A stretch of DNA of 64,000 nt from Ceratodon purpureus (lineage: Eukaryota; Streptophyta; Bryopsida; Pseudoditrichales; Ditrichaceae), in contig CM026426.1 of NCBI GenBank assembly GCA_014871385.1, positions 90,316,893 to 90,380,892 on the forward strand, given 5' to 3'. Position 1 is the stretch's first letter. Every line of letters begins with the position of its first letter. Shown in pieces: positions 1 to 64,000 of this stretch. The translations under genes and the position numbers were made by a program. The notes under the pieces were generated by a model, which saw nothing but the letters and a program-made list of their open reading frames with translations, ran no database searches and was not told the origin of the DNA.

Positions 1-485
1 AAACTTAATGAGGGAGTATTACTGTCATTAATATAATTCAAATTTAATATTATTTTAAATTTTAAATTTAGTAATTCATTCAAATGTTACATAAAAATGA
101 ACTTATGAGAATTCATTTATATATATTTTTAAAATTTTAAATGTATTAATGACTTTATGTAACTGTTCATTATATGAATTTCATTTTATTATGTTTATGA
201 CTGTGTTTATTAATTTAAGTACAATAACCTCATATACCGCAATTTTAGAGTTTAGTACTCACTCAAAATCCAATACAGAAATATTAATTTCTCTTTATAT
301 AAAGATAATACAGTTCTTGAATAAAAAAGTCTATACAAAATGGGATTGTTGATAACATTCGTCACTGCTTGAAAATAGTGCTCGAAGTTTAGGTCCAATA
401 CGTACCGGATTCCTTCTCCAAGGATAACAACAACCACCGCGAAGCACGATTACGCCGTGGGACGGCAAACCGCAGCCCAGAGTAC
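1..485. other. AT-rich stretch without a supported gene
   Basis: Strongly AT-rich DNA with short meaningless frames only. I see no transposon ends, no tRNA and no exon-like segment. It is probably degraded intergenic or transposon DNA. Confidence 0.5.
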
Positions 486-759
486 ATGAAAACCATAGTC
501 ACAGATATTGCAATTACTCTGGCCTCGGGAACAGCAACACCTCTGACGAAAGGGCATTTTTTTCGAAGAAAACGCCCGGGTTTCAAAGCCCCACCTCAGA
601 AGCCAAATCCAGAACAGCCGAATTGCGGATGGTTGTTTCTTCGACCATACTTGCCCGAACACACACGAAGTCAACTCCCCTATGCACTACAGTTCATGAG
701 GTCTGTTTCTTTGACTCTCCCTTTCCTGGCTCTATTCTTGACCTCCACTTAGTGTTGGA

Positions 760-1446
760 ATGGGTTCTTTCGAAATCGACTATCAGAAACATTTCGGAAT
801 TTCTTCCGCAGGGTTTGATTCATTAGAGGGTCAGCCACGCTGGCTTGACACTGCCATACGGGAATACGAACTAGGGTGTCTTGGACCAAAACATTATTGT
901 GGGGGAGCCTGTGGGTGCATTGCGTGTGCTAGGTTAGAGTGGTTAAATAGTCCTAAGTGCAAGTGCAAGATGGGCGTCCTGTGGGGTAGGTTTCTAACCT
1001 TAGATGCAGCGATACGCTCTAAATGGGAACGGTGTCAATGTAGGCCGGAGCAGGAAAGGTTTTTTATGGAGATTGAGTGCTCGTGCATAATGTTCGTGAT
1101 CACATAGCAAGTCGTTAGACCTCCCACGGAGCGCGATTTTAGCCCATCCTCAGACCACACATGCCAGATAACGTCCCTGGACAGTGAAGGAGATAGCGAT
1201 AGAATCCCATTGGGATTTCGCCGATCACTTCATTTCCTGACAGCAGTAGAGGATCTTGTCCTGTCCAATACGAAGGGAACTGGAGGAAACTATGATCACG
1301 TGGAACTCAGCGACGGCATGGGGAATGCTGGAAGCCTACAAAGCTCCATAGAAAGTTTAGGTCGGAAACGTCTTAAAAGAAGAGGACTGTATTCGGAGGA
1401 GGACCTGGCGGACAGTGCATGCTCGTCGCAGATGAGGAAAGAATAG
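760..1446 (+). other. Two unassigned short reading frames (760-1107, 1210-1446)
   Basis: The first frame (115 codons) is Cys-rich, with CGGACGCIACARLEW and CKCK segments that resemble a metal-binding exon. The second (78 codons) is polar and acidic. I recognise no family for either. They precede the TNP2 fragment at 1871 on the same strand and could be remnants of the missing upstream part of that CACTA element, but I cannot align them to TNP2. Treat as hypothetical. Confidence 0.2.
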
Positions 1447-1870
1447 CTGCACCCAACCCCCGTCACCGATCGTCACCAATGAAAAGGTCATCGTAATTCC
1501 TTATACGGGGGACATTGTTACATACCGCTGCTGCATGAGATGTCATGTAGTCTATTACTTGGTGAAAGATGTGTTCATGTGGAAGGAATTCTGTGACGTT
1601 ATTTATTTTGTATTTGTGACTCCTTGAATTGTTATGGTGGTGGGCAGAGAGTAAGTATGCGTCCCTTGACAATACTGTGTCGAATTGGGCTCTGGAAGAA
1701 TGTTAATCAGCACTGACTTGTTTCCCTAACGTAATGCGTCTTCGACATGTTCATGTCAGCGGTACAACTTATGCCATTTTCCAGCGCCCCCTCCGTGAAC
1801 CGAAATTTCATTGGAATGAAGTAACCGTCCTGGTCATAACTGACATTGCTCCTTATGCTAAATTCAGGGT

Positions 1871-2850
1871 ATGGTTTTAACCACCTTTGTCATGCCTGTA
1901 CGAACGGTGGTTCTCATTGTTCGTCGGTGTTTGACTGTGCAGGCTCTACCGGTCCGCCATACACTAGATGTAATGCATATAGAAAAAAACATAGCGGCGA
2001 CTACAATGAGGTTTCTTCTCAGGGAATTGGATACAGTAGGAGTGCGCAAGGATGCCGAGAGTGAAGGAGTAATGCAGGGTATACATCTGGTCAGACAAGG
2101 TGATGGCAGTCAGTACCTGAAACCCCAGGCACCCTACGTTCTACGGCCTGAAGAGAAGAAGGTGGTTCTTGAGACCATTAAGTCCGTCAGAACACCAACA
2201 GGTCACTGTGCCAACTTTGATAAATTAGTTAACCTGGAAAAAGGTAAAGTTCAATTCATGAAGAGCCACGACTGGCACATTCTTTTACAAGAGATTTTAC
2301 CAGCAGCGATCAGGTCTTCCCTTCCACCAGGGCCTAGAGTTGCCATCATAAGACTTGGTCATTGTTTCAAGCGGTTCTGTGAGAAAGAGATTGACCGGAG
2401 GAGCATTACGAAACTGATGAACTATGTGGCAGAAACAGTGGCTCTGTTGGAGGTACACTTTCCTCCTGGGTTCTGGAATGTAATGCCTCACCACATGCTT
2501 CATATTCCACGGGAGCTTTATTGGTGCGGGCCGGTTCACGCGAGGTGGATGTATGGTGTGGAGCGCTACCTCGGTCATCTCAAGTCTTTCATCCGAAACA
2601 AGGCAAGACCAGTAGGGTCAATTGCCATGGGGTACATGTACGAGGAGGCGTTGGGTTTTGTAACGGAACACTTCAGACTTTACCCTGGTGCAGCACGAGT
2701 TATTTGGGACATGGAGGAAGACGAAGGGACTGTGGCGAGATTTTAGAGGGGAGACCTAAGGAGAAAGAGTGGAATGTCGCGGATTTGCAGGAGCTTCACG
2801 ACTTCGTCATCAGCCATAACCAAATCACTGAACCTTTACTCCAGTGAGTT
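1871..2850 (+). pseudogene. CACTA (En/Spm) TNP2 transposase, middle part with DUF4218 domain
   Basis: TNP2-type transposases cut and paste CACTA DNA transposons. The diagnostic RHTLDVMHIEKNI motif is at about 1954-1994. The DUF4218 region follows: KSHDWHILLQEILPAAIRS near 2260-2320, then LHIPRELYWCGPVHARWMYG and VERYLGHLKSFIRNKARP with the GSIAMGYMYEEALGF block near 2500-2670. The frame ends at 2746, but TNP2-like sequence (WNVADLQELHDFVISHN) continues in another frame to about 2847, so there is a frameshift near 2740. The N-terminal half of TNP2 is not recognisable upstream. This is a decayed copy, distinct from the N-terminal TNP2 piece at 51.2 kb, which lies in the wrong order to be the same gene. 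Confidence 0.85.
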
Positions 2851-3039
2851 TCATATTCGAATTCTGCATTACGTATTGTCTTCAATGTACCATGCTGTTT
2901 TAAAATGGGAAGCATTAAGATGTGCTGTCCGGATTGATGAGCAGAGGTCACATGATAGGGACCAGATAGTCGTATGTGGTCATATTCGGTGGTTCATAAT
3001 AACGTCTGCTTATGACTGGCAGCTAAACCCTTCAAGTCT

Positions 3040-4025
3040 TGCAGAGAGTATACCCAATTACAAGAGGCATATGAGCGAGGGAGGGCAAGGCGATATGTAG
3101 GCTTCAGCGCCTGGCTTCAAAACCGTGTTAGCCAAATGGGCAGAGATGGACTTGACCCGGATCTTTCACTTGTGACAATGTCTAGGCTACCAAGTCGAAC
3201 AGTTCAGCATTATTCCTCCATGTTGGCATACGGATACCATTTTCGAACAGATGATGAACAGGGTAAGAGTCATGTCTCTTTTGATTCTAGAGTGGCAGCC
3301 ATAATAACCCAGACCTGTGTGTCTTCACGTGCAGACACAAACCCTGTGGAGGCTTCCCTTTAGTATGTTGGAATTATAAAGGACATAGTATTAGTGGACT
3401 ACGGAATACATAAATTTACAGCACTGAAATGCTCTTGGATTAAACCCAATCTTCACGGTCATCCCACTATTCGCCAGGATGAACATGGCTTTTGGTCTGT
3501 TAAGTATGGAGCGAGACAATCACCAGCTGTCGAGCCTTATGTTTTTCCAAACCATGTACAACAGGTACTGGTTACGGAAGCATATTATATTTGCTTACTA
3601 TCATTCTGTACCAAATCTAAGTAATGTGTTCTAATTCACAATATCGTTATGTTCCATTTCTTGCGGTCATAGCAAATGTGTGTATTATTTTCCAGGTGTA
3701 TTTTGTTAACGACGTCACTGATCCCGAATGGAAGATTGTTCGACAGAGAGAGCCCAGATCTAGAAGAGTAACCGCTGAAGATGGTGGACAGACTCTAAGT
3801 GCTGCAGGAAGAGTAGATGCGGTGGTGATGTCCGGCGCTAGGTCCGACATGGGCGGGGAATGCAGTAGGGGCGACGAAGCGCAGCCTATTTTAGGGGCTA
3901 TCGTGGATCAGGTCGTTGCCGACAAGGAGTTCGACGACGACGACACGCTGAATGAGGAGACTGACCCTATAGATGAAATGGACGACACCGAGGTTGAGAT
4001 TACGACAGACCCTTTCCACTACTAG
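3040..4025 (+). pseudogene. CACTA TNP2 transposase, C-terminal part with DUF4216 domain
   Basis: Continues the TNP2 gene above. FSAWLQNRVSQMG near 3100-3140 matches the FPEWFKNRV region of TNP2. The RADTNPVEAS and DYGIHKFTALKCSWIKP segments near 3330-3450 match DUF4216. An intron fits at about 3566-3694 (CAACAG|GTACTGG to TTTTCCAG|GTGTAT), after which VYFVNDVTDPEWKIV resumes the domain. The tail to 4025 is acidic (DDDDTLNEETDPIDEMDD). One in-frame TAG lies at 3361-3363. The preserved intron and domain order support a decayed real TNP2 gene rather than chance similarity. Confidence 0.8.
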
Positions 4026-6116
4026 ACCACACGGGAATGCGACACTCATTAATGAAGTGATCCACGGAAGTATTTGGAGAATCCGCAGTGATTGCTGCAT
4101 TATAACAGCTTTGGGGACCCTTGTTCGGGTATGACAACATGGAAAAGGTATATTGTTCACGGTTGGTTATATTGTAATCATTGGATTAATCCGTAGATGG
4201 AATATTCTGTGCTGCTGTCGTATTCTTTGTGTAGTAGTTATATGTGCTCTTCATATTATGCTGATCTTAGGACAACTGATGTCACTGGAGGCATAGGAAT
4301 GGCATCCTCTGGATTGCTCGTCTTAAATACGTCTGCAACATACCTTCCACAGTACTTCATTCAAAAATATCGGCAGTTTTCTTCTATTACTTTCATGCTT
4401 TACGTACCCACTTATTCACGGATTCCTCTCTGTACGTAAAGAAAAGTAATTGGATGCTATGAGTAGAGGAGTCGTTCTGAATTGATAATGTGAGTATTGA
4501 AGTCTCAATCGATAGAAGGGAGATGCATGAACTGTTGACATTACTACCCTGTGACCCCTGATTTTGTACAATGTAGTGTGGAGGTGAGAATCATGTTTAT
4601 GAAGCGGAGGAATACGTTTTCCATGAATCTGTACTGAAGGAGTTTTCTAGTGACAGAATTACAGTGGTAGAGAATCACTTGTACTTGGAAGTCTGAATCG
4701 CGATTGTAGGCTCACTCGATGAATCCCGGCAACTCCATTCAAGGAACGAATGTACGTAGGGTATCCTTCACATTCTGAAAGAGGAATGTGTTCTATAAAG
4801 AACAGTACTTTGAATATCTATATTTCCCAGTAAAATGAAAAGTGATGATGAATATTCTAATCACTTGCCGACGTGATTTCATTTGCAGGATTATGAGTCC
4901 AATTGGATCCCGGACCACAAATTTGGCGGTGATGGTGATGGGAGATAACGAAGAGAGTTCTTACTTTCCACGGCAGTCATGTACGCTATCTTATTTGTAC
5001 GACCCATTCTCACCCTACATAACGAATATCTATATTAATTTTGACCGAGAGGTATAATCCAACGTCATGTTGGAAAAGGTTTAATCATTTCTGAGTACTA
5101 ATGCTCTCCCATTCCACGAACATCTCCACTTACTTCATTAGAAACTTGTATTCCTGAAATGACAAAAGAGTGTAATGGTCTTCAGTCTGATAAGCAGAGT
5201 GTTTCTACAATGTAACATGATGTCCTTACTAGTACACATTGCTGACTTGCAGAGTAGACGGTTGTGGGCAGAGATTGAGCACTCCCGGGTTAATCATCTT
5301 CCATGGATGCGACATCCACTTCCGCAAAGCATGAGCACATGCTGTCTAATGATTCAATCTGAATTAGTCTCTGTAAGTTTCTAACTTAAACTACGAATGA
5401 TGGAATCATGACTACTCCAGTAATGTTGGAGTGTGACAACGTAATGATAAAGAATTCTTCCACTGGATGGGTTTGACGCCACTACTTCTGGGATTACTTA
5501 TGACTCAACCCTTTTAGATTGTGCCTCCGATGGTACCCTCAGTGTGTGAAACGAACTAGGGATTTGACTTCTTTGTATTTCACCGTGTAACAGGTATGAT
5601 AAGAGAGTGGCAGGCATGACACATGAGACATGAGACATTGCGATCCTGGACATGCAGCATGATTGATGGTGATGTATGAGAATCGGAGGTGCGATACGAG
5701 ACGTGGCTCTGCGTACAGTGTGACATACACATCAGATCAATGATGGTAATGATGGTGTGCAATGGCTGCACATCTCTAACTTAGACTCATGATTCGTCAT
5801 TGTGGATATGATTCACTCGAACGTCTATGTGCTGAATTTCAGTAGGGTCTCCCGTTCATGATACTGCCTGGAATGGCCGGAACCCCACAACGTATCCCAT
5901 ACCAACGCATTGTCAATCACCACTTCTTCTCCTTGACGGCCATGACATGAGTTCCAAAGCCCTGACAATGTGACAACCTCAAGTCCCTGATTGCCACATA
6001 CGTATGAAGTGGTCTACCGGGTTCTTGACTGAATCCTGGACTGCATACCGAGTAGAAACTCGTGGAGGGCTATAAATTGCGGACCCACATGCGTATTACG
6101 CGCACTTAACCTGCAC
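4026..6116. other. No gene recognised
   Basis: Two kilobases of mid-AT DNA downstream of TNP2. Short frames only, none resembling a known family. A small direct repeat of ACATGAGAC occurs near 5620-5640. The stretch may be the rest of the decayed CACTA element, but no TAGTG-type end with a matching duplication was found. Confidence 0.45.
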
Positions 6117-6641
6117 TTGGTGTCGTCCGCCCTTCACCAGGTTTGCATGTATGCTCCTCTCTTCTGTGAATCTGAGTTCCATTTCGGTGTCGTAGATTCA
6201 GCTGGTCAGGTTCCTCCATATTACGCTCAGCGGGATGTCGTGTACAATGCATGGTTGGGCATTGATTTAATTATAGAGTTCTCGCTGATGTTGTTATTGT
6301 GCGTCAGTATTGAAGATCCGACCAGAGACATAGAGTTGTTGAGGATGGTGTTACTCGTTCTGAATTTCGTAATGTCTTGTTATGTGGCATTCCAATGTAG
6401 TTATAGTCATCTTCGTTGCATGCGCGTGACGCGGGAGAACAGAAGATTGTCGTCGTGTTCGAGGGTTGGTTATAATCACTTAGGATGCAGGGTTCCGTGC
6501 GTGTTTGACGCCGAGGGTTGCATTCACATGCACGTCTATGTCGTGCTATCTCCGGACAGTTCTAACGGATTTAATATAACCGGGGATGTAGGGGTTCTAT
6601 ATGAAGAGAGCTTGCATTCTGTACTTGCATTACGCGCTTAG
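6117..6641 (+). CDS. Hypothetical protein, one possible membrane segment
   Basis: A 174-codon open frame not recognised as any family. It contains a hydrophobic stretch (IDLIIEFSLMLLLCVSI, residues about 49-65, and MVLLVLNFVMSCYVAF, about 77-92) that could be one or two membrane segments, followed by Cys/His-rich sequence. The ATG has no supporting context and codon use does not stand out. It lies in transposon-rich DNA between the TNP2 fragment and the frame at 7260, and may be a chance frame or an unrecognised exon. Confidence 0.2.
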   Translation: MVSSALHQVCMYAPLFCESEFHFGVVDSAGQVPPYYAQRDVVYNAWLGIDLIIEFSLMLLLCVSIEDPTRDIELLRMVLLVLNFVMSCYVAFQCSYSHLRCMRVTRENRRLSSCSRVGYNHLGCRVPCVFDAEGCIHMHVYVVLSPDSSNGFNITGDVGVLYEESLHSVLALRA

Positions 6642-7259
6642 CATTGTGGGGATTTCGTACTAAGCGTCGGTATTTCTAACCACATCACCTGTTGGATTCC
6701 GCAGAAGGAGGAGACCCGTGTGAACCGCGTAATCCAGGGCTTGTTCTTGAAGGTATGTTTGTTTTAAACTCCTCTTACATGGCAGAAACGAACTGGTGAC
6801 TCGTCGCGTCCTCTGATTGTGTCCGTCGAGTTTGACAATGGCAGAAGAGTACCTACGTCGGTCTTACCCGCAGGGACAGCAGAAGATTAAAATGTGTTTT
6901 CTATACATTCACCATGCTTCATTCGTTCGTATACCCAAAACCTTTGATGTCTACCCGTAAGAGTACTCCATTTGCATTCTGAACATGTGCTGAGGGAATC
7001 GGATTGCAGTGGGTCAACCGTTCGTTTAAGGTATTCTGCCCTGTACGATATACCCCCCCGCCCCCCGGTGCGAGTTCCCTTCTCCGTTTGAGGTCTGCAT
7101 ACCTTAATAGCTCGTTCTGTTCGTAGTCCTTTGTGCGAATGTAGGCACAGTAAAACACATGCAATTGGTTTCTTGAATTCTAGCCTATGAGGAAATCATT
7201 GACGTGAATGACGTGCTTCTGCAGCAGTTGAGGCCGAAGGAGGCTCCTCCACTGCCGAG

Positions 7260-7946
7260 ATGGACTCCGTAACGGATCTGCAGGCGGAGGCCATACCGAA
7301 GGGAAGCATTGAATGGTTCCACGTTGATCAAGGACTAAACAACAAGGGCTACGTTCCGGGCATCAGAGGGGGAAAGCAAGGGTACATGTCATCGCTAATC
7401 GCAAACAAGGACGACTGCATCAAAAGATGGGGAGTTCAATCGCATGGCACATTCCACTTCACCCGCCGCGGCTGGAGCGAAAGTCCTCGGATGGTTCATC
7501 GGATCAAGACATTGTACCGCAAGTGCCATCAGAGACCATTTCCAAAATCCAAGCGAAGTGGACTTGCTTTCGCATGGGGCATTATTGCAGAAAAGAGAGG
7601 GTACTTGGTGAATTGGGCTGCTTTTGTGTTCAAGCAGTGCCACCGGGGGAAGGTGGACATCGTGAATTCGGGAAGAAACCATGAAGAAGGCACGGAGCAC
7701 GAAGGAGAAGATGACCACTCCACGGCCGATGAGGACAACCTGGAGGGTGCATTGGACAACTGGGATCTCATCAGACAATGGAAGGACTTCCCGCATTACG
7801 GGTCTCCGAGTCTGGAGTTTAACATTCAGAGCCAGCTTTTTCCTCCACCCCCATACGGCGTAGACCGCACACTGTATGGAAAAGCACAGGAACTCAAAGG
7901 TTCTACTTCTTTCCTTCATCTGTACTTTTTTACTGTAATCAATTAA
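7260..7946 (+). CDS. Hypothetical protein, 228 codons, acidic C-terminal half
   Basis: The longest open frame between 4 and 10 kb, not recognised. Basic and aromatic residues dominate the first 130 residues (TFHFTRRGWSESPRMVHRIK). An acidic segment (HEEGTEHEGEDDHSTADEDN) follows, then LEGALDNWDLIRQWKDFPHY. The composition change over its length resembles a transposon accessory protein, but that is inference. Antisense and alternate frames are also open here, which lowers confidence. A poly-C/G run lies upstream near 7052-7068. Confidence 0.3.
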   Translation: MDSVTDLQAEAIPKGSIEWFHVDQGLNNKGYVPGIRGGKQGYMSSLIANKDDCIKRWGVQSHGTFHFTRRGWSESPRMVHRIKTLYRKCHQRPFPKSKRSGLAFAWGIIAEKRGYLVNWAAFVFKQCHRGKVDIVNSGRNHEEGTEHEGEDDHSTADEDNLEGALDNWDLIRQWKDFPHYGSPSLEFNIQSQLFPPPPYGVDRTLYGKAQELKGSTSFLHLYFFTVIN

Positions 7947-9989
7947 CAGTATTTCAGAGTGATAGTCGAGCTATACACGTCGACGGATTCAAAGGTTGCG
8001 AAGTGTGACCTCTTGCAATCCAGATTCTCACATCATGTCATCCTGAATGTTCACAGATATGGCTGAATGAAGACAAATCTGCCACGAACTCGTTGAATTG
8101 CGGAGTATGACATGGTTTGCGGGAGGAGATCAGAAGAACAAGTTACTCAATCATGACATCGGAGAGAACTTCATGCGTTGCCAGTCGGAAGTGGACATCG
8201 GAATGTTGGTCACCCCATATCTCAGATGCCTTACAGGAAGGTTTACACATACTCCGGATATATCACACAGTTTATATAAGTAGGCCCAGGTTCTACCTAG
8301 GGGATAGCAGAAACAAAGTACTGGTGATGTAGAGTAGCCAATGACTTGCTTGTTTTAAATTCTCCGGTGAACATCCCTGTATTTGCTTATTTTTTTCAAT
8401 TGTCTCCCATCCAGAAATCCTTTCTCGTCAGGTTAATTCTGGTTTTAGGCTCGTGGTATGCATATGATTACAGTGTGTTACACTGTCCTAAAAACTTGTA
8501 TTGATGACGAAGAGTTGAAATTTCAGTGCGGACACGAATTCCATGTTGTAATTGTAATATGCCCCGCTCTTCAATATACGAAGCATAACTGTTCAAGTGT
8601 TATAGAGAACCCTAAACCTTGAGCTATACTACTATGTTATTATCTCACCTATTCATTGTGCAGTTGAACGGTCTTACAGGGCAGGGATTACCGTGTTCTG
8701 CAAATGACATAATTTCCTACTCATATACGACACATACAGTCACCTGGAAGTACTGCCATTGTTCACATTACCCAACTTCTCCGGGGTATTCTCTACAGGG
8801 ACAAGTGAAAACTATATATATCAGAAAACGACCACAGGACGCGGACCCCGCCACTGACAGAGGCACTGTTCATAGATAAATGATGGCCTCCGATTCGCTT
8901 CCCGTTCACAGTACGTTTTCCCATAGCATCTATTAGCGGGTAATCCTAAATAAGCATGTTCTTGATCAAAGGCGTCAAGCTCCGCCCTTTGTGGCCTCAA
9001 AAACGACGGGTTCTCTCCTAGTGGTAGTTTCGAGTTTGCTTTGTCCCCAAGCCAAACTTTGTCACGGATGTTCACCTCTGAAGTTTCATGTAAGTTAGTA
9101 AATGGGCTACCGTAAGGACAAAAAGAAGACACTAAACTTACAAGCTCTGAAATAGCTAACATATGTTTGTAAGTGTACTAGCTATTGTCATGCATTTCAC
9201 ATTAGTTTTTAAGCATACTTTTTCTTTGAATGTGGTTCCTTGTCATGGGCACAATGTACCTCGTACACATTACTAGTGCTCTAGAATTGTCCACTGCATC
9301 ATTAAACAGAGGAACGTGCATATTCTAGATTTTTTAATTACGTACATGGATGTCTCAAGCAAAGATTACGCAATAGCAGAAGGTGTCTCAAAGAAATATT
9401 AACTCACTATAGTTTTTGTTACTCTTTTAGGAGAGTAATTGCTTACTTTCTCCAATCTAGTTAACAAGGGAAGTAGTCAACATCAATGGTAGTTTCCATA
9501 GAAGGATTTGTTTCAGTTAAATTCAAATCGACTCACAGTAGAACATATGTGCTTAACACTATGATCATCTAATTCTGAACTATGTATCACGAACACTGAA
9601 CAATACAATGGCCTCTAACCATTCATATTAAAGAAACACCACTCGCGTCCTTAACATTCACCATCACGTTGTCTATAAGATCAGTAAAACTTCATAAAAT
9701 AATGAGTAACAAAACTAAAACGTCATTACTATGACGTCTGAGCTGAGATACAAGTCAATCCACTCCTATGTTTCAATAGGAAAAATGTTCATTTATTCAT
9801 GACATTTTCTTTCATTTTTTGTCCAATTTTATACTGTACAACATGAGGAAAAGTAGCCGTATATTCAGCATCTTAATTTCTGAAAATTTCATAAACTCAG
9901 TCAACAATTACAGAAAGAATCTATGTTGCAATCACAGAATTCAAAGATAAATCAAAGTAATGAAAACGGTACTTGAAAATGCACACTTA
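7947..9989. other. No gene recognised; one minus-strand frame at 8821-9162
   Basis: Mostly AT-rich. The minus-strand frame at 8821-9162 (113 codons) contains NIRDKVWLGDKANSKLPLG and a polar middle, but I cannot assign it. From 9165 to 9989 there are no long frames on either strand. Confidence 0.4.
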
Positions 9990-10061
9990 TACTACAAGAA
10001 AAACTATGTCAAATTGACACAACTGTGATAGCAAAATGTCCAACATGATAATTTGAACATT
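9990..10061 (+). repeat. CACTA-like terminus, possible left end of an outer CACTA element
   Basis: TACTACAAGAAAAACTATG is one base from the classic CACTA terminus CACTACAAGAAAA. It is followed by a subterminal-like GTCAAATTGACAC inverted pair. A second CACTA end starts 72 bases later at 10062. If this is a terminus, its element would resume at 49565, where TTTGTCAATTTGG and two TTTTTAGTCAA-type repeats continue the subterminal pattern ahead of TNP2 at 51230. No matching target duplication was found with the candidate right end at 55923. Confidence 0.35.
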
Positions 10062-11198
10062 CACTACAAAAATTTAGTGGTCATTTTTGACAAAAAAAAT
10101 GACAAAAGTTTGTTAATTTAGGTGTCAATTAGGGCACCTTGATTCGGTCACTTAGTTGACAAAACTATGTCACTTTGTTGTCAATTATTACATTTATCCA
10201 CATAGGATTGAGCATTTCTTTCCCCCCTTGCCACGTAGGATTTCACATGTGGTTACACCATTTACAACAATTTGAAAATTTAGAGGTAAGTGCCATGTCA
10301 TTGTTTACACCTTCGTGATTTTTTGTTACGGATTGCCAAGTCACCTTTTCACCTTGGTTGATTATAGACAATGATACCTTGTTTTTACCACTTTATAAAC
10401 TTGAAAAGTATACTTGGATAATTACTATGATGTAATTCATGATTTTTTTTTTTTATTACTGTGAGCAAATTTGAGGAAGATTTGTAGATGATTGTGAATA
10501 GCCTCTGTAAATGTAAATTTTGTAGATTATGTTTAACCCTTTATTTTGACATTCAATGGAACTTTGTAGCATGTGGGTTACTGGTTTAAATGGACCACTT
10601 TCGAGGGTCCAGGTCGAGGCTTTGCTTCCCTTCCTACATATTAATTGTAATTCCATACGTGGACATTGATGGACCATGCAAATCAAGCTGCAGCGAACAC
10701 TCTGGGTTTCAAATACATATGCATAAAGAAATATGTGATTTAGGGTATGCAAAGAAGTACAAGTATGGCCTACAACAACAGCATCGTCTATTCTATAAAT
10801 CTACATGCGTTTCTCCTTGATCTTTTTCATGGAATCTCTGATGTATGGTGTTGTACCACTACTAGTGATGGGCGGAGGATTTGATTAATCGGGAGCTGAG
10901 ATGAGGACTGAGTGAGCTCCGACATTCCTGGTGAGGACACTCAGGTGTTAGCCGCAGGAGCTTGATCTGTGGCCAGAGAGAGGCTGGCCTCTCTGGAGCC
11001 CCCCACTTATCTTTATCCTGTGGAGTGTACCGTTTGAGAGGCGCAAGTGTTGGAGGGGCGTAGTGTGAGGTTGCAGCAGAGCTGTGTCTAGTCGTGTTAG
11101 CAAGGTTGCAGGTTCTCTCTATGCTATCTGTGCGAGCTGCGTCTGTGTTGGAAGAGTAGCTCCCTCGCCCCCTTGCTTTACGCTCTACCACAGCCCCA

Positions 11199-12419
11199 GT
11201 GCCGTCCTCACACTTGCTGGTAGCTCATGTCTCTAGGATCTCGGTGCACTTATCACCTCTACTGTCGGACCCAGGACCTCTTCATTTTACAATAGATTCT
11301 ATCTCTACACCAAAGCTCTGTTGGCTTCGAATCCTCTCTCTCATCATCTTAGTTAGCATTACTTTCTCTACTACCAGCAGCACGATTCGGCAACCAGGAC
11401 CCCATCTGCACAAGCCTCACCATCACTCAAGATTCAACTCTCTCCAGTTCCACCAGCACCTCGGCTGCAACACAAGCACAGACGCAGGACATCAAACGCC
11501 ATCACGTACTGCAACAACATCCAAATCCGGATTTAGCGGATCTCACAACTTCGAAATCACCATTCGGAGTAATCTACATCACGGCGACCCTCTGCATCCT
11601 CAGGATCACTGGAGAAGACGACAGGCTCCGGCAAGAAAGTGCACTCAACTTCCTCTCTATTCTAAAAATTTAAAAACTAACCTCACTCTATTTCTTTGGC
11701 GCAGCTCCCCAAGGGGTAGAGGCATACCTTGCGGATCTCACATCCACTCCACGACCAGTACGCTCATAGGCTGCTCAGCCCACACCAAATCGAAACTCTA
11801 CTCTGCCGAAGCGGAGCTGCGCATCACCACCAACGGAGGCACAAGTCACACGCCCCGGCTGAAGACATCTGCACCTCGGAAGCCCAACGAATCGGATACT
11901 GACGGCCAGTGCCCAGCCCACCCGGCCACCTCCAAGCTTTCGATAGTGCTCGCTTCTCCCGACAATGCTCTGTCCAACCGGCCAACTTGCACACGTAGTT
12001 CAAGACGGAAGAACCGCAGCTTAACAACCGACTTGAGCAACATAACCAGCTGCTACTTCAGGATACAAACGCTGGAACGCCCCTATGCTTATCAACTAGC
12101 AACAGCGAATCTCTTCGCCTGCCTACATCCGACACTGTTCATTAGCACAGCTTCTCTCTTCACCGACCTGTCGAGCAAACCTGCGGGCAAAGCACCAAGC
12201 CTCGACTTGTACAAAGATCTGCAAGAGTTCGGGACAACTTACTACAATCAGTCGGAGCACTTGCACTTGCTTAATTGGAACACGGACAGCACCTGCTACA
12301 CGGCAAGCCGCCAGCCGCAACTCCTTCTCACGACACCTACCTCCGCAATCCAGAAACTGCAGGTAAGTATCTCACCTCAGTTGTCTATTCCATTTTCCCC
12401 AACAAACTCATTTGCTTAA
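11199..12419 (+). CDS. Low-complexity open frame in the LINE 5' region
   Basis: A 406-codon frame rich in Ser, Thr, His and Pro with no recognisable domain. The underlying DNA is C-rich and G-poor, so long frames arise easily by lack of stops. It may simply be LINE 5' untranslated sequence. I list it because of its length only. Confidence 0.2.
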   Translation: MPSSHLLVAHVSRISVHLSPLLSDPGPLHFTIDSISTPKLCWLRILSLIILVSITFSTTSSTIRQPGPHLHKPHHHSRFNSLQFHQHLGCNTSTDAGHQTPSRTATTSKSGFSGSHNFEITIRSNLHHGDPLHPQDHWRRRQAPARKCTQLPLYSKNLKTNLTLFLWRSSPRGRGIPCGSHIHSTTSTLIGCSAHTKSKLYSAEAELRITTNGGTSHTPRLKTSAPRKPNESDTDGQCPAHPATSKLSIVLASPDNALSNRPTCTRSSRRKNRSLTTDLSNITSCYFRIQTLERPYAYQLATANLFACLHPTLFISTASLFTDLSSKPAGKAPSLDLYKDLQEFGTTYYNQSEHLHLLNWNTDSTCYTASRQPQLLLTTPTSAIQKLQVSISPQLSIPFSPTNSFA

Positions 12420-12651
12420 AATTTACAAATCAGACTCACCTCTCGCGTTTCACCTCTGTTACTCTCTGCTCCAATAAACAGATAATAAGAACAAAATAAA
12501 ACTCATTAAACCTAGAAATTACAGCTTGTTAGATGCATTTCCTCTGAACTTCCTTGCAAGCAGACTTAACAGTAAACACAAGAAACATAGCACAACACAT
12601 TAATTATAACACAAAGAACAAAACCCACAAAAGAAATCTTGTAGCTTCTGT

Positions 12652-15294
12652 GTGCACATGCAAGGGGAGTTGGGGTGGCCCAGGAAACTTACAGGTGCTG
12701 CGACCATCATCTCGGTACCTCGATCCTTACCTCAATCAGACCATAGTAGGGTTTGGGGGTGGTGCAAGGTCACAACACACACCAAACTGCAGTTATTCCC
12801 AAGAGATGGACAACATCACGGCTGGTGTAGCAGCTTCTCAACTCAGGTGCCGCAAGCTGTGTCGAAGGTATTACATCAAAGGTGTTGCTTTTTTCAAAGC
12901 ACCGCTTCACCGCCTCACCCCGCCGTCTGTCGCAGTCGCCCCGCAACCGAGCAACGAGGGATCACCGCTCATTGTGAAGAACCTTCCGACCCCTGTCGTG
13001 ACCAATCTACCGCAAACACTGTTGCAAGAAAGCAAGATCAAGTGAGAAGCTGCAAAGATAGAGTACGAAACCACCAAGACAGTACCCAGGAGCTCCAACA
13101 CAACAAATCAGCGTTTCCCTCACAAGGTTCTTTTCCTGCTTGCCGTGAGGCTGTTGCTCATTTTCCTCCTACTCGTCACTTTGTCACCCACTTTGTTACC
13201 AATTGTCATAAGGACAGTGGCAACATTCCTCCCGATACCTCTGACGACGCTTGCTTGAGGCCTGGTCACGGCGCTGATTCTGCTGAAGCTCGCTTGAGAG
13301 ACGCCCACCACGCTGATATACACGCACCGGATGCTGACCTTCCTAAAGACGAGAGAATAGAAATCGCCTGCCCTAAACTTGAACAAGGAAGGGTTGCTGT
13401 TTACCTCGCTAGCGCCAGCTGCACTCTCCGCCCCTGCTATCAAGGACAAGCACCGGCTTGCTCCCACTGCCAAAGCTGTCCAACGCTTGTCGACGCCTTT
13501 CTGAACATGTCTGCACAGAAATCCCTACGCCACAACATGGCGAATACGTCTGCATTTTTAGCATGTTTTGGACTGGAGGAGGAGTGCATGGAGATTGACA
13601 ACCCTACTCAAAGCCTTACCAAGTTACCAGCGGCGAAGGCAAATGAACATGATCTCAGCGCAGGAGCAAGCGGCGCAGGATCAAGCAGCAACACTAATAG
13701 ACCAAGAGAAAAAGACAGTACCTCCGCCTCGACACCTCTCAGCTCCCCGCAGGCGCCTCTTCACGTTAGTGTGCCCTCCCAGGCCATCCAGCGTCACCTA
13801 TGGCTGGGTTTCAAAAATATGGAGAAGCTCGCTTTGGAGCAAGGCTGTGAACCCTTGTTCACTGACGAGACAATTGCAGACAAGGTTACCCGAGGCATGC
13901 TCCAAGCAGAGGCTGCTGAAATGGAAGAGGTGAGTGTTTCTTTCCTACGAGTCCCACAGTTGTTGTATCCTAGCACAAGGGGAGACGGTACTGCAGGGCA
14001 GCACTTCAACCTTACGCAAGTACCATGCGACATTTCCGTTGATCCCATCACTTGTTTCTCCTTTGATTTTCAAATCTCTATTCATTTTGAGCTCCCTAAT
14101 ACCCCCATTTTTCACAAACATGTGAAAGAACTTGTAAGAAAGAGGTTGGAATTTATGAATATCTCTCTTGGGACTAAACTTATTGAACCCATTTCAGTTC
14201 TGTGTATGAGTGTAAAACGGGGTGGAGAGAAGGGGGTGTGGGCTGGTATAGTCAAGCTACATCTCCTCCACCCCAAAATCGATGGTATTGCTCTTTTGAA
14301 GGGCTTAAGACCATCTATCTTGTTACTTGATCCTTCATCAAATGTGGGCACCTTGGGAAAGGTATGTAAGTCTTACCATGCCATTGCAAGAAATAATAAT
14401 TTATCCGTTAAAATTACAAGTTAGAATTTTGTGAATGTGTCTCCATATGCTCTCTTCTTTGATGTGTTGGAGAGCAGTTTTAGAAGGGGCCTCTATTTTG
14501 AGGTGGTGGATGTGCAAAAGAACACTCCTCTTAACTATGCCTACATAGTTGCACCCACCCCTCTTCAAGCCAAGAGAATTAAAGAGAACCAAGTGACCAC
14601 TCATCATGAGCTGCTAGTAGGGAAAATGAAGAAGGGTCCATCACCTACCTTGGAGCAAAAGCAAAGGAAAGAAGCTCTCACCCTTACCCATTACATTCTT
14701 CCAATTCTTATGAGTATTGATGCTACATCCCTTGAAATTTACAATATTTTTGGAACCAAAAATGTGGTAAGTATTTGGTTCCACAAGCAAGATGGTTCAA
14801 AGCACAATGGAACTGCTAATGTGGAATGCCTTAGCCCATTTGTTTATAAAAAATGGGTAGGTAAAGAGGTAAAAATTGGAGTTTACCACGTTGAAATTAT
14901 CCCTCACCGTAGAAGCCTTGAGGAAAGTGAAAAACCCTCCAAGGAAGTGTTAGAAAAATTTGATTTTACTGACCCTAACGTGTGTTTGGTTAATACTGTG
15001 GAAGCCATTCAAAACCAACTTCAAGGAGAAGCAAGTGCTACCAAAGGTGAGGTTTTTACTACTATGAAGGAGGCAATTGAGGAAGGTAACAAGAAGTTGA
15101 AGGTGGAGTTACACAAGGAAATGACTGAGCTAAAGAAGAACATTATCACGGAGGCCCACCACTATGTAGATGATATTAACGAGAAGTTGAAAAAACAGAT
15201 GTTAGACATCCAAACTACACTTACCTTGGCACTTACCAGAATGCAACAATTTACCGGTGGAATTTTACTTCAAGACAAGCCAAATGTGGATTGA
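12652..15294 (+). CDS. LINE ORF1 protein, coiled coil at C-terminus, one in-frame TAG
   Basis: Two open segments (12652-14424 and 14431-15294) lie in the same frame, separated only by a TAG at 14422-14424. LINE ORF1 proteins are RNA-binding chaperones that form oligomers with the element RNA. The last 100 residues (about 14980-15270) are a heptad-rich Lys/Glu coiled coil with KEMTELKKNIITEAHHYVDD and INEKLKKQMLDIQTTLTLAL. I see no zinc knuckle or RRM I can name. A start at 13507 (MSAQKSLRHNMANTS) is as plausible as 12652, because the first 280 codons are low complexity. It ends 1.3 kb before ORF2. Confidence 0.6.
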
Positions 15295-16535
15295 CCACAA
15301 ATCGCCGAGGTAAAAAGAATTTATTGAAATACTACTATAGTTACTTATTAGTACATTGGCATAGTATTTTACTTAGATTTTACCGTGAGGTAAATATTTT
15401 TTCCTATAGTAGAAAACATTTGTTTTTACCGTGTTTTGAATACGATATGAAATATAATTACAATTACTGTACTTTACACTTGTGTAAATGTAATTACCAA
15501 CCAAATACTCATCCAAAACTACATCTCCAACCAAACTCAGAAATTCATCCAAAAGTTCATCCAAAATCTAGATCTCATCCCAAACATAGACTTCATCCAA
15601 AATTCAAAGTTCATCCAAAACTTAGATCACATCCAAAATCTAGATTTCATCCAAAACCCAGATTTCATCCAAAATTCAGCTTTCCCTCAAAATTCAGATT
15701 TCCTCCAAATTTTAGACTCTCTTCAAAATTCATACTTAATCCAAAAAACACTCTTTACTCAAAAATAAGACTTTACACCCCTCATAGACACAACCTTAGT
15801 ACAAACCACCACTTCCAAATATCACAATACAACTATAAAATGGCCTCGGCCTACCGGCCTCGCCATAATACAAAACAAAAATACCAAATAACATATAAAC
15901 TAATACCGAATATTATAAGTAAATATGGTCAAATTCAAACCACACCATTTCCAGAACTCCACACCCAACTACAACAATTTAACACACCTATTCACATATC
16001 TTTAAATCTAAAAAAATTACAAACACCCCCACTCGCCAAACCACTCTCTCACAAAAATTACAAACAATACCAAAATAAAAATCAAAAACTAAAAGTTACA
16101 GAAAAACTATCTACACCATTAATCTCCCTATATATTTCTTATCTTCTCTATCCCTTATTTACATCTCTTCTCACCTCTCTTCTTCTCCTTTTCAAAATCT
16201 CCTCTTATCTCTCTTCTTCCTCCATTTCATTTTCTTTCATATTCTTTTTATATTTTCATACTTCTTATTATCAAATCCTATATTTTCTCATCCTCCCCTC
16301 TCTCTCTTTCCGTGACTCTATCTATCGTTCCCCCTCCTACCTACCCTCATCTCCCCGTTGGCACCTTCTCCCCCCTCTACACTCTCTCTCTATCCCACAA
16401 CTTTCAACTCTACATCTTCAAACCAATAATCTCTCTAAAAAAATCACAATCTACAAAATACTAAGCCACCATTCCTACATATTTCTTATTCATATAAACA
16501 TTACACATATCACACTATCTCTAAAAATCCTCTAA
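15291..16535 (+). CDS. Low-complexity frame between LINE ORF1 and ORF2
   Basis: A 414-codon frame. Residues about 80-165 are made of an 18-bp tandem repeat (His-Pro-Lys-x-Arg-x units). Residues about 280-345 are a hydrophobic Ser/Leu/Phe/Tyr-rich tract encoded by a pyrimidine-rich stretch. It ends 20 bases before the 2A-like motif of ORF2, in a different frame. It could be an N-terminal extension of ORF2 (2A sequences usually link two products), or untranslated DNA kept open by lack of G. I favour the second view. Confidence 0.25.
   Translation: MTTNRRGKKNLLKYYYSYLLVHWHSILLRFYREVNIFSYSRKHLFLPCFEYDMKYNYNYCTLHLCKCNYQPNTHPKLHLQPNSEIHPKVHPKSRSHPKHRLHPKFKVHPKLRSHPKSRFHPKPRFHPKFSFPSKFRFPPNFRLSSKFILNPKNTLYSKIRLYTPHRHNLSTNHHFQISQYNYKMASAYRPRHNTKQKYQITYKLIPNIISKYGQIQTTPFPELHTQLQQFNTPIHISLNLKKLQTPPLAKPLSHKNYKQYQNKNQKLKVTEKLSTPLISLYISYLLYPLFTSLLTSLLLLFKISSYLSSSSISFSFIFFLYFHTSYYQILYFLILPSLSFRDSIYRSPSYLPSSPRWHLLPPLHSLSIPQLSTLHLQTNNLSKKITIYKILSHHSYIFLIHINITHITLSLKIL
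15500..15775 (+). repeat. 18-bp minisatellite, about 14 imperfect units
   Basis: Units resembling CATCCAAAATTCAGATTT recur with few changes. The unit length is a multiple of three, so it encodes a hexapeptide repeat of the type HPKFRF/HPKSRS. It sits at the point where base composition changes from balanced to G-poor. Confidence 0.75.
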
Positions 16536-16555
16536 AAAGAAACCCATCACACTAG

Positions 16556-16600
16556 AAACTCATACTAAGTAGCGATATTGAGACCAACCCAGGACCCATG
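16556..16600 (+). other. 2A-like translational recoding motif at ORF2 N-terminus
   Basis: In the frame of the ATG at 16598 the upstream codons read LILSSDIETNPGP followed by Met. All residues of the 2A consensus D-x-E-x-N-P-G-P are present. In 2A sequences the ribosome skips the Gly-Pro bond. Such motifs are known at the N-terminus of non-LTR retrotransposon proteins in trypanosomes and several animals. The frame is closed by TAG at 16553, so whatever is translated upstream must enter from another frame or start at a non-AUG codon. Confidence 0.75.
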
Positions 16601-19131
16601 CCAGATTTACTTAAAAACCACCCACCTATACACAAACGACGCTGTAAAACCTACTTTTTACCCTGTACCATAAAACTCCACCCAGAATATCAACACCTTG
16701 CAAATTGCTTTTCACCCCTCCTCAATACAACACACCCTGATTATATCATAGTTAATACTGATTACCCCCACCTCTCACACTACATTTTACAAATACAACA
16801 TCACCCATCACCTAGAATCTTATACGCACTCATCACCACTCTTAGCCTTCATCACCCGAAACATGCGACCAACTACTCATCGAGATTCCCAATCCAGACT
16901 GGACAACTCTTCTTCTGGAAAAAATGTCCAATTTACCGAACCCTCCAGAACGCCACATTCTTACCAAACACCCTTACATAGAATTCACACAAAACAATCT
17001 TCCACTAATAAAACCACTAGAAACCATACATACCGACGTATACGACTTTGTACATCAACACCATGATTCAATAAACCTTCAATAGTTAACAGAAAAATTC
17101 CCGTTCCTCCCAAATACACTATTAGAAGTAATACTTCGAATATATGAACCCATGCTAGAATATACACACCCCCCACCATTACCAAACATACCCCACGTCT
17201 CACCACAACAAACCCCCACAACAGCCCATGCTACAAAATTCACTACATAGAACGCCGCATCACTCAATACAGCCCTTCCAAACCTACAAGAATTAATTAC
17301 CAACACAACAGACGAACCTGCCATCATAACAATACAAGAAACCAAACTCACTGCTACAAAATCCACAAAATATATACAACGCTTATTTCCAAATTATAAA
17401 CTATTCTTTAATAACACACATGCCTTCACACGCTGCATACAACAACGGATGCCATACACACCGACAAGAGGCGGTCTTCTCACAATGATCAACAAAAAAT
17501 ATGCATACCCAGGCAACATCACAAAAATCCCCACTCCAAAAGAAATATCTCCCTACCTACAAATAATACAAATTAATAACAAACCACTACAAACACTCCT
17601 CATACTACATATATATATGCCATCCCACGTAGAGGACATACAATACATACCAATCATACAACAACACATCACACAACAACTCTATACACACCCAACTTTT
17701 ACTCACATTCTTTGCGGCGCTTTCAATCGCGATATTGCTCTTTGCGGGCGGCAAACTGAACACAACACTACACCCCCACAATCTGAAGACATAGAACGAC
17801 AAACCTTTACAGATAACCTCCAACTCCAATACATCCCCACAAACTGCCCATTTACAAGACAAGGAGGAAATAACTATACTCATACCAGCCTTATAGACGG
17901 CTTCTACATAAAAACCACAAACAACACAATATTTACTTCCACTATAGACAACAACCATAACCTCAACTCCGACCACTCTCCGGTCACGTTACACATCCCA
18001 CCAAACATACTACTAGCAAAACCTAGTCTCCCAATAAACCAAACTCCAAGACTACTCAACCCAATTCCACAAGAGAATATAGATAAATTTAAACTCGAAT
18101 ATTTTGAGGAAAATGCCCTGCTTATAAATGAACTCACTACACTACTCTCCATAGAACATCTTAGAGACAACCAATGGCAAACTTCCTACACGCAACTAGA
18201 TCATTTAGTCCACAATATATCTGACAAAATCCAGGAAACTTGTAATGCACCTCCCCTCCCAATACTAACAGACCATACATCCCCACAAGGAGGTTTTCTC
18301 CCTCGAAAACTACAAAAAACATGGAAGAAACATCTAGCCACATACTACCTCATCCGTAAAACTATTTATATAACAAAAAATTTACCAAACTGGCAAACAC
18401 ACCCCATAATAGAAGAACTAAATAACCACACCAATACCATAATCCCACCACTTCCAACTAACGAAGCCCTTCAACAAGCTTGGATCCAAACCATAGCTGA
18501 TATAGCCAAACAATCAAAACTCCACACTCGAAAAATCACTACTAAATACACCCAACAATGTGTCAAAAACGCAATATTTAAATACAGACAACTATACGAC
18601 AAAAGCCCAAAAAAGATAAACAAACAGGTCTTCAAAAACCAAGACACACCCCCACTAGATTGCATTCTAGACTGTAACAACAACATTCTCACCAACCCAG
18701 AAGATATCGCAATTGAAATCCACACTCAACAATCCATTAGTAACCGACCCACAGTACCTACATGCTACTTCCAACCTGAACACCCCCCACAATGCACCTG
18801 TGGAGTCAGACAATACCCCTGGCACGACCTAGATGGCTTTGTCTTAGAAAAACGTAGAAATCCCCATATCCCACTACACAAACATTTTACTAAAGAAATA
18901 TTTGAAACATGTCTTAAAAACTTATTTAGCAACAAAATTCCTGGCCTAGACAAGATCCCAAACTCAATTCTTAAAAACATGCGAGAAAATTTCCACGAAC
19001 TACTCTTTCTCTTTTTACCCATTGCTATAAACAAAAACAAATTCCCACCTCATGGAAAACAAGTCTCACCATATTACTCTATAAAAAAGGAGACCCTACC
19101 CAACTGCATAACCATAGACCAATTGCCCTAG
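16598..19131 (+). pseudogene. LINE ORF2, N-terminal part: AP-type endonuclease and linker
   Basis: The first segment (16598-16981) is open but unassigned. From about 17265 the frame encodes an exonuclease-endonuclease-phosphatase fold: LNTALPNLQELI, AIITIQETKL (catalytic Glu), LCGAFNRD near 17713 and NSDHSPV near 17968 (catalytic Asp-His). The usual GDFN is GAFN here, so a metal-binding Asp appears lost. Two TAG codons (17083, 17248) lie ahead of the domain. A linker of about 270 residues follows to the RT, including FSNKIPGLDKIPNSILKNM (RT motif 0/1) near 18920-18980. The frame then shifts near 19040 to that of the RT. The enzyme nicks target DNA to prime reverse transcription. Confidence 0.75.
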
Positions 19132-21128
19132 CAAACACAATTTATAAATTTTTTACAAGCACTTTAACATATATACTATCAGCATGTGGGGAAGAATATC
19201 AGATACTACATGATAGCCAAGAAGGCTTCAGAGCCGAAAGAAGCACAGCCCGTCAGCTACAACTTTTCATTGCCGCACTAGAAGATGCAAAATTCACCAA
19301 CCAAGATATATACTTGCTCTATATCGATTTTAAAAATGCATTTGGCTCCCTCGACCATGCCAGACTCCTTGTTGTTATGAAAGACCTCGGTTACCCAATC
19401 GACGCAATCATGCTAATTGGAAACATATACTCCCACTCTCACACAATAATTTCTGGTGAACATTTTGGTAAAACAAAACCCATACCGATTCAAAGAGGCA
19501 CCATACAAGGAGACACACTCAGCCCCTATCTTTTCCTTATATTTCTTGAACCATTACTTCGCTGGCTACAAAAAGGGAACCATGGTTACACATTTGGAAC
19601 ATCTAAAATCAACATTAGCTCCGCAGCCTACGCAGATGACCTTGTTGCCCTAACACATACTTTAAATTCTTTACAAACCCAACTCAACAAAATTGACAGA
19701 TTTTGCAAATGGGCAGGAATGCATCTCAGAGTTACAAAATGTGCTGTCACTGTTTGCCCTAACAAAACCAAAATGCAACCCACTAAATTCAAAACTTACA
19801 TACAAGACTACCAAATCACCTATAGAAATCAACTACTCCCCGTACTTCATCAAAATGAACCCTATACCTACTTAGGCATACAATTAGTCCCCTCTCTCAA
19901 ATGGAAAATTCAAACACATATTACTACTACTAAAGTCATCGACCAATGCAAACGACTAACCAAATGCCCAGCCACAATAAAACAAAGAATTAGCATGATT
20001 GACACAGTCATCCGAGCTGGCATTGCCTACAGTTTCTTTGCAGTCCCATACTCACTACCAACCATTAAAAAACTTGACAAAAAAATTATTGCCATCCAAA
20101 AAACAATATGCGGACTCCCGAGGAGCACTGCCAACATAATCACACAACTCCCCCACGAACTCTTTGGCTTGGAAGCCTTCTCCCTAAAAAACACATACCT
20201 TAGATGCATTAGCGAACAACTTCGCAATGCACTAAACGACAAAGGACGCCTCAGAACAATCTATAAAGGATTAACTCACCACATACTTGCCAAAGCAGGC
20301 GGTGCCAAAGATATCCCAAGAATTAAACCTCAAGATTGCAAACGATCTCCAACAACATGCACACTCTACCTTACAAAAACAGCAAGTCGTATACATCTCA
20401 AAAGCACAGAAGAAACCTTTCCGCTACATCAAACCGAATTAGAACTAGAACGGACCTCTATTACAACCACTGAACTCCCACATTTAGACCCCCAACTCAC
20501 TCTCAAACTCTTATATAAACTTCTAGCCCATAACATACATACAATAAAACATCTTACTCTCCCAAATGGCACACACCTAATGTCCCCGAAAAACTTTACA
20601 ATATACTACCAAAAACCTACAAGACTAGAAAAAAGCGCCCTCAATCTAGCAGCACAACTCTTTTGTAAACAAAAATGCACCGCCCTCTGCCCAGATACTT
20701 GCCAATCACACTCACCCCCATACACATTAAAAGAAAAATACAAACTAGACAACCACCAAATAATACCACTTAGACCTATCCAACCGATACAAAACCCTCT
20801 AAATCTTCAATTACCTGCACCAAAGCCTTCCCCAAAAATGCTAAAAGATCCCATTAAATACCCCCTCTACACAATACTAAAACATAAAACAACCACAACA
20901 AAAGACAAATATAAAATTTTCAAAACATATAATTCTTATTTATCCCAATGGATTGATACAAACCAAATCATATACAAAAAATGGCTCGCCCAACGACACT
21001 TGTTCCCATTAAACCGTCCACTAGTAATCCAACACAACCAACACCTTCTCACCAATTACTACACACAACACAGAAATCAACATTATCAACATATCATAAC
21101 CACATTATTTACACCTGCTCAACCCTGA
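19050..21128 (+). CDS. LINE ORF2: reverse transcriptase domain
   Basis: Coherent from HRPIALANTIYKFF (about 19105) to the TGA at 21126. RT motifs in order: EGFRAERSTARQLQLF (motif 2), YLLYIDFKNAFGSLDH with the motif A Asp (about 19320), IQRGTIQGDTLSPYLFLIFL (motif B), AAYADDLVAL with the YADD catalytic box (about 19627), FCKWAGMHLRVTKCAVTV (motif D) and YTYLGIQLVPSLKWK (motif E). All catalytic Asp residues are intact. The thumb region is followed by a Cys cluster, CKQKCTALCPDTC near 20670. The TGA at 21126 interrupts a frame that otherwise runs on to 22667. Confidence 0.9.
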   Translation, partial: SWKTSLTILLYKKGDPTQLHNHRPIALANTIYKFFTSTLTYILSACGEEYQILHDSQEGFRAERSTARQLQLFIAALEDAKFTNQDIYLLYIDFKNAFGSLDHARLLVVMKDLGYPIDAIMLIGNIYSHSHTIISGEHFGKTKPIPIQRGTIQGDTLSPYLFLIFLEPLLRWLQKGNHGYTFGTSKINISSAAYADDLVALTHTLNSLQTQLNKIDRFCKWAGMHLRVTKCAVTVCPNKTKMQPTKFKTYIQDYQITYRNQLLPVLHQNEPYTYLGIQLVPSLKWKIQTHITTTKVIDQCKRLTKCPATIKQRISMIDTVIRAGIAYSFFAVPYSLPTIKKLDKKIIAIQKTICGLPRSTANIITQLPHELFGLEAFSLKNTYLRCISEQLRNALNDKGRLRTIYKGLTHHILAKAGGAKDIPRIKPQDCKRSPTTCTLYLTKTASRIHLKSTEETFPLHQTELELERTSITTTELPHLDPQLTLKLLYKLLAHNIHTIKHLTLPNGTHLMSPKNFTIYYQKPTRLEKSALNLAAQLFCKQKCTALCPDTCQSHSPPYTLKEKYKLDNHQIIPLRPIQPIQNPLNLQLPAPKPSPKMLKDPIKYPLYTILKHKTTTTKDKYKIFKTYNSYLSQWIDTNQIIYKKWLAQRHLFPLNRPLVIQHNQHLLTNYYTQHRNQHYQHIITTLFTPAQP

Positions 21129-22132
21129 GACACAAGATTCATCCCCCCGCCAACTATCACTTCTAACATCAAAACCTCCACAATTGAATGTAACCCTGAA
21201 AAAGACATCGTTGCCTCAAAATGTACCCTCCACACACAAACCGACATAATTCACATATACAACGACTCTGGAAAGTATCTCACCACCATCCCTACTACAA
21301 GGATAGCATGGCTATGGCAACAATATAACACCAACAAACACAATAACCACAGAATCATACCTGCCATACAAAACTTTGAAACAGAAGTAGCTTGGTTATA
21401 TCAAAGATATGCACACAAAACCAGCAAAACAAACCCTAAACAAACGCCACACCACTCCATTCCATCCCCAATTCTAGACCCACTCAATACAACCTTTCAA
21501 ATAACCCACTCATACTTCTCCTCACCAATTACATGTTCCACTACACACACCCAATTTTACTCACAATTTCCACGAGATAAAATATTTGGCTCGTTAGGCA
21601 CTGCCTTTGAATATAAATGGCAAGGCATTGGATATGCTCACCCTCACAATGCTGCAATAGCACAACAAGCCATCCACTGGGCCCGATTAGCAGCAAAACA
21701 AGATCCTAATACCATCACCATCTTAGCTCTCCCAGACTCTAGCTGGTATCAAAACCTATCACCATACATAGGCCCCTATCCAGATACACATGCCTTAATC
21801 CACTTTGCCGCTGATACCATCACATATGACGAACCCACTCCACTTCTCGACAAAACGACACCTGAACCTTTAGCTTTACATATTTGGTGCATTCACCATC
21901 AAAACAACACTCTCGTTAACCCCAACCAAATCAATACACTAAATACAACCCTAAATACCCTACACATCCCACACTACCACACCCAAATTATACCACCAAT
22001 ACCACCCAACACACAAGTCAACAAAAATAAAAAATGGAACACATCATTCTACCCTCCATACCAAAATCCACAACATCATCACACATCACCCATACCAACC
22101 TATGACATTCCTACCACACTCAAATTCTTACC
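21129..22132 (+). pseudogene. LINE ORF2: unassigned region, possibly Dam-like methyltransferase
   Basis: The same frame as the RT continues without a stop. The core is WQGIGYAHPHNAAIAQQAIH followed by WARLAAKQDPNTITILALPD and SSWYQNLSPY, about 21618-21770. The order aromatic-x-x-P-P, helix, hydrophobic strand ending in LP, then W-Y is that of phage-type Dam methyltransferases, also found after RNase H in DIRS elements. The second Pro of the NPPY-like motif IV is His here, so activity is unlikely. This is a weak pattern match by eye. I know of no LINE family with this domain as standard. Confidence 0.35.
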
Positions 22133-22667
22133 ACTTTACAGCTACTACACAGATGGCTCCTTCCTACCACCGCAAAAAGCAGATGACGGCCACTGGAAAA
22201 AAGAAAAAGCAGGCTACGGAATATACAATCCATCTAAACCTGACATACAAATATCGAAAAGATTACCTAGACTCCAAACATGTTTTCGTGCAGAACTCAT
22301 GGCTATCCCTGAAACACTCTTAATACTTACAACTAAATATCATAACGAACCCGCACATATCTTCACTGACTGTCTCAACTGCATTCAAGTTCTCAACACA
22401 CAACTCCAGCACCCCACTCAACAGAATAACCATGCAGGCAAAACCATCCTACAAGAAATGGTTGGGATGCTCAAAAAACTTACACAACCCACGACAATAT
22501 ACAAAGTCAAAGCACACTCCAAAATTGACGTCAATAAACAAGCAGATAAACTAGCAAAAGCCGGTACTATGAAACGCAACTATCAAAAAGCTGCTAAACC
22601 ACACGAATTTGCACATACAACACCTTACTACTTTCATAAAGACACATGGCCTGGTCCACACAAATGA
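22133..22667 (+). CDS. LINE ORF2: RNase H domain
   Basis: Encodes a type I RNase H with all four acidic positions visible: SYYTDGSFLP (first Asp, about 22140), CFRAELMAIPETLLI (Glu), HIFTDCLNCIQVL (second Asp), and VKAHSKIDVNKQADKLAKAG (His and last Asp, about 22508-22565). RNase H removes the RNA from the RNA:DNA hybrid. It is typical of a minority of LINE clades (I, R1, some L1 of plants, Dualen). The frame closes at 22665. Confidence 0.85.
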
Positions 22668-23600
22668 CCAGATAAAGGACCAGTCCGCAACTTAGAAGAA
22701 TATATAAAAAAATACGATCGCAACAATAACCTCATAGAGTTAGCATCGAAACTTCCTAATATAAACAAATGGACATCAAATCCCATTATTGATAAAACAC
22801 TATCTAATGACTTTTGGAAAAACCCCGAAATAACTGACTCCCAGAAGACAAGCATACTCAAATTTAGAACTGATCAGTACATGGGAAACGCCCGCAAACA
22901 ACTAATTTTTGGCATACAACGATTCCCCTCAAAAAACTGCTCCATTTGTAATACACAAGATGCAGATACTTGGCTATATGTACTATTATTATGTCAACAC
23001 CACCACATTCATGCACTTCGAATAAAAAGACATAACAAAGCCGTATGGGAATTAAGAAAACCCATACTCTCCTCCCAAAAATCAAGATGTTACACCCTTA
23101 TGAATGCGGGAACATTTAACAACACACCACAAGAAAATACAGTACCTTTTTGGTTACTACCTTGCACATGCCAACAACGTAGATGCAAATGCAATGCTCG
23201 ACTCAAACCAGATTTACTATGCATCAAAGTCCTCCCCTACCAAAGCCTACCTCCACTTCGCCCCGACAAAAACTTCACCATACAATTTATCGAATTCATC
23301 TACACAAATAATAGATTTTCACCCGAAGCAATTGGTAGAAACATTATAAAATACCTACCTCTAATTAATGACATCACTAACCACGGATGGAAAGTTGACC
23401 CTATCCTAATTATCACAGCCGGAGCCCGAGGCAACACACACATTCCCCCAATGCAACAACTCGAAAAAATATTCAAAATCGGTGAAAACTCTATTAGACA
23501 TACATTCAAAGCAATCGATACCATTGCCATCCAACATGCAACCTCAATTCTACTACATAAACGTCGAATAGAAAATAACCAACCATTACCAACAGAATAA
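22668..23600 (+). CDS. LINE ORF2 C-terminus: CCHH knuckle and candidate restriction-like endonuclease
   Basis: The frame starting at 22881 is preceded by related sequence from 22668. A CCHH knuckle reads CSICNTQDADTWLYVLLLCQ then HHHIHALRIKRHN (22940-23035). The last 150 residues contain RLKPDLLCI and RPDKNFTIQFIEFIY, then GRNIIKYLPLINDITNHGWK, ILIITAGARG and ILLHKRRIEN. The pattern R/K-P-D, Glu 10-25 residues later, then K-Y matches the PD-(D/E)xK restriction-like endonuclease of R2-type and Dualen LINEs. Together with the AP endonuclease this would make a dual-endonuclease LINE. The zinc knuckle is firm; the endonuclease call is moderate. Confidence 0.6.
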   Translation, partial: PDKGPVRNLEEYIKKYDRNNNLIELASKLPNINKWTSNPIIDKTLSNDFWKNPEITDSQKTSILKFRTDQYMGNARKQLIFGIQRFPSKNCSICNTQDADTWLYVLLLCQHHHIHALRIKRHNKAVWELRKPILSSQKSRCYTLMNAGTFNNTPQENTVPFWLLPCTCQQRRCKCNARLKPDLLCIKVLPYQSLPPLRPDKNFTIQFIEFIYTNNRFSPEAIGRNIIKYLPLINDITNHGWKVDPILIITAGARGNTHIPPMQQLEKIFKIGENSIRHTFKAIDTIAIQHATSILLHKRRIENNQPLPTE

Positions 23601-23672
23601 ATTTAACATCCTAACAATAAAACAAAACTCTGTAAAAGTGAGAGAAGTGGTAATATCCACTGCTAGCCACCC
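23601..23672 (+). other. LINE 3' untranslated region with a small stem-loop
   Basis: Short 3' tail after the ORF2 stop. GTGGTAATATCCAC at 23647-23660 forms a 4-bp stem with a 6-base loop just before the end. Many LINE reverse transcriptases recognise a 3' stem-loop of their own RNA. Confidence 0.4.
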
Positions 23673-23890
23673 TTTTTTATTTTTATTTTTTCATACTAGC
23701 TCAACTTGTCTCAAAGGGATAGGGCGCCGGTTGGTTGCCACAAACTTTCCTGCCATGACCACTCACTAGCAGCACCAAGTCATGTGTATCACATCACCGC
23801 TCAAACGAGCCTAGCAAGATTCAAACCCCGACCAATTAAATGATATACTACACCTCACTCCAATCAACCACTAATGTCATGACTTGGTGG
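23673..23890 (-). mobile_element. Possible tRNA-derived SINE
   Basis: Read on the minus strand from about 23890: an A-box-like TTAGTGGTTGATTGG, then about 40 bases on a B-box-like GGGGTTTGAATCTTG, a unique body, and an A-rich tail (T-rich on the plus strand, 23673-23692). Order and spacing of the two boxes fit a Pol III promoter of tRNA type. I found no target duplication. Confidence 0.4.
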
Positions 23891-24514
23891 CAATGTTCTT
23901 CCCAAACTTACAATTATGCAAACTTTACCAGTAATCTATTTTACTAAGAGACTAGTCACTTGTTCCTTGGTTACTATAGTGTACATTCTCGAAAGGGGAG
24001 AGTAGTTTTGTCTCAATGTCCCTTTGTCCTGTGGACACCGGGTCATTGACATTACGAACGGACACTTTATTCACGCCGGCCCTTATTGGGTTGGTGTTTC
24101 TATCTATCTGCGTTTCTACGTCACCCAAAAGCTTGATGATATTGTATTTTACTTCGAATTTCGATGCTAATCACTGATGCCGTCTTGCAGCAAATGTACG
24201 TACTCACATGTACATACTCCAATCTATAATTTGGACCACCTGAACTTAAGAGCGTTTCACCCTCTTCCTCATCGCTCGCGCATTCTTGGAGCATGGCAGA
24301 TTATCTACACCTTTCTCCGCAAGCACTCCATCTCGTCCATAATGAGTTGGTTCTGCACTCAAGACAAATCAGCCCTGGTCACGGCATGCATGATAGATTT
24401 AATCCTTAAGGACGAGTTATACATGTCATTCTTGACAACAACTGGTCTCACTACCCCTGAAATATCACTCTTGTCTGGTGCTAAGAATTTAAAAAAAATA
24501 AAATCACAAGTTAC
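23891..24514. other. No complete gene; body of the inner CACTA element
   Basis: Open frames on both strands but nothing recognisable until the K-box exon at 24515. The plus-strand frame 24177-24647 is antisense to that exon and is not supported as a gene. Confidence 0.4.
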
Positions 24515-24629
24515 ATCCTGCAGACAGAATTTTCTTGCTCTTCCTCGCAAAGCACCCATTTCAAGTTGCTGCTCCAGCTGCAACAATTCAAGGAGCTTCA
24601 ACGCTGACAGATCCTCGCCCAACAAGTGC
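24515..24629 (-). pseudogene. Captured MADS-box (MIKC) K-box exon
   Basis: On the minus strand, after a good acceptor (CACACCTGCAG|GC at 24629), the exon reads HLLGEDLSALKLLELLQLEQ followed by QLEMGALRGRARK. This is the first amphipathic helix of the K domain, which mediates dimer and tetramer formation of MIKC MADS transcription factors. It ends at a possible donor GTAACT at about 24514. The length, about 115 bp, is close to the usual K-box exon (about 100 bp). No MADS domain is nearby, so this is an isolated exon with its splice acceptor, as expected from genomic gene capture by a transposon. Confidence 0.75.
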
Positions 24630-25022
24630 CTGCAGGTGTGTAGGTAAAGAATTGCTTATATAATGCTATGAACCGATACAATGCATATCTACTCAGAGGC
24701 ACTCGAAATCTTCTTTAATCAAAAATTAAAAGCTGCACATTCTAGGAAGCTTTATAAAGAGAAAGAGAAAGGAACCAAACCTCGCAGCATTGTTTGCAGT
24801 GTCGATTAGCTTCACTATGCTCAACTGTTCCTGGCAGAAGCCCAGTTCCATACCATGTGTCGTAATCGGAGGAAGCTTGTAAAAGGTAACTGTTTAGCAA
24901 GCTAATATAATTTACAAACCAAACCGCTTTCAGCTCTATCCACATTGGCATAAACAAACATAATGCAATGCAGAAAATAATCTCTATGCATTCCTCTTTT
25001 CAAAAGAAAAACAAGGTATTAC

Positions 25023-25230
25023 GCGTCCATCAGTGTTGTACCTATCGTATAGCTCCTCTTCCGCTAAAGGGCTGTATAGAAACAGCCAATCTAACCCAGC
25101 CAACTCTTGTTCCAGTTCATCCTCAGAATTAACTCGTACTGGGCCGTTTACAGAACTTGAAATCACTGAAGGAGAGTGTTCTTGGTCTTTTGATCCATAA
25201 AGCCAGTTTGGACTTTTTAACAGAAACTCC
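25023..25230 (-). pseudogene. Exon-like segment of unknown origin
   Basis: On the minus strand an open 208-bp segment is bounded by GTTTTTTTAG| and a possible donor |GTAATACC. It encodes a polar acidic peptide including VNSEDELEQELAGLDWLF and EEELYDRYNTDG. I do not recognise the family. It lies between the K-box and profilin-like fragments on the same strand, so it may be another captured exon. A further exon-like minus-strand segment near 25330-25425 (DFAQEKTRINESLRGLIN) may belong with it. Confidence 0.4.
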
Positions 25231-25971
25231 CTAAAAAAACCACAACAACAATTTAGTAGAGGCACTAATCACTTTGACGATGAGACCTTGAAACTACAGT
25301 AGTCAACTAAACATACTTCTGAAACGATAAACAAGCATAAATATATCATACGCATGCTGAAAAATCTCATTAATAAGCCCTCGCAAACTCTCATTAATTC
25401 TAGTCTTCTCTTGTGCGAAGTCACCGCAGGTGCTTGGCACAAAGTGTACATATGCTACGGTACAGTGCACTTACACAGTGTCAGGAGTGGATCGAGGTGC
25501 TCTGAAGTGTTTCATGTTCTGTTGCTAATGCTCCATGTCAAGCGTATTCTCTCAATTAGTGTTGATTTCTTGCCCATATATGGACATCTGAAACGGTCAT
25601 CAGATGCCTTACACAACAAATTTTCGTTGGACTTCAAACGTCGGACTTGGCTCAGAAGTGTCCAAAGTCTTAGAGGACATGGCTATTCCTGCTATTTCTT
25701 TAGTAGTGGCTCACAATCTTCCAAATTGAATGACTCAAAAATGATAGGGTTCATGCATGCCTTGAAACTATTGAAAATCATGCAGTTACCGACCTCAGCG
25801 ACAATTTTGATTGCTCCAATTGCTACCCCAAATTCACGAGTTTTCGCGACTTAGAAACTGCGATCAGCTAGGAACAAGTTCAAATACAATTATCCCTGAT
25901 TGTCTCATATTGGAAGATGCAGGGAAGAGACTTACATCAATGTTAGTGATGGTCTGTGTAACTCTGTCGTC

Positions 25972-26090
25972 CGGACTTCTGGATTGCCTTGCACGACCAT
26001 GTACTTCACTCCAAGACACAGCCCGTGCTGTGGCAGGACACTGTTCTCCTCAAACCCATTAAGAAGTTTCTCAATCTCCTCCGGGCTCAC
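25972..26090 (-). pseudogene. Captured profilin-like exon fragment
   Basis: On the minus strand, after the acceptor CTACTTGCAG|, the exon encodes VSPEEIEKLLNGFEENSVLP then QHGLCLGVKYMVVQGNPEV. This parallels plant profilin FPQ-x-x-PEEI, GLxLGGxKYMVIQGEP. Profilin binds actin monomers and poly-proline. The similarity stops after the NPEV position and the frame ends soon after, so only part of one exon is present. I am fairly but not fully sure, because only about 40 residues can be compared. Confidence 0.55.
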
Positions 26091-26139
26091 CTGCAAGTAG
26101 AATCCACGATAAATCAAACCCTAATGAGATCCAAAGATA

Positions 26140-26365
26140 AGCAAGAACATAATAAGTAAGGTGACTACAAAAACATCAAGAATGGCCACGATCACAGCAC
26201 CAAGAGCGATAACGATCCGAATCAGCAAGAGGTCATGTTGACCGCGGCAGTCATCTCTAGTTACAGCCAAGAGTTCAAGATGCAGCAGCTGCAGGTGTTG
26301 GTCGACGAGTGCTCCATGGAGAGCCCGTCTCTGAACTGGCAGTCCATCAAGATAGCGGAATAGGC
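26140..26365 (+). other. Open segment of unknown origin
   Basis: A plus-strand frame reading DHSTKSDNDPNQQEVMLTAA, SYSQEFKMQQLQVLVDE and NWQSIKIAE looks more protein-like than its surroundings and is moderately GC-rich, but matches nothing I know. It could be an inverted captured piece. The minus-strand frame here is hydrophobic and unconvincing. Confidence 0.25.
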
Positions 26366-27122
26366 CGCAATTCGCATCCAAACGACATTTCTAGGGTTTC
26401 TGGTTCGTACCTAAGCTGGAAGGGAGCTAGCTAGACCACCGAAAGAGGTAGGGAGAAACCTTATCGCAAATGCAACCACATGCACTCCCCTTACTGCTCC
26501 CGTTCCTCACGGGCTCGGTGGAGTCCCAAGCATCTCATCAGCTTCTCATTCACTCATGTGAAAACCAAACTTATCACTGGGCTTGGATTTCATTTGCAGG
26601 CTGGACTGGAGTAACCTAAGTGCAGCAACGGCCATCGTGCAAGTGGCACCTTGACGGGCAGCTCGCATGACGAAGAATCTGGACGTCGGAGCTCGGATGC
26701 TGGGCCCAGGCTGTCTTATCTACTCCGGAGCTGCCGCTCTCCCCTCATCCACTCCGGACCAAATCTCATCTAAGTGTCCGATCGCCTGATCTTCCATCGA
26801 TTAGCGGCTTGGTTTCTGAACTTTTCAATATGATTTTTGCTTTCTCTTAAGCTTGCAATCTTACAGAAGCTGCAGTCTCATCGTCCGGAGCTACTCCAGG
26901 TATTTGCTTGCTGAACTCTTTCCAGCACGATCCCCAGCCTCGCATTGATCCATAGTTCGCGCATGCTTTGAATTGCGACACCTGGGCGATGGCGGTAAGA
27001 TCGATCTGTACTCCATGGTGCTCGAAGTTGCGTGCCTCCTCTTTGTCCGCAATTAGGTTTCAGAGGCCAATTGAGCTAGATGAAAAGGTGGAGTAGGTGG
27101 AAGCCGAGGAGGCGCAGGTTTA

Positions 27123-27314
27123 GGGTTTAGGCGGGGCAAGTTTAGGATTTAATGGGTCCAAATAGATAGGATTTAGGTCCTTCATGATCATCTTAGCGAC
27201 ATCGCCGTAGGACTTGAAGTAATCTCGCAGCTTCTCCTTTATGACTCCGTCGTCTCCCACTATATGCCTCCATGATATGCCTCCGCTGAAGAGCTTGCCT
27301 TGATCGGAGTCCAT
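27123..27314 (-). pseudogene. Captured first exon of an hnRNP-type RRM protein
   Basis: Starts at ATG 27314 on the minus strand. MDSDQGKLFSGGISW followed by KEKLRDYFKSYGDV matches the N-terminus of plant Musashi/hnRNP-A-like proteins (MDSDQGKLFIGGISW, EEKLREYFxxYGDV), including RNP2. A short insertion (RHIVGDDGVI) lies inside, the RNP2 Ile is Ser, and the frame runs into unrelated sequence after MIMKDL. RNP1 is missing. This is a truncated copy, the most upstream of the minus-strand fragments, and would supply the start codon to a chimeric transcript. Confidence 0.75.
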
Positions 27315-27834
27315 GGCGTCCACTGACCCGTCCAGTGTGCCTGCCAAAACTTGCCGGAACCAAAAAACAGGCAATCTGAATATTTAGTTGTCCGTCATTG
27401 TGGATGAGTTGTGCAATTAGCAAGCAATCTTGTACTGGAATCCTCGTGCATCTCTCACTTAAGGTTACTCTGCTAGTGGTGTACAGGAGCTGTCGGCAAC
27501 TTAAAGCAGATGCGTAGGCTGCTCAAGGGAAATAGAGGCTCGCAAGGGCTGAACATGCTCTTTTTACGCTTGCAGTGTGTCAATGAACGAGAGTGAGTTC
27601 AATCTTTTGATATTAGGCAAGTGTGTGGTTGACTACCATCATACCATGCACTGTAAATCCACTTTCTGACTTCTCTGAAACAATGTGTTCTTCGAGTGTG
27701 CCAATGAGTTTAGTTTTCACGACTATCAGATTAATTTGGATTTGTTTTGGACAAGGTTCTGAACCGGACTCTTTCTTGCAGATATGGCCATTGCAATAAC
27801 ATAGAACAATTTTTTGTAGCCGCTACATATCAGT
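27315..27834. other. No gene recognised
   Basis: DNA between the RRM fragment and the MULE end. No frame of note on either strand. Confidence 0.4.
27827..27834. repeat. Left target-site duplication of the MULE
   Basis: ATATCAGT is repeated at 48953-48960. One neighbouring base on each side also matches, so the duplication is 8-10 bp, in the range expected for Mutator-like elements (usually 9). Confidence 0.85.
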
Positions 27835-28030
27835 GGGAGAAGGCTAAATCCCCTGTATTGAGCTAAGCTGGCGCGGCACGCGCGGCCACCCCCGCCGTGG
27901 TAACATGGTAATTCCCGGACGCGGTAACTTACCCAACCCTCGGAACACTGACTAGTGTTACAACAATCTCCCGCCGAGACACCCATACCATCCATCCCAT
28001 GGCCCACAGTGACGTCACGGACACAGCCGC
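27835..28030 (+). repeat. MULE left terminal inverted repeat
   Basis: Pairs with 48714-48952. The best core is an 80-base block beginning TAACATGGTAATTCCCGGAC, with about two mismatches by eye. The inner end carries AGTGACGTCACGGACACAG, where the right arm has AGTGACACAG. Confidence 0.9.
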
Positions 28031-29978
28031 TTTGTAATCTGTGTGTCACGAGGTTAGTTCATTTCCGATTAGTGTTCCGAGGGTGTTTGAGGTCCTTTGA
28101 CAATTAGGGTTTAGGAGAAGCTCAGTTGTAGCGATTACTGAGATTCTGGTGACTGTAGGAGGTTTAGGAATGTAGGGTGCTCTTCTTCTCGATCGACCTG
28201 TTCACTGCAAGCGGCAAATCTGCAGAAGAGTAGCGAGACCGTCTGATTTCGGTATCACTCCGCTTATCGCGTACGAGAATGGCGAGTCGCGGGTCGGTGG
28301 GTCTTCTTAATTCATAGCGGGCGTAACGGGAGCAGGATGCGCCGCTATGGAGAACGACGAAGATATGGGTAGGATCGGCTATGTCTACCACCGGCAGTCC
28401 CGGAGACGTCATTTCCCAACGTGTACTTTTTTTCTAAACCTTCCTCGGGATGTTGTAGGTTCAGGGTCGCGTTATATTTCTTTGCGCCACGTGAATCTTA
28501 CTTCCCTAATTGATCGTATTGTTGTTGCGCCTAAACGATGTTTCCATCATTCACCTTCGTGTTGTGGTATCCCTGCTTTGTTGCCCACTAGGGTGTGCGC
28601 TATTTTGTTTAGGGTCCGCTTGTTTTAGTCTCCGCAGTCGAATCTTTATATCTTCATTGCATGCTTCAGGCGCGATTGATTCATATCCAGAATGCTAGAA
28701 AAGTTTTATTTTTTAATTTTTTAAAAAAGGGTATAGGGTTTTAATTCAGTGTACCAAACGTCACTTCAGTGTCTCAAGACGTGTCATGGTTGTCAACTGA
28801 AGATTTATGATTGACGGTCTGAGTTTTAGGGTTCACAGTTCTTACGTACGCATTAATTCTTGGGCAATTTAATGCTAGGGTTTAGGCATTAATGTTGACA
28901 TGACCTTCTCGATGCAGAGGTTTTTATTGCTGGAAGTAGGATTAGGGTTTAGGGTAAGGTCCCGGGGACGCCCTCTCATTCAAGTTAAGGTCTTCATCGT
29001 GAACGGAGAAGTGCGGGCGCGTTCTTGACGGGTTCATATTTGTCGATGCTGGTACTTTCTATGGCGCAAGGTCGTTAGCGCTTAAACCGCAAATCACAGG
29101 TAAAACCCTGAATGTGTGACACTGCTTTCTAGGATCTTTTCTGTGTTTAGGGTTCTGTAGAACTCTTTGTAGAGGGGATGGGTTCGTCCGTTCTTAGATT
29201 CAGTTGGAAGACGGTTATGCTGGGTGTTTAGGATATTGAAATCTGAAGGTGCGCATTACAGGGCTTACGTTAGAGCCTTACAGTTTGTTCCTTACCGTGC
29301 AAACAAGTGGCGTGGGAGTTGTTCAGGGTGAGTTCATTTGTGTAAGGGGAGAGAAAGTGCGCACGAGTATAGGTTTTAGGGTCTAGGGTTTACGTGTTTA
29401 CTCTGCAGCAGCTCTTATATGTAAACGGTTTTTTTCTTGAAATTAAGGGTTAGCTTTGCAGGGATACGAGGTACGAGTTGCTGTAAATTGATTTTTTTAT
29501 TTTTTTTTTCTGTTTCAATCCATCCACAAGGGTGCAGATGCTATTGGAGTACATCATACATCGAATTCCGTAAGATATTTTCCATGTAAGACGATTCCAC
29601 TAAACCTAACCACTGGAAGAGTTTATCAATGTATGTCTCTCCGTCTTCGTTGCAATTTTTGTTCTCTTCTTAATTCTGCCTATAGCTCACCCCTTCTTTC
29701 TCTGTTGCTTCTATAGTATGATGGTGCGCTGAAGATCACACATGATACATCTCTGGTAAGAATTCTCCCATGCTATGGCTTTTTTTTTAAATTGTATGCA
29801 ATTACTCACTTCGTTGGATTCAATATGTTCCTGGATGGTGAAAGTTGTGACACTGCGGTCTTGGATATCTACAGTGGCGGCGTTTGGGGGATACTTGAAG
29901 AAATCCGCTTTCCGGATCCTCTGTGAGTTCATTCTCGACGGAGATCAAGCCAATTGACATACAAGTGGCTAGCACGGA
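28031..29978. other. MULE 5' region of the Ulp1 gene, no exon assigned
   Basis: Contains repeated plant telo-box-like AGGGTTT/TTTAGGG pieces (near 28875, 28945, 29147, 29375). Two GTGACACT octamers (29116, 29847) are also here. The plus frames at 28347-28628 and 29775-29957 are not convincing exons. The promoter and first intron of the 29979 gene probably lie here. Confidence 0.5.
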
Positions 29979-31412
29979 ATGAAGGCAATGGACAACAATA
30001 GACCAGTCACTCTGACTGTAAAGATTTACGAGAGGATGTACAATGTAAGGTACCCTAGCCAGAGGCGAGTGAATGATCTAATGCGCGAGTTCGCTACTCA
30101 GTACAAGGGGAGTGTGAAGCTGGGGACCGGGCGTCGGTATTTCGTGTGCATACACTGTGGTACGTCAGATTTCAGCAACAAGCTTATGCTCAACGTCCAC
30201 AGGTTTGAGCAGAGGTGTGACGGAGCCGTATACTCTGATGGGACCAAGGCATTGCTACTCCCTTACCCTGATTTCCTACAGGGACAAGGGAAGCTGGTGG
30301 AGGTTATAGGTAAGCAGGAAAGTGGGAGGGTAGTGGGGAAGAAGAGATCCAAAGGGTCCACTGGCGGAGAAGAAGACGGGGGTGCGGGGGAAGATGGGGA
30401 TAACATGGGCGAGGATGAGGAGTGGGACGAGGAGTTCCAAGGACCACCGCCATGGAAGAGGCATAGCGTCGGTGTCACAGAAGGTGAAACCTACAGACCA
30501 CGGAAAGTAATGGTTCCTGCAGCCGACCTGTTCTACGGGGCAGCACCGCCGAGGTCGGATAAGGCAGCAGCGAAGCCGCGGAGGGTGAAGAGAAACACGG
30601 ACGCACCACGGGGTGCAGAGGGTAGAAGGGGAGGAAAGGAGGATAAGGGGAAAGCTCCAAAGAAAGTGACACAGATGGGTGGGACTGGCCGGGGCTTGAT
30701 GAAGGTGATGGCCGGGGCTGCGAAGGATGAGGACGCAACAAAGGCTGTGAAGACGGATCCGGAAGGGCACAAACAAGCCGGGAGGGACGACCGAGGTAAG
30801 AAGGTGGAGCGACGTGACGAGGGGAATCTGGACATTACGAACGAAAAAAAGCGGAGGCGGACCGTGCTTACATGTGCAGCTGCAGCGGTCAAAGGATCCG
30901 TGTCGGAGCCGTCAGCCCCAACCCAGGAAGCACGGGGTCAAGCAGCGCTAGCAGTGTCACGGCGTCCCCACCCGCGCCAAGATATTCAACCGGAAACCAG
31001 TCCTTCAGACGGAAAGGCGGACCTGAAATTCCACGTGAAGACCAGGATAACGGACCATACTATACAGAAGAAGGAGCTTAGACTCCCTTCTAAGTCCAGA
31101 TACCCGGTAAGCGTCTGGGTTGAGGATATGTTACATATTGCTAGAAAAGAGTTCAATATAGAAGAGGATAATTTCGTGTTAGCGGCTAGTTTAGGGGTAG
31201 TGAGGGCGTTACAAGAGAAGAATAATAGTTGTCACGTACCTAACTCATCCAAGACATTGAGGCCCTCACCACCTGCTATTGTAATCGACCAGGTGACACG
31301 TGGGAGGTTAGTAGAAGAACAGTGTGTGACTAACGCAGAGGTGATGACTGCCGAAGATAGAGAGGATGACGATGGGTTAATCCAGGAAGAAGGCTACTTT
31401 TATGAAGATTGA
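29979..31412 (+). CDS. MULE Ulp1 gene, N-terminal exon: C2HC-like finger and basic disordered region
   Basis: An open 477-codon frame. Residues 50-80 contain FVCIHCGTSDFSNKL followed by NVHRFEQRC, a C-x2-C-x14-H-x4-C arrangement that could bind zinc. Residues 120-290 are low complexity: acidic (GEDGDNMGEDEEWDEEF), then Lys/Arg-rich with many Gly and Ala, a likely disordered nucleic-acid-binding stretch. The C-terminal 100 residues are ordered (YPVSVWVEDMLHIARKEF). The frame is GC-rich compared with flanking DNA. It is followed on the same strand by the exons leading to the Ulp1 domain. By position it could correspond to the DNA-binding part of a VANC-like protein; no sequence similarity to VANC can be claimed. 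Confidence 0.65.
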   Translation: MKAMDNNRPVTLTVKIYERMYNVRYPSQRRVNDLMREFATQYKGSVKLGTGRRYFVCIHCGTSDFSNKLMLNVHRFEQRCDGAVYSDGTKALLLPYPDFLQGQGKLVEVIGKQESGRVVGKKRSKGSTGGEEDGGAGEDGDNMGEDEEWDEEFQGPPPWKRHSVGVTEGETYRPRKVMVPAADLFYGAAPPRSDKAAAKPRRVKRNTDAPRGAEGRRGGKEDKGKAPKKVTQMGGTGRGLMKVMAGAAKDEDATKAVKTDPEGHKQAGRDDRGKKVERRDEGNLDITNEKKRRRTVLTCAAAAVKGSVSEPSAPTQEARGQAALAVSRRPHPRQDIQPETSPSDGKADLKFHVKTRITDHTIQKKELRLPSKSRYPVSVWVEDMLHIARKEFNIEEDNFVLAASLGVVRALQEKNNSCHVPNSSKTLRPSPPAIVIDQVTRGRLVEEQCVTNAEVMTAEDREDDDGLIQEEGYFYED

Positions 31413-31457
31413 GGATGGCAAATTCCAGCAGCGAATGGTCGCCAAGGGCCGGACCCA

Positions 31458-32906
31458 ATGGAGATACAGAGTTCACATTTGAGCCTCGAGGACGCTGTTT
31501 CGCGGATGGTGGTTTGGGACAATACGCACACACAGAGCCAGGAATTGCAGCGCTACTGGGCGGAGGGGAAAGGGATCCCGGAACCATTTAAGTACCACCA
31601 TGAGATGGAGAACAGATTCCTGGATCGAGAGGAAGAGCTTCAACGCCACGAGAGGGTTTACGTAGCCTTGGAGCAACGACGGGCAGATGAAGCTATACTG
31701 GCGTTGACGATCCCGACAGCACCGGAGAAGCTTGCGGTGCCAGCATTGTACCACCTCCAGAAATTTGACGAGTCTGTGACACTTCCATGGTCTTGGGATC
31801 ATGATAGTGGCAAGAGTTTCCGCAAGGCTTGGGAGGACTCCTACACTAAACGCGAGTTCCAAGTTCAACTGATGGCTTGCCTCTGGTGGTGGACGGCGAA
31901 AAAGGTGAACAACACTACTTGGACTGGCAATACCTCGTGGTGTTACACTGTACTTGTGACACTGTATTCTGTATTTCCGGTGTTGTGGTGCGAGGGCCAC
32001 TAACTGAATGCTCTGTATTCTCTATAGACCCATAAGAACTTACGAGACGATATCAAATCGGTGCGTCACTCCATCTCAGCCGCAATGGATCTACTAGTAG
32101 CAAGTAGGGGTGCAAATGTGCCATACCTAGAATTAGACAAGGTTTGTGCCTACCTCCAGTGGACCAGGGACTACGCCCATTTCGTCAAAACTAGCAGGGA
32201 CTACATCAAGAAGAAGAAGGCGGAGATCAATGCGAAGGTAGCCAAGTCCAGGGAGGAGTTTCGGGAGTAACACGCACTGTTGCGGGAGAAGATTCTTTGG
32301 GATTGGTGTCCCATCTGGAGGATTCTGGCTGACCGCAAGCAAATACTGGACGAACTTCCAGCCATGCCATGGAGTCACCATAGTATGCGCTGTTTTCCAT
32401 TTGTTCATAACTGTTTATGATCGTTCATCTGAATTCTTTTGCTTGTCTCTTATGATTGGCATGGAATAAACGCAGAGTGCGAATCAGATGTAGTGCGATG
32501 GAAGTTAACTCGGCATCGCGGGGAAGCCAAAAAACCAAGTGCCCTAGTGCTGTTGTTCAAGATTTACTTCTTGCATGAGTATGGTCTTTACCGTCAGCTA
32601 TCCTGTCTAATGTATGGGATTAATGCTTCTATCGTACGAGAGAGTTGCCGACAGGGTACGAAGATTAGAAAGGCCTTGTCCACTTTGGTGGCACAAGGTC
32701 CGTTTCTCTTTGTGGAGATTGAAGACAGTGGTGCAGCCCTTGAACACAGGTTAACTCTGGATATCAAGCAAATCAGACAGGGAGGAGGATGTGGATTGGT
32801 GGATGGGGTGATTGATTGGATCCGTGGAGTGCAACTACAGGCGCTTCAGGATCTGGCTGCCGAGCATCCGCAGAGATTTGATATAGCTTGGTGTACATTG
32901 CGTTAG
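31458..32906 (+). CDS. MULE Ulp1 gene, middle exons
   Basis: Three protein-like segments: 31458-31910 (helical, HHEMENRFLDREEELQRHER; donor GTGAAC near 31910), 32030-32270 after an acceptor TCTATAG (HSISAAMDLLVASRGANVPY, Lys-rich helix), and 32475-32906 (VVRWKLTRHRGEAKKPSALV, LDIKQIRQGG). The segments end at a TAA (32268) and a TAG (32904), which may be lesions or lie in introns. No domain is recognised. They are placed in the Ulp1 gene because the reading direction is the same and no other start or end is evident. Confidence 0.45.
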
Positions 32907-33685
32907 TGGGAATGGGGGTCTCAGTCGAAGCACTGGGGCAGGACTTTACAAAACAGAGACGACCGGGATATTGGGTGGGTACAGTCTCTGAGTACGCCCA
33001 CGTGGAGCACAGGGGTGGCAAAGCTGAGGGCCGATATCCTCAAAGCCTCTTGTGACATTGGAGGAGCTGTGGAGGTTGAAGACAGGGAGCACTGGAATTA
33101 CTGTGTGGGTAGGATTACTGAAGATAGCCCTATGACTTCTTGCCGTCGTGTTCATCGACCGTGATCAGGAGGAGAGGCCATGCCCGCGTCTGAAGCAAAT
33201 TCACTTTGGGCACACACTGTTAAGGGATCTTGTGGGGTACGGCCGGGGAACAGCGACTCTGATGACAACTTCGACCAGCCAAGTTGTCAGACATCGATCG
33301 GGAAGGGGATTCCAGGTTCTATAGTGCGAGAGGAAGATGTGACACTTTCACACTCACCCATCACGAAGTTTCAGTTGGAGACCACGCGCAGGCACCCTGC
33401 TTAGGTGACATCCTATGTCACGAGTGCAGTCGACGAAGTCATGACGAAGGCGAAGGGAAGCACAGCTGCGGATGCAAACGTCGAGGACAACCCCTATGGT
33501 GAAGTGAGTCCTATCAAGGCTAGTGCTCCTCGCACCACTGATGCAGAACAGAGTGCACCTGGTCTAGACTGTAGAAGTCTTGTAGTGACACTACAGAAGA
33601 TGGAAGAAGGGGCACTTGATGTTGGTGGAGCGAAGGGGAGGGGCGAGTTGGACGAACACGTAGAGACACCGATTTTCCGGAAATA
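32907..33685 (+). CDS. MULE Ulp1 gene, linker exons
   Basis: Broken open segments (33180-33404, 33405-33686) encode polar sequence without domain. The last one (YVTSAVDEVMTKAKGSTAAD) leads directly into the frame at 33686. Three of the dispersed GTGACACT/GTGACAC motifs are in this stretch. Exon borders are uncertain. Confidence 0.35.
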
Positions 33686-35206
33686 ATGCAGGTGTTGCAG
33701 GAGGAGAACCTTCCCAAGGATCCCGAACCGCTAATGACAGTGACACAGGTTGTTAGGGGCGCGCATGAAGTGGACAACATCCCCCCACAGGAGTTGCAGT
33801 TTGTCTTTAGCTTGTCACAGTGGATGGATGGCGGTACTTCCGGGACGTGCAGAACCCCTCCCAGAGGGGTGTTGCCTGAAAGCGGAAACACTTCGGGGGG
33901 TGAACGTGCTCAGGAGGGACCGAATTCCACAGCTAAGAACCTCGTAAGTCTATTCGATATGGAGGCGGAGATGGAGACGGTTCACCAGCTAGTTAGACTC
34001 TCCCAATCCTGCCAGGAGACACGTGATACTGGCTCCGCTTCTCAGAAGGAGTTAGTACATCCATCAGGGTCGGGTGAGAAATTGAAAGGGACGTTTGACG
34101 GTGCGTCTCAGGAATGCAGTATTGCAAATGCATCGAAGTTCAATAAGCGCAGCCTTCCACAAGTTTATGAAGATCTTGGGCTAGATACAGTGCTCACGAG
34201 TGTGCCTTCTACGGGCGAGGGCTACCCCGTAAGGATGAAACGATCTTCTTCAACCACAGCGGGAAGGAGGTGGAAGTGAGCCACAAGGCCATTCGCGACT
34301 TGAAGAAAGCTGAGACCAGGCTGGGGAACGACATTGTGGACTTCCTCCTCTCCAAAGTGTACATGGCGTATCTTGAACAGAGACGCCACGAGGTTCATAT
34401 TGTCAGTTCCTGGGTGAGTGCTCTCCTCAAGGCAGTCATGTCTGGCACGAAGACCTTACAAAATTTTGCTCGGGATTACTTCCAGCTACCTCCTGGAGTG
34501 GAGGTTAATCAGGTGAAAGAGGTTATTATCTCGTGCGTCTGCGGTGGACACTGGTCTGTGTTGGTATTCCAACCAAATCGTGTCTTCCACTTGGATTCTC
34601 TATCAGGCTCAAAGATTCACGACCCGAAAGGCAAGCACTCATAGTTCGTGAGGTGGATGAATGCAGCGTGGCAGTGTCTACGTGGCGTCGAGGAGTTTCC
34701 AGTTGAGGACCTTTCCTCCATCACATTGTTTCAGCAAGTTGGAAACAACGAGTGTGGTCACCTATGCATTTGTAACATCATGTTATATCTTAAGGTTCGA
34801 AAATGTCGCCCTCCACTGTCAGGACTTGCTGGAACTTCATTACCATTGAACCGTGACACTGTATTGCCACTAACAATACTTTTGTGAACCCTGTGTCACA
34901 ACGGTTTCGTACTCGCGACTCTGCGACGGGAGGGGTGCAGTTGATTGGGGAATACCTCAAACCCCACACAGCGGTGCAGATGAACAAGGAGATGATGGTT
35001 TTATTTGCTCAGGAGCTCGATCCTACACGGAGGGATAGTCGTTACAAGGCCCCTTTCTCCCAGATGCAACCTGGAAATGCTTCAGACGGCGATGAGGACG
35101 GCAACCTGATGGACAGGGCCTCACCGCCACTGCTGATCCTCCCGAGGATTACTCGTGCGTCTCAGAGGGCAGTGGCTGCCGAAGTCTCTAGTGAGGACAC
35201 CGTGTA
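33686..35206 (+). CDS. Ulp1-like C48 cysteine protease domain (SUMO protease family)
   Basis: After a 190-residue acidic lead (33686-34279), the C48 fold begins with AETRLGNDIVDFLLSKVYMA (34310-34365). CGGHWSVLVF (catalytic His, about 34540), FHLDSLSG (Asp, about 34590) and TLFQQVGNNECGHLCICNIM (oxyanion Gln and nucleophile Cys, 34725-34785) follow in the family order, so all catalytic residues are present. Ulp1 enzymes process or remove SUMO. Several plant MULE and CACTA families carry such domains. One TAG (34642) splits the domain between Asp and Cys. The tail to 35206 is acidic and Arg-rich. Downstream, AGTGTCAC at 35211 touches the stop codon. Confidence 0.8.
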
Positions 35207-37316
35207 GTTTAGTGTCACAGCGTCGTCAGTCGTCGGTGGCAGTAGAAGGTGCAACCGTGGTAGCCATAATGTACAAAGTTGTCTCATTTACAATAGTGAG
35301 GACAGATGGTGGGTGTTAGGATACGGACTTTCACCCCGACATTTTACAAATCAGAGGACACAGCCAAGGCTTGACATATAGCGTTGTACCTTGTAACATT
35401 GCAAGATTTGATTTTTAAATTCGACAGTAGCATCCTTAACTGTGTGCATGTTATCCTTAGGGCGATTAATTTGAAAAAATACACGGCCTTAGCAGCCTTT
35501 GGGAACCAAGGAAATCGAAGAGAGAGTTTATTATAATACTGGTATACTTGCATTTTTTAGGAGGAATTCTTCACATTAAGAATCTCTGGTCTTGCCTGAA
35601 GTACTCTATGGAAGTGGTAACTGAACTGAATCGCTGCATCCCCCCCTCACGTTAGTCATTTCTGTTCCATCCTTTTAAATATCTAGAAATGCACCTCCTT
35701 CGTTGCATTTATATTTGGTTGTATATGTGCACTTGACATCAAATAATAACAAGAACTGTTTATAACCCCTTTTGTAGTACAATTTTTTCATATACAACTT
35801 TAATTTCTTCATTCATTTACAAATATTGATTTTAAACATAGATTACATCCACAATAAACTAACTAATTGATTCATTTTTTTTAAGTTTGCACAAACATAG
35901 TTATTAAATATTTGTTCTATGCGAGAATTTAGTATTTCTATACAAAAGTTTTTGGCAGATTTTGGTACATGTGAGGCAGATGGTTTGATCCATAATGTGT
36001 TACATGATGTCATAGTGCACATGTTGTACTAGCCATAGTTGGATGATTCAAACAGCATGCAGTACTTCTATACAAATTTTCTGATAAAATATCAACATTT
36101 CCAAGAACAAATCTTAATTATATTAATTTAACTCAAACACAGTAGCAATCAAAGTCGTAACTTGCAGAACATGGATTTTATAGATTGATATTAAAATCTA
36201 GCTAAGGTACAAAAAAGTTCAGGGTTAACTTGTTGTGATAATTTGAAGTTACTAGGACCCTTAAGGTTATTTTACAACCATTTTAAGTTGGGTAGAGACT
36301 CTCTTGATTATATTGTTGGAATTTTACACTAGTAATATTTATCGCTTAAATTCTTCCTTAATGTGTAACGATCTTATTCTTTGGATATCCTTATCATTTG
36401 GAAAAAAAATAAATTTCCATAATGTGGAAAATAATACGATATTTTGTGCGCGTGGACAGTAAAAAATTGTACTTCATCAATAAATGTATTGAAAAGGATC
36501 TTAATTTGATTTGTGAATAATTTTAATTTTTTTTTTTTTAATTCATGTCCTTCTCTCTATTCTAATGTATGCAATTGTAAGAATTCACATGCGTATTTTA
36601 AATTTTGCGGGACTCATTTTTTTGTACTAGAACCTAATCCCTAGCATATTTTGCCTATATCGCTTCAAACTTTCTTCACTATGCTGAATACCCTATTTTC
36701 TATATTCTTTATACTGTACTATTCAGTTTGAAAATAATTTATGATGCCCTACCATTATTTACTGTATTCATTGTTTCTAGTAGTGAATGATTTGTTCACT
36801 TATATTGCCCTTTCTCAAATGTCTCTTCTTCAATGATGCCACCTTTATTTTTTTAAAAGACTTATGTAACTGCTCTTTTATTTTTATTCCTATTTCTATT
36901 TCTATTTCGATTTCTATTTCTTATTTGTATTTCTTTTCCGTAATCATGCATGCTTGTTTTTTTTAAAATTTAAAGTTACTTAATTTGATTGAACCAATAT
37001 CACGACGTCATCACTTCCTTCCATTTGTAAATATCATAATCAACACCATTCCAATACTTGTAAAAATAATAATTAAATCCATTAAAGGGTGTACTGTAAA
37101 TGTCAAGATGAGAAGTTTGACGGTTTTCCAAATTCGGTTCAGAAGCCACCAATCAATGTTCCACTATCAGAACTTAGCGATTCTGGCTTCTCCTACATAT
37201 TTATAATCTAGGATTAATCCCCAACTATATTTGACTGAGAAATTCAGCCTGTAATATATACTTCCTAAGCAACAGAGTCACAAAATTCCAACCGGATCGA
37301 GTTAATGCGCGGAATC
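35207..37316. other. AT-rich spacer inside the MULE
   Basis: Two kilobases of strongly AT-rich DNA with poly-T/poly-A runs and no usable frame. The only GTGACACT-type octamer is at the extreme left (35211); 35220-37500 has none. Confidence 0.6.
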
Positions 37317-37715
37317 CTATCGAGGACTATAGTCACTCAAGTTGTCAAGCTCCTCTTTGCCCATGGCCCCGTAAAACTCCTCCCAGAGGCCGTTCTTCAT
37401 CGCGTTGTTCCATACTTCCTCTCTGCCCACGTCGTCTGATGCGTACTTGTGCTCTGAACCCGCAGTATAAAAACCCCGCCAAGGACACAGTCCGCTGTCA
37501 TCTGGTGACACTGGAATGCCGCCGCAATTGTGGTCTATCCCTGCAGAAACCATAGCGTTCACCGAGGACGCTCCCTCGCCATGGACACGCTCCAAAAATT
37601 TGAGAACCCACAATGTTATCCTCATAGCAACAAACGTGGAGCCTATCAATAGCGGAAACAATAACAAAGACGATGCGGTTACTCGTAACAATGCCGTATC
37701 GTCTTCAGGGTCCAT
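37317..37715 (-). CDS. Small membrane protein ORF carried by the MULE
   Basis: A 132-codon frame with its own TATA-like box about 55 bases upstream. Residues 11-37 (VTASSLLLFPLLIGSTFVAM) form one membrane segment. The soluble part contains HNCGGIPVSPDDSG and ends in an acidic helix (WEEFYGAMGKEELDNLSDY). No stop or shift interrupts it, unlike the transposase nearby. I know no family. It could be a captured host gene or an accessory MULE protein. Confidence 0.5.
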   Translation of the reverse strand: MDPEDDTALLRVTASSLLLFPLLIGSTFVAMRITLWVLKFLERVHGEGASSVNAMVSAGIDHNCGGIPVSPDDSGLCPWRGFYTAGSEHKYASDDVGREEVWNNAMKNGLWEEFYGAMGKEELDNLSDYSPR

Positions 37716-37767
37716 CGCTGCCTAATGAACTAAGAACTCGAGGAAGAAGGGACGAGAGACGCGAACC

Positions 37768-37778
37768 CCGTCTCTATT
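37768..37778 (-). promoter_or_regulatory. TATA-like box of the 37715 ORF
   Basis: GCATAAATAGA on the minus strand lies about 55 bases before the ATG at 37715, a fitting distance for a TATA box with a short leader. Confidence 0.45.
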
Positions 37779-37779
37779 T

Positions 37780-38845
37780 ATGCAAACGCGGTGTGTTGCG
37801 TCAGCATGAAGCAACCGAAATCCGTATAACAAGACGTATTGATCGTAAGACAGACCCCTCTGTCGAATGTCACGGTCCACTGTGTGAGTAACGGTGTCAG
37901 ATTCACTGACTCAGTGTCATGACATTTTACTCGGTGATGCTCACTTCCACTGAAGTAATTATAAGTGAATCAGTATCTGCAGATCGTTGCTTCAGTACTC
38001 TGGGAGGATATATGCTATTGGTAAACCTGTCCTACTCGTACTGACCTGGTCGCCGCGCACTAAGATTATGTAGATCCATGTAACAGTTTCCAAGGCAGTC
38101 CGTGACTCTGAACATACTTTCATGTGCACAGTCCGCTGTGGACCTACTACAGCGAACAGAGATCGACCAAAAAGAGGACGCTTTTATTCCATGTACTCAT
38201 CAACTTTGATACAAGAGGATTCCGACTACGGAGTCTGAGGACGTTTCCAAATCATGTCCATGTTTCATTTCAACCTCCAGTATCTGGCGGGCCATGACGC
38301 CTTCAGTTCTGCAACATAAGAACCGTCATACTGACTCAGAGGAGAACCTCGAATCAGACGCTCGTCACCGACACTGTAAGGGTGAGTCTCTCTTCCGTAG
38401 ACCCGTGCTCGTGCTCCTCTACGACGGTGAAGTTCTCCCACCTGTTCGTCAATTCCCACGTTAGCATAGTTCGCACCGCCATGTCTGTGACATGTTGAGA
38501 AGAGACACAGTCATGTGCGACAACAGGCAAAGGCGGAGATGATGGCACAATCTAATCTTCTACTAGTGTCGAGGAACTCCACATTACGAGGATCTCTTCG
38601 ACCTCTCTCTCAAGATCGACAACACTATCAGCGTCCATCACGACACACACTAAAGGGTCTAACAGACTCCAAATGAAACATATACTCTATAAGACGAGGT
38701 AGCCCTTATATACAGGCTGCGAAAGCGATCGAGGTTCCCCACAGGATTCGATACCCGGTTATGGCACCTAGTGTCACGGTTCAGCGTCAAGGCATTCTCG
38801 TTACACTGAGTTTACACCCCTGAGCGTTCCACCAGTGTCATTCCA
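37780..38845. other. MULE spacer with unassigned minus-strand frames
   Basis: Minus frames at 38265-38459 (VGELHRRRGARARVYGRE, YDGSYVAELKASWPARYW) and 38354-38548 look partly protein-like but match nothing. They follow the transposase stop at 38846 and might be a decayed downstream exon. Confidence 0.3.
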
Positions 38846-39365
38846 CTAGCACCCGGACATCCTCAAGCGCCTTGAAACTCTCTTTCCTCCACGCTCTAGG
38901 AAATCCATATCCCGGACTAGACTGAACCTCCTTCCGTCGTTCACGGTTCCTAACACTGGATAATCCACCAGAGGATGCACGGTTCCAGTGCGAATCTCGG
39001 CCTTCAACGAACGAATTCGCCCTACAACTTGGTTAAGTTCCGCGACAAGATGATCCATAAGCACAGGATCTCCTACAACGTCTTGAGACAAATCAACCAC
39101 CAACTGCCGCAAGGTATTCACGACATCCTTTAGTGGTACAGATTTCTTGGCAGGAGTTGGCTTAGGAGTACATGCCGGAGAAGGAAAACACTCTGTATGG
39201 TCACTGACCGTAGTTGGATCCAAGACGTGCCGCATACCCCGTTGGACATTCCCAACCTGCCTGCCACAGAAACGAGCAATCGTGCCCTCTGCAACATCCG
39301 GGCAAATCATTAATAAAACTTTCACCACGTGCTTACAAATATTGCCGCGTGCTGCCTAGGCGCAA
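38846..39365 (-). pseudogene. MULE transposase C-terminus with SWIM zinc finger
   Basis: On the minus strand CSCA, a TAG at 39356-39358, then AARGNICKHVVKVLLMICPD gives the CxCxnCxH pattern of a SWIM finger, which follows the catalytic domain in plant MULE transposases and binds DNA. The 130 residues after it are helical (LKDVVNTLRQLVVDLSQDVV), ending at 38846 with a basic tail. One stop falls inside the finger. Confidence 0.7.
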
Positions 39366-39406
39366 CTGCAACCAGCCCATTCCTCCCCCGGGTTATGGAC
39401 CACGTA

Positions 39407-40095
39407 TCAAACATCCCGGTCCGAGGTTGATGTCACAAGCGCACAATTGCCCGGTGACTGATTCAGCGACACATTAGAGTCTGGAATCAAGCGGGCCTTC
39501 ACGATTGCAGAGACAGCAAAGTCTTGCATTTTTTGATTATCAACAAACCCGCTGTCCTTTCGTAAGCCTTTGTACCAGAAATGGTCATGGACATCTTTGG
39601 TTAGGCATGTAATGCTCCAGTCGACCCGTCTCCCAACCATGCGACTCCTTTCGGACTTCAGGACTGCCTTAAGGAACCCATGATAACCTTTGATAGCTGC
39701 ATTAGTATCCTGGCCAGCGTAAGGCAGGTTACGGTACCCCACCACCCACATGTGGACCTTGTTTAGCCACTGAGCTTCCATGTACGTCCAGAAGTCTTTC
39801 TCCCTAGGATATTTTTTACTCAGAGCTTCCAGTCTATCCTTTGCCCAAGTCTGAGATGCAGTCCTCGAAGGTGATGTCCTGTCGTACATCATGAGCCCTA
39901 ATTCACGAAGAACTTCAGCCCTCCGTGTAGTATCCTTTATTTTGTAACAAGAGTGCTTCTGCCATGCACGTCTAACGTGCCACAGACACAGGAATATTGG
40001 AATTCACGGCCAAACCTCCCTGTACATGCCAAATAAACGGCGTACATATTAGCGTAGTCAGTGTTCTAGAGAAGACTCATTTCGCGAGACAGGGA
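39407..40095 (-). pseudogene. MULE transposase, WH and TNAAIxGYH region
   Basis: Minus strand. IPIFLCLWHVRRAWQKHSCY (about 39945-40003) is the conserved C-x-W-H block of MULE transposases, and GQDTNAAIKGYHGFLKAVLK (about 39650-39710) the region downstream of the catalytic core, followed by DVHDHFWYKGLRKDSGF. A TGA lies just before the block (40004-40006). It joins the SWIM part at 39340 and the catalytic exon at 40.1-40.4 kb in correct order. Confidence 0.75.
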
Positions 40096-40164
40096 CATCT
40101 ACCTGGGTCATTGTGACACTAATTCAAGCAAGAATCGTATACAATACCAGTGTAGGACATACGT

Positions 40165-40680
40165 GATTGCGTTAATTTCTCCTTGAGCGCAGTCCACTAT
40201 AAACGCAGATGGCCTCCAGTCAGGACATTCTTGTTTCATCCGGTTCTTTAGCGACCCCATCCATGGAGTTAAGTCCGTCTCTGCGCATCGCGACGTCTGA
40301 ACCCACGCGACGGAAATGCCTTGATGCCATTCTTCGAACACCATCAGGGTGTACAAGGGGAACTGTACAAGCATGGTGTATGTAAGTAATTTACGGTTTA
40401 GCAGTGTCACGAGTAACTCCTATCAACGTAACATGGGGCCTGAATCCTACGTAACACTCTTACAGGGTTCAAAAATACCTTTTTATCGTTTGTCCCGAAA
40501 GTGGCATCAATAGAGATACCTCCGCCGTGACCGTATTTGGCCATCATCAGCCTTTGCCAACTTGTCTGTATCCCGACCGTGAAGGGAATGTTGTCGCCGT
40601 TTAGTTGGCCTTCGACCTAGACGGGACTGGTCTGATTAGTTTCGGTGTAATGGAAAACTTTACGTCGGTTTCTCTGAACC
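40165..40680 (-). pseudogene. MULE transposase catalytic core (two Asp motifs, intron between)
   Basis: Minus strand. GGISIDATFGTNDKKVF (about 40490-40540) holds the first catalytic Asp. After an intron (donor CCT|GTAAGAG near 40462, acceptor TTGTACAG| near 40367), FPLYTLMVFEEWHQGISVAW then PSAFIVDCAQGEINAI (about 40180-40225) carries the second Asp. A donor CAC|GTATGT follows. The exon-intron layout is intact though stops occur around it. MULE transposases excise and reinsert elements with matching inverted repeats. Confidence 0.75.
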
Positions 40681-41294
40681 TACATACGCACACTCTGTGC
40701 GTCATTCGAGTGTAACATGTATGTTTCCTTCGCATGCTTCCGAGCAATGTTTTGAACGTCCTTAGGTGTTATCAACAAGTCCCGAGTGATAACCCCACCG
40801 TCCGCCTCCCATTTGCGTAAAAACTTCAGGTGCTTCTTCATAATTTGGTGAACCGTGTAGCCCTCGTGCAAGCAGTCGTCAACAAATTTTCTAATTGTCG
40901 GAGAGAGGCGCGCTGCGTAGCATCCACGATCACCGAATTTCATACTGCCATGGACAACGACCCCGTCCTTGTTTACATGCTGAGCCTCGATGACAAAGAC
41001 TTCAGCTATGTGCGGTGCGTGGAGAAGAACTTTCACTATAAATCGTGCCAAGCAGCCTCGCTTGATGGACATTCCCCACTTCTTCCTGGAATCTCTTGGT
41101 TCAATATCTCGGGGGTCCTTTTTCTTGCTCTTGACTTTTACTCCCTCACCGCCTTGCTTAGAGTCATGCAGAGGACAATCAAGTGCATTCAGATGCTCGT
41201 TTCTTTGGTCAACTCCCTCCGAAGCAGTACATGTTGATACACCGACTTCGCCCGGTACACTTGCCGTGACACTAGGATCTACTCTTTCCGGCAT
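40680..41294 (-). pseudogene. MULE transposase N-terminal DNA-binding region (FAR1-like)
   Basis: Minus strand, 204 codons. KKWGMSIKRGCLARFIVKVL followed by VFVIEAQHVNKDGVVVHG resembles the C-x-A-x-I/F-x-V strand of FAR1/MURA N-terminal zinc-binding regions. The helical part (PTIRKFVDDCLHEGYTVHQI) is followed by IARKHAKETY. It ends at a TAG (40680) immediately before MULE sequence that continues in the same frame into the catalytic exon. Confidence 0.65.
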
Positions 41295-42591
41295 GAAATG
41301 GTCATGGCAGTCTTAGAGGAAGTCTCACGTTCTGCGACGTCCCCTTCCCCAACATGGTCATTCGATCCCAGGCTCCCGTCGACTACATCACCAGTATGTG
41401 CGGCTACTTCGTGAACCCCTGTCCCCCCGGTGACATTGTTATAGGGGGCCGGATTCCCTTCCGCCGACGTGCAAAAAGAAGTGAGAAGTGGGCCTAGTCC
41501 TTGGAAGACAAAAACCCCAGTTTTCTGTGGACTAGCCTTCCCAATGGTTTTCTTGACATACTTCCGCCTGGTAGTCTTCTTAGTGGATGTTGGATCAGAC
41601 ACTGCTGCAATGAGGTCAGGAAGTGTCTTCTTCTAGGGGGCACATTTACGCGGTGTTTTGACAACTGTTTCGTCCACAGTGACCTGTGAATGCTCGAGTG
41701 AGTAAGTTTCTGAGTTGAGGGTATCTTCACCTGCGTCCGACCCGTCATTGCTATACAGTGGATGCCAACCTTCCTCCAAGGGGCACGTTGTCGAAAAACC
41801 TTCGGCTGCGGCTCGAGCAACGTGGGTCTCCGACTTGGAGAAAGTTGGGCACATGCTGGGCCATTGCTTCCAACTGCCAGTTCTGTACTAGGGGCATCAC
41901 CTAAGACTTCAAGTTTCTTCTTTCTAGGAGCCCTTTTTCGCGGGACTGTCGTAGGTGGTTGAAGTCCTCTAGAGTCACCAACAGAAACACTGGAACACTC
42001 AGATGGAAGTTTGCTTTCTACGGTCTTCTTGCGAGGGCCTCTCTTACGTGTTGGTTTTGGTGGGTTACCGTGACACCCGTTGGTCGTCAATCCTTGCACA
42101 TGTCTTGGGCCGGCAGGAAATATATCTAGGGCTGCAACGTCAACCACATCCCCGGTATCTATCGAACATCTCGTCGTTTTCTCAAGGAGCACGGCAGATA
42201 CGGCGACCACAAGAGCGGGATGCATGACATTCGGCGCATTTGGCAGTTCGGGACACTGACCTTCGTTCTGTGACACTGCTGTTTTTTTCCTTGGTGCACG
42301 CTTGCGAGGAAATTTTACAGGAACTTCGTCCTCCTCTTCTTCAGGGATCGCATTCAGATCAAGTGGAACAATCGGCTTCGGCTTGAATTTCCGTGGCGCC
42401 CTCCTCTTAGGTTGTCGCTTTGCGGAGGACTTCTTGGCAATACCTTCCTCACTTGCTAAGGTGACCTTTGCAATAGTCAACTTCTTACGTGCTCTAGGTA
42501 GGAGATCTAGGGTTATATTTTTCACTATTCCGATGTAGTCTTCGCAGTGACCATATTGCAAGACATACGCTAAAGCGTAATCATCAGCCAT
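41279..42591 (-). pseudogene. MULE transposase N-terminal extension with repeated PRKRAPRKK motifs
   Basis: ATG at 42591 (MADDYALAYVLQYGHC). The region contains a basic motif repeated about every 50-70 residues: RRAPRK, FPRKRAPRKK, TRKRGPRKK, VPRKRAPRKK, FRQRAPWRK, and a further TPRKCAP before a TAG at 41633-41635, then TTRRKYVKKT. The motifs resemble AT-hook-like minor-groove binders joined by acidic/polar linkers. Frame changes occur near 41850 and 41500. The LTR retrotransposon begins 19 bases upstream of the ATG and separates it from its promoter. Confidence 0.55.
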
Positions 42592-42605
42592 GAGAACGGC
42601 ATGCT

Positions 42606-42610
42606 TTGAT
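42606..42610. repeat. Target-site duplication TTGAT (left) of the LTR retrotransposon
   Basis: TTGAT at 42606-42610 and again at 48429-48433, exactly flanking the two LTRs. Confidence 0.9.
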
Positions 42611-43067
42611 TGTTAACTGGAGACCCAACTGGTCTCCTCCTTTAACCCCATCCAGTCCCTTCTCAGTCTCATGCAGGAAGTTTCCTGACAGTCATCCAGT
42701 TCCTGCGGATGAACTCTGTCAGTCGGCTGGATGAACTCTGTCGGAGCCGACTCGATGAACTCTGTCGAAGCCGACTAGATGATTCTGTCCGTTTTCAGAG
42801 AGTTTAAGAGGCAGGTTTAGGGTTTTGGGAGATCATTCTACACTAGAGCACGTAGAGTCAGAGAGGTCTGAGAGCTGTTAGGAACTGCTGTACCATGTGT
42901 TTGGGGCTGTTTTGACCCATTTTATGCATTTTTGACCTCTTTTTGCACTTGTATTGTACACTTCCAGCAACTTATGAGTGTTTGGAGCACTTAGCTTAGT
43001 TGGATTTTGTTGGGTTTTGATGAGATTGTGAAGGCTAGGGTTTAGTTGGTAAATCCTCCCTTTACCA
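42611..43067 (+). repeat. 5' LTR
   Basis: 457 bp, starts TGTTAAC and ends TTTACCA. It holds three GTCGGC/GCCGAC hexamers near 42720-42780. Matches 47972-48428. Confidence 0.9.
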
Positions 43068-44312
43068 TTGGCGACCATGCTTTAGTTCGTACCATGTGAT
43101 CTCCTGCTTGTTGTAGGTTGTTTCACACACTAGAGAGCTCTTGAAGTACACAAATCAGGTCTGCAGAGGTGCAGCAGTGACTGTCAAGAGTCTTTAGGGG
43201 TGCTGAACTGCTGTCACTGAATTCTTAAGTGCTGAACAGTTGCTGGCAGAGTGTGGGAGTCACTGCAGTGTTAGAATCATCCAGCTGAGTGCTGTCCTGC
43301 CACTGGCAGGATTCCAAGACTTCTGAAGTGAGGAAAAACTGTTGCAGTAGAGAGGGCAGTGGCGGAAAGAGTTTTCAGGTGTTTTTAGAGGTGGAAACAT
43401 TGGTGCACTGACGGTTGCAGTCCAATACGTGTTCAATAAGCGTTAGCAGCAGGGGCGGCTCTGTTGCAAACTGGTGGGCGCAGGTGCTGTGAGGAGGTAG
43501 AGGGCCAGATTTGCCTTGGCGTCAATCCTTGTGAACTGAGGGCAGTTCTAGAGCGAAAAAGGAGATAGGGCTGCTACAGGTCAGATTTATATTCCCATTG
43601 TAAAAAGGGGCAAAAGGTAAGTAACCCGAAATTTTAGGAATTCAAATTTTAAATTTCAGATCCGAAAATTTAGGATCTTAAAAATTTGAATTTTGAATTT
43701 TGAATTTGAGGACCTCAATTTGGGACCTCGGTCGGCTCTGCGGACCTCGATTTGGGGATCTGGGTCGGCGGTGGGACGTCGTCTTTGGGGACGTCGGTTG
43801 ACATTTGGGACCTGGACCTGAGGTTGGCACATGCCAAAACAGAGTGGTAATTTGGGTTACTGAGTGCATTTGGGCAGATTCAGGGTGATTTTTGTTTCAA
43901 ATATTGTCAGAATTGTAACTAGCACTGTAACCACTGGACTGGATTTTCTAAGAGTCAATACAATGTGAAAAAGGGGATAGGAACTAGTTAGGGGCAATTT
44001 TACTGAACTGCCTTGGTTTGTTCCTATTTGCTAGAACAAAGTGTCTGTAAACACTAATTAGGCCACACAGTCGTTTGTAGGGTCGCTGAGTGCTAAAGTG
44101 GCAGGGACTACAAAATGTAAGGGAAGGAGCCAAGTATTGGTAGCTGACTGATTAGAGGAGGCCAAACAGAGCCGACCGCAGCAGATAGGGAGTAACAACC
44201 GCCAAGACTAGGAAGAACACACAGTCGACTGAACGTAGCCGACTGATAGTATTAGGCGTTGACACCCATGGAAGAAGGTGACTCGAATGATCTATAAGCT
44301 GAGAGACAAGCC

Positions 44313-45161
44313 ATGGAGGGGTACAAACGTTGGCTACAACATAAGGAGCAGACAGTAGAGCCGACGTCACCTGAGGTACGCAGCCGACTTAGCTCGCAGG
44401 GCAGTGCAGCTCTGCAGGAGGGTGAACTCATTGACATGGAGGTCGAAAATGACATTTCAGCATCAGATGGCAGGACACAAGAGAGCCGATTTGAAGAGGG
44501 AAGGCAGTTCGAAAAAGGGGATAGACTGAACAGTCATCTTGATCAAGCCAACATTCCCTGGAGATATGAGGACAAGAGAAGGACTGCGTCATTCAAGGGG
44601 GACTTCTCCCTTGCAGGGGACGACTACAACCCATTCTATGAGGAGAGACGTCAGACAAAGGAGGTCATCGCGGAGCCGACTCAGTGGCCAAGCACAGTCA
44701 CTGGCAGAGCCGACATAGAAGCGGAGCCGACCCGGCTACGCAGCCGACCTATATCTCCTGAGCACCTGCCAAAAACACTAGAGACACTGCCAGCCTCATT
44801 TCAGAACTTAAGGCAGAAGTTGGAAGAAACCAGGAGTCGATCAGCTCAAGATCATGGGCAAGTGAACCACCAAGATAGTATACCTGGCAGGAATGTTCAC
44901 TTCTTGGATGAAGTTCGAGTGCAGTTGGGATGGGAGCTGGAAGAAGAGGACCAATGGGCACTTGAGGCCTTTGCGGCGGACTTACTAGCCAAGAAGGAAA
45001 GGGCTAGGCAACACCAAGCAAGTCAAAACCAAGGCAAGCCGGACCCAGGAAAGTACCTCATGCAGCTAGAGGCTTTGCAACAAGGTGCAGCATCGGGAGT
45101 GGCATCACTGCACCACTGGCATACAGAGCCAGAGTGGCCAGAGAAGAATCCAACACCATAG
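44313..45161 (+). other. Leader-region frame of the LTR retrotransposon
   Basis: A polar frame of 282 codons upstream of gag, rich in Arg, Glu, Gln. No domain recognised. It carries many AGCCGAC motifs, which read as Glu-Pro-Thr or Ser-Arg-Pro. Fossil element part. Confidence 0.5.
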
Positions 45162-45427
45162 GGGGCCGACTTTGACCGCCGTGTTGAAGAAGCAATGCAG
45201 AGATTGGCAGCACTTCAGTTGGCAGCACAGCAGTCGGCACCGCAGCACTTAGCAGCACAGGAGTTGGCTACCCAACAGAGGGAACAAGAACGGCTCAAGC
45301 GAGAGAAGCATGAGCATACACGAATCGAGAATTGGTGGAAGGAGCAAAAAAGGAGGCAGGAGTATGAGCGCATTGGAGAGAACCAGCAAGGCCGCTTGAT
45401 TTATCTACTTTTCATTTAGAGTGGACT

Positions 45428-47039
45428 GTGGACAGGAGCGTTTCAAGACCATTGCTTGTAGAGCCGATCTTGACACCACATAAGTTTTCCGGATATTTGG
45501 GCAGCCAGACAGGTGATGTATACGACGCTCAACAGCCGACTCAGTCAGTGTGGTATCCTAGGCAATCTGCGCAGCCAGCTGTTGGAGACTCAATACCTGG
45601 TCGAATTGATGTAGCCCGGTCACTGGATGCTCGGCCTACTCCAGCACCTCCGGGCTATAGTTTTGGTGATCTTTCGCGAGCCGACCGGGCAGTGCCGACT
45701 GCCACTAAAATACAGACGACTTATCCGGCCACTTTAGCAGGATGTCCCTCTGTAGTACGAGTAGTGCGCATAGCCGACTTTAAGTTAGCTCCTCCAAGTC
45801 CTCCAGTCAGTGCAGAGCGGAAGCAATTACCGTACCGGGCATACAAGGAGGGAACTGACCCTGATGCTCACCTGAGGCATTTTGACAAGTGTGTTTGGTA
45901 CAATGGAGAGACAGATGAGATTGTCATCATCCTCCTGTTTGGAACAACCCTTGTTGATAAGGCCCAGACCTGGTTTAATGATTGGCTGGATCATCACCCC
46001 AATTGTACTTTGGGAGGGGGCAAAGGAGGCGTTCAAGATGCGGTTCAGGGAGCAAGATTCTGATGAACAGGTGTTCATGACTCTAAGGACCTTCAAACAA
46101 GGTGAGGGGGAGAAGGTTCAAGACTATTATGAGAGGTTTACAAAACTGATCAATTGTTTGCAAACAAATGTTGGAGAAGGCTTCAAGCTGACCTACTTCA
46201 GGGCAGGCCTGCTGGACTACCTGAAGGTCACCACAAGCGCCCATATAGCCAACATTCTGGCTGATTTGCAGGAGGTAGCTCGGCGCTGTGAAACCAACTG
46301 CATCAATGCCTTAGGGGAGGAACTGTACTTTCAAGCCCGGCATACAGAGCCGACTAGTGGACAGCCGACTACCTTATTAGCTCAGGCGGAGGGAGCAGAG
46401 TCAGATAGTGGGAGGTATTGCACAGTCTGCAAGAAATACGGCCATGACGATGCTTACTATTTTTTCAACCGAGCCAACCCGAACAATAGACTTCCACGAC
46501 CTAAAGGTACACCAATTGTGGGGGTCGACGAAGTAACTGCTCAGCAACACGGCAGCAATTCGAGCCGACCTGTTAACAGCCGACCTGTTGACAGCCGACC
46601 TGGAGGGTACCATCATGATGGCTATGGCCAAATCGATACTTGCTATATTTGCGACGAGACCGACCATCAAATGCGCAACTGTCCTTACAAGTTGAGGTTT
46701 GAGCAATTTGTGGCATCTAGAAAACTTGGTAGTGATCATGTAGGTGTCAATAATGTGGAACTGCAGGAGCTGGAAGTGGAGGATCTGGAACTGCAAGAGC
46801 CATCTGAGGTGGCAATTTCTCTGGCCAGAGCAGCAAGACTGGAGGTGGGCCTTCCGTTGGAAGACAAAGAGGCAGAGGAGGAGCTTGAAGGGGCCACAAC
46901 AACCAACTTGGATGCCAACGCACCTACGGCACCAACTTTGGATGGTGACTGGATTGGTTTTATTAACCTGATTGTCTACATGATATCCCAAAGAAGGCGC
47001 CTGACAGAAATATGGAGAGTCTTCCCGGAACCCAACTAG
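45428..47039 (+). other. gag region of the LTR retrotransposon
   Basis: Contains the retrotransposon gag domain (YYERFTKLINCLQTNVGEGF, TSAHIANILADLQEVARRCE) and one zinc knuckle CYICDETDHQMRNC near 46641-46682. Gag forms the particle shell and binds RNA. Fossil, not intact as a whole. Confidence 0.8.
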
Positions 47040-47255
47040 AAGCTTTGGTGCAAGAGATTAGCCGCCAAATCCTGGAGACCCCCATTACAGTATCGTTAGG
47101 ACAACTGTTGGCAGTGGCCCCTACTCTCACACAGTACTTGAAGAGTCAAGTATTACGAGCAAGTGCGTGCAAGCCGACTTCGTCTGTAGACTCGATTGAG
47201 CCGCCTGTACCAGCCGATTGTACCGAGCCGACTGTGAAACAGGTGTTCACTTGAG

Positions 47256-47846
47256 TTGATTCCAAGGGTCTCCAATGATCCAAGGATACAACCTACGGTG
47301 ATTGTTGGAGCTGTGAATATTGATCTTGGTCGCCCTGTGATTTATGTACAAGTGGAGGATTTGACCTTTAAGAACGTACTTGTGGAAGAGGGCTCTACAG
47401 TCAGCTTGATTACAAAAGAGGAGAAGGTGACGGTACTAGTGTTACAGAAGGCCATTGGATTCCAGCAGCGGCTGCTATTTGTCAACACTGCATTGAGGGA
47501 GACAATCTTGGCAGCAGAGCAGATAGCAGTACGGCAGGAGGATTTTCACTGCCCAACTGTTTTAGTCAGTGAGGTCCCAATTCGAGGAGGAAGCTCCATA
47601 GGTGGTTTCTTCGAGCCAACTCCTTTAGAGAGCCGACCGCCACAGCCCTCTTTAGAGGACTCTCGGGATGATTATCAGGGCGCCACTTCAGATTTTACAA
47701 AGTCGACTTTTACACAGCCGACTGTTTCAAACTTAAGCTCCACCAATGGGCCCAAGGAAGAGCGACACCAACAATGGACGACTTCACGGCAACAGCTAGC
47801 ATCACTACTAGTTAAAAAGTTCCATGTGTTTGATACCAAGGATTAG
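47256..47846 (+). other. Protease-like region of the LTR retrotransposon
   Basis: The segment VNIDLGRPVIYVQVEDLTFK then SLITKEE is placed and shaped like a retroviral-type aspartic protease. No polymerase follows; the purine tract (AAAAAAAGGGGATAA, about 47956-47970) and 3' LTR come next. Fossil part. Confidence 0.45.
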
Positions 47847-47971
47847 TTTTCTTCTCCACCATTTACTAGTGTAGTCGGTTTTTTTTTTCTGCTTAGCCTT
47901 CTTTCCATTTACCAGCCTCTCTCTTAGTCTCCATGCATTCTGAGGGCGGAACTACCAAAAAAAGGGGATAA

Positions 47972-48428
47972 TTTTAACGAGAGACCCAACTGGTCTCCCC
48001 CTTTAACCCCATCCAGTCCCCTCTCAATTTCATGCAGGAAGTTTCCCGACAGTCATCCAGTTCCTGCGAATGAACTCTGTCAGTCGGCTGGATGAACTCT
48101 GTCAGAGCCGACTCGATGAACTTTGTCGAAGCCGACTGGATGATTCTGTCCGTTTTCAGAGAGTTTTAGAGGCAGGTTTAGGGTTTTGGGAGATCATTCT
48201 ACACTAGAGCACGTAGAGTCAGAGAGGTCTGAGAGCTGTTAGGAACTGCTGTACCATGTGTTTGGGGCTGTTTTGACCCATTTTATGCAGTTTTGACCTC
48301 TTCTTGCACTTGTATTGTACACTTCCAGCAACTTATGAGTGTTTGGAGCACTTAGCTTAGTTGGGTTTTGTTGGGTTTTGATGGGATTGTGAAGGCTAGG
48401 GTTTAGTTGGTAAATCCTCCCTTTACCA
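47972..48428 (+). repeat. 3' LTR
   Basis: 457 bp, ends TTTACCA like the 5' LTR. About 17 differences from 42611-43067 by hand alignment. Confidence 0.9.
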
Positions 48429-48433
48429 TTGAT

Positions 48434-48713
48434 ACTGTTCAGTGCTTCACTAAGCAAGGTTGAGAGGCAAGAAACAGTGGTGCGAAAGACTATCAAATCT
48501 AGAGAACAGATCGCTGACACATTTTAGGGTTTCGAATGCACACGTCAATCTCTGCAGTTTTAAACACGGAGGAGCCGAAGAAGACGCTCTAGCAGAAACT
48601 GCATCAAACAGGCACCCATTTGCTGCATCCCTAAATCCTAAACAATAATTCCGCGGGAACCCTAGACACGGAGATCAAAACACTGCGCAATAACTACAGT
48701 ACCTCTGAAATGG
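48434..48713 (-). other. MULE upstream region of the transposase gene
   Basis: DNA that was directly upstream of the transposase ATG before the retrotransposon inserted. Read on the minus strand, a short frame (SAICSLDLIVFRTTVSCLST, TLLSEALNS) runs up to the insertion, so the insertion may have hit an exon or 5' leader. Confidence 0.4.
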
Positions 48714-48952
48714 GCGGCTGTGTCACTGTGGGCCATGGCCATGGCATGCAATGGAATGGATGGTATGGGTGGGTTAGTGTCTCGGCGGAAGATTGTTGTA
48801 ACACTAGTCAGTGTTCCGGGGGTTGGGTAAGTTACCGCGTCCGGGAATTACCATGTTACCGCGGCGGCGGCGGCGAGGGGTCAAGACCGCGGCCGCCGCG
48901 GCCGCGCGTGCCGTACCAGCTCAGCTCACTACAAGGGATTTAGCCTTCTCCC
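48714..48952 (-). repeat. MULE right terminal inverted repeat
   Basis: About 40 bases longer than the left arm because of a GGC/CCG-rich expansion (near 48860-48905) and an ATGCCATGGCCATGG-type duplication. Contains GTGTCAC at 48721. Flanked by ATATCAGT at 48953-48960. Confidence 0.9.
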
Positions 48953-50234
48953 ATATCAGTGTAGTACATGGGCTTCTTGCTAGTCAAGGTTCTAGACTAT
49001 GATGGAAAATATATATTTCTTCATCACACTGCCAATTTTAGAAAGCATAGATAGTTACTAAAGAGGGGAATTCAGTCAAGTTAGACAATATCCTGGCCAC
49101 ACTATATTTGCTAAAACAATTGGAGTTCACTAATTAGATGGCAGACCTCCACCTCATATGGTAAAAACATTTTACTCACTGCATGAGAAAACTGCTAGGT
49201 AAACATGGGTTTAGAAAAGGGAGAGAATTCCAACGTGTACCTCCCCTTACTCTAAATTTACGCACTTGAATTCTACAAGTAAAAATTTTACGTTTCATGT
49301 AATCATTATTACAATAGTTAATATATTATTTGCCAGCAGTACAGAACATGTTGAATAGTGAACCCGTGTGAATGTAGTAGAAAGGATGATTGAATACTTT
49401 AAAGATTGCCACAATGGAAAGACCATGAATCTGATGACAGAAAATTGACACAAATTTTTTATAATGTCTGAATCGACAAATACTCATAGCTTTGAGTGGA
49501 TGCTGTCTCTTCGGACATTTTAGTGTCACATTTTTGACAATTATACCCCCATTTCCTTGTAGTGATTGTGCTTTGTCAATTTGGTCATATTTGGTGATCT
49601 CTGTTATCTTTTAGTCAACTTTTTAGTCAATTGACAGCGTGGACATTGTATATGTGCAAAAGTATGCCCCAATTGACAGCAAAACTATTATACTTGATAC
49701 AAAAACATGATAGATTTTAGAAAGTGCTTCAATAAAGGGATATATAAGTAATTATGGACAAAATGCTCAATTATGGACTACTTTGCATGAACTTTGCATC
49801 AATAATAAATGTCCATTTGATGTGATTTTCTTAAAATTTCAAGAGAAAGAAGTGTATTATCTAAGAAAAAATGCATTCCGCTTAGGAGGGATTAAATAAT
49901 ATGAGTGAATTTTAAATTAATTTTCAAATTTGCACATACACGTTATACTTGCATAGCCGATTCCCTTATCATGTGGCTGACAAAAAACCCTAAATTCTAG
50001 AAACCCTAACTCTAAACCCTATCTTTGAAAACCTAGAGATGCTAAAAATAATAAATACAACCTCCGCAAAATTTAGATTTGTGAAGTCATCGGGGTGAAG
50101 GGAAGGCCATGCTCGGCGAGCCACCGCTTGGATGCTAATGGTGCGCTTGACTCATTTTGGACTATTTGAGTGAGGACTTCGTTCTCCTCCTTCATAACGC
50201 AAGTTTATTCATGGTCACGAGCTTCGCAATGCAA

Positions 50235-50259
50235 TCTAATCGGCTAGTTGCCGATTAGA
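50235..50259. repeat. Hairpin, 10-bp stem, first copy
   Basis: TCTAATCGGC-TAGTT-GCCGATTAGA is a perfect 10-bp stem with 5-base loop. It is a variant of the hairpin at 50650. Confidence 0.8.
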
Positions 50260-50649
50260 AGAGCCAATCCGTTCTGTATTCAACCGACCTAGGGAGTACA
50301 ATTCCTACTTTCTTAGAAGTGGAGAAATCTATACAAAACAACTGAATGTCAGAAAATGTGGATTTAGAAATACATATAAAAAACAAGTTTTCGATGCTGT
50401 TTGATTTTTATTATTCGTGTAGAGCAACGTTCAAAGGAGAACTTGCTGATTCCACAATTCACAAATCTAGGTAAGTTGTCCATCAAACATGCCACGCGTG
50501 GCAGGGTAGCAAAAAAATCTCCTTAAAAGTTACACCATACCAGGATTAGCAAACACTGTGAGTTGTTTACTCTTAAGGTAAATCAGTGCCCTACCATGAA
50601 GTTAGTCCTAGTTAAGTTAGTCCAAGTAAAGTTATAACGTTAAGTTGGT

Positions 50650-50674
50650 CCTAGTCGGCTACTCGCCGACTAGG
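50650..50674. repeat. Hairpin, 10-bp stem, second copy
   Basis: CCTAGTCGGC-TACTC-GCCGACTAGG is a perfect 10-bp stem. It differs from the 50235 hairpin only by paired transitions that preserve the stem, plus two loop bases. A partial third copy (CCTAGTCAGCTAGCCGACGA) follows near 50684. Confidence 0.8.
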
Positions 50675-51229
50675 AGAGTAGGCCCTAGTCAGCTAGCCGA
50701 CGACGCGTAGACTAGGTTCTCGACAACTAGCTGGTACTCTTCATCGCATCTATCCACAATTGTGCATCCTTGGGTGCCTAACAAATTTGAGCCTTTCCAT
50801 TAGATACCATATCAGTATACTTTCTTCACTCGTTTCAAAATAATTATTTCTTTACATTTTTTATTTGTCTTGGTTCTAGTCATTTTTTCTTTTTATTCGG
50901 GATCCACAATGTCGTTTTGAATTTGCTGATAGGTCTTCTCATACCGTACTTGCTCGTTTTAATCCAAATAGGTCCATCTTTCATTCTGATCATTCGGTAC
51001 AATGCTATTGTATGTTTAAGCTTTGTACATACATTATGATATTGTTTTTATATTTTGTCACTTTGTAATTCGATGCCTCAGTTAGGGACATTGTTGTTAC
51101 ATATTTATTATTGCGGGATTCATAAGTATTCTTTAAATTTGATAAGTTAGCAAAGTAATGCGTCGAGTCTTCATAGTAGGGGTACCCTTACAGTATGTGA
51201 CTATTCAATGAAATGTTGTTTCATAAGAT

Positions 51230-53542
51230 ATGTCCCATTCACGTTTTTTAATTGATAAAAGACTATACTGTGTTTGGGAACAGGAATGTCCTTCAGACGA
51301 CTCTAACGACGAATGGGACGAACACATAGTTCGTTCCCATGGAACAATTGCCACTGCCTCAGCAAATGACATACCGCCGGTTTTGGTGGAGGACGACCAT
51401 GATTACACCGATTGCATCGAAATTTCGTTCAGCCTTTACGACCACTATTTTGCCGAAAGGTTTCCGGCAGAACATGCAGCCGCCAGAGGTGAGCCCATGA
51501 ATGAGGCTGCACCAGAAGATCCACGAGCTTCTGATTCATAGTGCTCCCACGCTCATGCGGGACCTAAGGAGACGGTACCGCAACCACATACAGTTCCAGT
51601 GAATTCTTGGTCAAATGTTGAAGGCATGGTTTATGATGAATTTAATGGCATCCCCACCCTAGACTTACATGACGGTGAACAGGCCCAAAATTTGTCAAAG
51701 GATGACCCTATCCAAGCAGAAGACCTGCCTGCTATAGATGACATTGAGAAAAATAAATATCACGTCGAGGATGACGATTTAGACGAAGAAGATGGAATCC
51801 CGTGAAATATTTTTGATGCACATGTCTTGTCACCAGACGAAGCCTTCTTACGGGACGCTGCCAGAACGCCTTTATTCAGAAATGCAAGGGTTACCTCTTT
51901 GAGCGTGGTTATACTCTTACTAAATTGTCTCAGAATGCACGCTGCTTCATCTGTACTTGTAAATGAGATATTCACCTTGCTTTCTAATGTGATATTACCA
52001 CAAGTGAACAGTTCACTGTCCACAGAGTACAAAGCTTCTAAGATGTTGAAAAAGCTTAGATTAAACTACGAGACGATCGATGTTTGCCCAAAGCAGTGTG
52101 TGTTATTCCGAGGGAATGCATTATCAGGATTGGACACTTGTCTCAAATGTAGAGCTGCGAGGAGAAAGAAATGTGGAAAGCGTATGGTCCCTCGGCGTTG
52201 TTAGCCTGGGTTGTCAATGGAGGTCTGAGATCTCAAAGAAGAAGGGATGACTAATATAGGTGTGGACAGAATTTTGGTGGGAGGTAGGATGGACAGCCAT
52301 GATGACCGGCGGTTCCGGTACTCGGAGGGGTGGTCACCGACAGGTGTGGGTGGTTACTTGGGAGTACCGAGGAGGAGGACATGGAGAGCGGTTACGCTAC
52401 AAGTCCCCAAGACCCCGTGATGACCCAGAGGGCTTTGGGAGAATTCCAAGTGCACCAAGGAGGGACCTGGACAGTTTGGGGAAGATCCCAGCATACCAAG
52501 GAGAGACTAGGTGTTAGGCGCAACAACACACATTGTAGGAATTCAGTCAGACAGAATAGCAAGGGGTGCAGACAGTGAAGCAAAACAACAAAGACTAGAC
52601 AGTATTTTAATGCAGATAGAAGAAGTACTTGTAGATATAAGCGTTGTCCTCAAGAGAACCCTGAACAAAGAGGAACAGTGACCTGAGTTTACAAGTGACG
52701 CCCTGAGAGTCTTTCTACAGTGAGCTGAGTACTACAAAACTAGCTTAGATTCCGTGGAAATCAAGAGACCTAACTATTGTATCCGACTAGCCTTTATACT
52801 ATTCAAACCCTGCTATTTCAGTATTCCTAACTCCTTGTTAGCCTTGGGGAATATCCTCAAACTCCTAGTCTGCCACGGTGGAGATCTGCTGAGTGCTTGT
52901 TCGTCCAGGTCTTCTCCTAGTCTTGCCATGGTGCCCATGGTCGGGTAACAGGCGTGTGCTACGCTACTTCCCACTGATTCCTCGATCGGTAAGATCATTT
53001 CGAAATCTCATGTTGGCTGCTTCAATGTCATTTGTTGCAGAAAATAATAGCAGAGACACCAGAATGAGAAGTGTAGCCCATTCCGAAGTGTGGAGATTTA
53101 TTGGTTTCCAGTATCCATCCTTTTCAGAGGACCCTAGAAATGTGAGAGTGGCTCTAGCCACAGACAGAATTAACCCCTATTTAGAGTAAAGGAGCACTTA
53201 CTGAGTTTGGTCCATATTTTTGTTAAATTACAATGTAGCCCCCTTGTTGACATTGAAGCGCTTTTTTGTGATGGTGGCTCTTAATATTTCTGGCAAGAAA
53301 TCAATTGTTGGAGACCATTTTGACATGTATCTGGAGCCTCTTTCAGAAGAACTCAGACTTCTTTGGTCTGTTGGGGTACTAATAAGGGATGCATCAAGTC
53401 CCTATGCCAATGCCTTTTACTTTCATGATTATTTGGCCTACGGCAATATATCAGGTCTTGTTACAAAGGTTACAAGGGATGCGTTTGCTGTAGACCAAAC
53501 AATATCTGCCGGAGATCCAAGTTCTTATGCAAAAATATTTTG
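51230..53542 (+). pseudogene. CACTA TNP2 transposase, N-terminal half
   Basis: One frame runs from 51230 with a TAG at 51539 and a TGA at 51803. An acidic N-terminal region is followed by ASKMLKKLRLNYETIDVCPK then QCVLFRGN and LDTCLKCRAARRKK, the TNP2 zinc-ribbon region (YEKIDACPxDCxLF, CPxC). The gene is interrupted by a solo LTR at 52199-52950. TNP2 similarity resumes with RRVLRYFPLIPR, SEVWRFIGFQYPSFSEDPRN and VRVALATDRINPY, then KRFFVMVALNISGKKS, DMYLEPLSEELRLLW and FHDYLAYGNISG. It ends at 53542 before the LDVMHIEKN region, so it is truncated. Further stops are at 53187 and about 53203. Confidence 0.85.
52199..52950. mobile_element. Solo LTR (fossil) inside the TNP2 gene
   Basis: A 752-bp insert starting TGTTAG and ending GGTAACA, flanked by a 5-bp duplication GGCGT (52194-52198 and 52951-52955). 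TG...CA ends and 5-bp duplication are those of an LTR; no internal region is present, so it is most likely a solo LTR left by recombination. Family unknown and unlike the 42611 LTRs. Confidence 0.8.
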
Positions 53543-53765
53543 AACAACTAGCATCGTATGTTCCTCACAAGATCACATTATCTACGAGAAAATGAAGTTC
53601 AGAACAGGGGACGCTCGTAGCCCAAATTAGCACTTGATAGGATCACTGGTCAGGAGACTAAACGGTGCGGTATGGAGCAAGAGAGGTATCTTTGTGAAGG
53701 AGGGATTTCCGGAGCTGAAGGAGACCACGTACGTCGCGACGGGGTGAAGCGAGTTAGTACCTTGT
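53543..53765. other. No gene
   Basis: Sequence after the truncated TNP2. No recognisable continuation of the transposase. Confidence 0.4.
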
Positions 53766-53766
53766 T

Positions 53767-53878
53767 TTCACTCCCTTATTGGTAGGTAAGTTTTCATTCC
53801 CTTACTGGTAGGTAAGTTTTCATTCCCTTACTGGTAGGTAAGTTTTCATTCCCTTACTGGTAGGTAAGTTTTCATTCC
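53767..53878 (+). repeat. 26-bp tandem repeat, about 4 units
   Basis: Unit TTTTCATTCCCTTACTGGTAGGTAAG. Each unit contains CAG-less GGTAGGTAAG, a donor-like sequence. The first unit is slightly diverged, the others nearly identical. Confidence 0.85.
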
Positions 53879-54600
53879 TGTATTCATTTTTTTAAATCTC
53901 TGTTTGGGTACAGAAGAAACACTGCTCTTCTAGTCCAAGTAAAGAATTTTGAATCCAACCCGGTATTAGTTAATATCAATAAACTTAAATTTACAAGTTT
54001 TATGAAAAAGATACCATTGAGACACAGACACTAAACACTTAACCAGAGGATTGATCGACAAGCAAAAGGGGGATAGTGGCTAGTCAAGCTTAGAAGATAC
54101 AGGCTTGGGCGACCATGAAGACACTGAAGAAATAAGCTAGAAGGCAGCAAGTCAGAAGAACAACGGTGACATACAAAATCAAGGGGGGACCAAAAAACAA
54201 CAAGCCAATCAAAAACAAGGGCAGCAAATAAGGGAAGGAGACATGAATGAGATGATTGAAAAAAATAAAGAAAATGCAAAAAAATCAGAAAGAAGAGGAA
54301 ATTACAAAATTAAACAAAACGAGAAAATAAGAAAGGAGGAAGTGTGGAAGGAAGAGCTGAGATAGGGAATAGTTGGGAAAAGATAGGGTGCGGGGGTACT
54401 AGAGGTAATACCTTTAGTAAAATAGAAAATAGAACAAGCACAGCTGTCGGAACACGGATACTCACTTTGCATCCGGTTAACACCAAAACAAGCGGAAACT
54501 CCCTTCTGTTCCTGTGATTCCGAGTATTGTCCAAGGATTCAATAGTGCTTTTGTCAGATAGCTACTTACAACGTCCGATTCTCTTATTTGCCCAGATTGT
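53879..54600. other. No gene recognised
   Basis: A-rich plus strand with short minus-strand frames of low complexity (54031-54279, 54310-54534). None supported. Confidence 0.4.
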
Positions 54601-54604
54601 ATCT

Positions 54605-54844
54605 ATATAGAAGAGAGATAGGAGGAGAGAGAAGAGAGAGATAGAGGAGAGAGAGGAGCGCGAGAGGAGAGAGCGGCGAGATAGAGCGAGATAGAAGAGA
54701 GAGAGCGAGAGAGATAGAGAGAGAGAGAGAGGAGAGAGATAGAGGATCGAGAGATAGCGAGCGAGAGCTAGCGATATCTCGTCGAACATCGAAGAGGATC
54801 GCTATGAGATCTATCTACGTAGCTCCTCATCTCTCGCTCTCTCG

Positions 54845-54902
<58 letters not shown>

Positions 54903-54925
54903 TCTCTCCGTCCTTTCCATCTCTT
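54605..54925. repeat. GA-rich tract facing a CT-rich tract
   Basis: (GA)-rich DNA at 54605-54775 is followed by (CT)-rich DNA at 54830-54925 with an uninterrupted TC run near 54853-54896. The two arms are roughly complementary, so a long imperfect hairpin or triplex-prone structure is possible. The minus-strand Leu-Ser frame here is a repeat artefact. Confidence 0.8.
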
Positions 54926-55665
54926 CTCCGTCACTTTGTACATTTGGTGAACCAATTCCAACGTACGTGGCCGGATACTACCTCACAACTGACCTAGAAG
55001 GCTCTCGTCAATATGTCACACAAGTAGCTCCTTCCGATCCGCGTGACTACAACGACAAACCGATCCGGATCCGAGAGAACTAAGATCCGATTATCTCTAG
55101 GCAACCCGTACCACTATGCAAACCCTTGCTCACGTACTGCGGAACCTCTTCGTTAGTTTAGGGAGCCCGATCAAGTACCCCTCGATCTGCTACAACCTTA
55201 GCGACGGCTATTCCGCGTGAGACATGTATAGAGGTCGGAACAGTGAGGTTTCAACTCCTACGACAATCTGCCCAATCCTTCTGCTCAATCTCACGACCGT
55301 CATGATCCAGGTCCTGTCAACAACTTCCATCACCGTCCTATCCAATCTACAGTTGAACTCTCATCATCTTCTGGGATCATTCACACTTAGATGCAAATCA
55401 CGCACACTGTATGCAAACACAAAATACTTTAGTGATAAAGAATATAGGAAGGAATTATGCAAAACAAGGACCCGACCTTCCTCCCCAGCCCCACATAAGT
55501 AAGCAAGGGCTTTCACAAAAAAGCGGCGGCGCCGAAAGGTTTAGCAAAAAGCCTAATTCCTAATCAACTACCTAAAATCCTACTTTATGATTAATCCGGA
55601 TCTCTTGTTCGGTTCCTACTCCTATAAATCCGAAAAGTGACAAGTGGCTACGGGGGCAAAGAATC
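54926..55665. other. No gene recognised
   Basis: Mid-GC DNA. The plus frame 55224-55502 is open but matches nothing and has no exon context. Confidence 0.35.
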
Positions 55666-55875
55666 TACTGTGTCTTTGTCTTCTTTGCCTTATCCTCGGT
55701 GTCCTTCGACTGCGTCATCCTCGGCTTCGATCCTTCCGCCTTCGAAGCCCGTGCCGCTTTCTTCTTCGCTTTCTCCTCGGCCTTCATCTCCTTTGACTTG
55801 ATCTCTAATGATTTAGTGACGATCTAGGTCTTAAGGGACTTGGTCGAGGTTGAAACCTCACTGTTCAACACTATA
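55666..55875 (-). pseudogene. Lys/Ala-rich C-terminal exon remnant
   Basis: Minus strand, ending at TAG 55666-55668. TKSLEIKSKEMKAEEKAKKK then AARASKAEGSKPRMTQSKD and TEDKAKKTKTQ give a strongly basic coiled or disordered tail. Upstream, a related TKSLKT stretch is separated by an in-frame TAG, suggesting a small internal duplication. Possibly another gene fragment carried by the CACTA element whose candidate end lies at 55923. Confidence 0.35.
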
Positions 55876-55912
55876 GGTAGTTTAGAAAAGAATCAAAGGA
55901 CAATAATACTAG

Positions 55913-55923
55913 CTCTTGTAGTG
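55913..55923 (+). repeat. Candidate right end of a CACTA element
   Basis: CTCTTGTAGTG is complementary to CACTACAAGAG. It could be the right end of the outer CACTA element that holds the 51.2-kb TNP2 gene, but the next three bases (AAC) do not match those before 9990 (TTA). Confidence 0.3.
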
Positions 55924-57261
55924 AACTATGACTATCTCAAAGATGAGAGTCATTGTCCTATGCTTTTAGGTCAATGAGAACAAAGTTTTAACAAAGAACC
56001 AACATATGTCGATCGTACATATGACAAAAAATTTGTTATGCAGTAGGTAGAGCAATAAAGTAGAACAAATCATAATTTTTTTTAAGATGTGCAATATGTA
56101 TGTCACAATGTGTATGCAATATGCATACACATTGTGGGTCAAGAAGTCAACCTCGACGAGATGCCACAATGTATACCAGAATGCATATGCCACTCATCTG
56201 ACAATGGAGATTTTGGCTGTGATGCGGAGTTATCACCTTGTCCTCCAGGATTGTTCAGACAAGGGCTAACATATCTATCAAAGCGTCCTTGGGAAATCAA
56301 CAAGCTCCAATGGCAAATACACAACTTACATGTGCTCACCTTACCTCCACTATATGAAAAACCAGCTTCTAATCAACTAGTATAAAATAGTTATCAGTCA
56401 GTATTAGCAGTTGGCTCGGACTTGCTTCTACTCATCCTCCGTATACAAGCATACACATGGCACACGTACTTGGGTTAGTGTAAAACTGTAAACATTTTGA
56501 CCTTTTACCTTTGTCAACTCTACCAACCGCATTGGTCCATTCAACAATGAGTCGGATCTCCGCTCACTTTGATAGTACAATCAGACCCATACCTCTCAAA
56601 TTCTTCCATCATGATCCATGCTGTATCCTTCAACCCAGCACTTGAATTTAACCCAAATGTCAGATTCTCATTGAAAGTGTTTGTGATAACCTGTCCGCCG
56701 CTGGCCCTTTCCCGGTTATTACCATTCTTCATCTCTCCCACGACAGTTGTAGCATATATCTTTCCTATGGTTTGTATACTTGAATAAATTCTTTTCTTCC
56801 CTTTAACCTGTGGTAAGTCTTTGATTAGTACTTTGGAGACCATAATTGGAATCCTAGTCGAAAGTCATACCAGAGTTGATCAGTGCTAAATCTCTACTAC
56901 TATCATAAAATTCCATTCGACAATTGAATCATACGAGCAAATCAGACCATACGTGAGAACCCTGAAAAAAATGAAACGTGGAATAAACCTTCTTTCCCGT
57001 CGCCCAGACTACCACAACCCCAGCAAAGTTCTTTCTCACCAGATACCCACCCCTCGAATGCCTCAACACCCGCGATTCTGTGCAACTTCACACTACATAC
57101 CCAAAACATCGCTCTGGTTCGTGAATGCGGAATCCAGAACCCTCTTCCAAATCTAAACGACAACCCACTCTTTGGTAGACTAGAACCAGGTGAACCGTCG
57201 AATGTGTCACGGGTGCGACCAGGAATTTGAAAATATTTAGAATTATAAATATTGTCTATGT
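55924..57261. other. No gene recognised; one minus-strand frame at 56541-56843
   Basis: The minus frame 56541-56843 (100 codons: VKGKKRIYSSIQTIGKIYAT, NENLTFGLNSSAGLKDTAWI) looks protein-like but matches nothing I know. The AT-rich remainder has no exon-like segment. A palindromic GTATGCAATATGCATAC sits near 56111-56127. Confidence 0.3.
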
Positions 57262-57419
57262 CTCACCCTCCATGGAAAAACCAACCTGGTTTAAAATAGA
57301 AATTTGGGACCCTATCATCTAAATTATAGTCTACTCGTAAAACTAAATTTCTGAATGATTTAGCAAAAAAAATTCAAAATTGTATTTTTAACCAGTTTGG
57401 TTTTTCCATGGAGGGTGAG
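57262..57419. mobile_element. 158-bp MITE
   Basis: Terminal inverted repeats of about 32 bp (CTCACCCTCCATGGAAAAAC at the left, its complement at the right, two mismatches) and a 4-bp duplication ATGT (57258-57261, 57420-57423). No coding capacity. It lies about 560 bp beyond the ALDH stop codon. Confidence 0.75.
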
Positions 57420-57977
57420 ATGTATCTCAAGATCTTACACCTTTGGTAAGGTAAATAATAGAAGTGAAAATCGAGTTTTCCACTTCCCAATACAGAATCT
57501 GAAGAGCAGAAAACGTACACATACTTTACAATGAAATGAAACTGACAACTTACATAGTATGCAGAACAAGCATACATAGTGCAAGAAAGATGAAAAATGA
57601 AGTCATGCGCTACAATATTTGTCATATGAATTCCTGAACTACTCGATCTGCAAAAATAGAGGGCTCAAGTATGTTCAAGAGTCAGAAGTCTGCTATCATA
57701 TTCCTGACCATGATGACCTAAACCAACACATATCAACCTCCACTTGTACTTGCCTTAACTTATCAAGACCTTGCTGTATAGTGTCGTTAATTACCTGTTG
57801 ACAAACCTTATTAGCCTCCCTCATAATTGTATAGTCCCCTGGGTGGCCTCACAAGAACCAAAAAACAATTGAGAAGGAGAAAAACTGTGGTAACCAATGT
57901 TACAGAATTTCACAAGGGCCCTAATGCTGTGTAGTCTAGAGATCAGGTTACGAGCCTCTGATGTTACAGCCACTATG

Positions 57978-60900
57978 TCACAAGTATGCCGGGTTGTAAA
58001 TTGGCATGATAACCGATTTCACTTGTTGGTAATTTGCCAGAGCATACGCCCCATTTTCTCGCCCAAATCCACTTTTCTTGTAACCACCAAAGGGAGCTGA
58101 TGGTGTGAGAATACCATACGCATTGACCCATACAGTGCCGGCTTTAAGTGCGCGAGTTACGGTATTGATGGTGTCCACATTCTTTGTCATCACAGTTGCT
58201 CCTAATCCATATTCAGACTGGTTTGAGCGTTTGATCACTTCATCGACCGTCCTGTCGAACAGTACCCACCAATTCAAGATGTGATGAATGTTAGTCACTA
58301 ATTTAGGTGCATACGCATGCTGGATACTAATCTTCATAAATCGACGAAACAAAGATTGAAACTTAAAGAAAACGATCAAGAACTTCAATAATACTGTACA
58401 TACTTGAATTTGATAACAGACATAACAGGTCCAAAGATCTCCTCTCGACAAATTTTCATGCCATCCTGTGAAAACAAATCAGAGAAGTAGCTCAGATTAG
58501 CATAAGACTTCACATGGTGCAAATAAGAAATAAAGAAGCTAAGAGATGACTCTAGGAAAATAGAGATTTCCCCGTACCTGAACATCGGCGAATATGGTGG
58601 GTTGAATGTAGTAGCCCTTGCAGCCCACGCGATTACCGCCTGTAACAAGCCGGGCACCATCATCCTTTCCGGCTTGGATATAGCTCATCACTTTATTATA
58701 TTGAGCTTTATCTGCCTGCTCTCACAGGTTACCCACCGTGAAATTCTCAGCGTGCTCTCTGATACTTGTAAAAAGAAAGAAACGATTTCAAACTCAACAA
58801 CCTCGAAAGCAAAAAACTATTTTTTAAGAGGACGTTATGACAAATTCAAGTTCACAGAACAGCAATGACATTATTAACTAGCTGGTACGATCTCTCTGAA
58901 TTATAAATTCCTGACATCAAATGACACATTTTGTTCAATTGAAGAATCGCACCTTCATTAAACGAGAATGGGTTCTTGCACAAGCGCTTACAGTTTGAAA
59001 GGTGTACCTGAGGACCATGCTCAACACCCGATTTGAACGGATCTCCTACGACACGATTCTCGGCACGGGTTTTGGCTCGCTCCAGATACTTGTCATAGAC
59101 ACTCTCATGCACAAAAGTCCGTGATCCTGCAACGCACATTTGTCCCTGCATGTACGCAGTCGCCTCTTTCAAGTTTAGTTTGACAATGCAACTCCTATGC
59201 AACCGGCTATATTGTTTCTAGAAAACCTACATGCAAACAGGGAGAACGAATGATTTCGTACCTGGTTATAGAAGATAGCTTGATGTGATTGCTCAACAGC
59301 TGCGTCCATGTCGGCGTCCTCAAATATGATGAAAGGCGACTTGCCCCCAAGTTCGAGAATCACAGGTTTAAGGTTGCTCCGGGCTGCTCCTACCATGATT
59401 TCACGCCCAACTTCCGTGGACCCCGTGAAAGCCACCTATTATTGAAATTCTCCCAATACGTCAGATTTTCAGACAAACTAGAGCAAATAATAGTGATCCA
59501 AACCTCAACCAAAGTCTAGATGACAGATTTGCAATACAAGTAAGCTAACCCGGGGTTCGTACACAATACACGACGTTCTGCAAAAAAACTCACAATGCCT
59601 AATCGATATTGTGTGAGCAACTCATCTACTCATTCCCGCTGAGACAGCCCCAGGGAACCAAGCACAGAGTTGGAATAAAGAATACATACCTTGTCAACAT
59701 CCATGTGACTTGCAATATGCATGCCAGCATCACCGTAGCCGGTGACCACATTCAAGGCGCCCTCTGGCAATCCTGCCTGGAATTGAAAACATTCTTTTAT
59801 TACAAAAGTCAATCAGGATGTAACCTAAAACCGACATCAGTCTCCCCGCAATAACAGGTATCAGAACCACAGTAACAGATGTTAAAGGACTTATTTGCCG
59901 AAGTACACAAGCTCAAAGATTCTATCAGTGAAATGCTAGATGGCTTGATGAGATCTGGTTGGTTTTCATTGGATACCTCAGCTGCAAGCTTGGCAATCAA
60001 AAGTGCAGAGAGAGGGCTCTGTTGTGCTGGTTTGAGAACAATCGTGTTTCCACATGCAAGAGCCGGAGCTACCTTCATAGCCAAAAGATAAAATGGGGCA
60101 TTCCACGGCAAAATCGAACCCACCACACCAATCGGCTCATGTAAAGTGTAAGCATGAAATGATCCATCAGTTGGCAGTACCATCCCATGTGTCTTGTCGC
60201 ACCATCCTATATAACATTCCAGAATATTTTGTAGTCAAACAAAACAAACGTAAAAGAAAAGCTATTGAAATTGTTCTGAGTACGATAAAATTCAGCAATG
60301 TAAATAATTACCTGCATAGTACCGAAATAATCCGATGGCAAGAGGTGCCTCCGCCAAGCGAGCAAAGTCGTACACTTTGCCCATGCTCAACGTGTCAAGG
60401 GCGGATAGTTCATCTTTGTGCTCGTCCATCAGGTCGGCCATGCGATTTAAAATACGAGCCCGTTCCTGTGATTAATTTAGTCAATTAAAACAAGACTGGA
60501 AGTTTTCATTGTCAGCATTTAGCAATGTAGACATCAGACTTCTCAATTTAAAACTTCATTCACAGTTACTTGTTGCAAATAGGTTGACAATTAAGACATA
60601 TCAACAAAATCTGGAGTTGAGGACGTACACATCCAGGTAAGCGAGGCCAAGGACCTTCCTCGAAAGCTTTACGGGCAGCCTTCACGGCCCTGTCAACATC
60701 TTCTACGTCAGCTCGTGCCACCTCCACAGACACCTCTTCGGATCTCGGGTCCACTGCTGGGAATGTTTTTCCTGCACAACAAAATCTCACACCTGATAAT
60801 CGTACTTACTCCTACTACCAGAATAGTTTTGCATCCACGAGACCAATTCAGAGAAGGTCTGATCAGGTTGCCGTTCAATTATGGGTGCATTCTAGCAGCA

Positions 60901-61606
60901 TAGTTGGAGGACGAAATTTGATACACGAACTAAACACATTATTGCAAAGGAACCACAAAGTCCAAACACTTTTTAAATCCAAACGCCATGGCCTCCAATT
61001 AAGTGCACATATCAAGAATTACCTGAAACCGAGTCGACAAAGTCGTTATTTATAAACAACTTCGTGTACTGAACTGTAAATGGTGATCTAAGGGGAGATT
61101 CAACTGGCTCCGTTGCCAATACTGCCCGACAGTGCATTCTGGAACGACCACTGGCAGTCCTCGTCCCGCGTCCAACATCTAATAGAAAGAGAATACGTGC
61201 ATCAGCTTCCAACTCTGGGACAGCAAAGATAAAATAGTATGAAACCCGACCTTCTTCAAAAACAGTTTGAAGCATCAAGAATAAAGTACCATTACGATGA
61301 AACCAAACTGAAGGTCGTCTAGAAAGTACGATACGAGTTCCTACCCCTCAGATCTCAATCAATGCCGTTCCAAATATCCTGTATCTCGTCTTCATCTTAC
61401 ACGGAATTACCTTTTTTACTTACTGGCTACTGTTTTGAAGGAAAACTTGATAAATGCAATTTTCTTACGATACTGATCATTGCTGAAAGCGACTCACTGG
61501 TATATGAACTGCAGCTGACCGACGAGGAATAGTTATGATGTCGTGGCATACTTGACTGCATCTTTAACCCCAGAGCTCGTGCTCCTCCTTTCGACATTGC
61601 AGCCAT
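57978..61606 (-). CDS. ALDH2: Aldehyde dehydrogenase family 2 (ALDH2-type), 11 exons, intact
   Basis: NAD-dependent oxidation of aldehydes to acids. Exons (plus coordinates, in transcription order): 61474-61606, 61023-61178, 60629-60771, 60312-60465, 59977-60206, 59690-59776, 59262-59435, 59008-59145, 58578-58715, 58404-58465, 57978-58251; all but the first have clear GT-AG borders and phases fit, giving 562 residues. Exon 1 could end at 61469 by splice strength (GTAAGA), but only the 61474 donor (GTATCG) keeps frame. The N-terminus ([20 protein letters not shown], Ser/Arg-rich) suggests a mitochondrial transit peptide. Catalytic landmarks are all present: PWNAPF (Asn), LKPAQQSP (Lys), FTGSTEVG (NAD site), LELGGKSPF (general base Glu), GQMCVAGS (nucleophile Cys), EEIFGPV (Glu), [12 protein letters not shown]. 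Introns are short (about 100-460 bp). A second ATG at 61621 is in frame. Confidence 0.93.
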
Positions 61607-61621
61607 GAAATCTATATACAA

Positions 61622-62857
61622 TCAGACAAACACATTAAGGATCAACTAGGTGCAAATCCAGGAAAAAAATTCAAACTCTGAAGAAGAAAGAGTGGCCGAA
61701 TCTGATTCACGAAGGTACTATAGATGCCAGTACTGAAACAAGTAATTAAAGACTACGAAATGGAAAACACACCCGACGTTAATTGGAAATAATCTCCATA
61801 CCGATGTATCCATTCTTATGTTGAAATCGGAGATTTCAAGGATTCCACCACACTGTAATGCAGCCCCATCTACTTGAAAAGTGAAATCGAGAAAAGAAAA
61901 GCAAAGAATTTACTAACAAGAAACAAAAACAGGAAGTAGGAAAAGCACACATAATTCTCATACCCACAAGGACAACCGACAAATTATAAAAAATGTGGGG
62001 AGCTACATATTATAATCAAAACTTGCGTGACTTAACACATGGCTCCTAAAAATCTAATTTCTTAGACCTCAGAGTGGCTAATGCGAGTACTAAATGCGTA
62101 AGGCTAATCAATGATAAAATAAATAAATTGGCGTAGACCACTCAATGTATCTACGTGACACGAAACTGAAGATGATGTATGTGTTCAACTGGTTCTTCTA
62201 TAAAAGTCCAAACAGTAGCCAACGCCCTTGAAACAAAAAACTCTACTCGAAAGCAGAACCTGATCGGAAAAGGATGACGAATTCTGCAAACGTGATGAGC
62301 AGAACACTAGCTTCAGGAAAATACTGATGCAAAGGGGCGAAGGCACACAACAATCCTGTTTCCTCCCAGCACCAAAGCTCGGGACTCAGTGCGAGACTAA
62401 TTAAGTCTGTCTCTTAGCACTAACCAGCCTTGTTAATTGCAACGGTAACCCAGACTCAAAAATGCACAGCTGACCTGAGTTCAAGCTCACACCGAATCGA
62501 AGCACACCCTTCAACATATCTGACTATGTAGGGCCTATGAACCAACTGGGCACTCAAATTCTCCACAACTGACACGCATCAAACGAGGAAATGAAAATTC
62601 CAGAGTGTGATCACGAATGGAAGGCAGGGCTCTGAGGTTGTACGTTCTGTTGTGTGCACAATTAAAGAGCAACCAGGCGTGTGACACAAAAACCTTGAGT
62701 GGGATGAGAAAGTGGAAGAGAAGTGAAGCCCTATTTGTACAACAGAGGAGTGTCGTGCACCAGAGCGGAGGAAGCAAAGGCGGGCGATGGCGCGCAAGCG
62801 CGAGGCAACTTCAGAGATCCAGGAGTTTGCCGTGAAAGGTCGATCCAAGAGTTCGTA
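61622..62857. promoter_or_regulatory. ALDH upstream region
   Basis: No gene on either strand. The region must contain the 5' leader and promoter of the minus-strand ALDH gene. I see no TATA box I would defend. Frames at 62535-62848 (minus) and 62617-62908 (plus) overlap each other and are not supported. Confidence 0.35.
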
Positions 62858-63190
62858 GTGGGAGTCACACTTGAGAAACCTCCTCAGGGAAGGATTCTCA
62901 GGGAATGAGTTACTTCATCCAAGTAGAAGTTACTTTGAGTTACCATTCTCCCACTTCATGAAATGTATGATGAGGTGTTACTCTCTCCTCCAACCTCAAT
63001 GCATTCCGGGAGAATGGACATTCCACTTTCCCAAGTGCCCGGAATGTCCATTCTCCCGGAATGCATTGAGGTTGGAGGAGAGAGTGACACCTCATCATAT
63101 ATTTCATGAAGTGGGAGAATGGTAGCTCAAGGTAACTTCTACTTGGATGAAGTAACTCATTCCCTGAGGTCTCTCAACTGTGACTCCCAC
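62858..63190. mobile_element. Foldback (hairpin) MITE
   Basis: A near-perfect palindrome of 333 bp. Arms of about 165 bp start GTGGGAGTCACACTTGAGA and end with the complement; the centre is near 63030. The left arm has about 14 extra bases (near 62884-62896). Flanking TA dinucleotides (62856-62857, 63191-63192) fit a Tc1/mariner (Stowaway) duplication. It lies about 1.25 kb upstream of the ALDH ATG. A transcript would fold into a long hairpin. Confidence 0.85.
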
Positions 63191-63192
63191 TA

Positions 63193-64000
63193 GTGCAAGA
63201 CAAACGTCGAAACTGAAAACGACTCCACTGTTACACTAATTCAGGTGGCCAAGTTTGTGAGTCTGGGTATAAAAAGTGGGGACACATTCTTCACCATTTC
63301 TAGTCCTAATCTGTGAGAGCTCTCCACCTCTCTCAGAGCTATCTTCGAATCACAGTTCTAGTCAAATTCTTCTGACCTCTCAAAACAACAACCTCATGTA
63401 ACCTCGGCGTTGAGTACGCAAACTTCTAGTTTTAAACAAGTGTGCAAGTAATTTAAATCGGAAGTCCGGGGCCCAAGACCTTGCGCAGCCGAGGTAACAT
63501 GTGTATTACTATATTCGAAGCTTGACTACTCTTACTATTGGAAAAGAGCTATGAGAGAGGTGAAGAGCCCTCACTAGATAAGGGTTACAAATGAGCACAC
63601 ATCCATTTCCGATTCATATACCCGTATCCTGTGTTTAAAAGGGAAGTTCAGAGTACAAACATGAGTTATTTTGGAGTTACTCTTTCTATAAATAGCTCCA
63701 AGAGAGGTGGAGATAGGCACAAAATTAGGGTTAGAAATGAGCAAAAGATATTGCCGCTTTATGTAGAAGGTCTTTCTGTTTATATATACAATTTTTATTT
63801 TTTATTTTTTTTATTTATTGGTTTTTTGATACAATCGAAAGAGATCTTTAACAGCACAAGAGAAACAATGGTAGATAGCCCAATCCAACTCTATTTCTCT
63901 CTTGACTTGTTCTTTGTTCCAAACATTAGCTATTTGAGTTTGCAAGATAAAGCGTGGACACATTTTCATTTTTTATCGATCATCGGAGAACGTGATGTGT
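63193..64000. other. No gene recognised; TATA-like sites
   Basis: GGGTATAAAAAGTGGGG near 63267 and CTATAAATAG near 63687 are TATA-like on the plus strand. An inverted pair (CTCCACCTCTCTCAGAGCT near 63332, AGAGCTATGAGAGAGGTGAA near 63547) lies between them. It may be a promoter or LTR of something beyond the window edge. Confidence 0.35.

Follow-up and report, generated by a model that had tools for sequence, protein, structure and literature searches.

The DNA word YYGTGACACTR is dispersed throughout a family of Mutator-like elements (MULEs) of the moss Ceratodon purpureus and is selected as DNA while its surroundings change. Judged from sequence, the chances are about even that the word is a dispersed self-recognition site, to which a protein of the element, most likely that encoded by ORF A, would bind and through which, less firmly, silencing would be countered. 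A search of the open-licence literature on GTGACACT/AGTGTCAC, moss MULE anti-silencing and Ceratodon Mutator returned no description of such a code.

An octamer is repeated in a Mutator-like element

The window (the whole 64-kb stretch of DNA analyzed) contains an element at positions 27836-48951, of ∼15.4 kb without a nested LTR retrotransposon, with the ends GGAGAAGG...CCTTCTCC. It is flanked by a perfect 10-bp target duplication, CATATCAGTG (27826-27835 and 48952-48961). The terminal inverted repeats, as aligned, span 27834-28003 (+ strand) and 48748-48953 (- strand). Transposase pieces lie on the - strand at 38849-42612 (38849-39355, 39410-40003, 40683-41312 and 41497-42612) and are cut upstream by the LTR element. 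Precomputed PF10551 matches were present in many homologues of the transposase, mostly at 43-46% identity, and the pieces of one copy, e9, fell under the Pfam cut-offs (SWIM, 18.9 versus 19.6 bits). The presence of a MULE transposase, inverted repeats and a duplication within the range of 8-11 bp identifies the element as a MULE. Two further genes are on the + strand: ORF A (29979-32000), interrupted in the window copy by a stop at 31410-31412, and the remnant of ORF B (approximately 32028-35204), which is present as several open pieces.

The MULE carries 15 exact copies of the octamer GTGACACT. Eleven are on the + strand, at 29116-29123, 29847-29854, 31776-31783, 31956-31963, 33339-33346, 33585-33592, 34853-34860, 37505-37512, 40113-40120, 41266-41273 (antisense in a transposase piece) and 42270-42277 (antisense in the open piece at 41497-42612); four are on the - strand, at 30953-30960 (inside ORF A), 35211-35218, 38770-38777 and 40403-40410. 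In 300 dinucleotide-preserving shuffles of positions 28501-42600, the octamer occurred 0.61 times on average and three times at most, and chance was rejected on this comparison; the commonest 8-mer of any kind in any shuffle reached a count of 9. The corresponding heptamer was observed 21 times in the same interval, against a shuffle mean of 2.4 and a maximum of 8. All 15 positions listed by eye in the initial annotation were confirmed, and the observation is stronger than had been claimed. Its six additional heptamers are real to within four bases, but two others in the MULE, at 28043 and 34893, had been overlooked. The octamer is, as had been stated, scarce elsewhere: the rest of the window has a single exact occurrence, at 49522 (previously given as 49521). 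In agreement with the initial annotation, none was counted in the nested LTR element (42613-48273, + strand, with a gag match), which lies outside the code.

The word is enriched throughout the family

The comparison was extended to 12 full elements of the same genome (the window element W, e1-e10 and c1; 194 kb in all). Terminal inverted repeats of about 170-320 bp were found in all 12, as were target duplications of 9-10 bp (identified by eye in the flanks; one mismatch in e4). Every element was enriched in the octamer, with 15-28 copies each and 225 in total (141 + and 84 -), against 7.9 expected from dinucleotides, and GTGACACT ranked first among the 8-mers of each element when words composed of one or two letters were disregarded. 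The largest gaps between sites were 1.5-2.8 kb in elements of roughly 16 kb. The spacing of sites was more regular than expected by chance in W (P = 0.007), e5 (0.0085) and e3 (0.04), gave P values of 0.05-0.10 in e1, e2, e6, e7, e8 and e9, and was not more even than random in e4 (0.44), e10 (0.31) and c1 (0.86); regular spacing is therefore not claimed as a general feature.

Nine 5.6-kb pieces of more distant members, with transposases 64-89% identical, contained 83 octamers against 2.4 expected. All nine were enriched, and GTGACACT was top or joint top 8-mer in six of them, the exceptions being L026, L027 and L032. Seven 5.3-kb pieces (37 kb) of other MULEs, three of them from one family, contained no GTGACACT against an expectation of 0.96 from their own composition and of ∼43 at the density of the marked family. 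The nearest other family sampled (L033-L035) was 35-36% identical over 174 residues. The proposal of an element-specific dispersed code is therefore strongly supported, with a density far above that of shuffled sequence and of the other MULEs sampled.

Across the genome, GTGACACT occurred 14080 times and the reversed string 14012 times, so that the overall frequency of the octamer is uninformative. The fuller motif is YYGTGACACTR, and YYGTGACACTG was found 2512 times compared with 720 for its reversed control. The evidence consequently lies in the clustering and the extended motif rather than in the total genome count of the octamer.

The word is selected as DNA

Comparison of related copies, as proposed in the initial annotation, revealed sites conserved in number and often in position; those at 31956 and 40403 (alignment columns 4975 and 16897) were exact in 11 of 11 aligned copies. 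Neither of the refuting outcomes named in the initial annotation was thus obtained, for density or for conservation. In comparisons of lineages that are 71-81% alike, the octamer was intact at 182 of 337 aligned sites, compared with 438 of 7393 for 8-mers located 12-60 bp away, these being ordered comparisons among related copies, so that neither the counts nor the comparisons are independent. Octamer flanks were 46-78% identical.

Coding and non-coding DNA both contain sites, as do both strands. Of the six combinations of strand and phase, one makes a stop, and the other five are all used. Coding sites encode VTL, SVT, xDT, xCH or xVSx, and protein sequence therefore does not account for the octamers. 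Codon use, already discounted in the initial annotation, was rejected on the same grounds. Taken with the conservation of the sites, this distribution indicates selection on the word as DNA. There is turnover as well, with 16 of 40 alignment columns confined to one lineage. Subfamilies whose remaining DNA hardly aligns still have the word, which is replenished as sites are gained and lost.

ORF A encodes a candidate reader

A protein, probably one of the element's own, would recognize the word. ORF A begins with a C2HC zinc finger of the C2H2 type (C-x2-C ... F ... L-x2-H-x5-C), in which the last zinc ligand is Cys, not His. C57, H74 and C80 were invariant in 10 of 10 aligned rows; C60 was present in nine, with Ser in P0091, which lacks this second zinc cysteine. 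In a separately compiled set of ten rows, the N terminus was 57-79% identical to that of the window copy. It aligned with classical C2H2 fingers of the PDB (best E = 0.0059), the finger had no match in Pfam and the structure model of the region was poor (pLDDT 59.8). For 47 of the 61 off-C6 transposase loci of the top-150 lists, ORF A was found where expected, in opposite orientation and no more than 45 kb away; for 43 of them it was within 20 kb. It adjoined all nine elements sampled. On these sequence features, its zinc-finger protein is the best candidate reader of the motif. A single zinc finger as a rule reads only 3-4 bases.

In L026 and L027 the word is looser (GTGACAYY; of 30 sites, 8 with CT and 17 with another YY). 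Their finger helix is NKLRLNQH, also found in L049, and that of the other 13 rows is NKLMLNVH or NKMMLN(R/K)H. With a third member included, the ratio was 12:20 compared with 189:72 elsewhere (Fisher P = 1.7e-4, the copies not being independent). This covariation of motif and finger is one event. It is weakened by the counts in the third member, which is 91.5% identical to L026 and has 4 GTGACACT and 3 other GTGACAYY, and by the NKLMLNVH and NKMMLN(R/K)H groups, which differ in helix and have the word in common.

The initial annotation had assigned a Ulp1 domain to the non-transposase protein at 29979. Ulp1-like residues do exist, but in the next gene: no Ulp1 match was found in ORF A, and a C-terminal H-D-Q-C region of ORF B has H147, D162, Q208 and C214 invariant in seven of seven aligned sequences (P0097 left out). 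Pfam C48 was matched by one of these seven, weakly (E = 0.052), and no Ulp1 match to ORF B was obtained in the PDB at E values up to 10.

Interpretation of the dispersed sites

The sites may be explained by a DNA-binding protein of the element, most likely that of ORF A, which would bind the 15-28 sites and so cover the element of roughly 16 kb. Less firmly, the bound protein would protect the element from silencing by the host, whether through DNA methylation or heterochromatin, and the Ulp1-like ORF B product may assist by acting on SUMO-dependent silencing; the genes of the element would thereby stay expressed. Depletion of CpG (observed/expected) and CWG did not vary consistently with distance to the sites and was rejected as a footprint of protection.

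An unlikely alternative, although one of appreciable weight, is that the sites serve transposition rather than anti-silencing: the transposase, or a protein acting with it such as ORF A, would bind them in end recognition, synapsis or target immunity. The transposase is common to the whole family, and both terminal repeats of the window MULE contain near-variants of the word: GGAACACT (27942, +) and GTAACACT (27954, -) on the left, and GTAACACT (48798, +) and GGAACACT (48810, -) on the right. The exact octamer is present inside the terminal repeats of e10 and c1, and L033-L035 have a different repeated word in arrays on both sides of the transposase, as end-binding repeats would be. The sites nevertheless extend over the whole element, and the left-most sixteenth is poor in them (3 of 225), although the right-most is not (13). 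Transposase sites known in plant elements of other kinds lie at or near the termini, and cuts at dispersed internal sites would be expected to damage the element.

Less probable still is that a host DNA-binding protein reads the word and the element gathered its sites, for example for a transcription, open-chromatin or insulator factor. In excerpts of PMC4186855, a plant QALGGH-type C2H2 zinc-finger protein is described as binding TGACAGTGTCA, which has AGTGTCA in common with the moss motif. The second half of this EPF-type palindrome is not favoured by the octamer flanks (second base 3' of the octamer: C 34, T 30, G 27 and A 23), and the palindrome was rejected. A host factor is also disfavoured by the lack of a genome-wide octamer excess and by the seven sampled MULEs of other families, which lack the word in the same genome. 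That octamers without function were inherited together, through chance, shared ancestry or codon use, is highly improbable: the copies are related and their counts not independent, and between L026 and L027 the octamer was not significantly conserved (2 of 6, P = 0.41), but sites outlast their flanks, turn over among lineages and use five strand-phase combinations, c1 carries 28 although alignable over 2-8% of its length, and the enrichment in the nine distant pieces together with octamer conservation already contradicts such an origin.

The preferred reading, an element protein that binds the word, can be compared with known systems. In maize, the En/Spm protein TnpA recognizes a short word that occurs repeatedly and is able to restore activity to methylated copies; its sites are subterminal and En/Spm belongs to a different superfamily. 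The likeness, by description, is of an element protein with a repeated short word, the moss reader being a candidate, and the same description sets the two apart in site position and superfamily. MuDR resembles the moss element in its MULE transposase and in motif-like words within the terminal repeats, but the binding site of MURA is longer than the moss word and terminal only, a difference again of description.

The VANDAL/VANC parallel drawn in the initial annotation is a fitting analogy as far as arrangement goes, but a Pfam scan of the two ORFs of copy e9, A and B, gave no match to DUF1985 (VANC) at E values up to 1. As described in excerpts of PMC5735166 and PMC6446971, VANDALs are likewise MULEs with a target duplication of about 9 bp, SWIM and large non-transposase genes, and an 8-9-bp word is dense within a family and rare in others (PMC5735166). 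According to the same excerpts, VANC sites in Arabidopsis are mainly in non-coding tandem arrays (PMC5735166), and terminal repeats are of 46-174 bp or absent (PMC6446971); the moss sites, by contrast, are spread over coding and non-coding DNA on both strands rather than in tandem arrays of one orientation, the terminal repeats are of about 170-320 bp, and a zinc-finger protein is the candidate for the role of reader. The likeliest interpretation is a VANDAL-like arrangement in which a protein unrelated to VANC would coat its own element and counter silencing.

More tentatively, at somewhat less than even probability, the moss MULEs may have evolved, independently of VANC, an anti-silencing system of a zinc finger, perhaps with a SUMO protease, whose targets form a selected, overlapping DNA code throughout the element, coding sequence included, in probably hundreds of copies. 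If so, sequence-specific anti-silencing by transposons would have arisen more than once, in plants distant from Arabidopsis and through a DNA-binding protein unrelated to VANC; such a code could overlie coding sequence and would constitute a natural module for short-word targeting. Taken alone, the conservation of the motif already provides a clear example of a transposon whose dispersed code is under selection, and it opens self-recognition by these elements to direct tests. Nearly one word is kept in the moss MULEs down to 64% transposase identity, whereas VANDAL21 and VANDAL6 have different words, YAGTATTAY for VANC21 and AGTTGTCC/AGTTGTAC for VANC6 (PMC5735166, in excerpt).

Octamers in the MULE and its copies

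The window lies on the 110.5-Mb contig C6 of the 362-Mb assembly and contains a MULE (27836-48951) that is flanked by a perfect 10-bp duplication and holds a nested LTR element (42613-48273). Two homologues, P0082 and P0097, are assigned to Ceratodon purpureus, and the host is probably a moss close to this species. All 15 copies of the octamer GTGACACT that the initial annotation had counted in the MULE were recovered, compared with an average of 0.61 expected from shuffles of the region. Outside the MULE, the 64-kb window contains a single further octamer, at 49522; neither a DUF4218 open frame (1871-2746) nor the stretch 17449-21128, where a weak match to an endonuclease is followed by a reverse-transcriptase frame, contains GTGACACT. 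Within the nested LTR element a different word, AGCCGAC, is repeated: its 27 copies (24 in + orientation; next base T in 16 and C in 9) fall in three coding phases, and 3 more lie in the rest of the window. This word resembles RCCGAC, a drought-response core.

A genome search with the left end of the MULE returned 47 matches (best 40 of 69 candidates scored), which may represent about twenty copies. In eleven copies both ends were found 15-18 kb apart; ten of these were taken as elements e1-e10, the eleventh (C13) being left out, as were several of the copies that were longer or had one end. A further element, c1, was chosen separately, on the sole basis of clustered octamers in the genome listing. 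Terminal repeats were present in all 12 elements. Octamers numbered 15 in the window copy, 19, 18, 19, 15, 22, 17, 18, 21, 16 and 17 in e1-e10, and 28 in c1, against an expectation of 0.5-0.7 and reversed-string control counts of 1-2 per element. Mutual identity among the eleven elements other than c1 was 70-98% where alignable (50-100% of length). Element c1 was alignable over 2-8% only; its transposase exon is 55-60% identical to those of the full-length elements over ∼350 residues, and it also matches pieces of ORF A, the zinc-finger gene, and of the neighboring ORF B. Given that the terminal repeats of e9 and e10 are fully identical within each copy and that their genes are long and open, the family may have been recently active.

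Octamers in the wider family and in other MULEs

From a genome search with the transposase (best 150 of 718 candidates scored), nine 5.6-kb family pieces were hand-picked to span 64-89% transposase identity. These contained 9, 12, 4, 4, 11, 13, 15, 9 and 6 octamers (0.2-0.3 expected in each), and in six of the nine no other 8-mer was more frequent than the octamer. A tenth piece, L052 (4.5 kb; 91.5% identical to L026), contained 4. No octamer was found in seven 5.3-kb pieces (37 kb) of other MULE families picked from a Pfam search, three of which (L033-L035) represent one family. The expectation for these pieces is ∼43 at the density of the octamer family and 0.96 by their own composition; the zero is therefore meaningful only against the former.

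Of the other MULE families sampled, that of L033-L035 is the closest, with 35-36% identity across 174 residues of the transposase. These three pieces carry the word TACCCAT, extended to AATACCCATCAY, 17-21 times in each 5.3 kb; its arrays, partly tandem with a period of ∼46 bp, lie on both sides of the transposase and are mutually inverted. Both word and arrangement thus differ from those of the octamer family.

Conservation of the octamer

Alignment of the eleven copies gave 40 columns where one or more copies have an exact octamer: 6 columns have it in every one of the five lineages, 16 are confined to a single lineage, and 2 are shared by all eleven copies. Of 337 ordered comparisons among five lineage representatives, 182 retained the octamer; 8-mers lying 12-60 bp away were retained in 438 of 7393. 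For unordered pairs the values were 91 of 167 and a background of 11.4%, with flanks 46-78% identical. Lineages recur across these comparisons, which are therefore not independent trials. Between family pieces, the octamer was kept at 9 of 17 sites for L029-L030 (P = 1.8e-5), 6 of 15 for L024-L025 (P = 0.014) and 6 of 13 for L025-e10 (P = 0.036), and at 2 of 6 for L026-L027 (P = 0.41).

Flanking bases were also preferred: in six representatives, Y occurred at -2 in 98 of 114 sites and at -1 in 92, and R immediately after the octamer in 98. The one-base variants GTGACATT, GTGACACA, GTAACACT, GAGACACT and GTGTCACT likewise exceed expectation, as weak or decaying sites would. The octamer is a real, selected, family-specific code by which these MULEs, probably of a moss, would recognize themselves.

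At columns 11970/11971 and 12362/12363 of the alignment, sites have switched orientation between lineages, one base apart, through the near-palindrome GTGWCAC. Enrichment also extends to a sister word, GGAACACT, in e10 (L022/L023; 9 versus 0.6 expected), in L024 (5 versus 0.2) and in the window element (4 versus 0.6), and this word is present in terminal repeats.

Candidate readers of the octamer

ORF A starts with a conserved domain containing a C2HC finger and matched no family in Pfam; it is open for 477 residues before a stop in the window copy and for 673 in e9. At the C-terminus of ORF B, invariant H-D-Q-C residues speak for a Ulp1-like region, to which Pfam and PDB lend no support. The transposase appears SWIM-like by a sub-threshold match, with PF10551 in relatives. 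ORF A and the transposase lie on opposite strands and converge. Among the best-150 lists (for ORF A, 150 of 404 candidates scored), an ORF A so placed was listed within 45 kb at 47 of 61 off-C6 transposase loci; c1 counts among the 14 loci lacking one though it has ORF A, so the lists undercount this gene.

Anti-silencing by ORF A is the leading reading of the code, to which we give an even chance. Of 30 occurrences of GTGACA in L026 and L027, 8 precede CT and 17 precede TC, TT or CC. Their finger helix, shared with L049, is NKLRLNQH; the remaining 13 rows have NKLMLNVH or NKMMLN(R/K)H, two types that have the strict word in common. L052, which adjoins L049, has 4 strict and 3 loose sites; pooled, strict-to-loose ratios are 12:20 for NKLRLNQH members and 189:72 for the others. 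As one event at most, this joint change of word and helix would be only a hint that finger matches word.

Binding by the transposase stays a live alternative to anti-silencing by ORF A, since GTAACACT and GGAACACT occur in both terminal repeats of the window element and the exact octamer inside those of e10 and c1. A function in RNA is unlikely because sites occupy both strands (141 + and 84 -). An origin in protein sequence was rejected, the octamer being read in five different frames: VTL 28, SVT 29, xDT 18, xCH 5 and xVSx 6 times, with none seen in the remaining sense phase, which contains TGA (crude gene bounds, related copies counted).

VANC21 binds YAGTATTAY, chiefly where VANDAL21 has tandem arrays that are non-coding, and VANC6 targets carry other words (Hosaka et al. 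2017, PMC5735166). The octamer is similarly family-specific and dense, but the spread and orientation of its sites, their overlap with coding sequence and the candidate protein are different, and the test for VANC membership was negative.

Genome-wide distribution of the extended motif

YYGTGACACTG occurs 2512 times genome-wide, and its reversed pattern 720 times. The first 100 listed occurrences, which span 13.06 Mb of contig C1, form ten clusters by eye together with isolated sites. At six clusters (1.33, 6.03-6.04, 10.90, 10.98, 12.46 and 13.05 Mb) there is also a match to the transposase or ORF A; for three others (6.02, 6.39 and 12.14 Mb) the two best-150 lists contain none. Another cluster, where contig C1 begins (C1:2403-3935), consists of a tandem repeat that carries the extended motif, with five copies of GTGACACT at ∼381-bp spacing.
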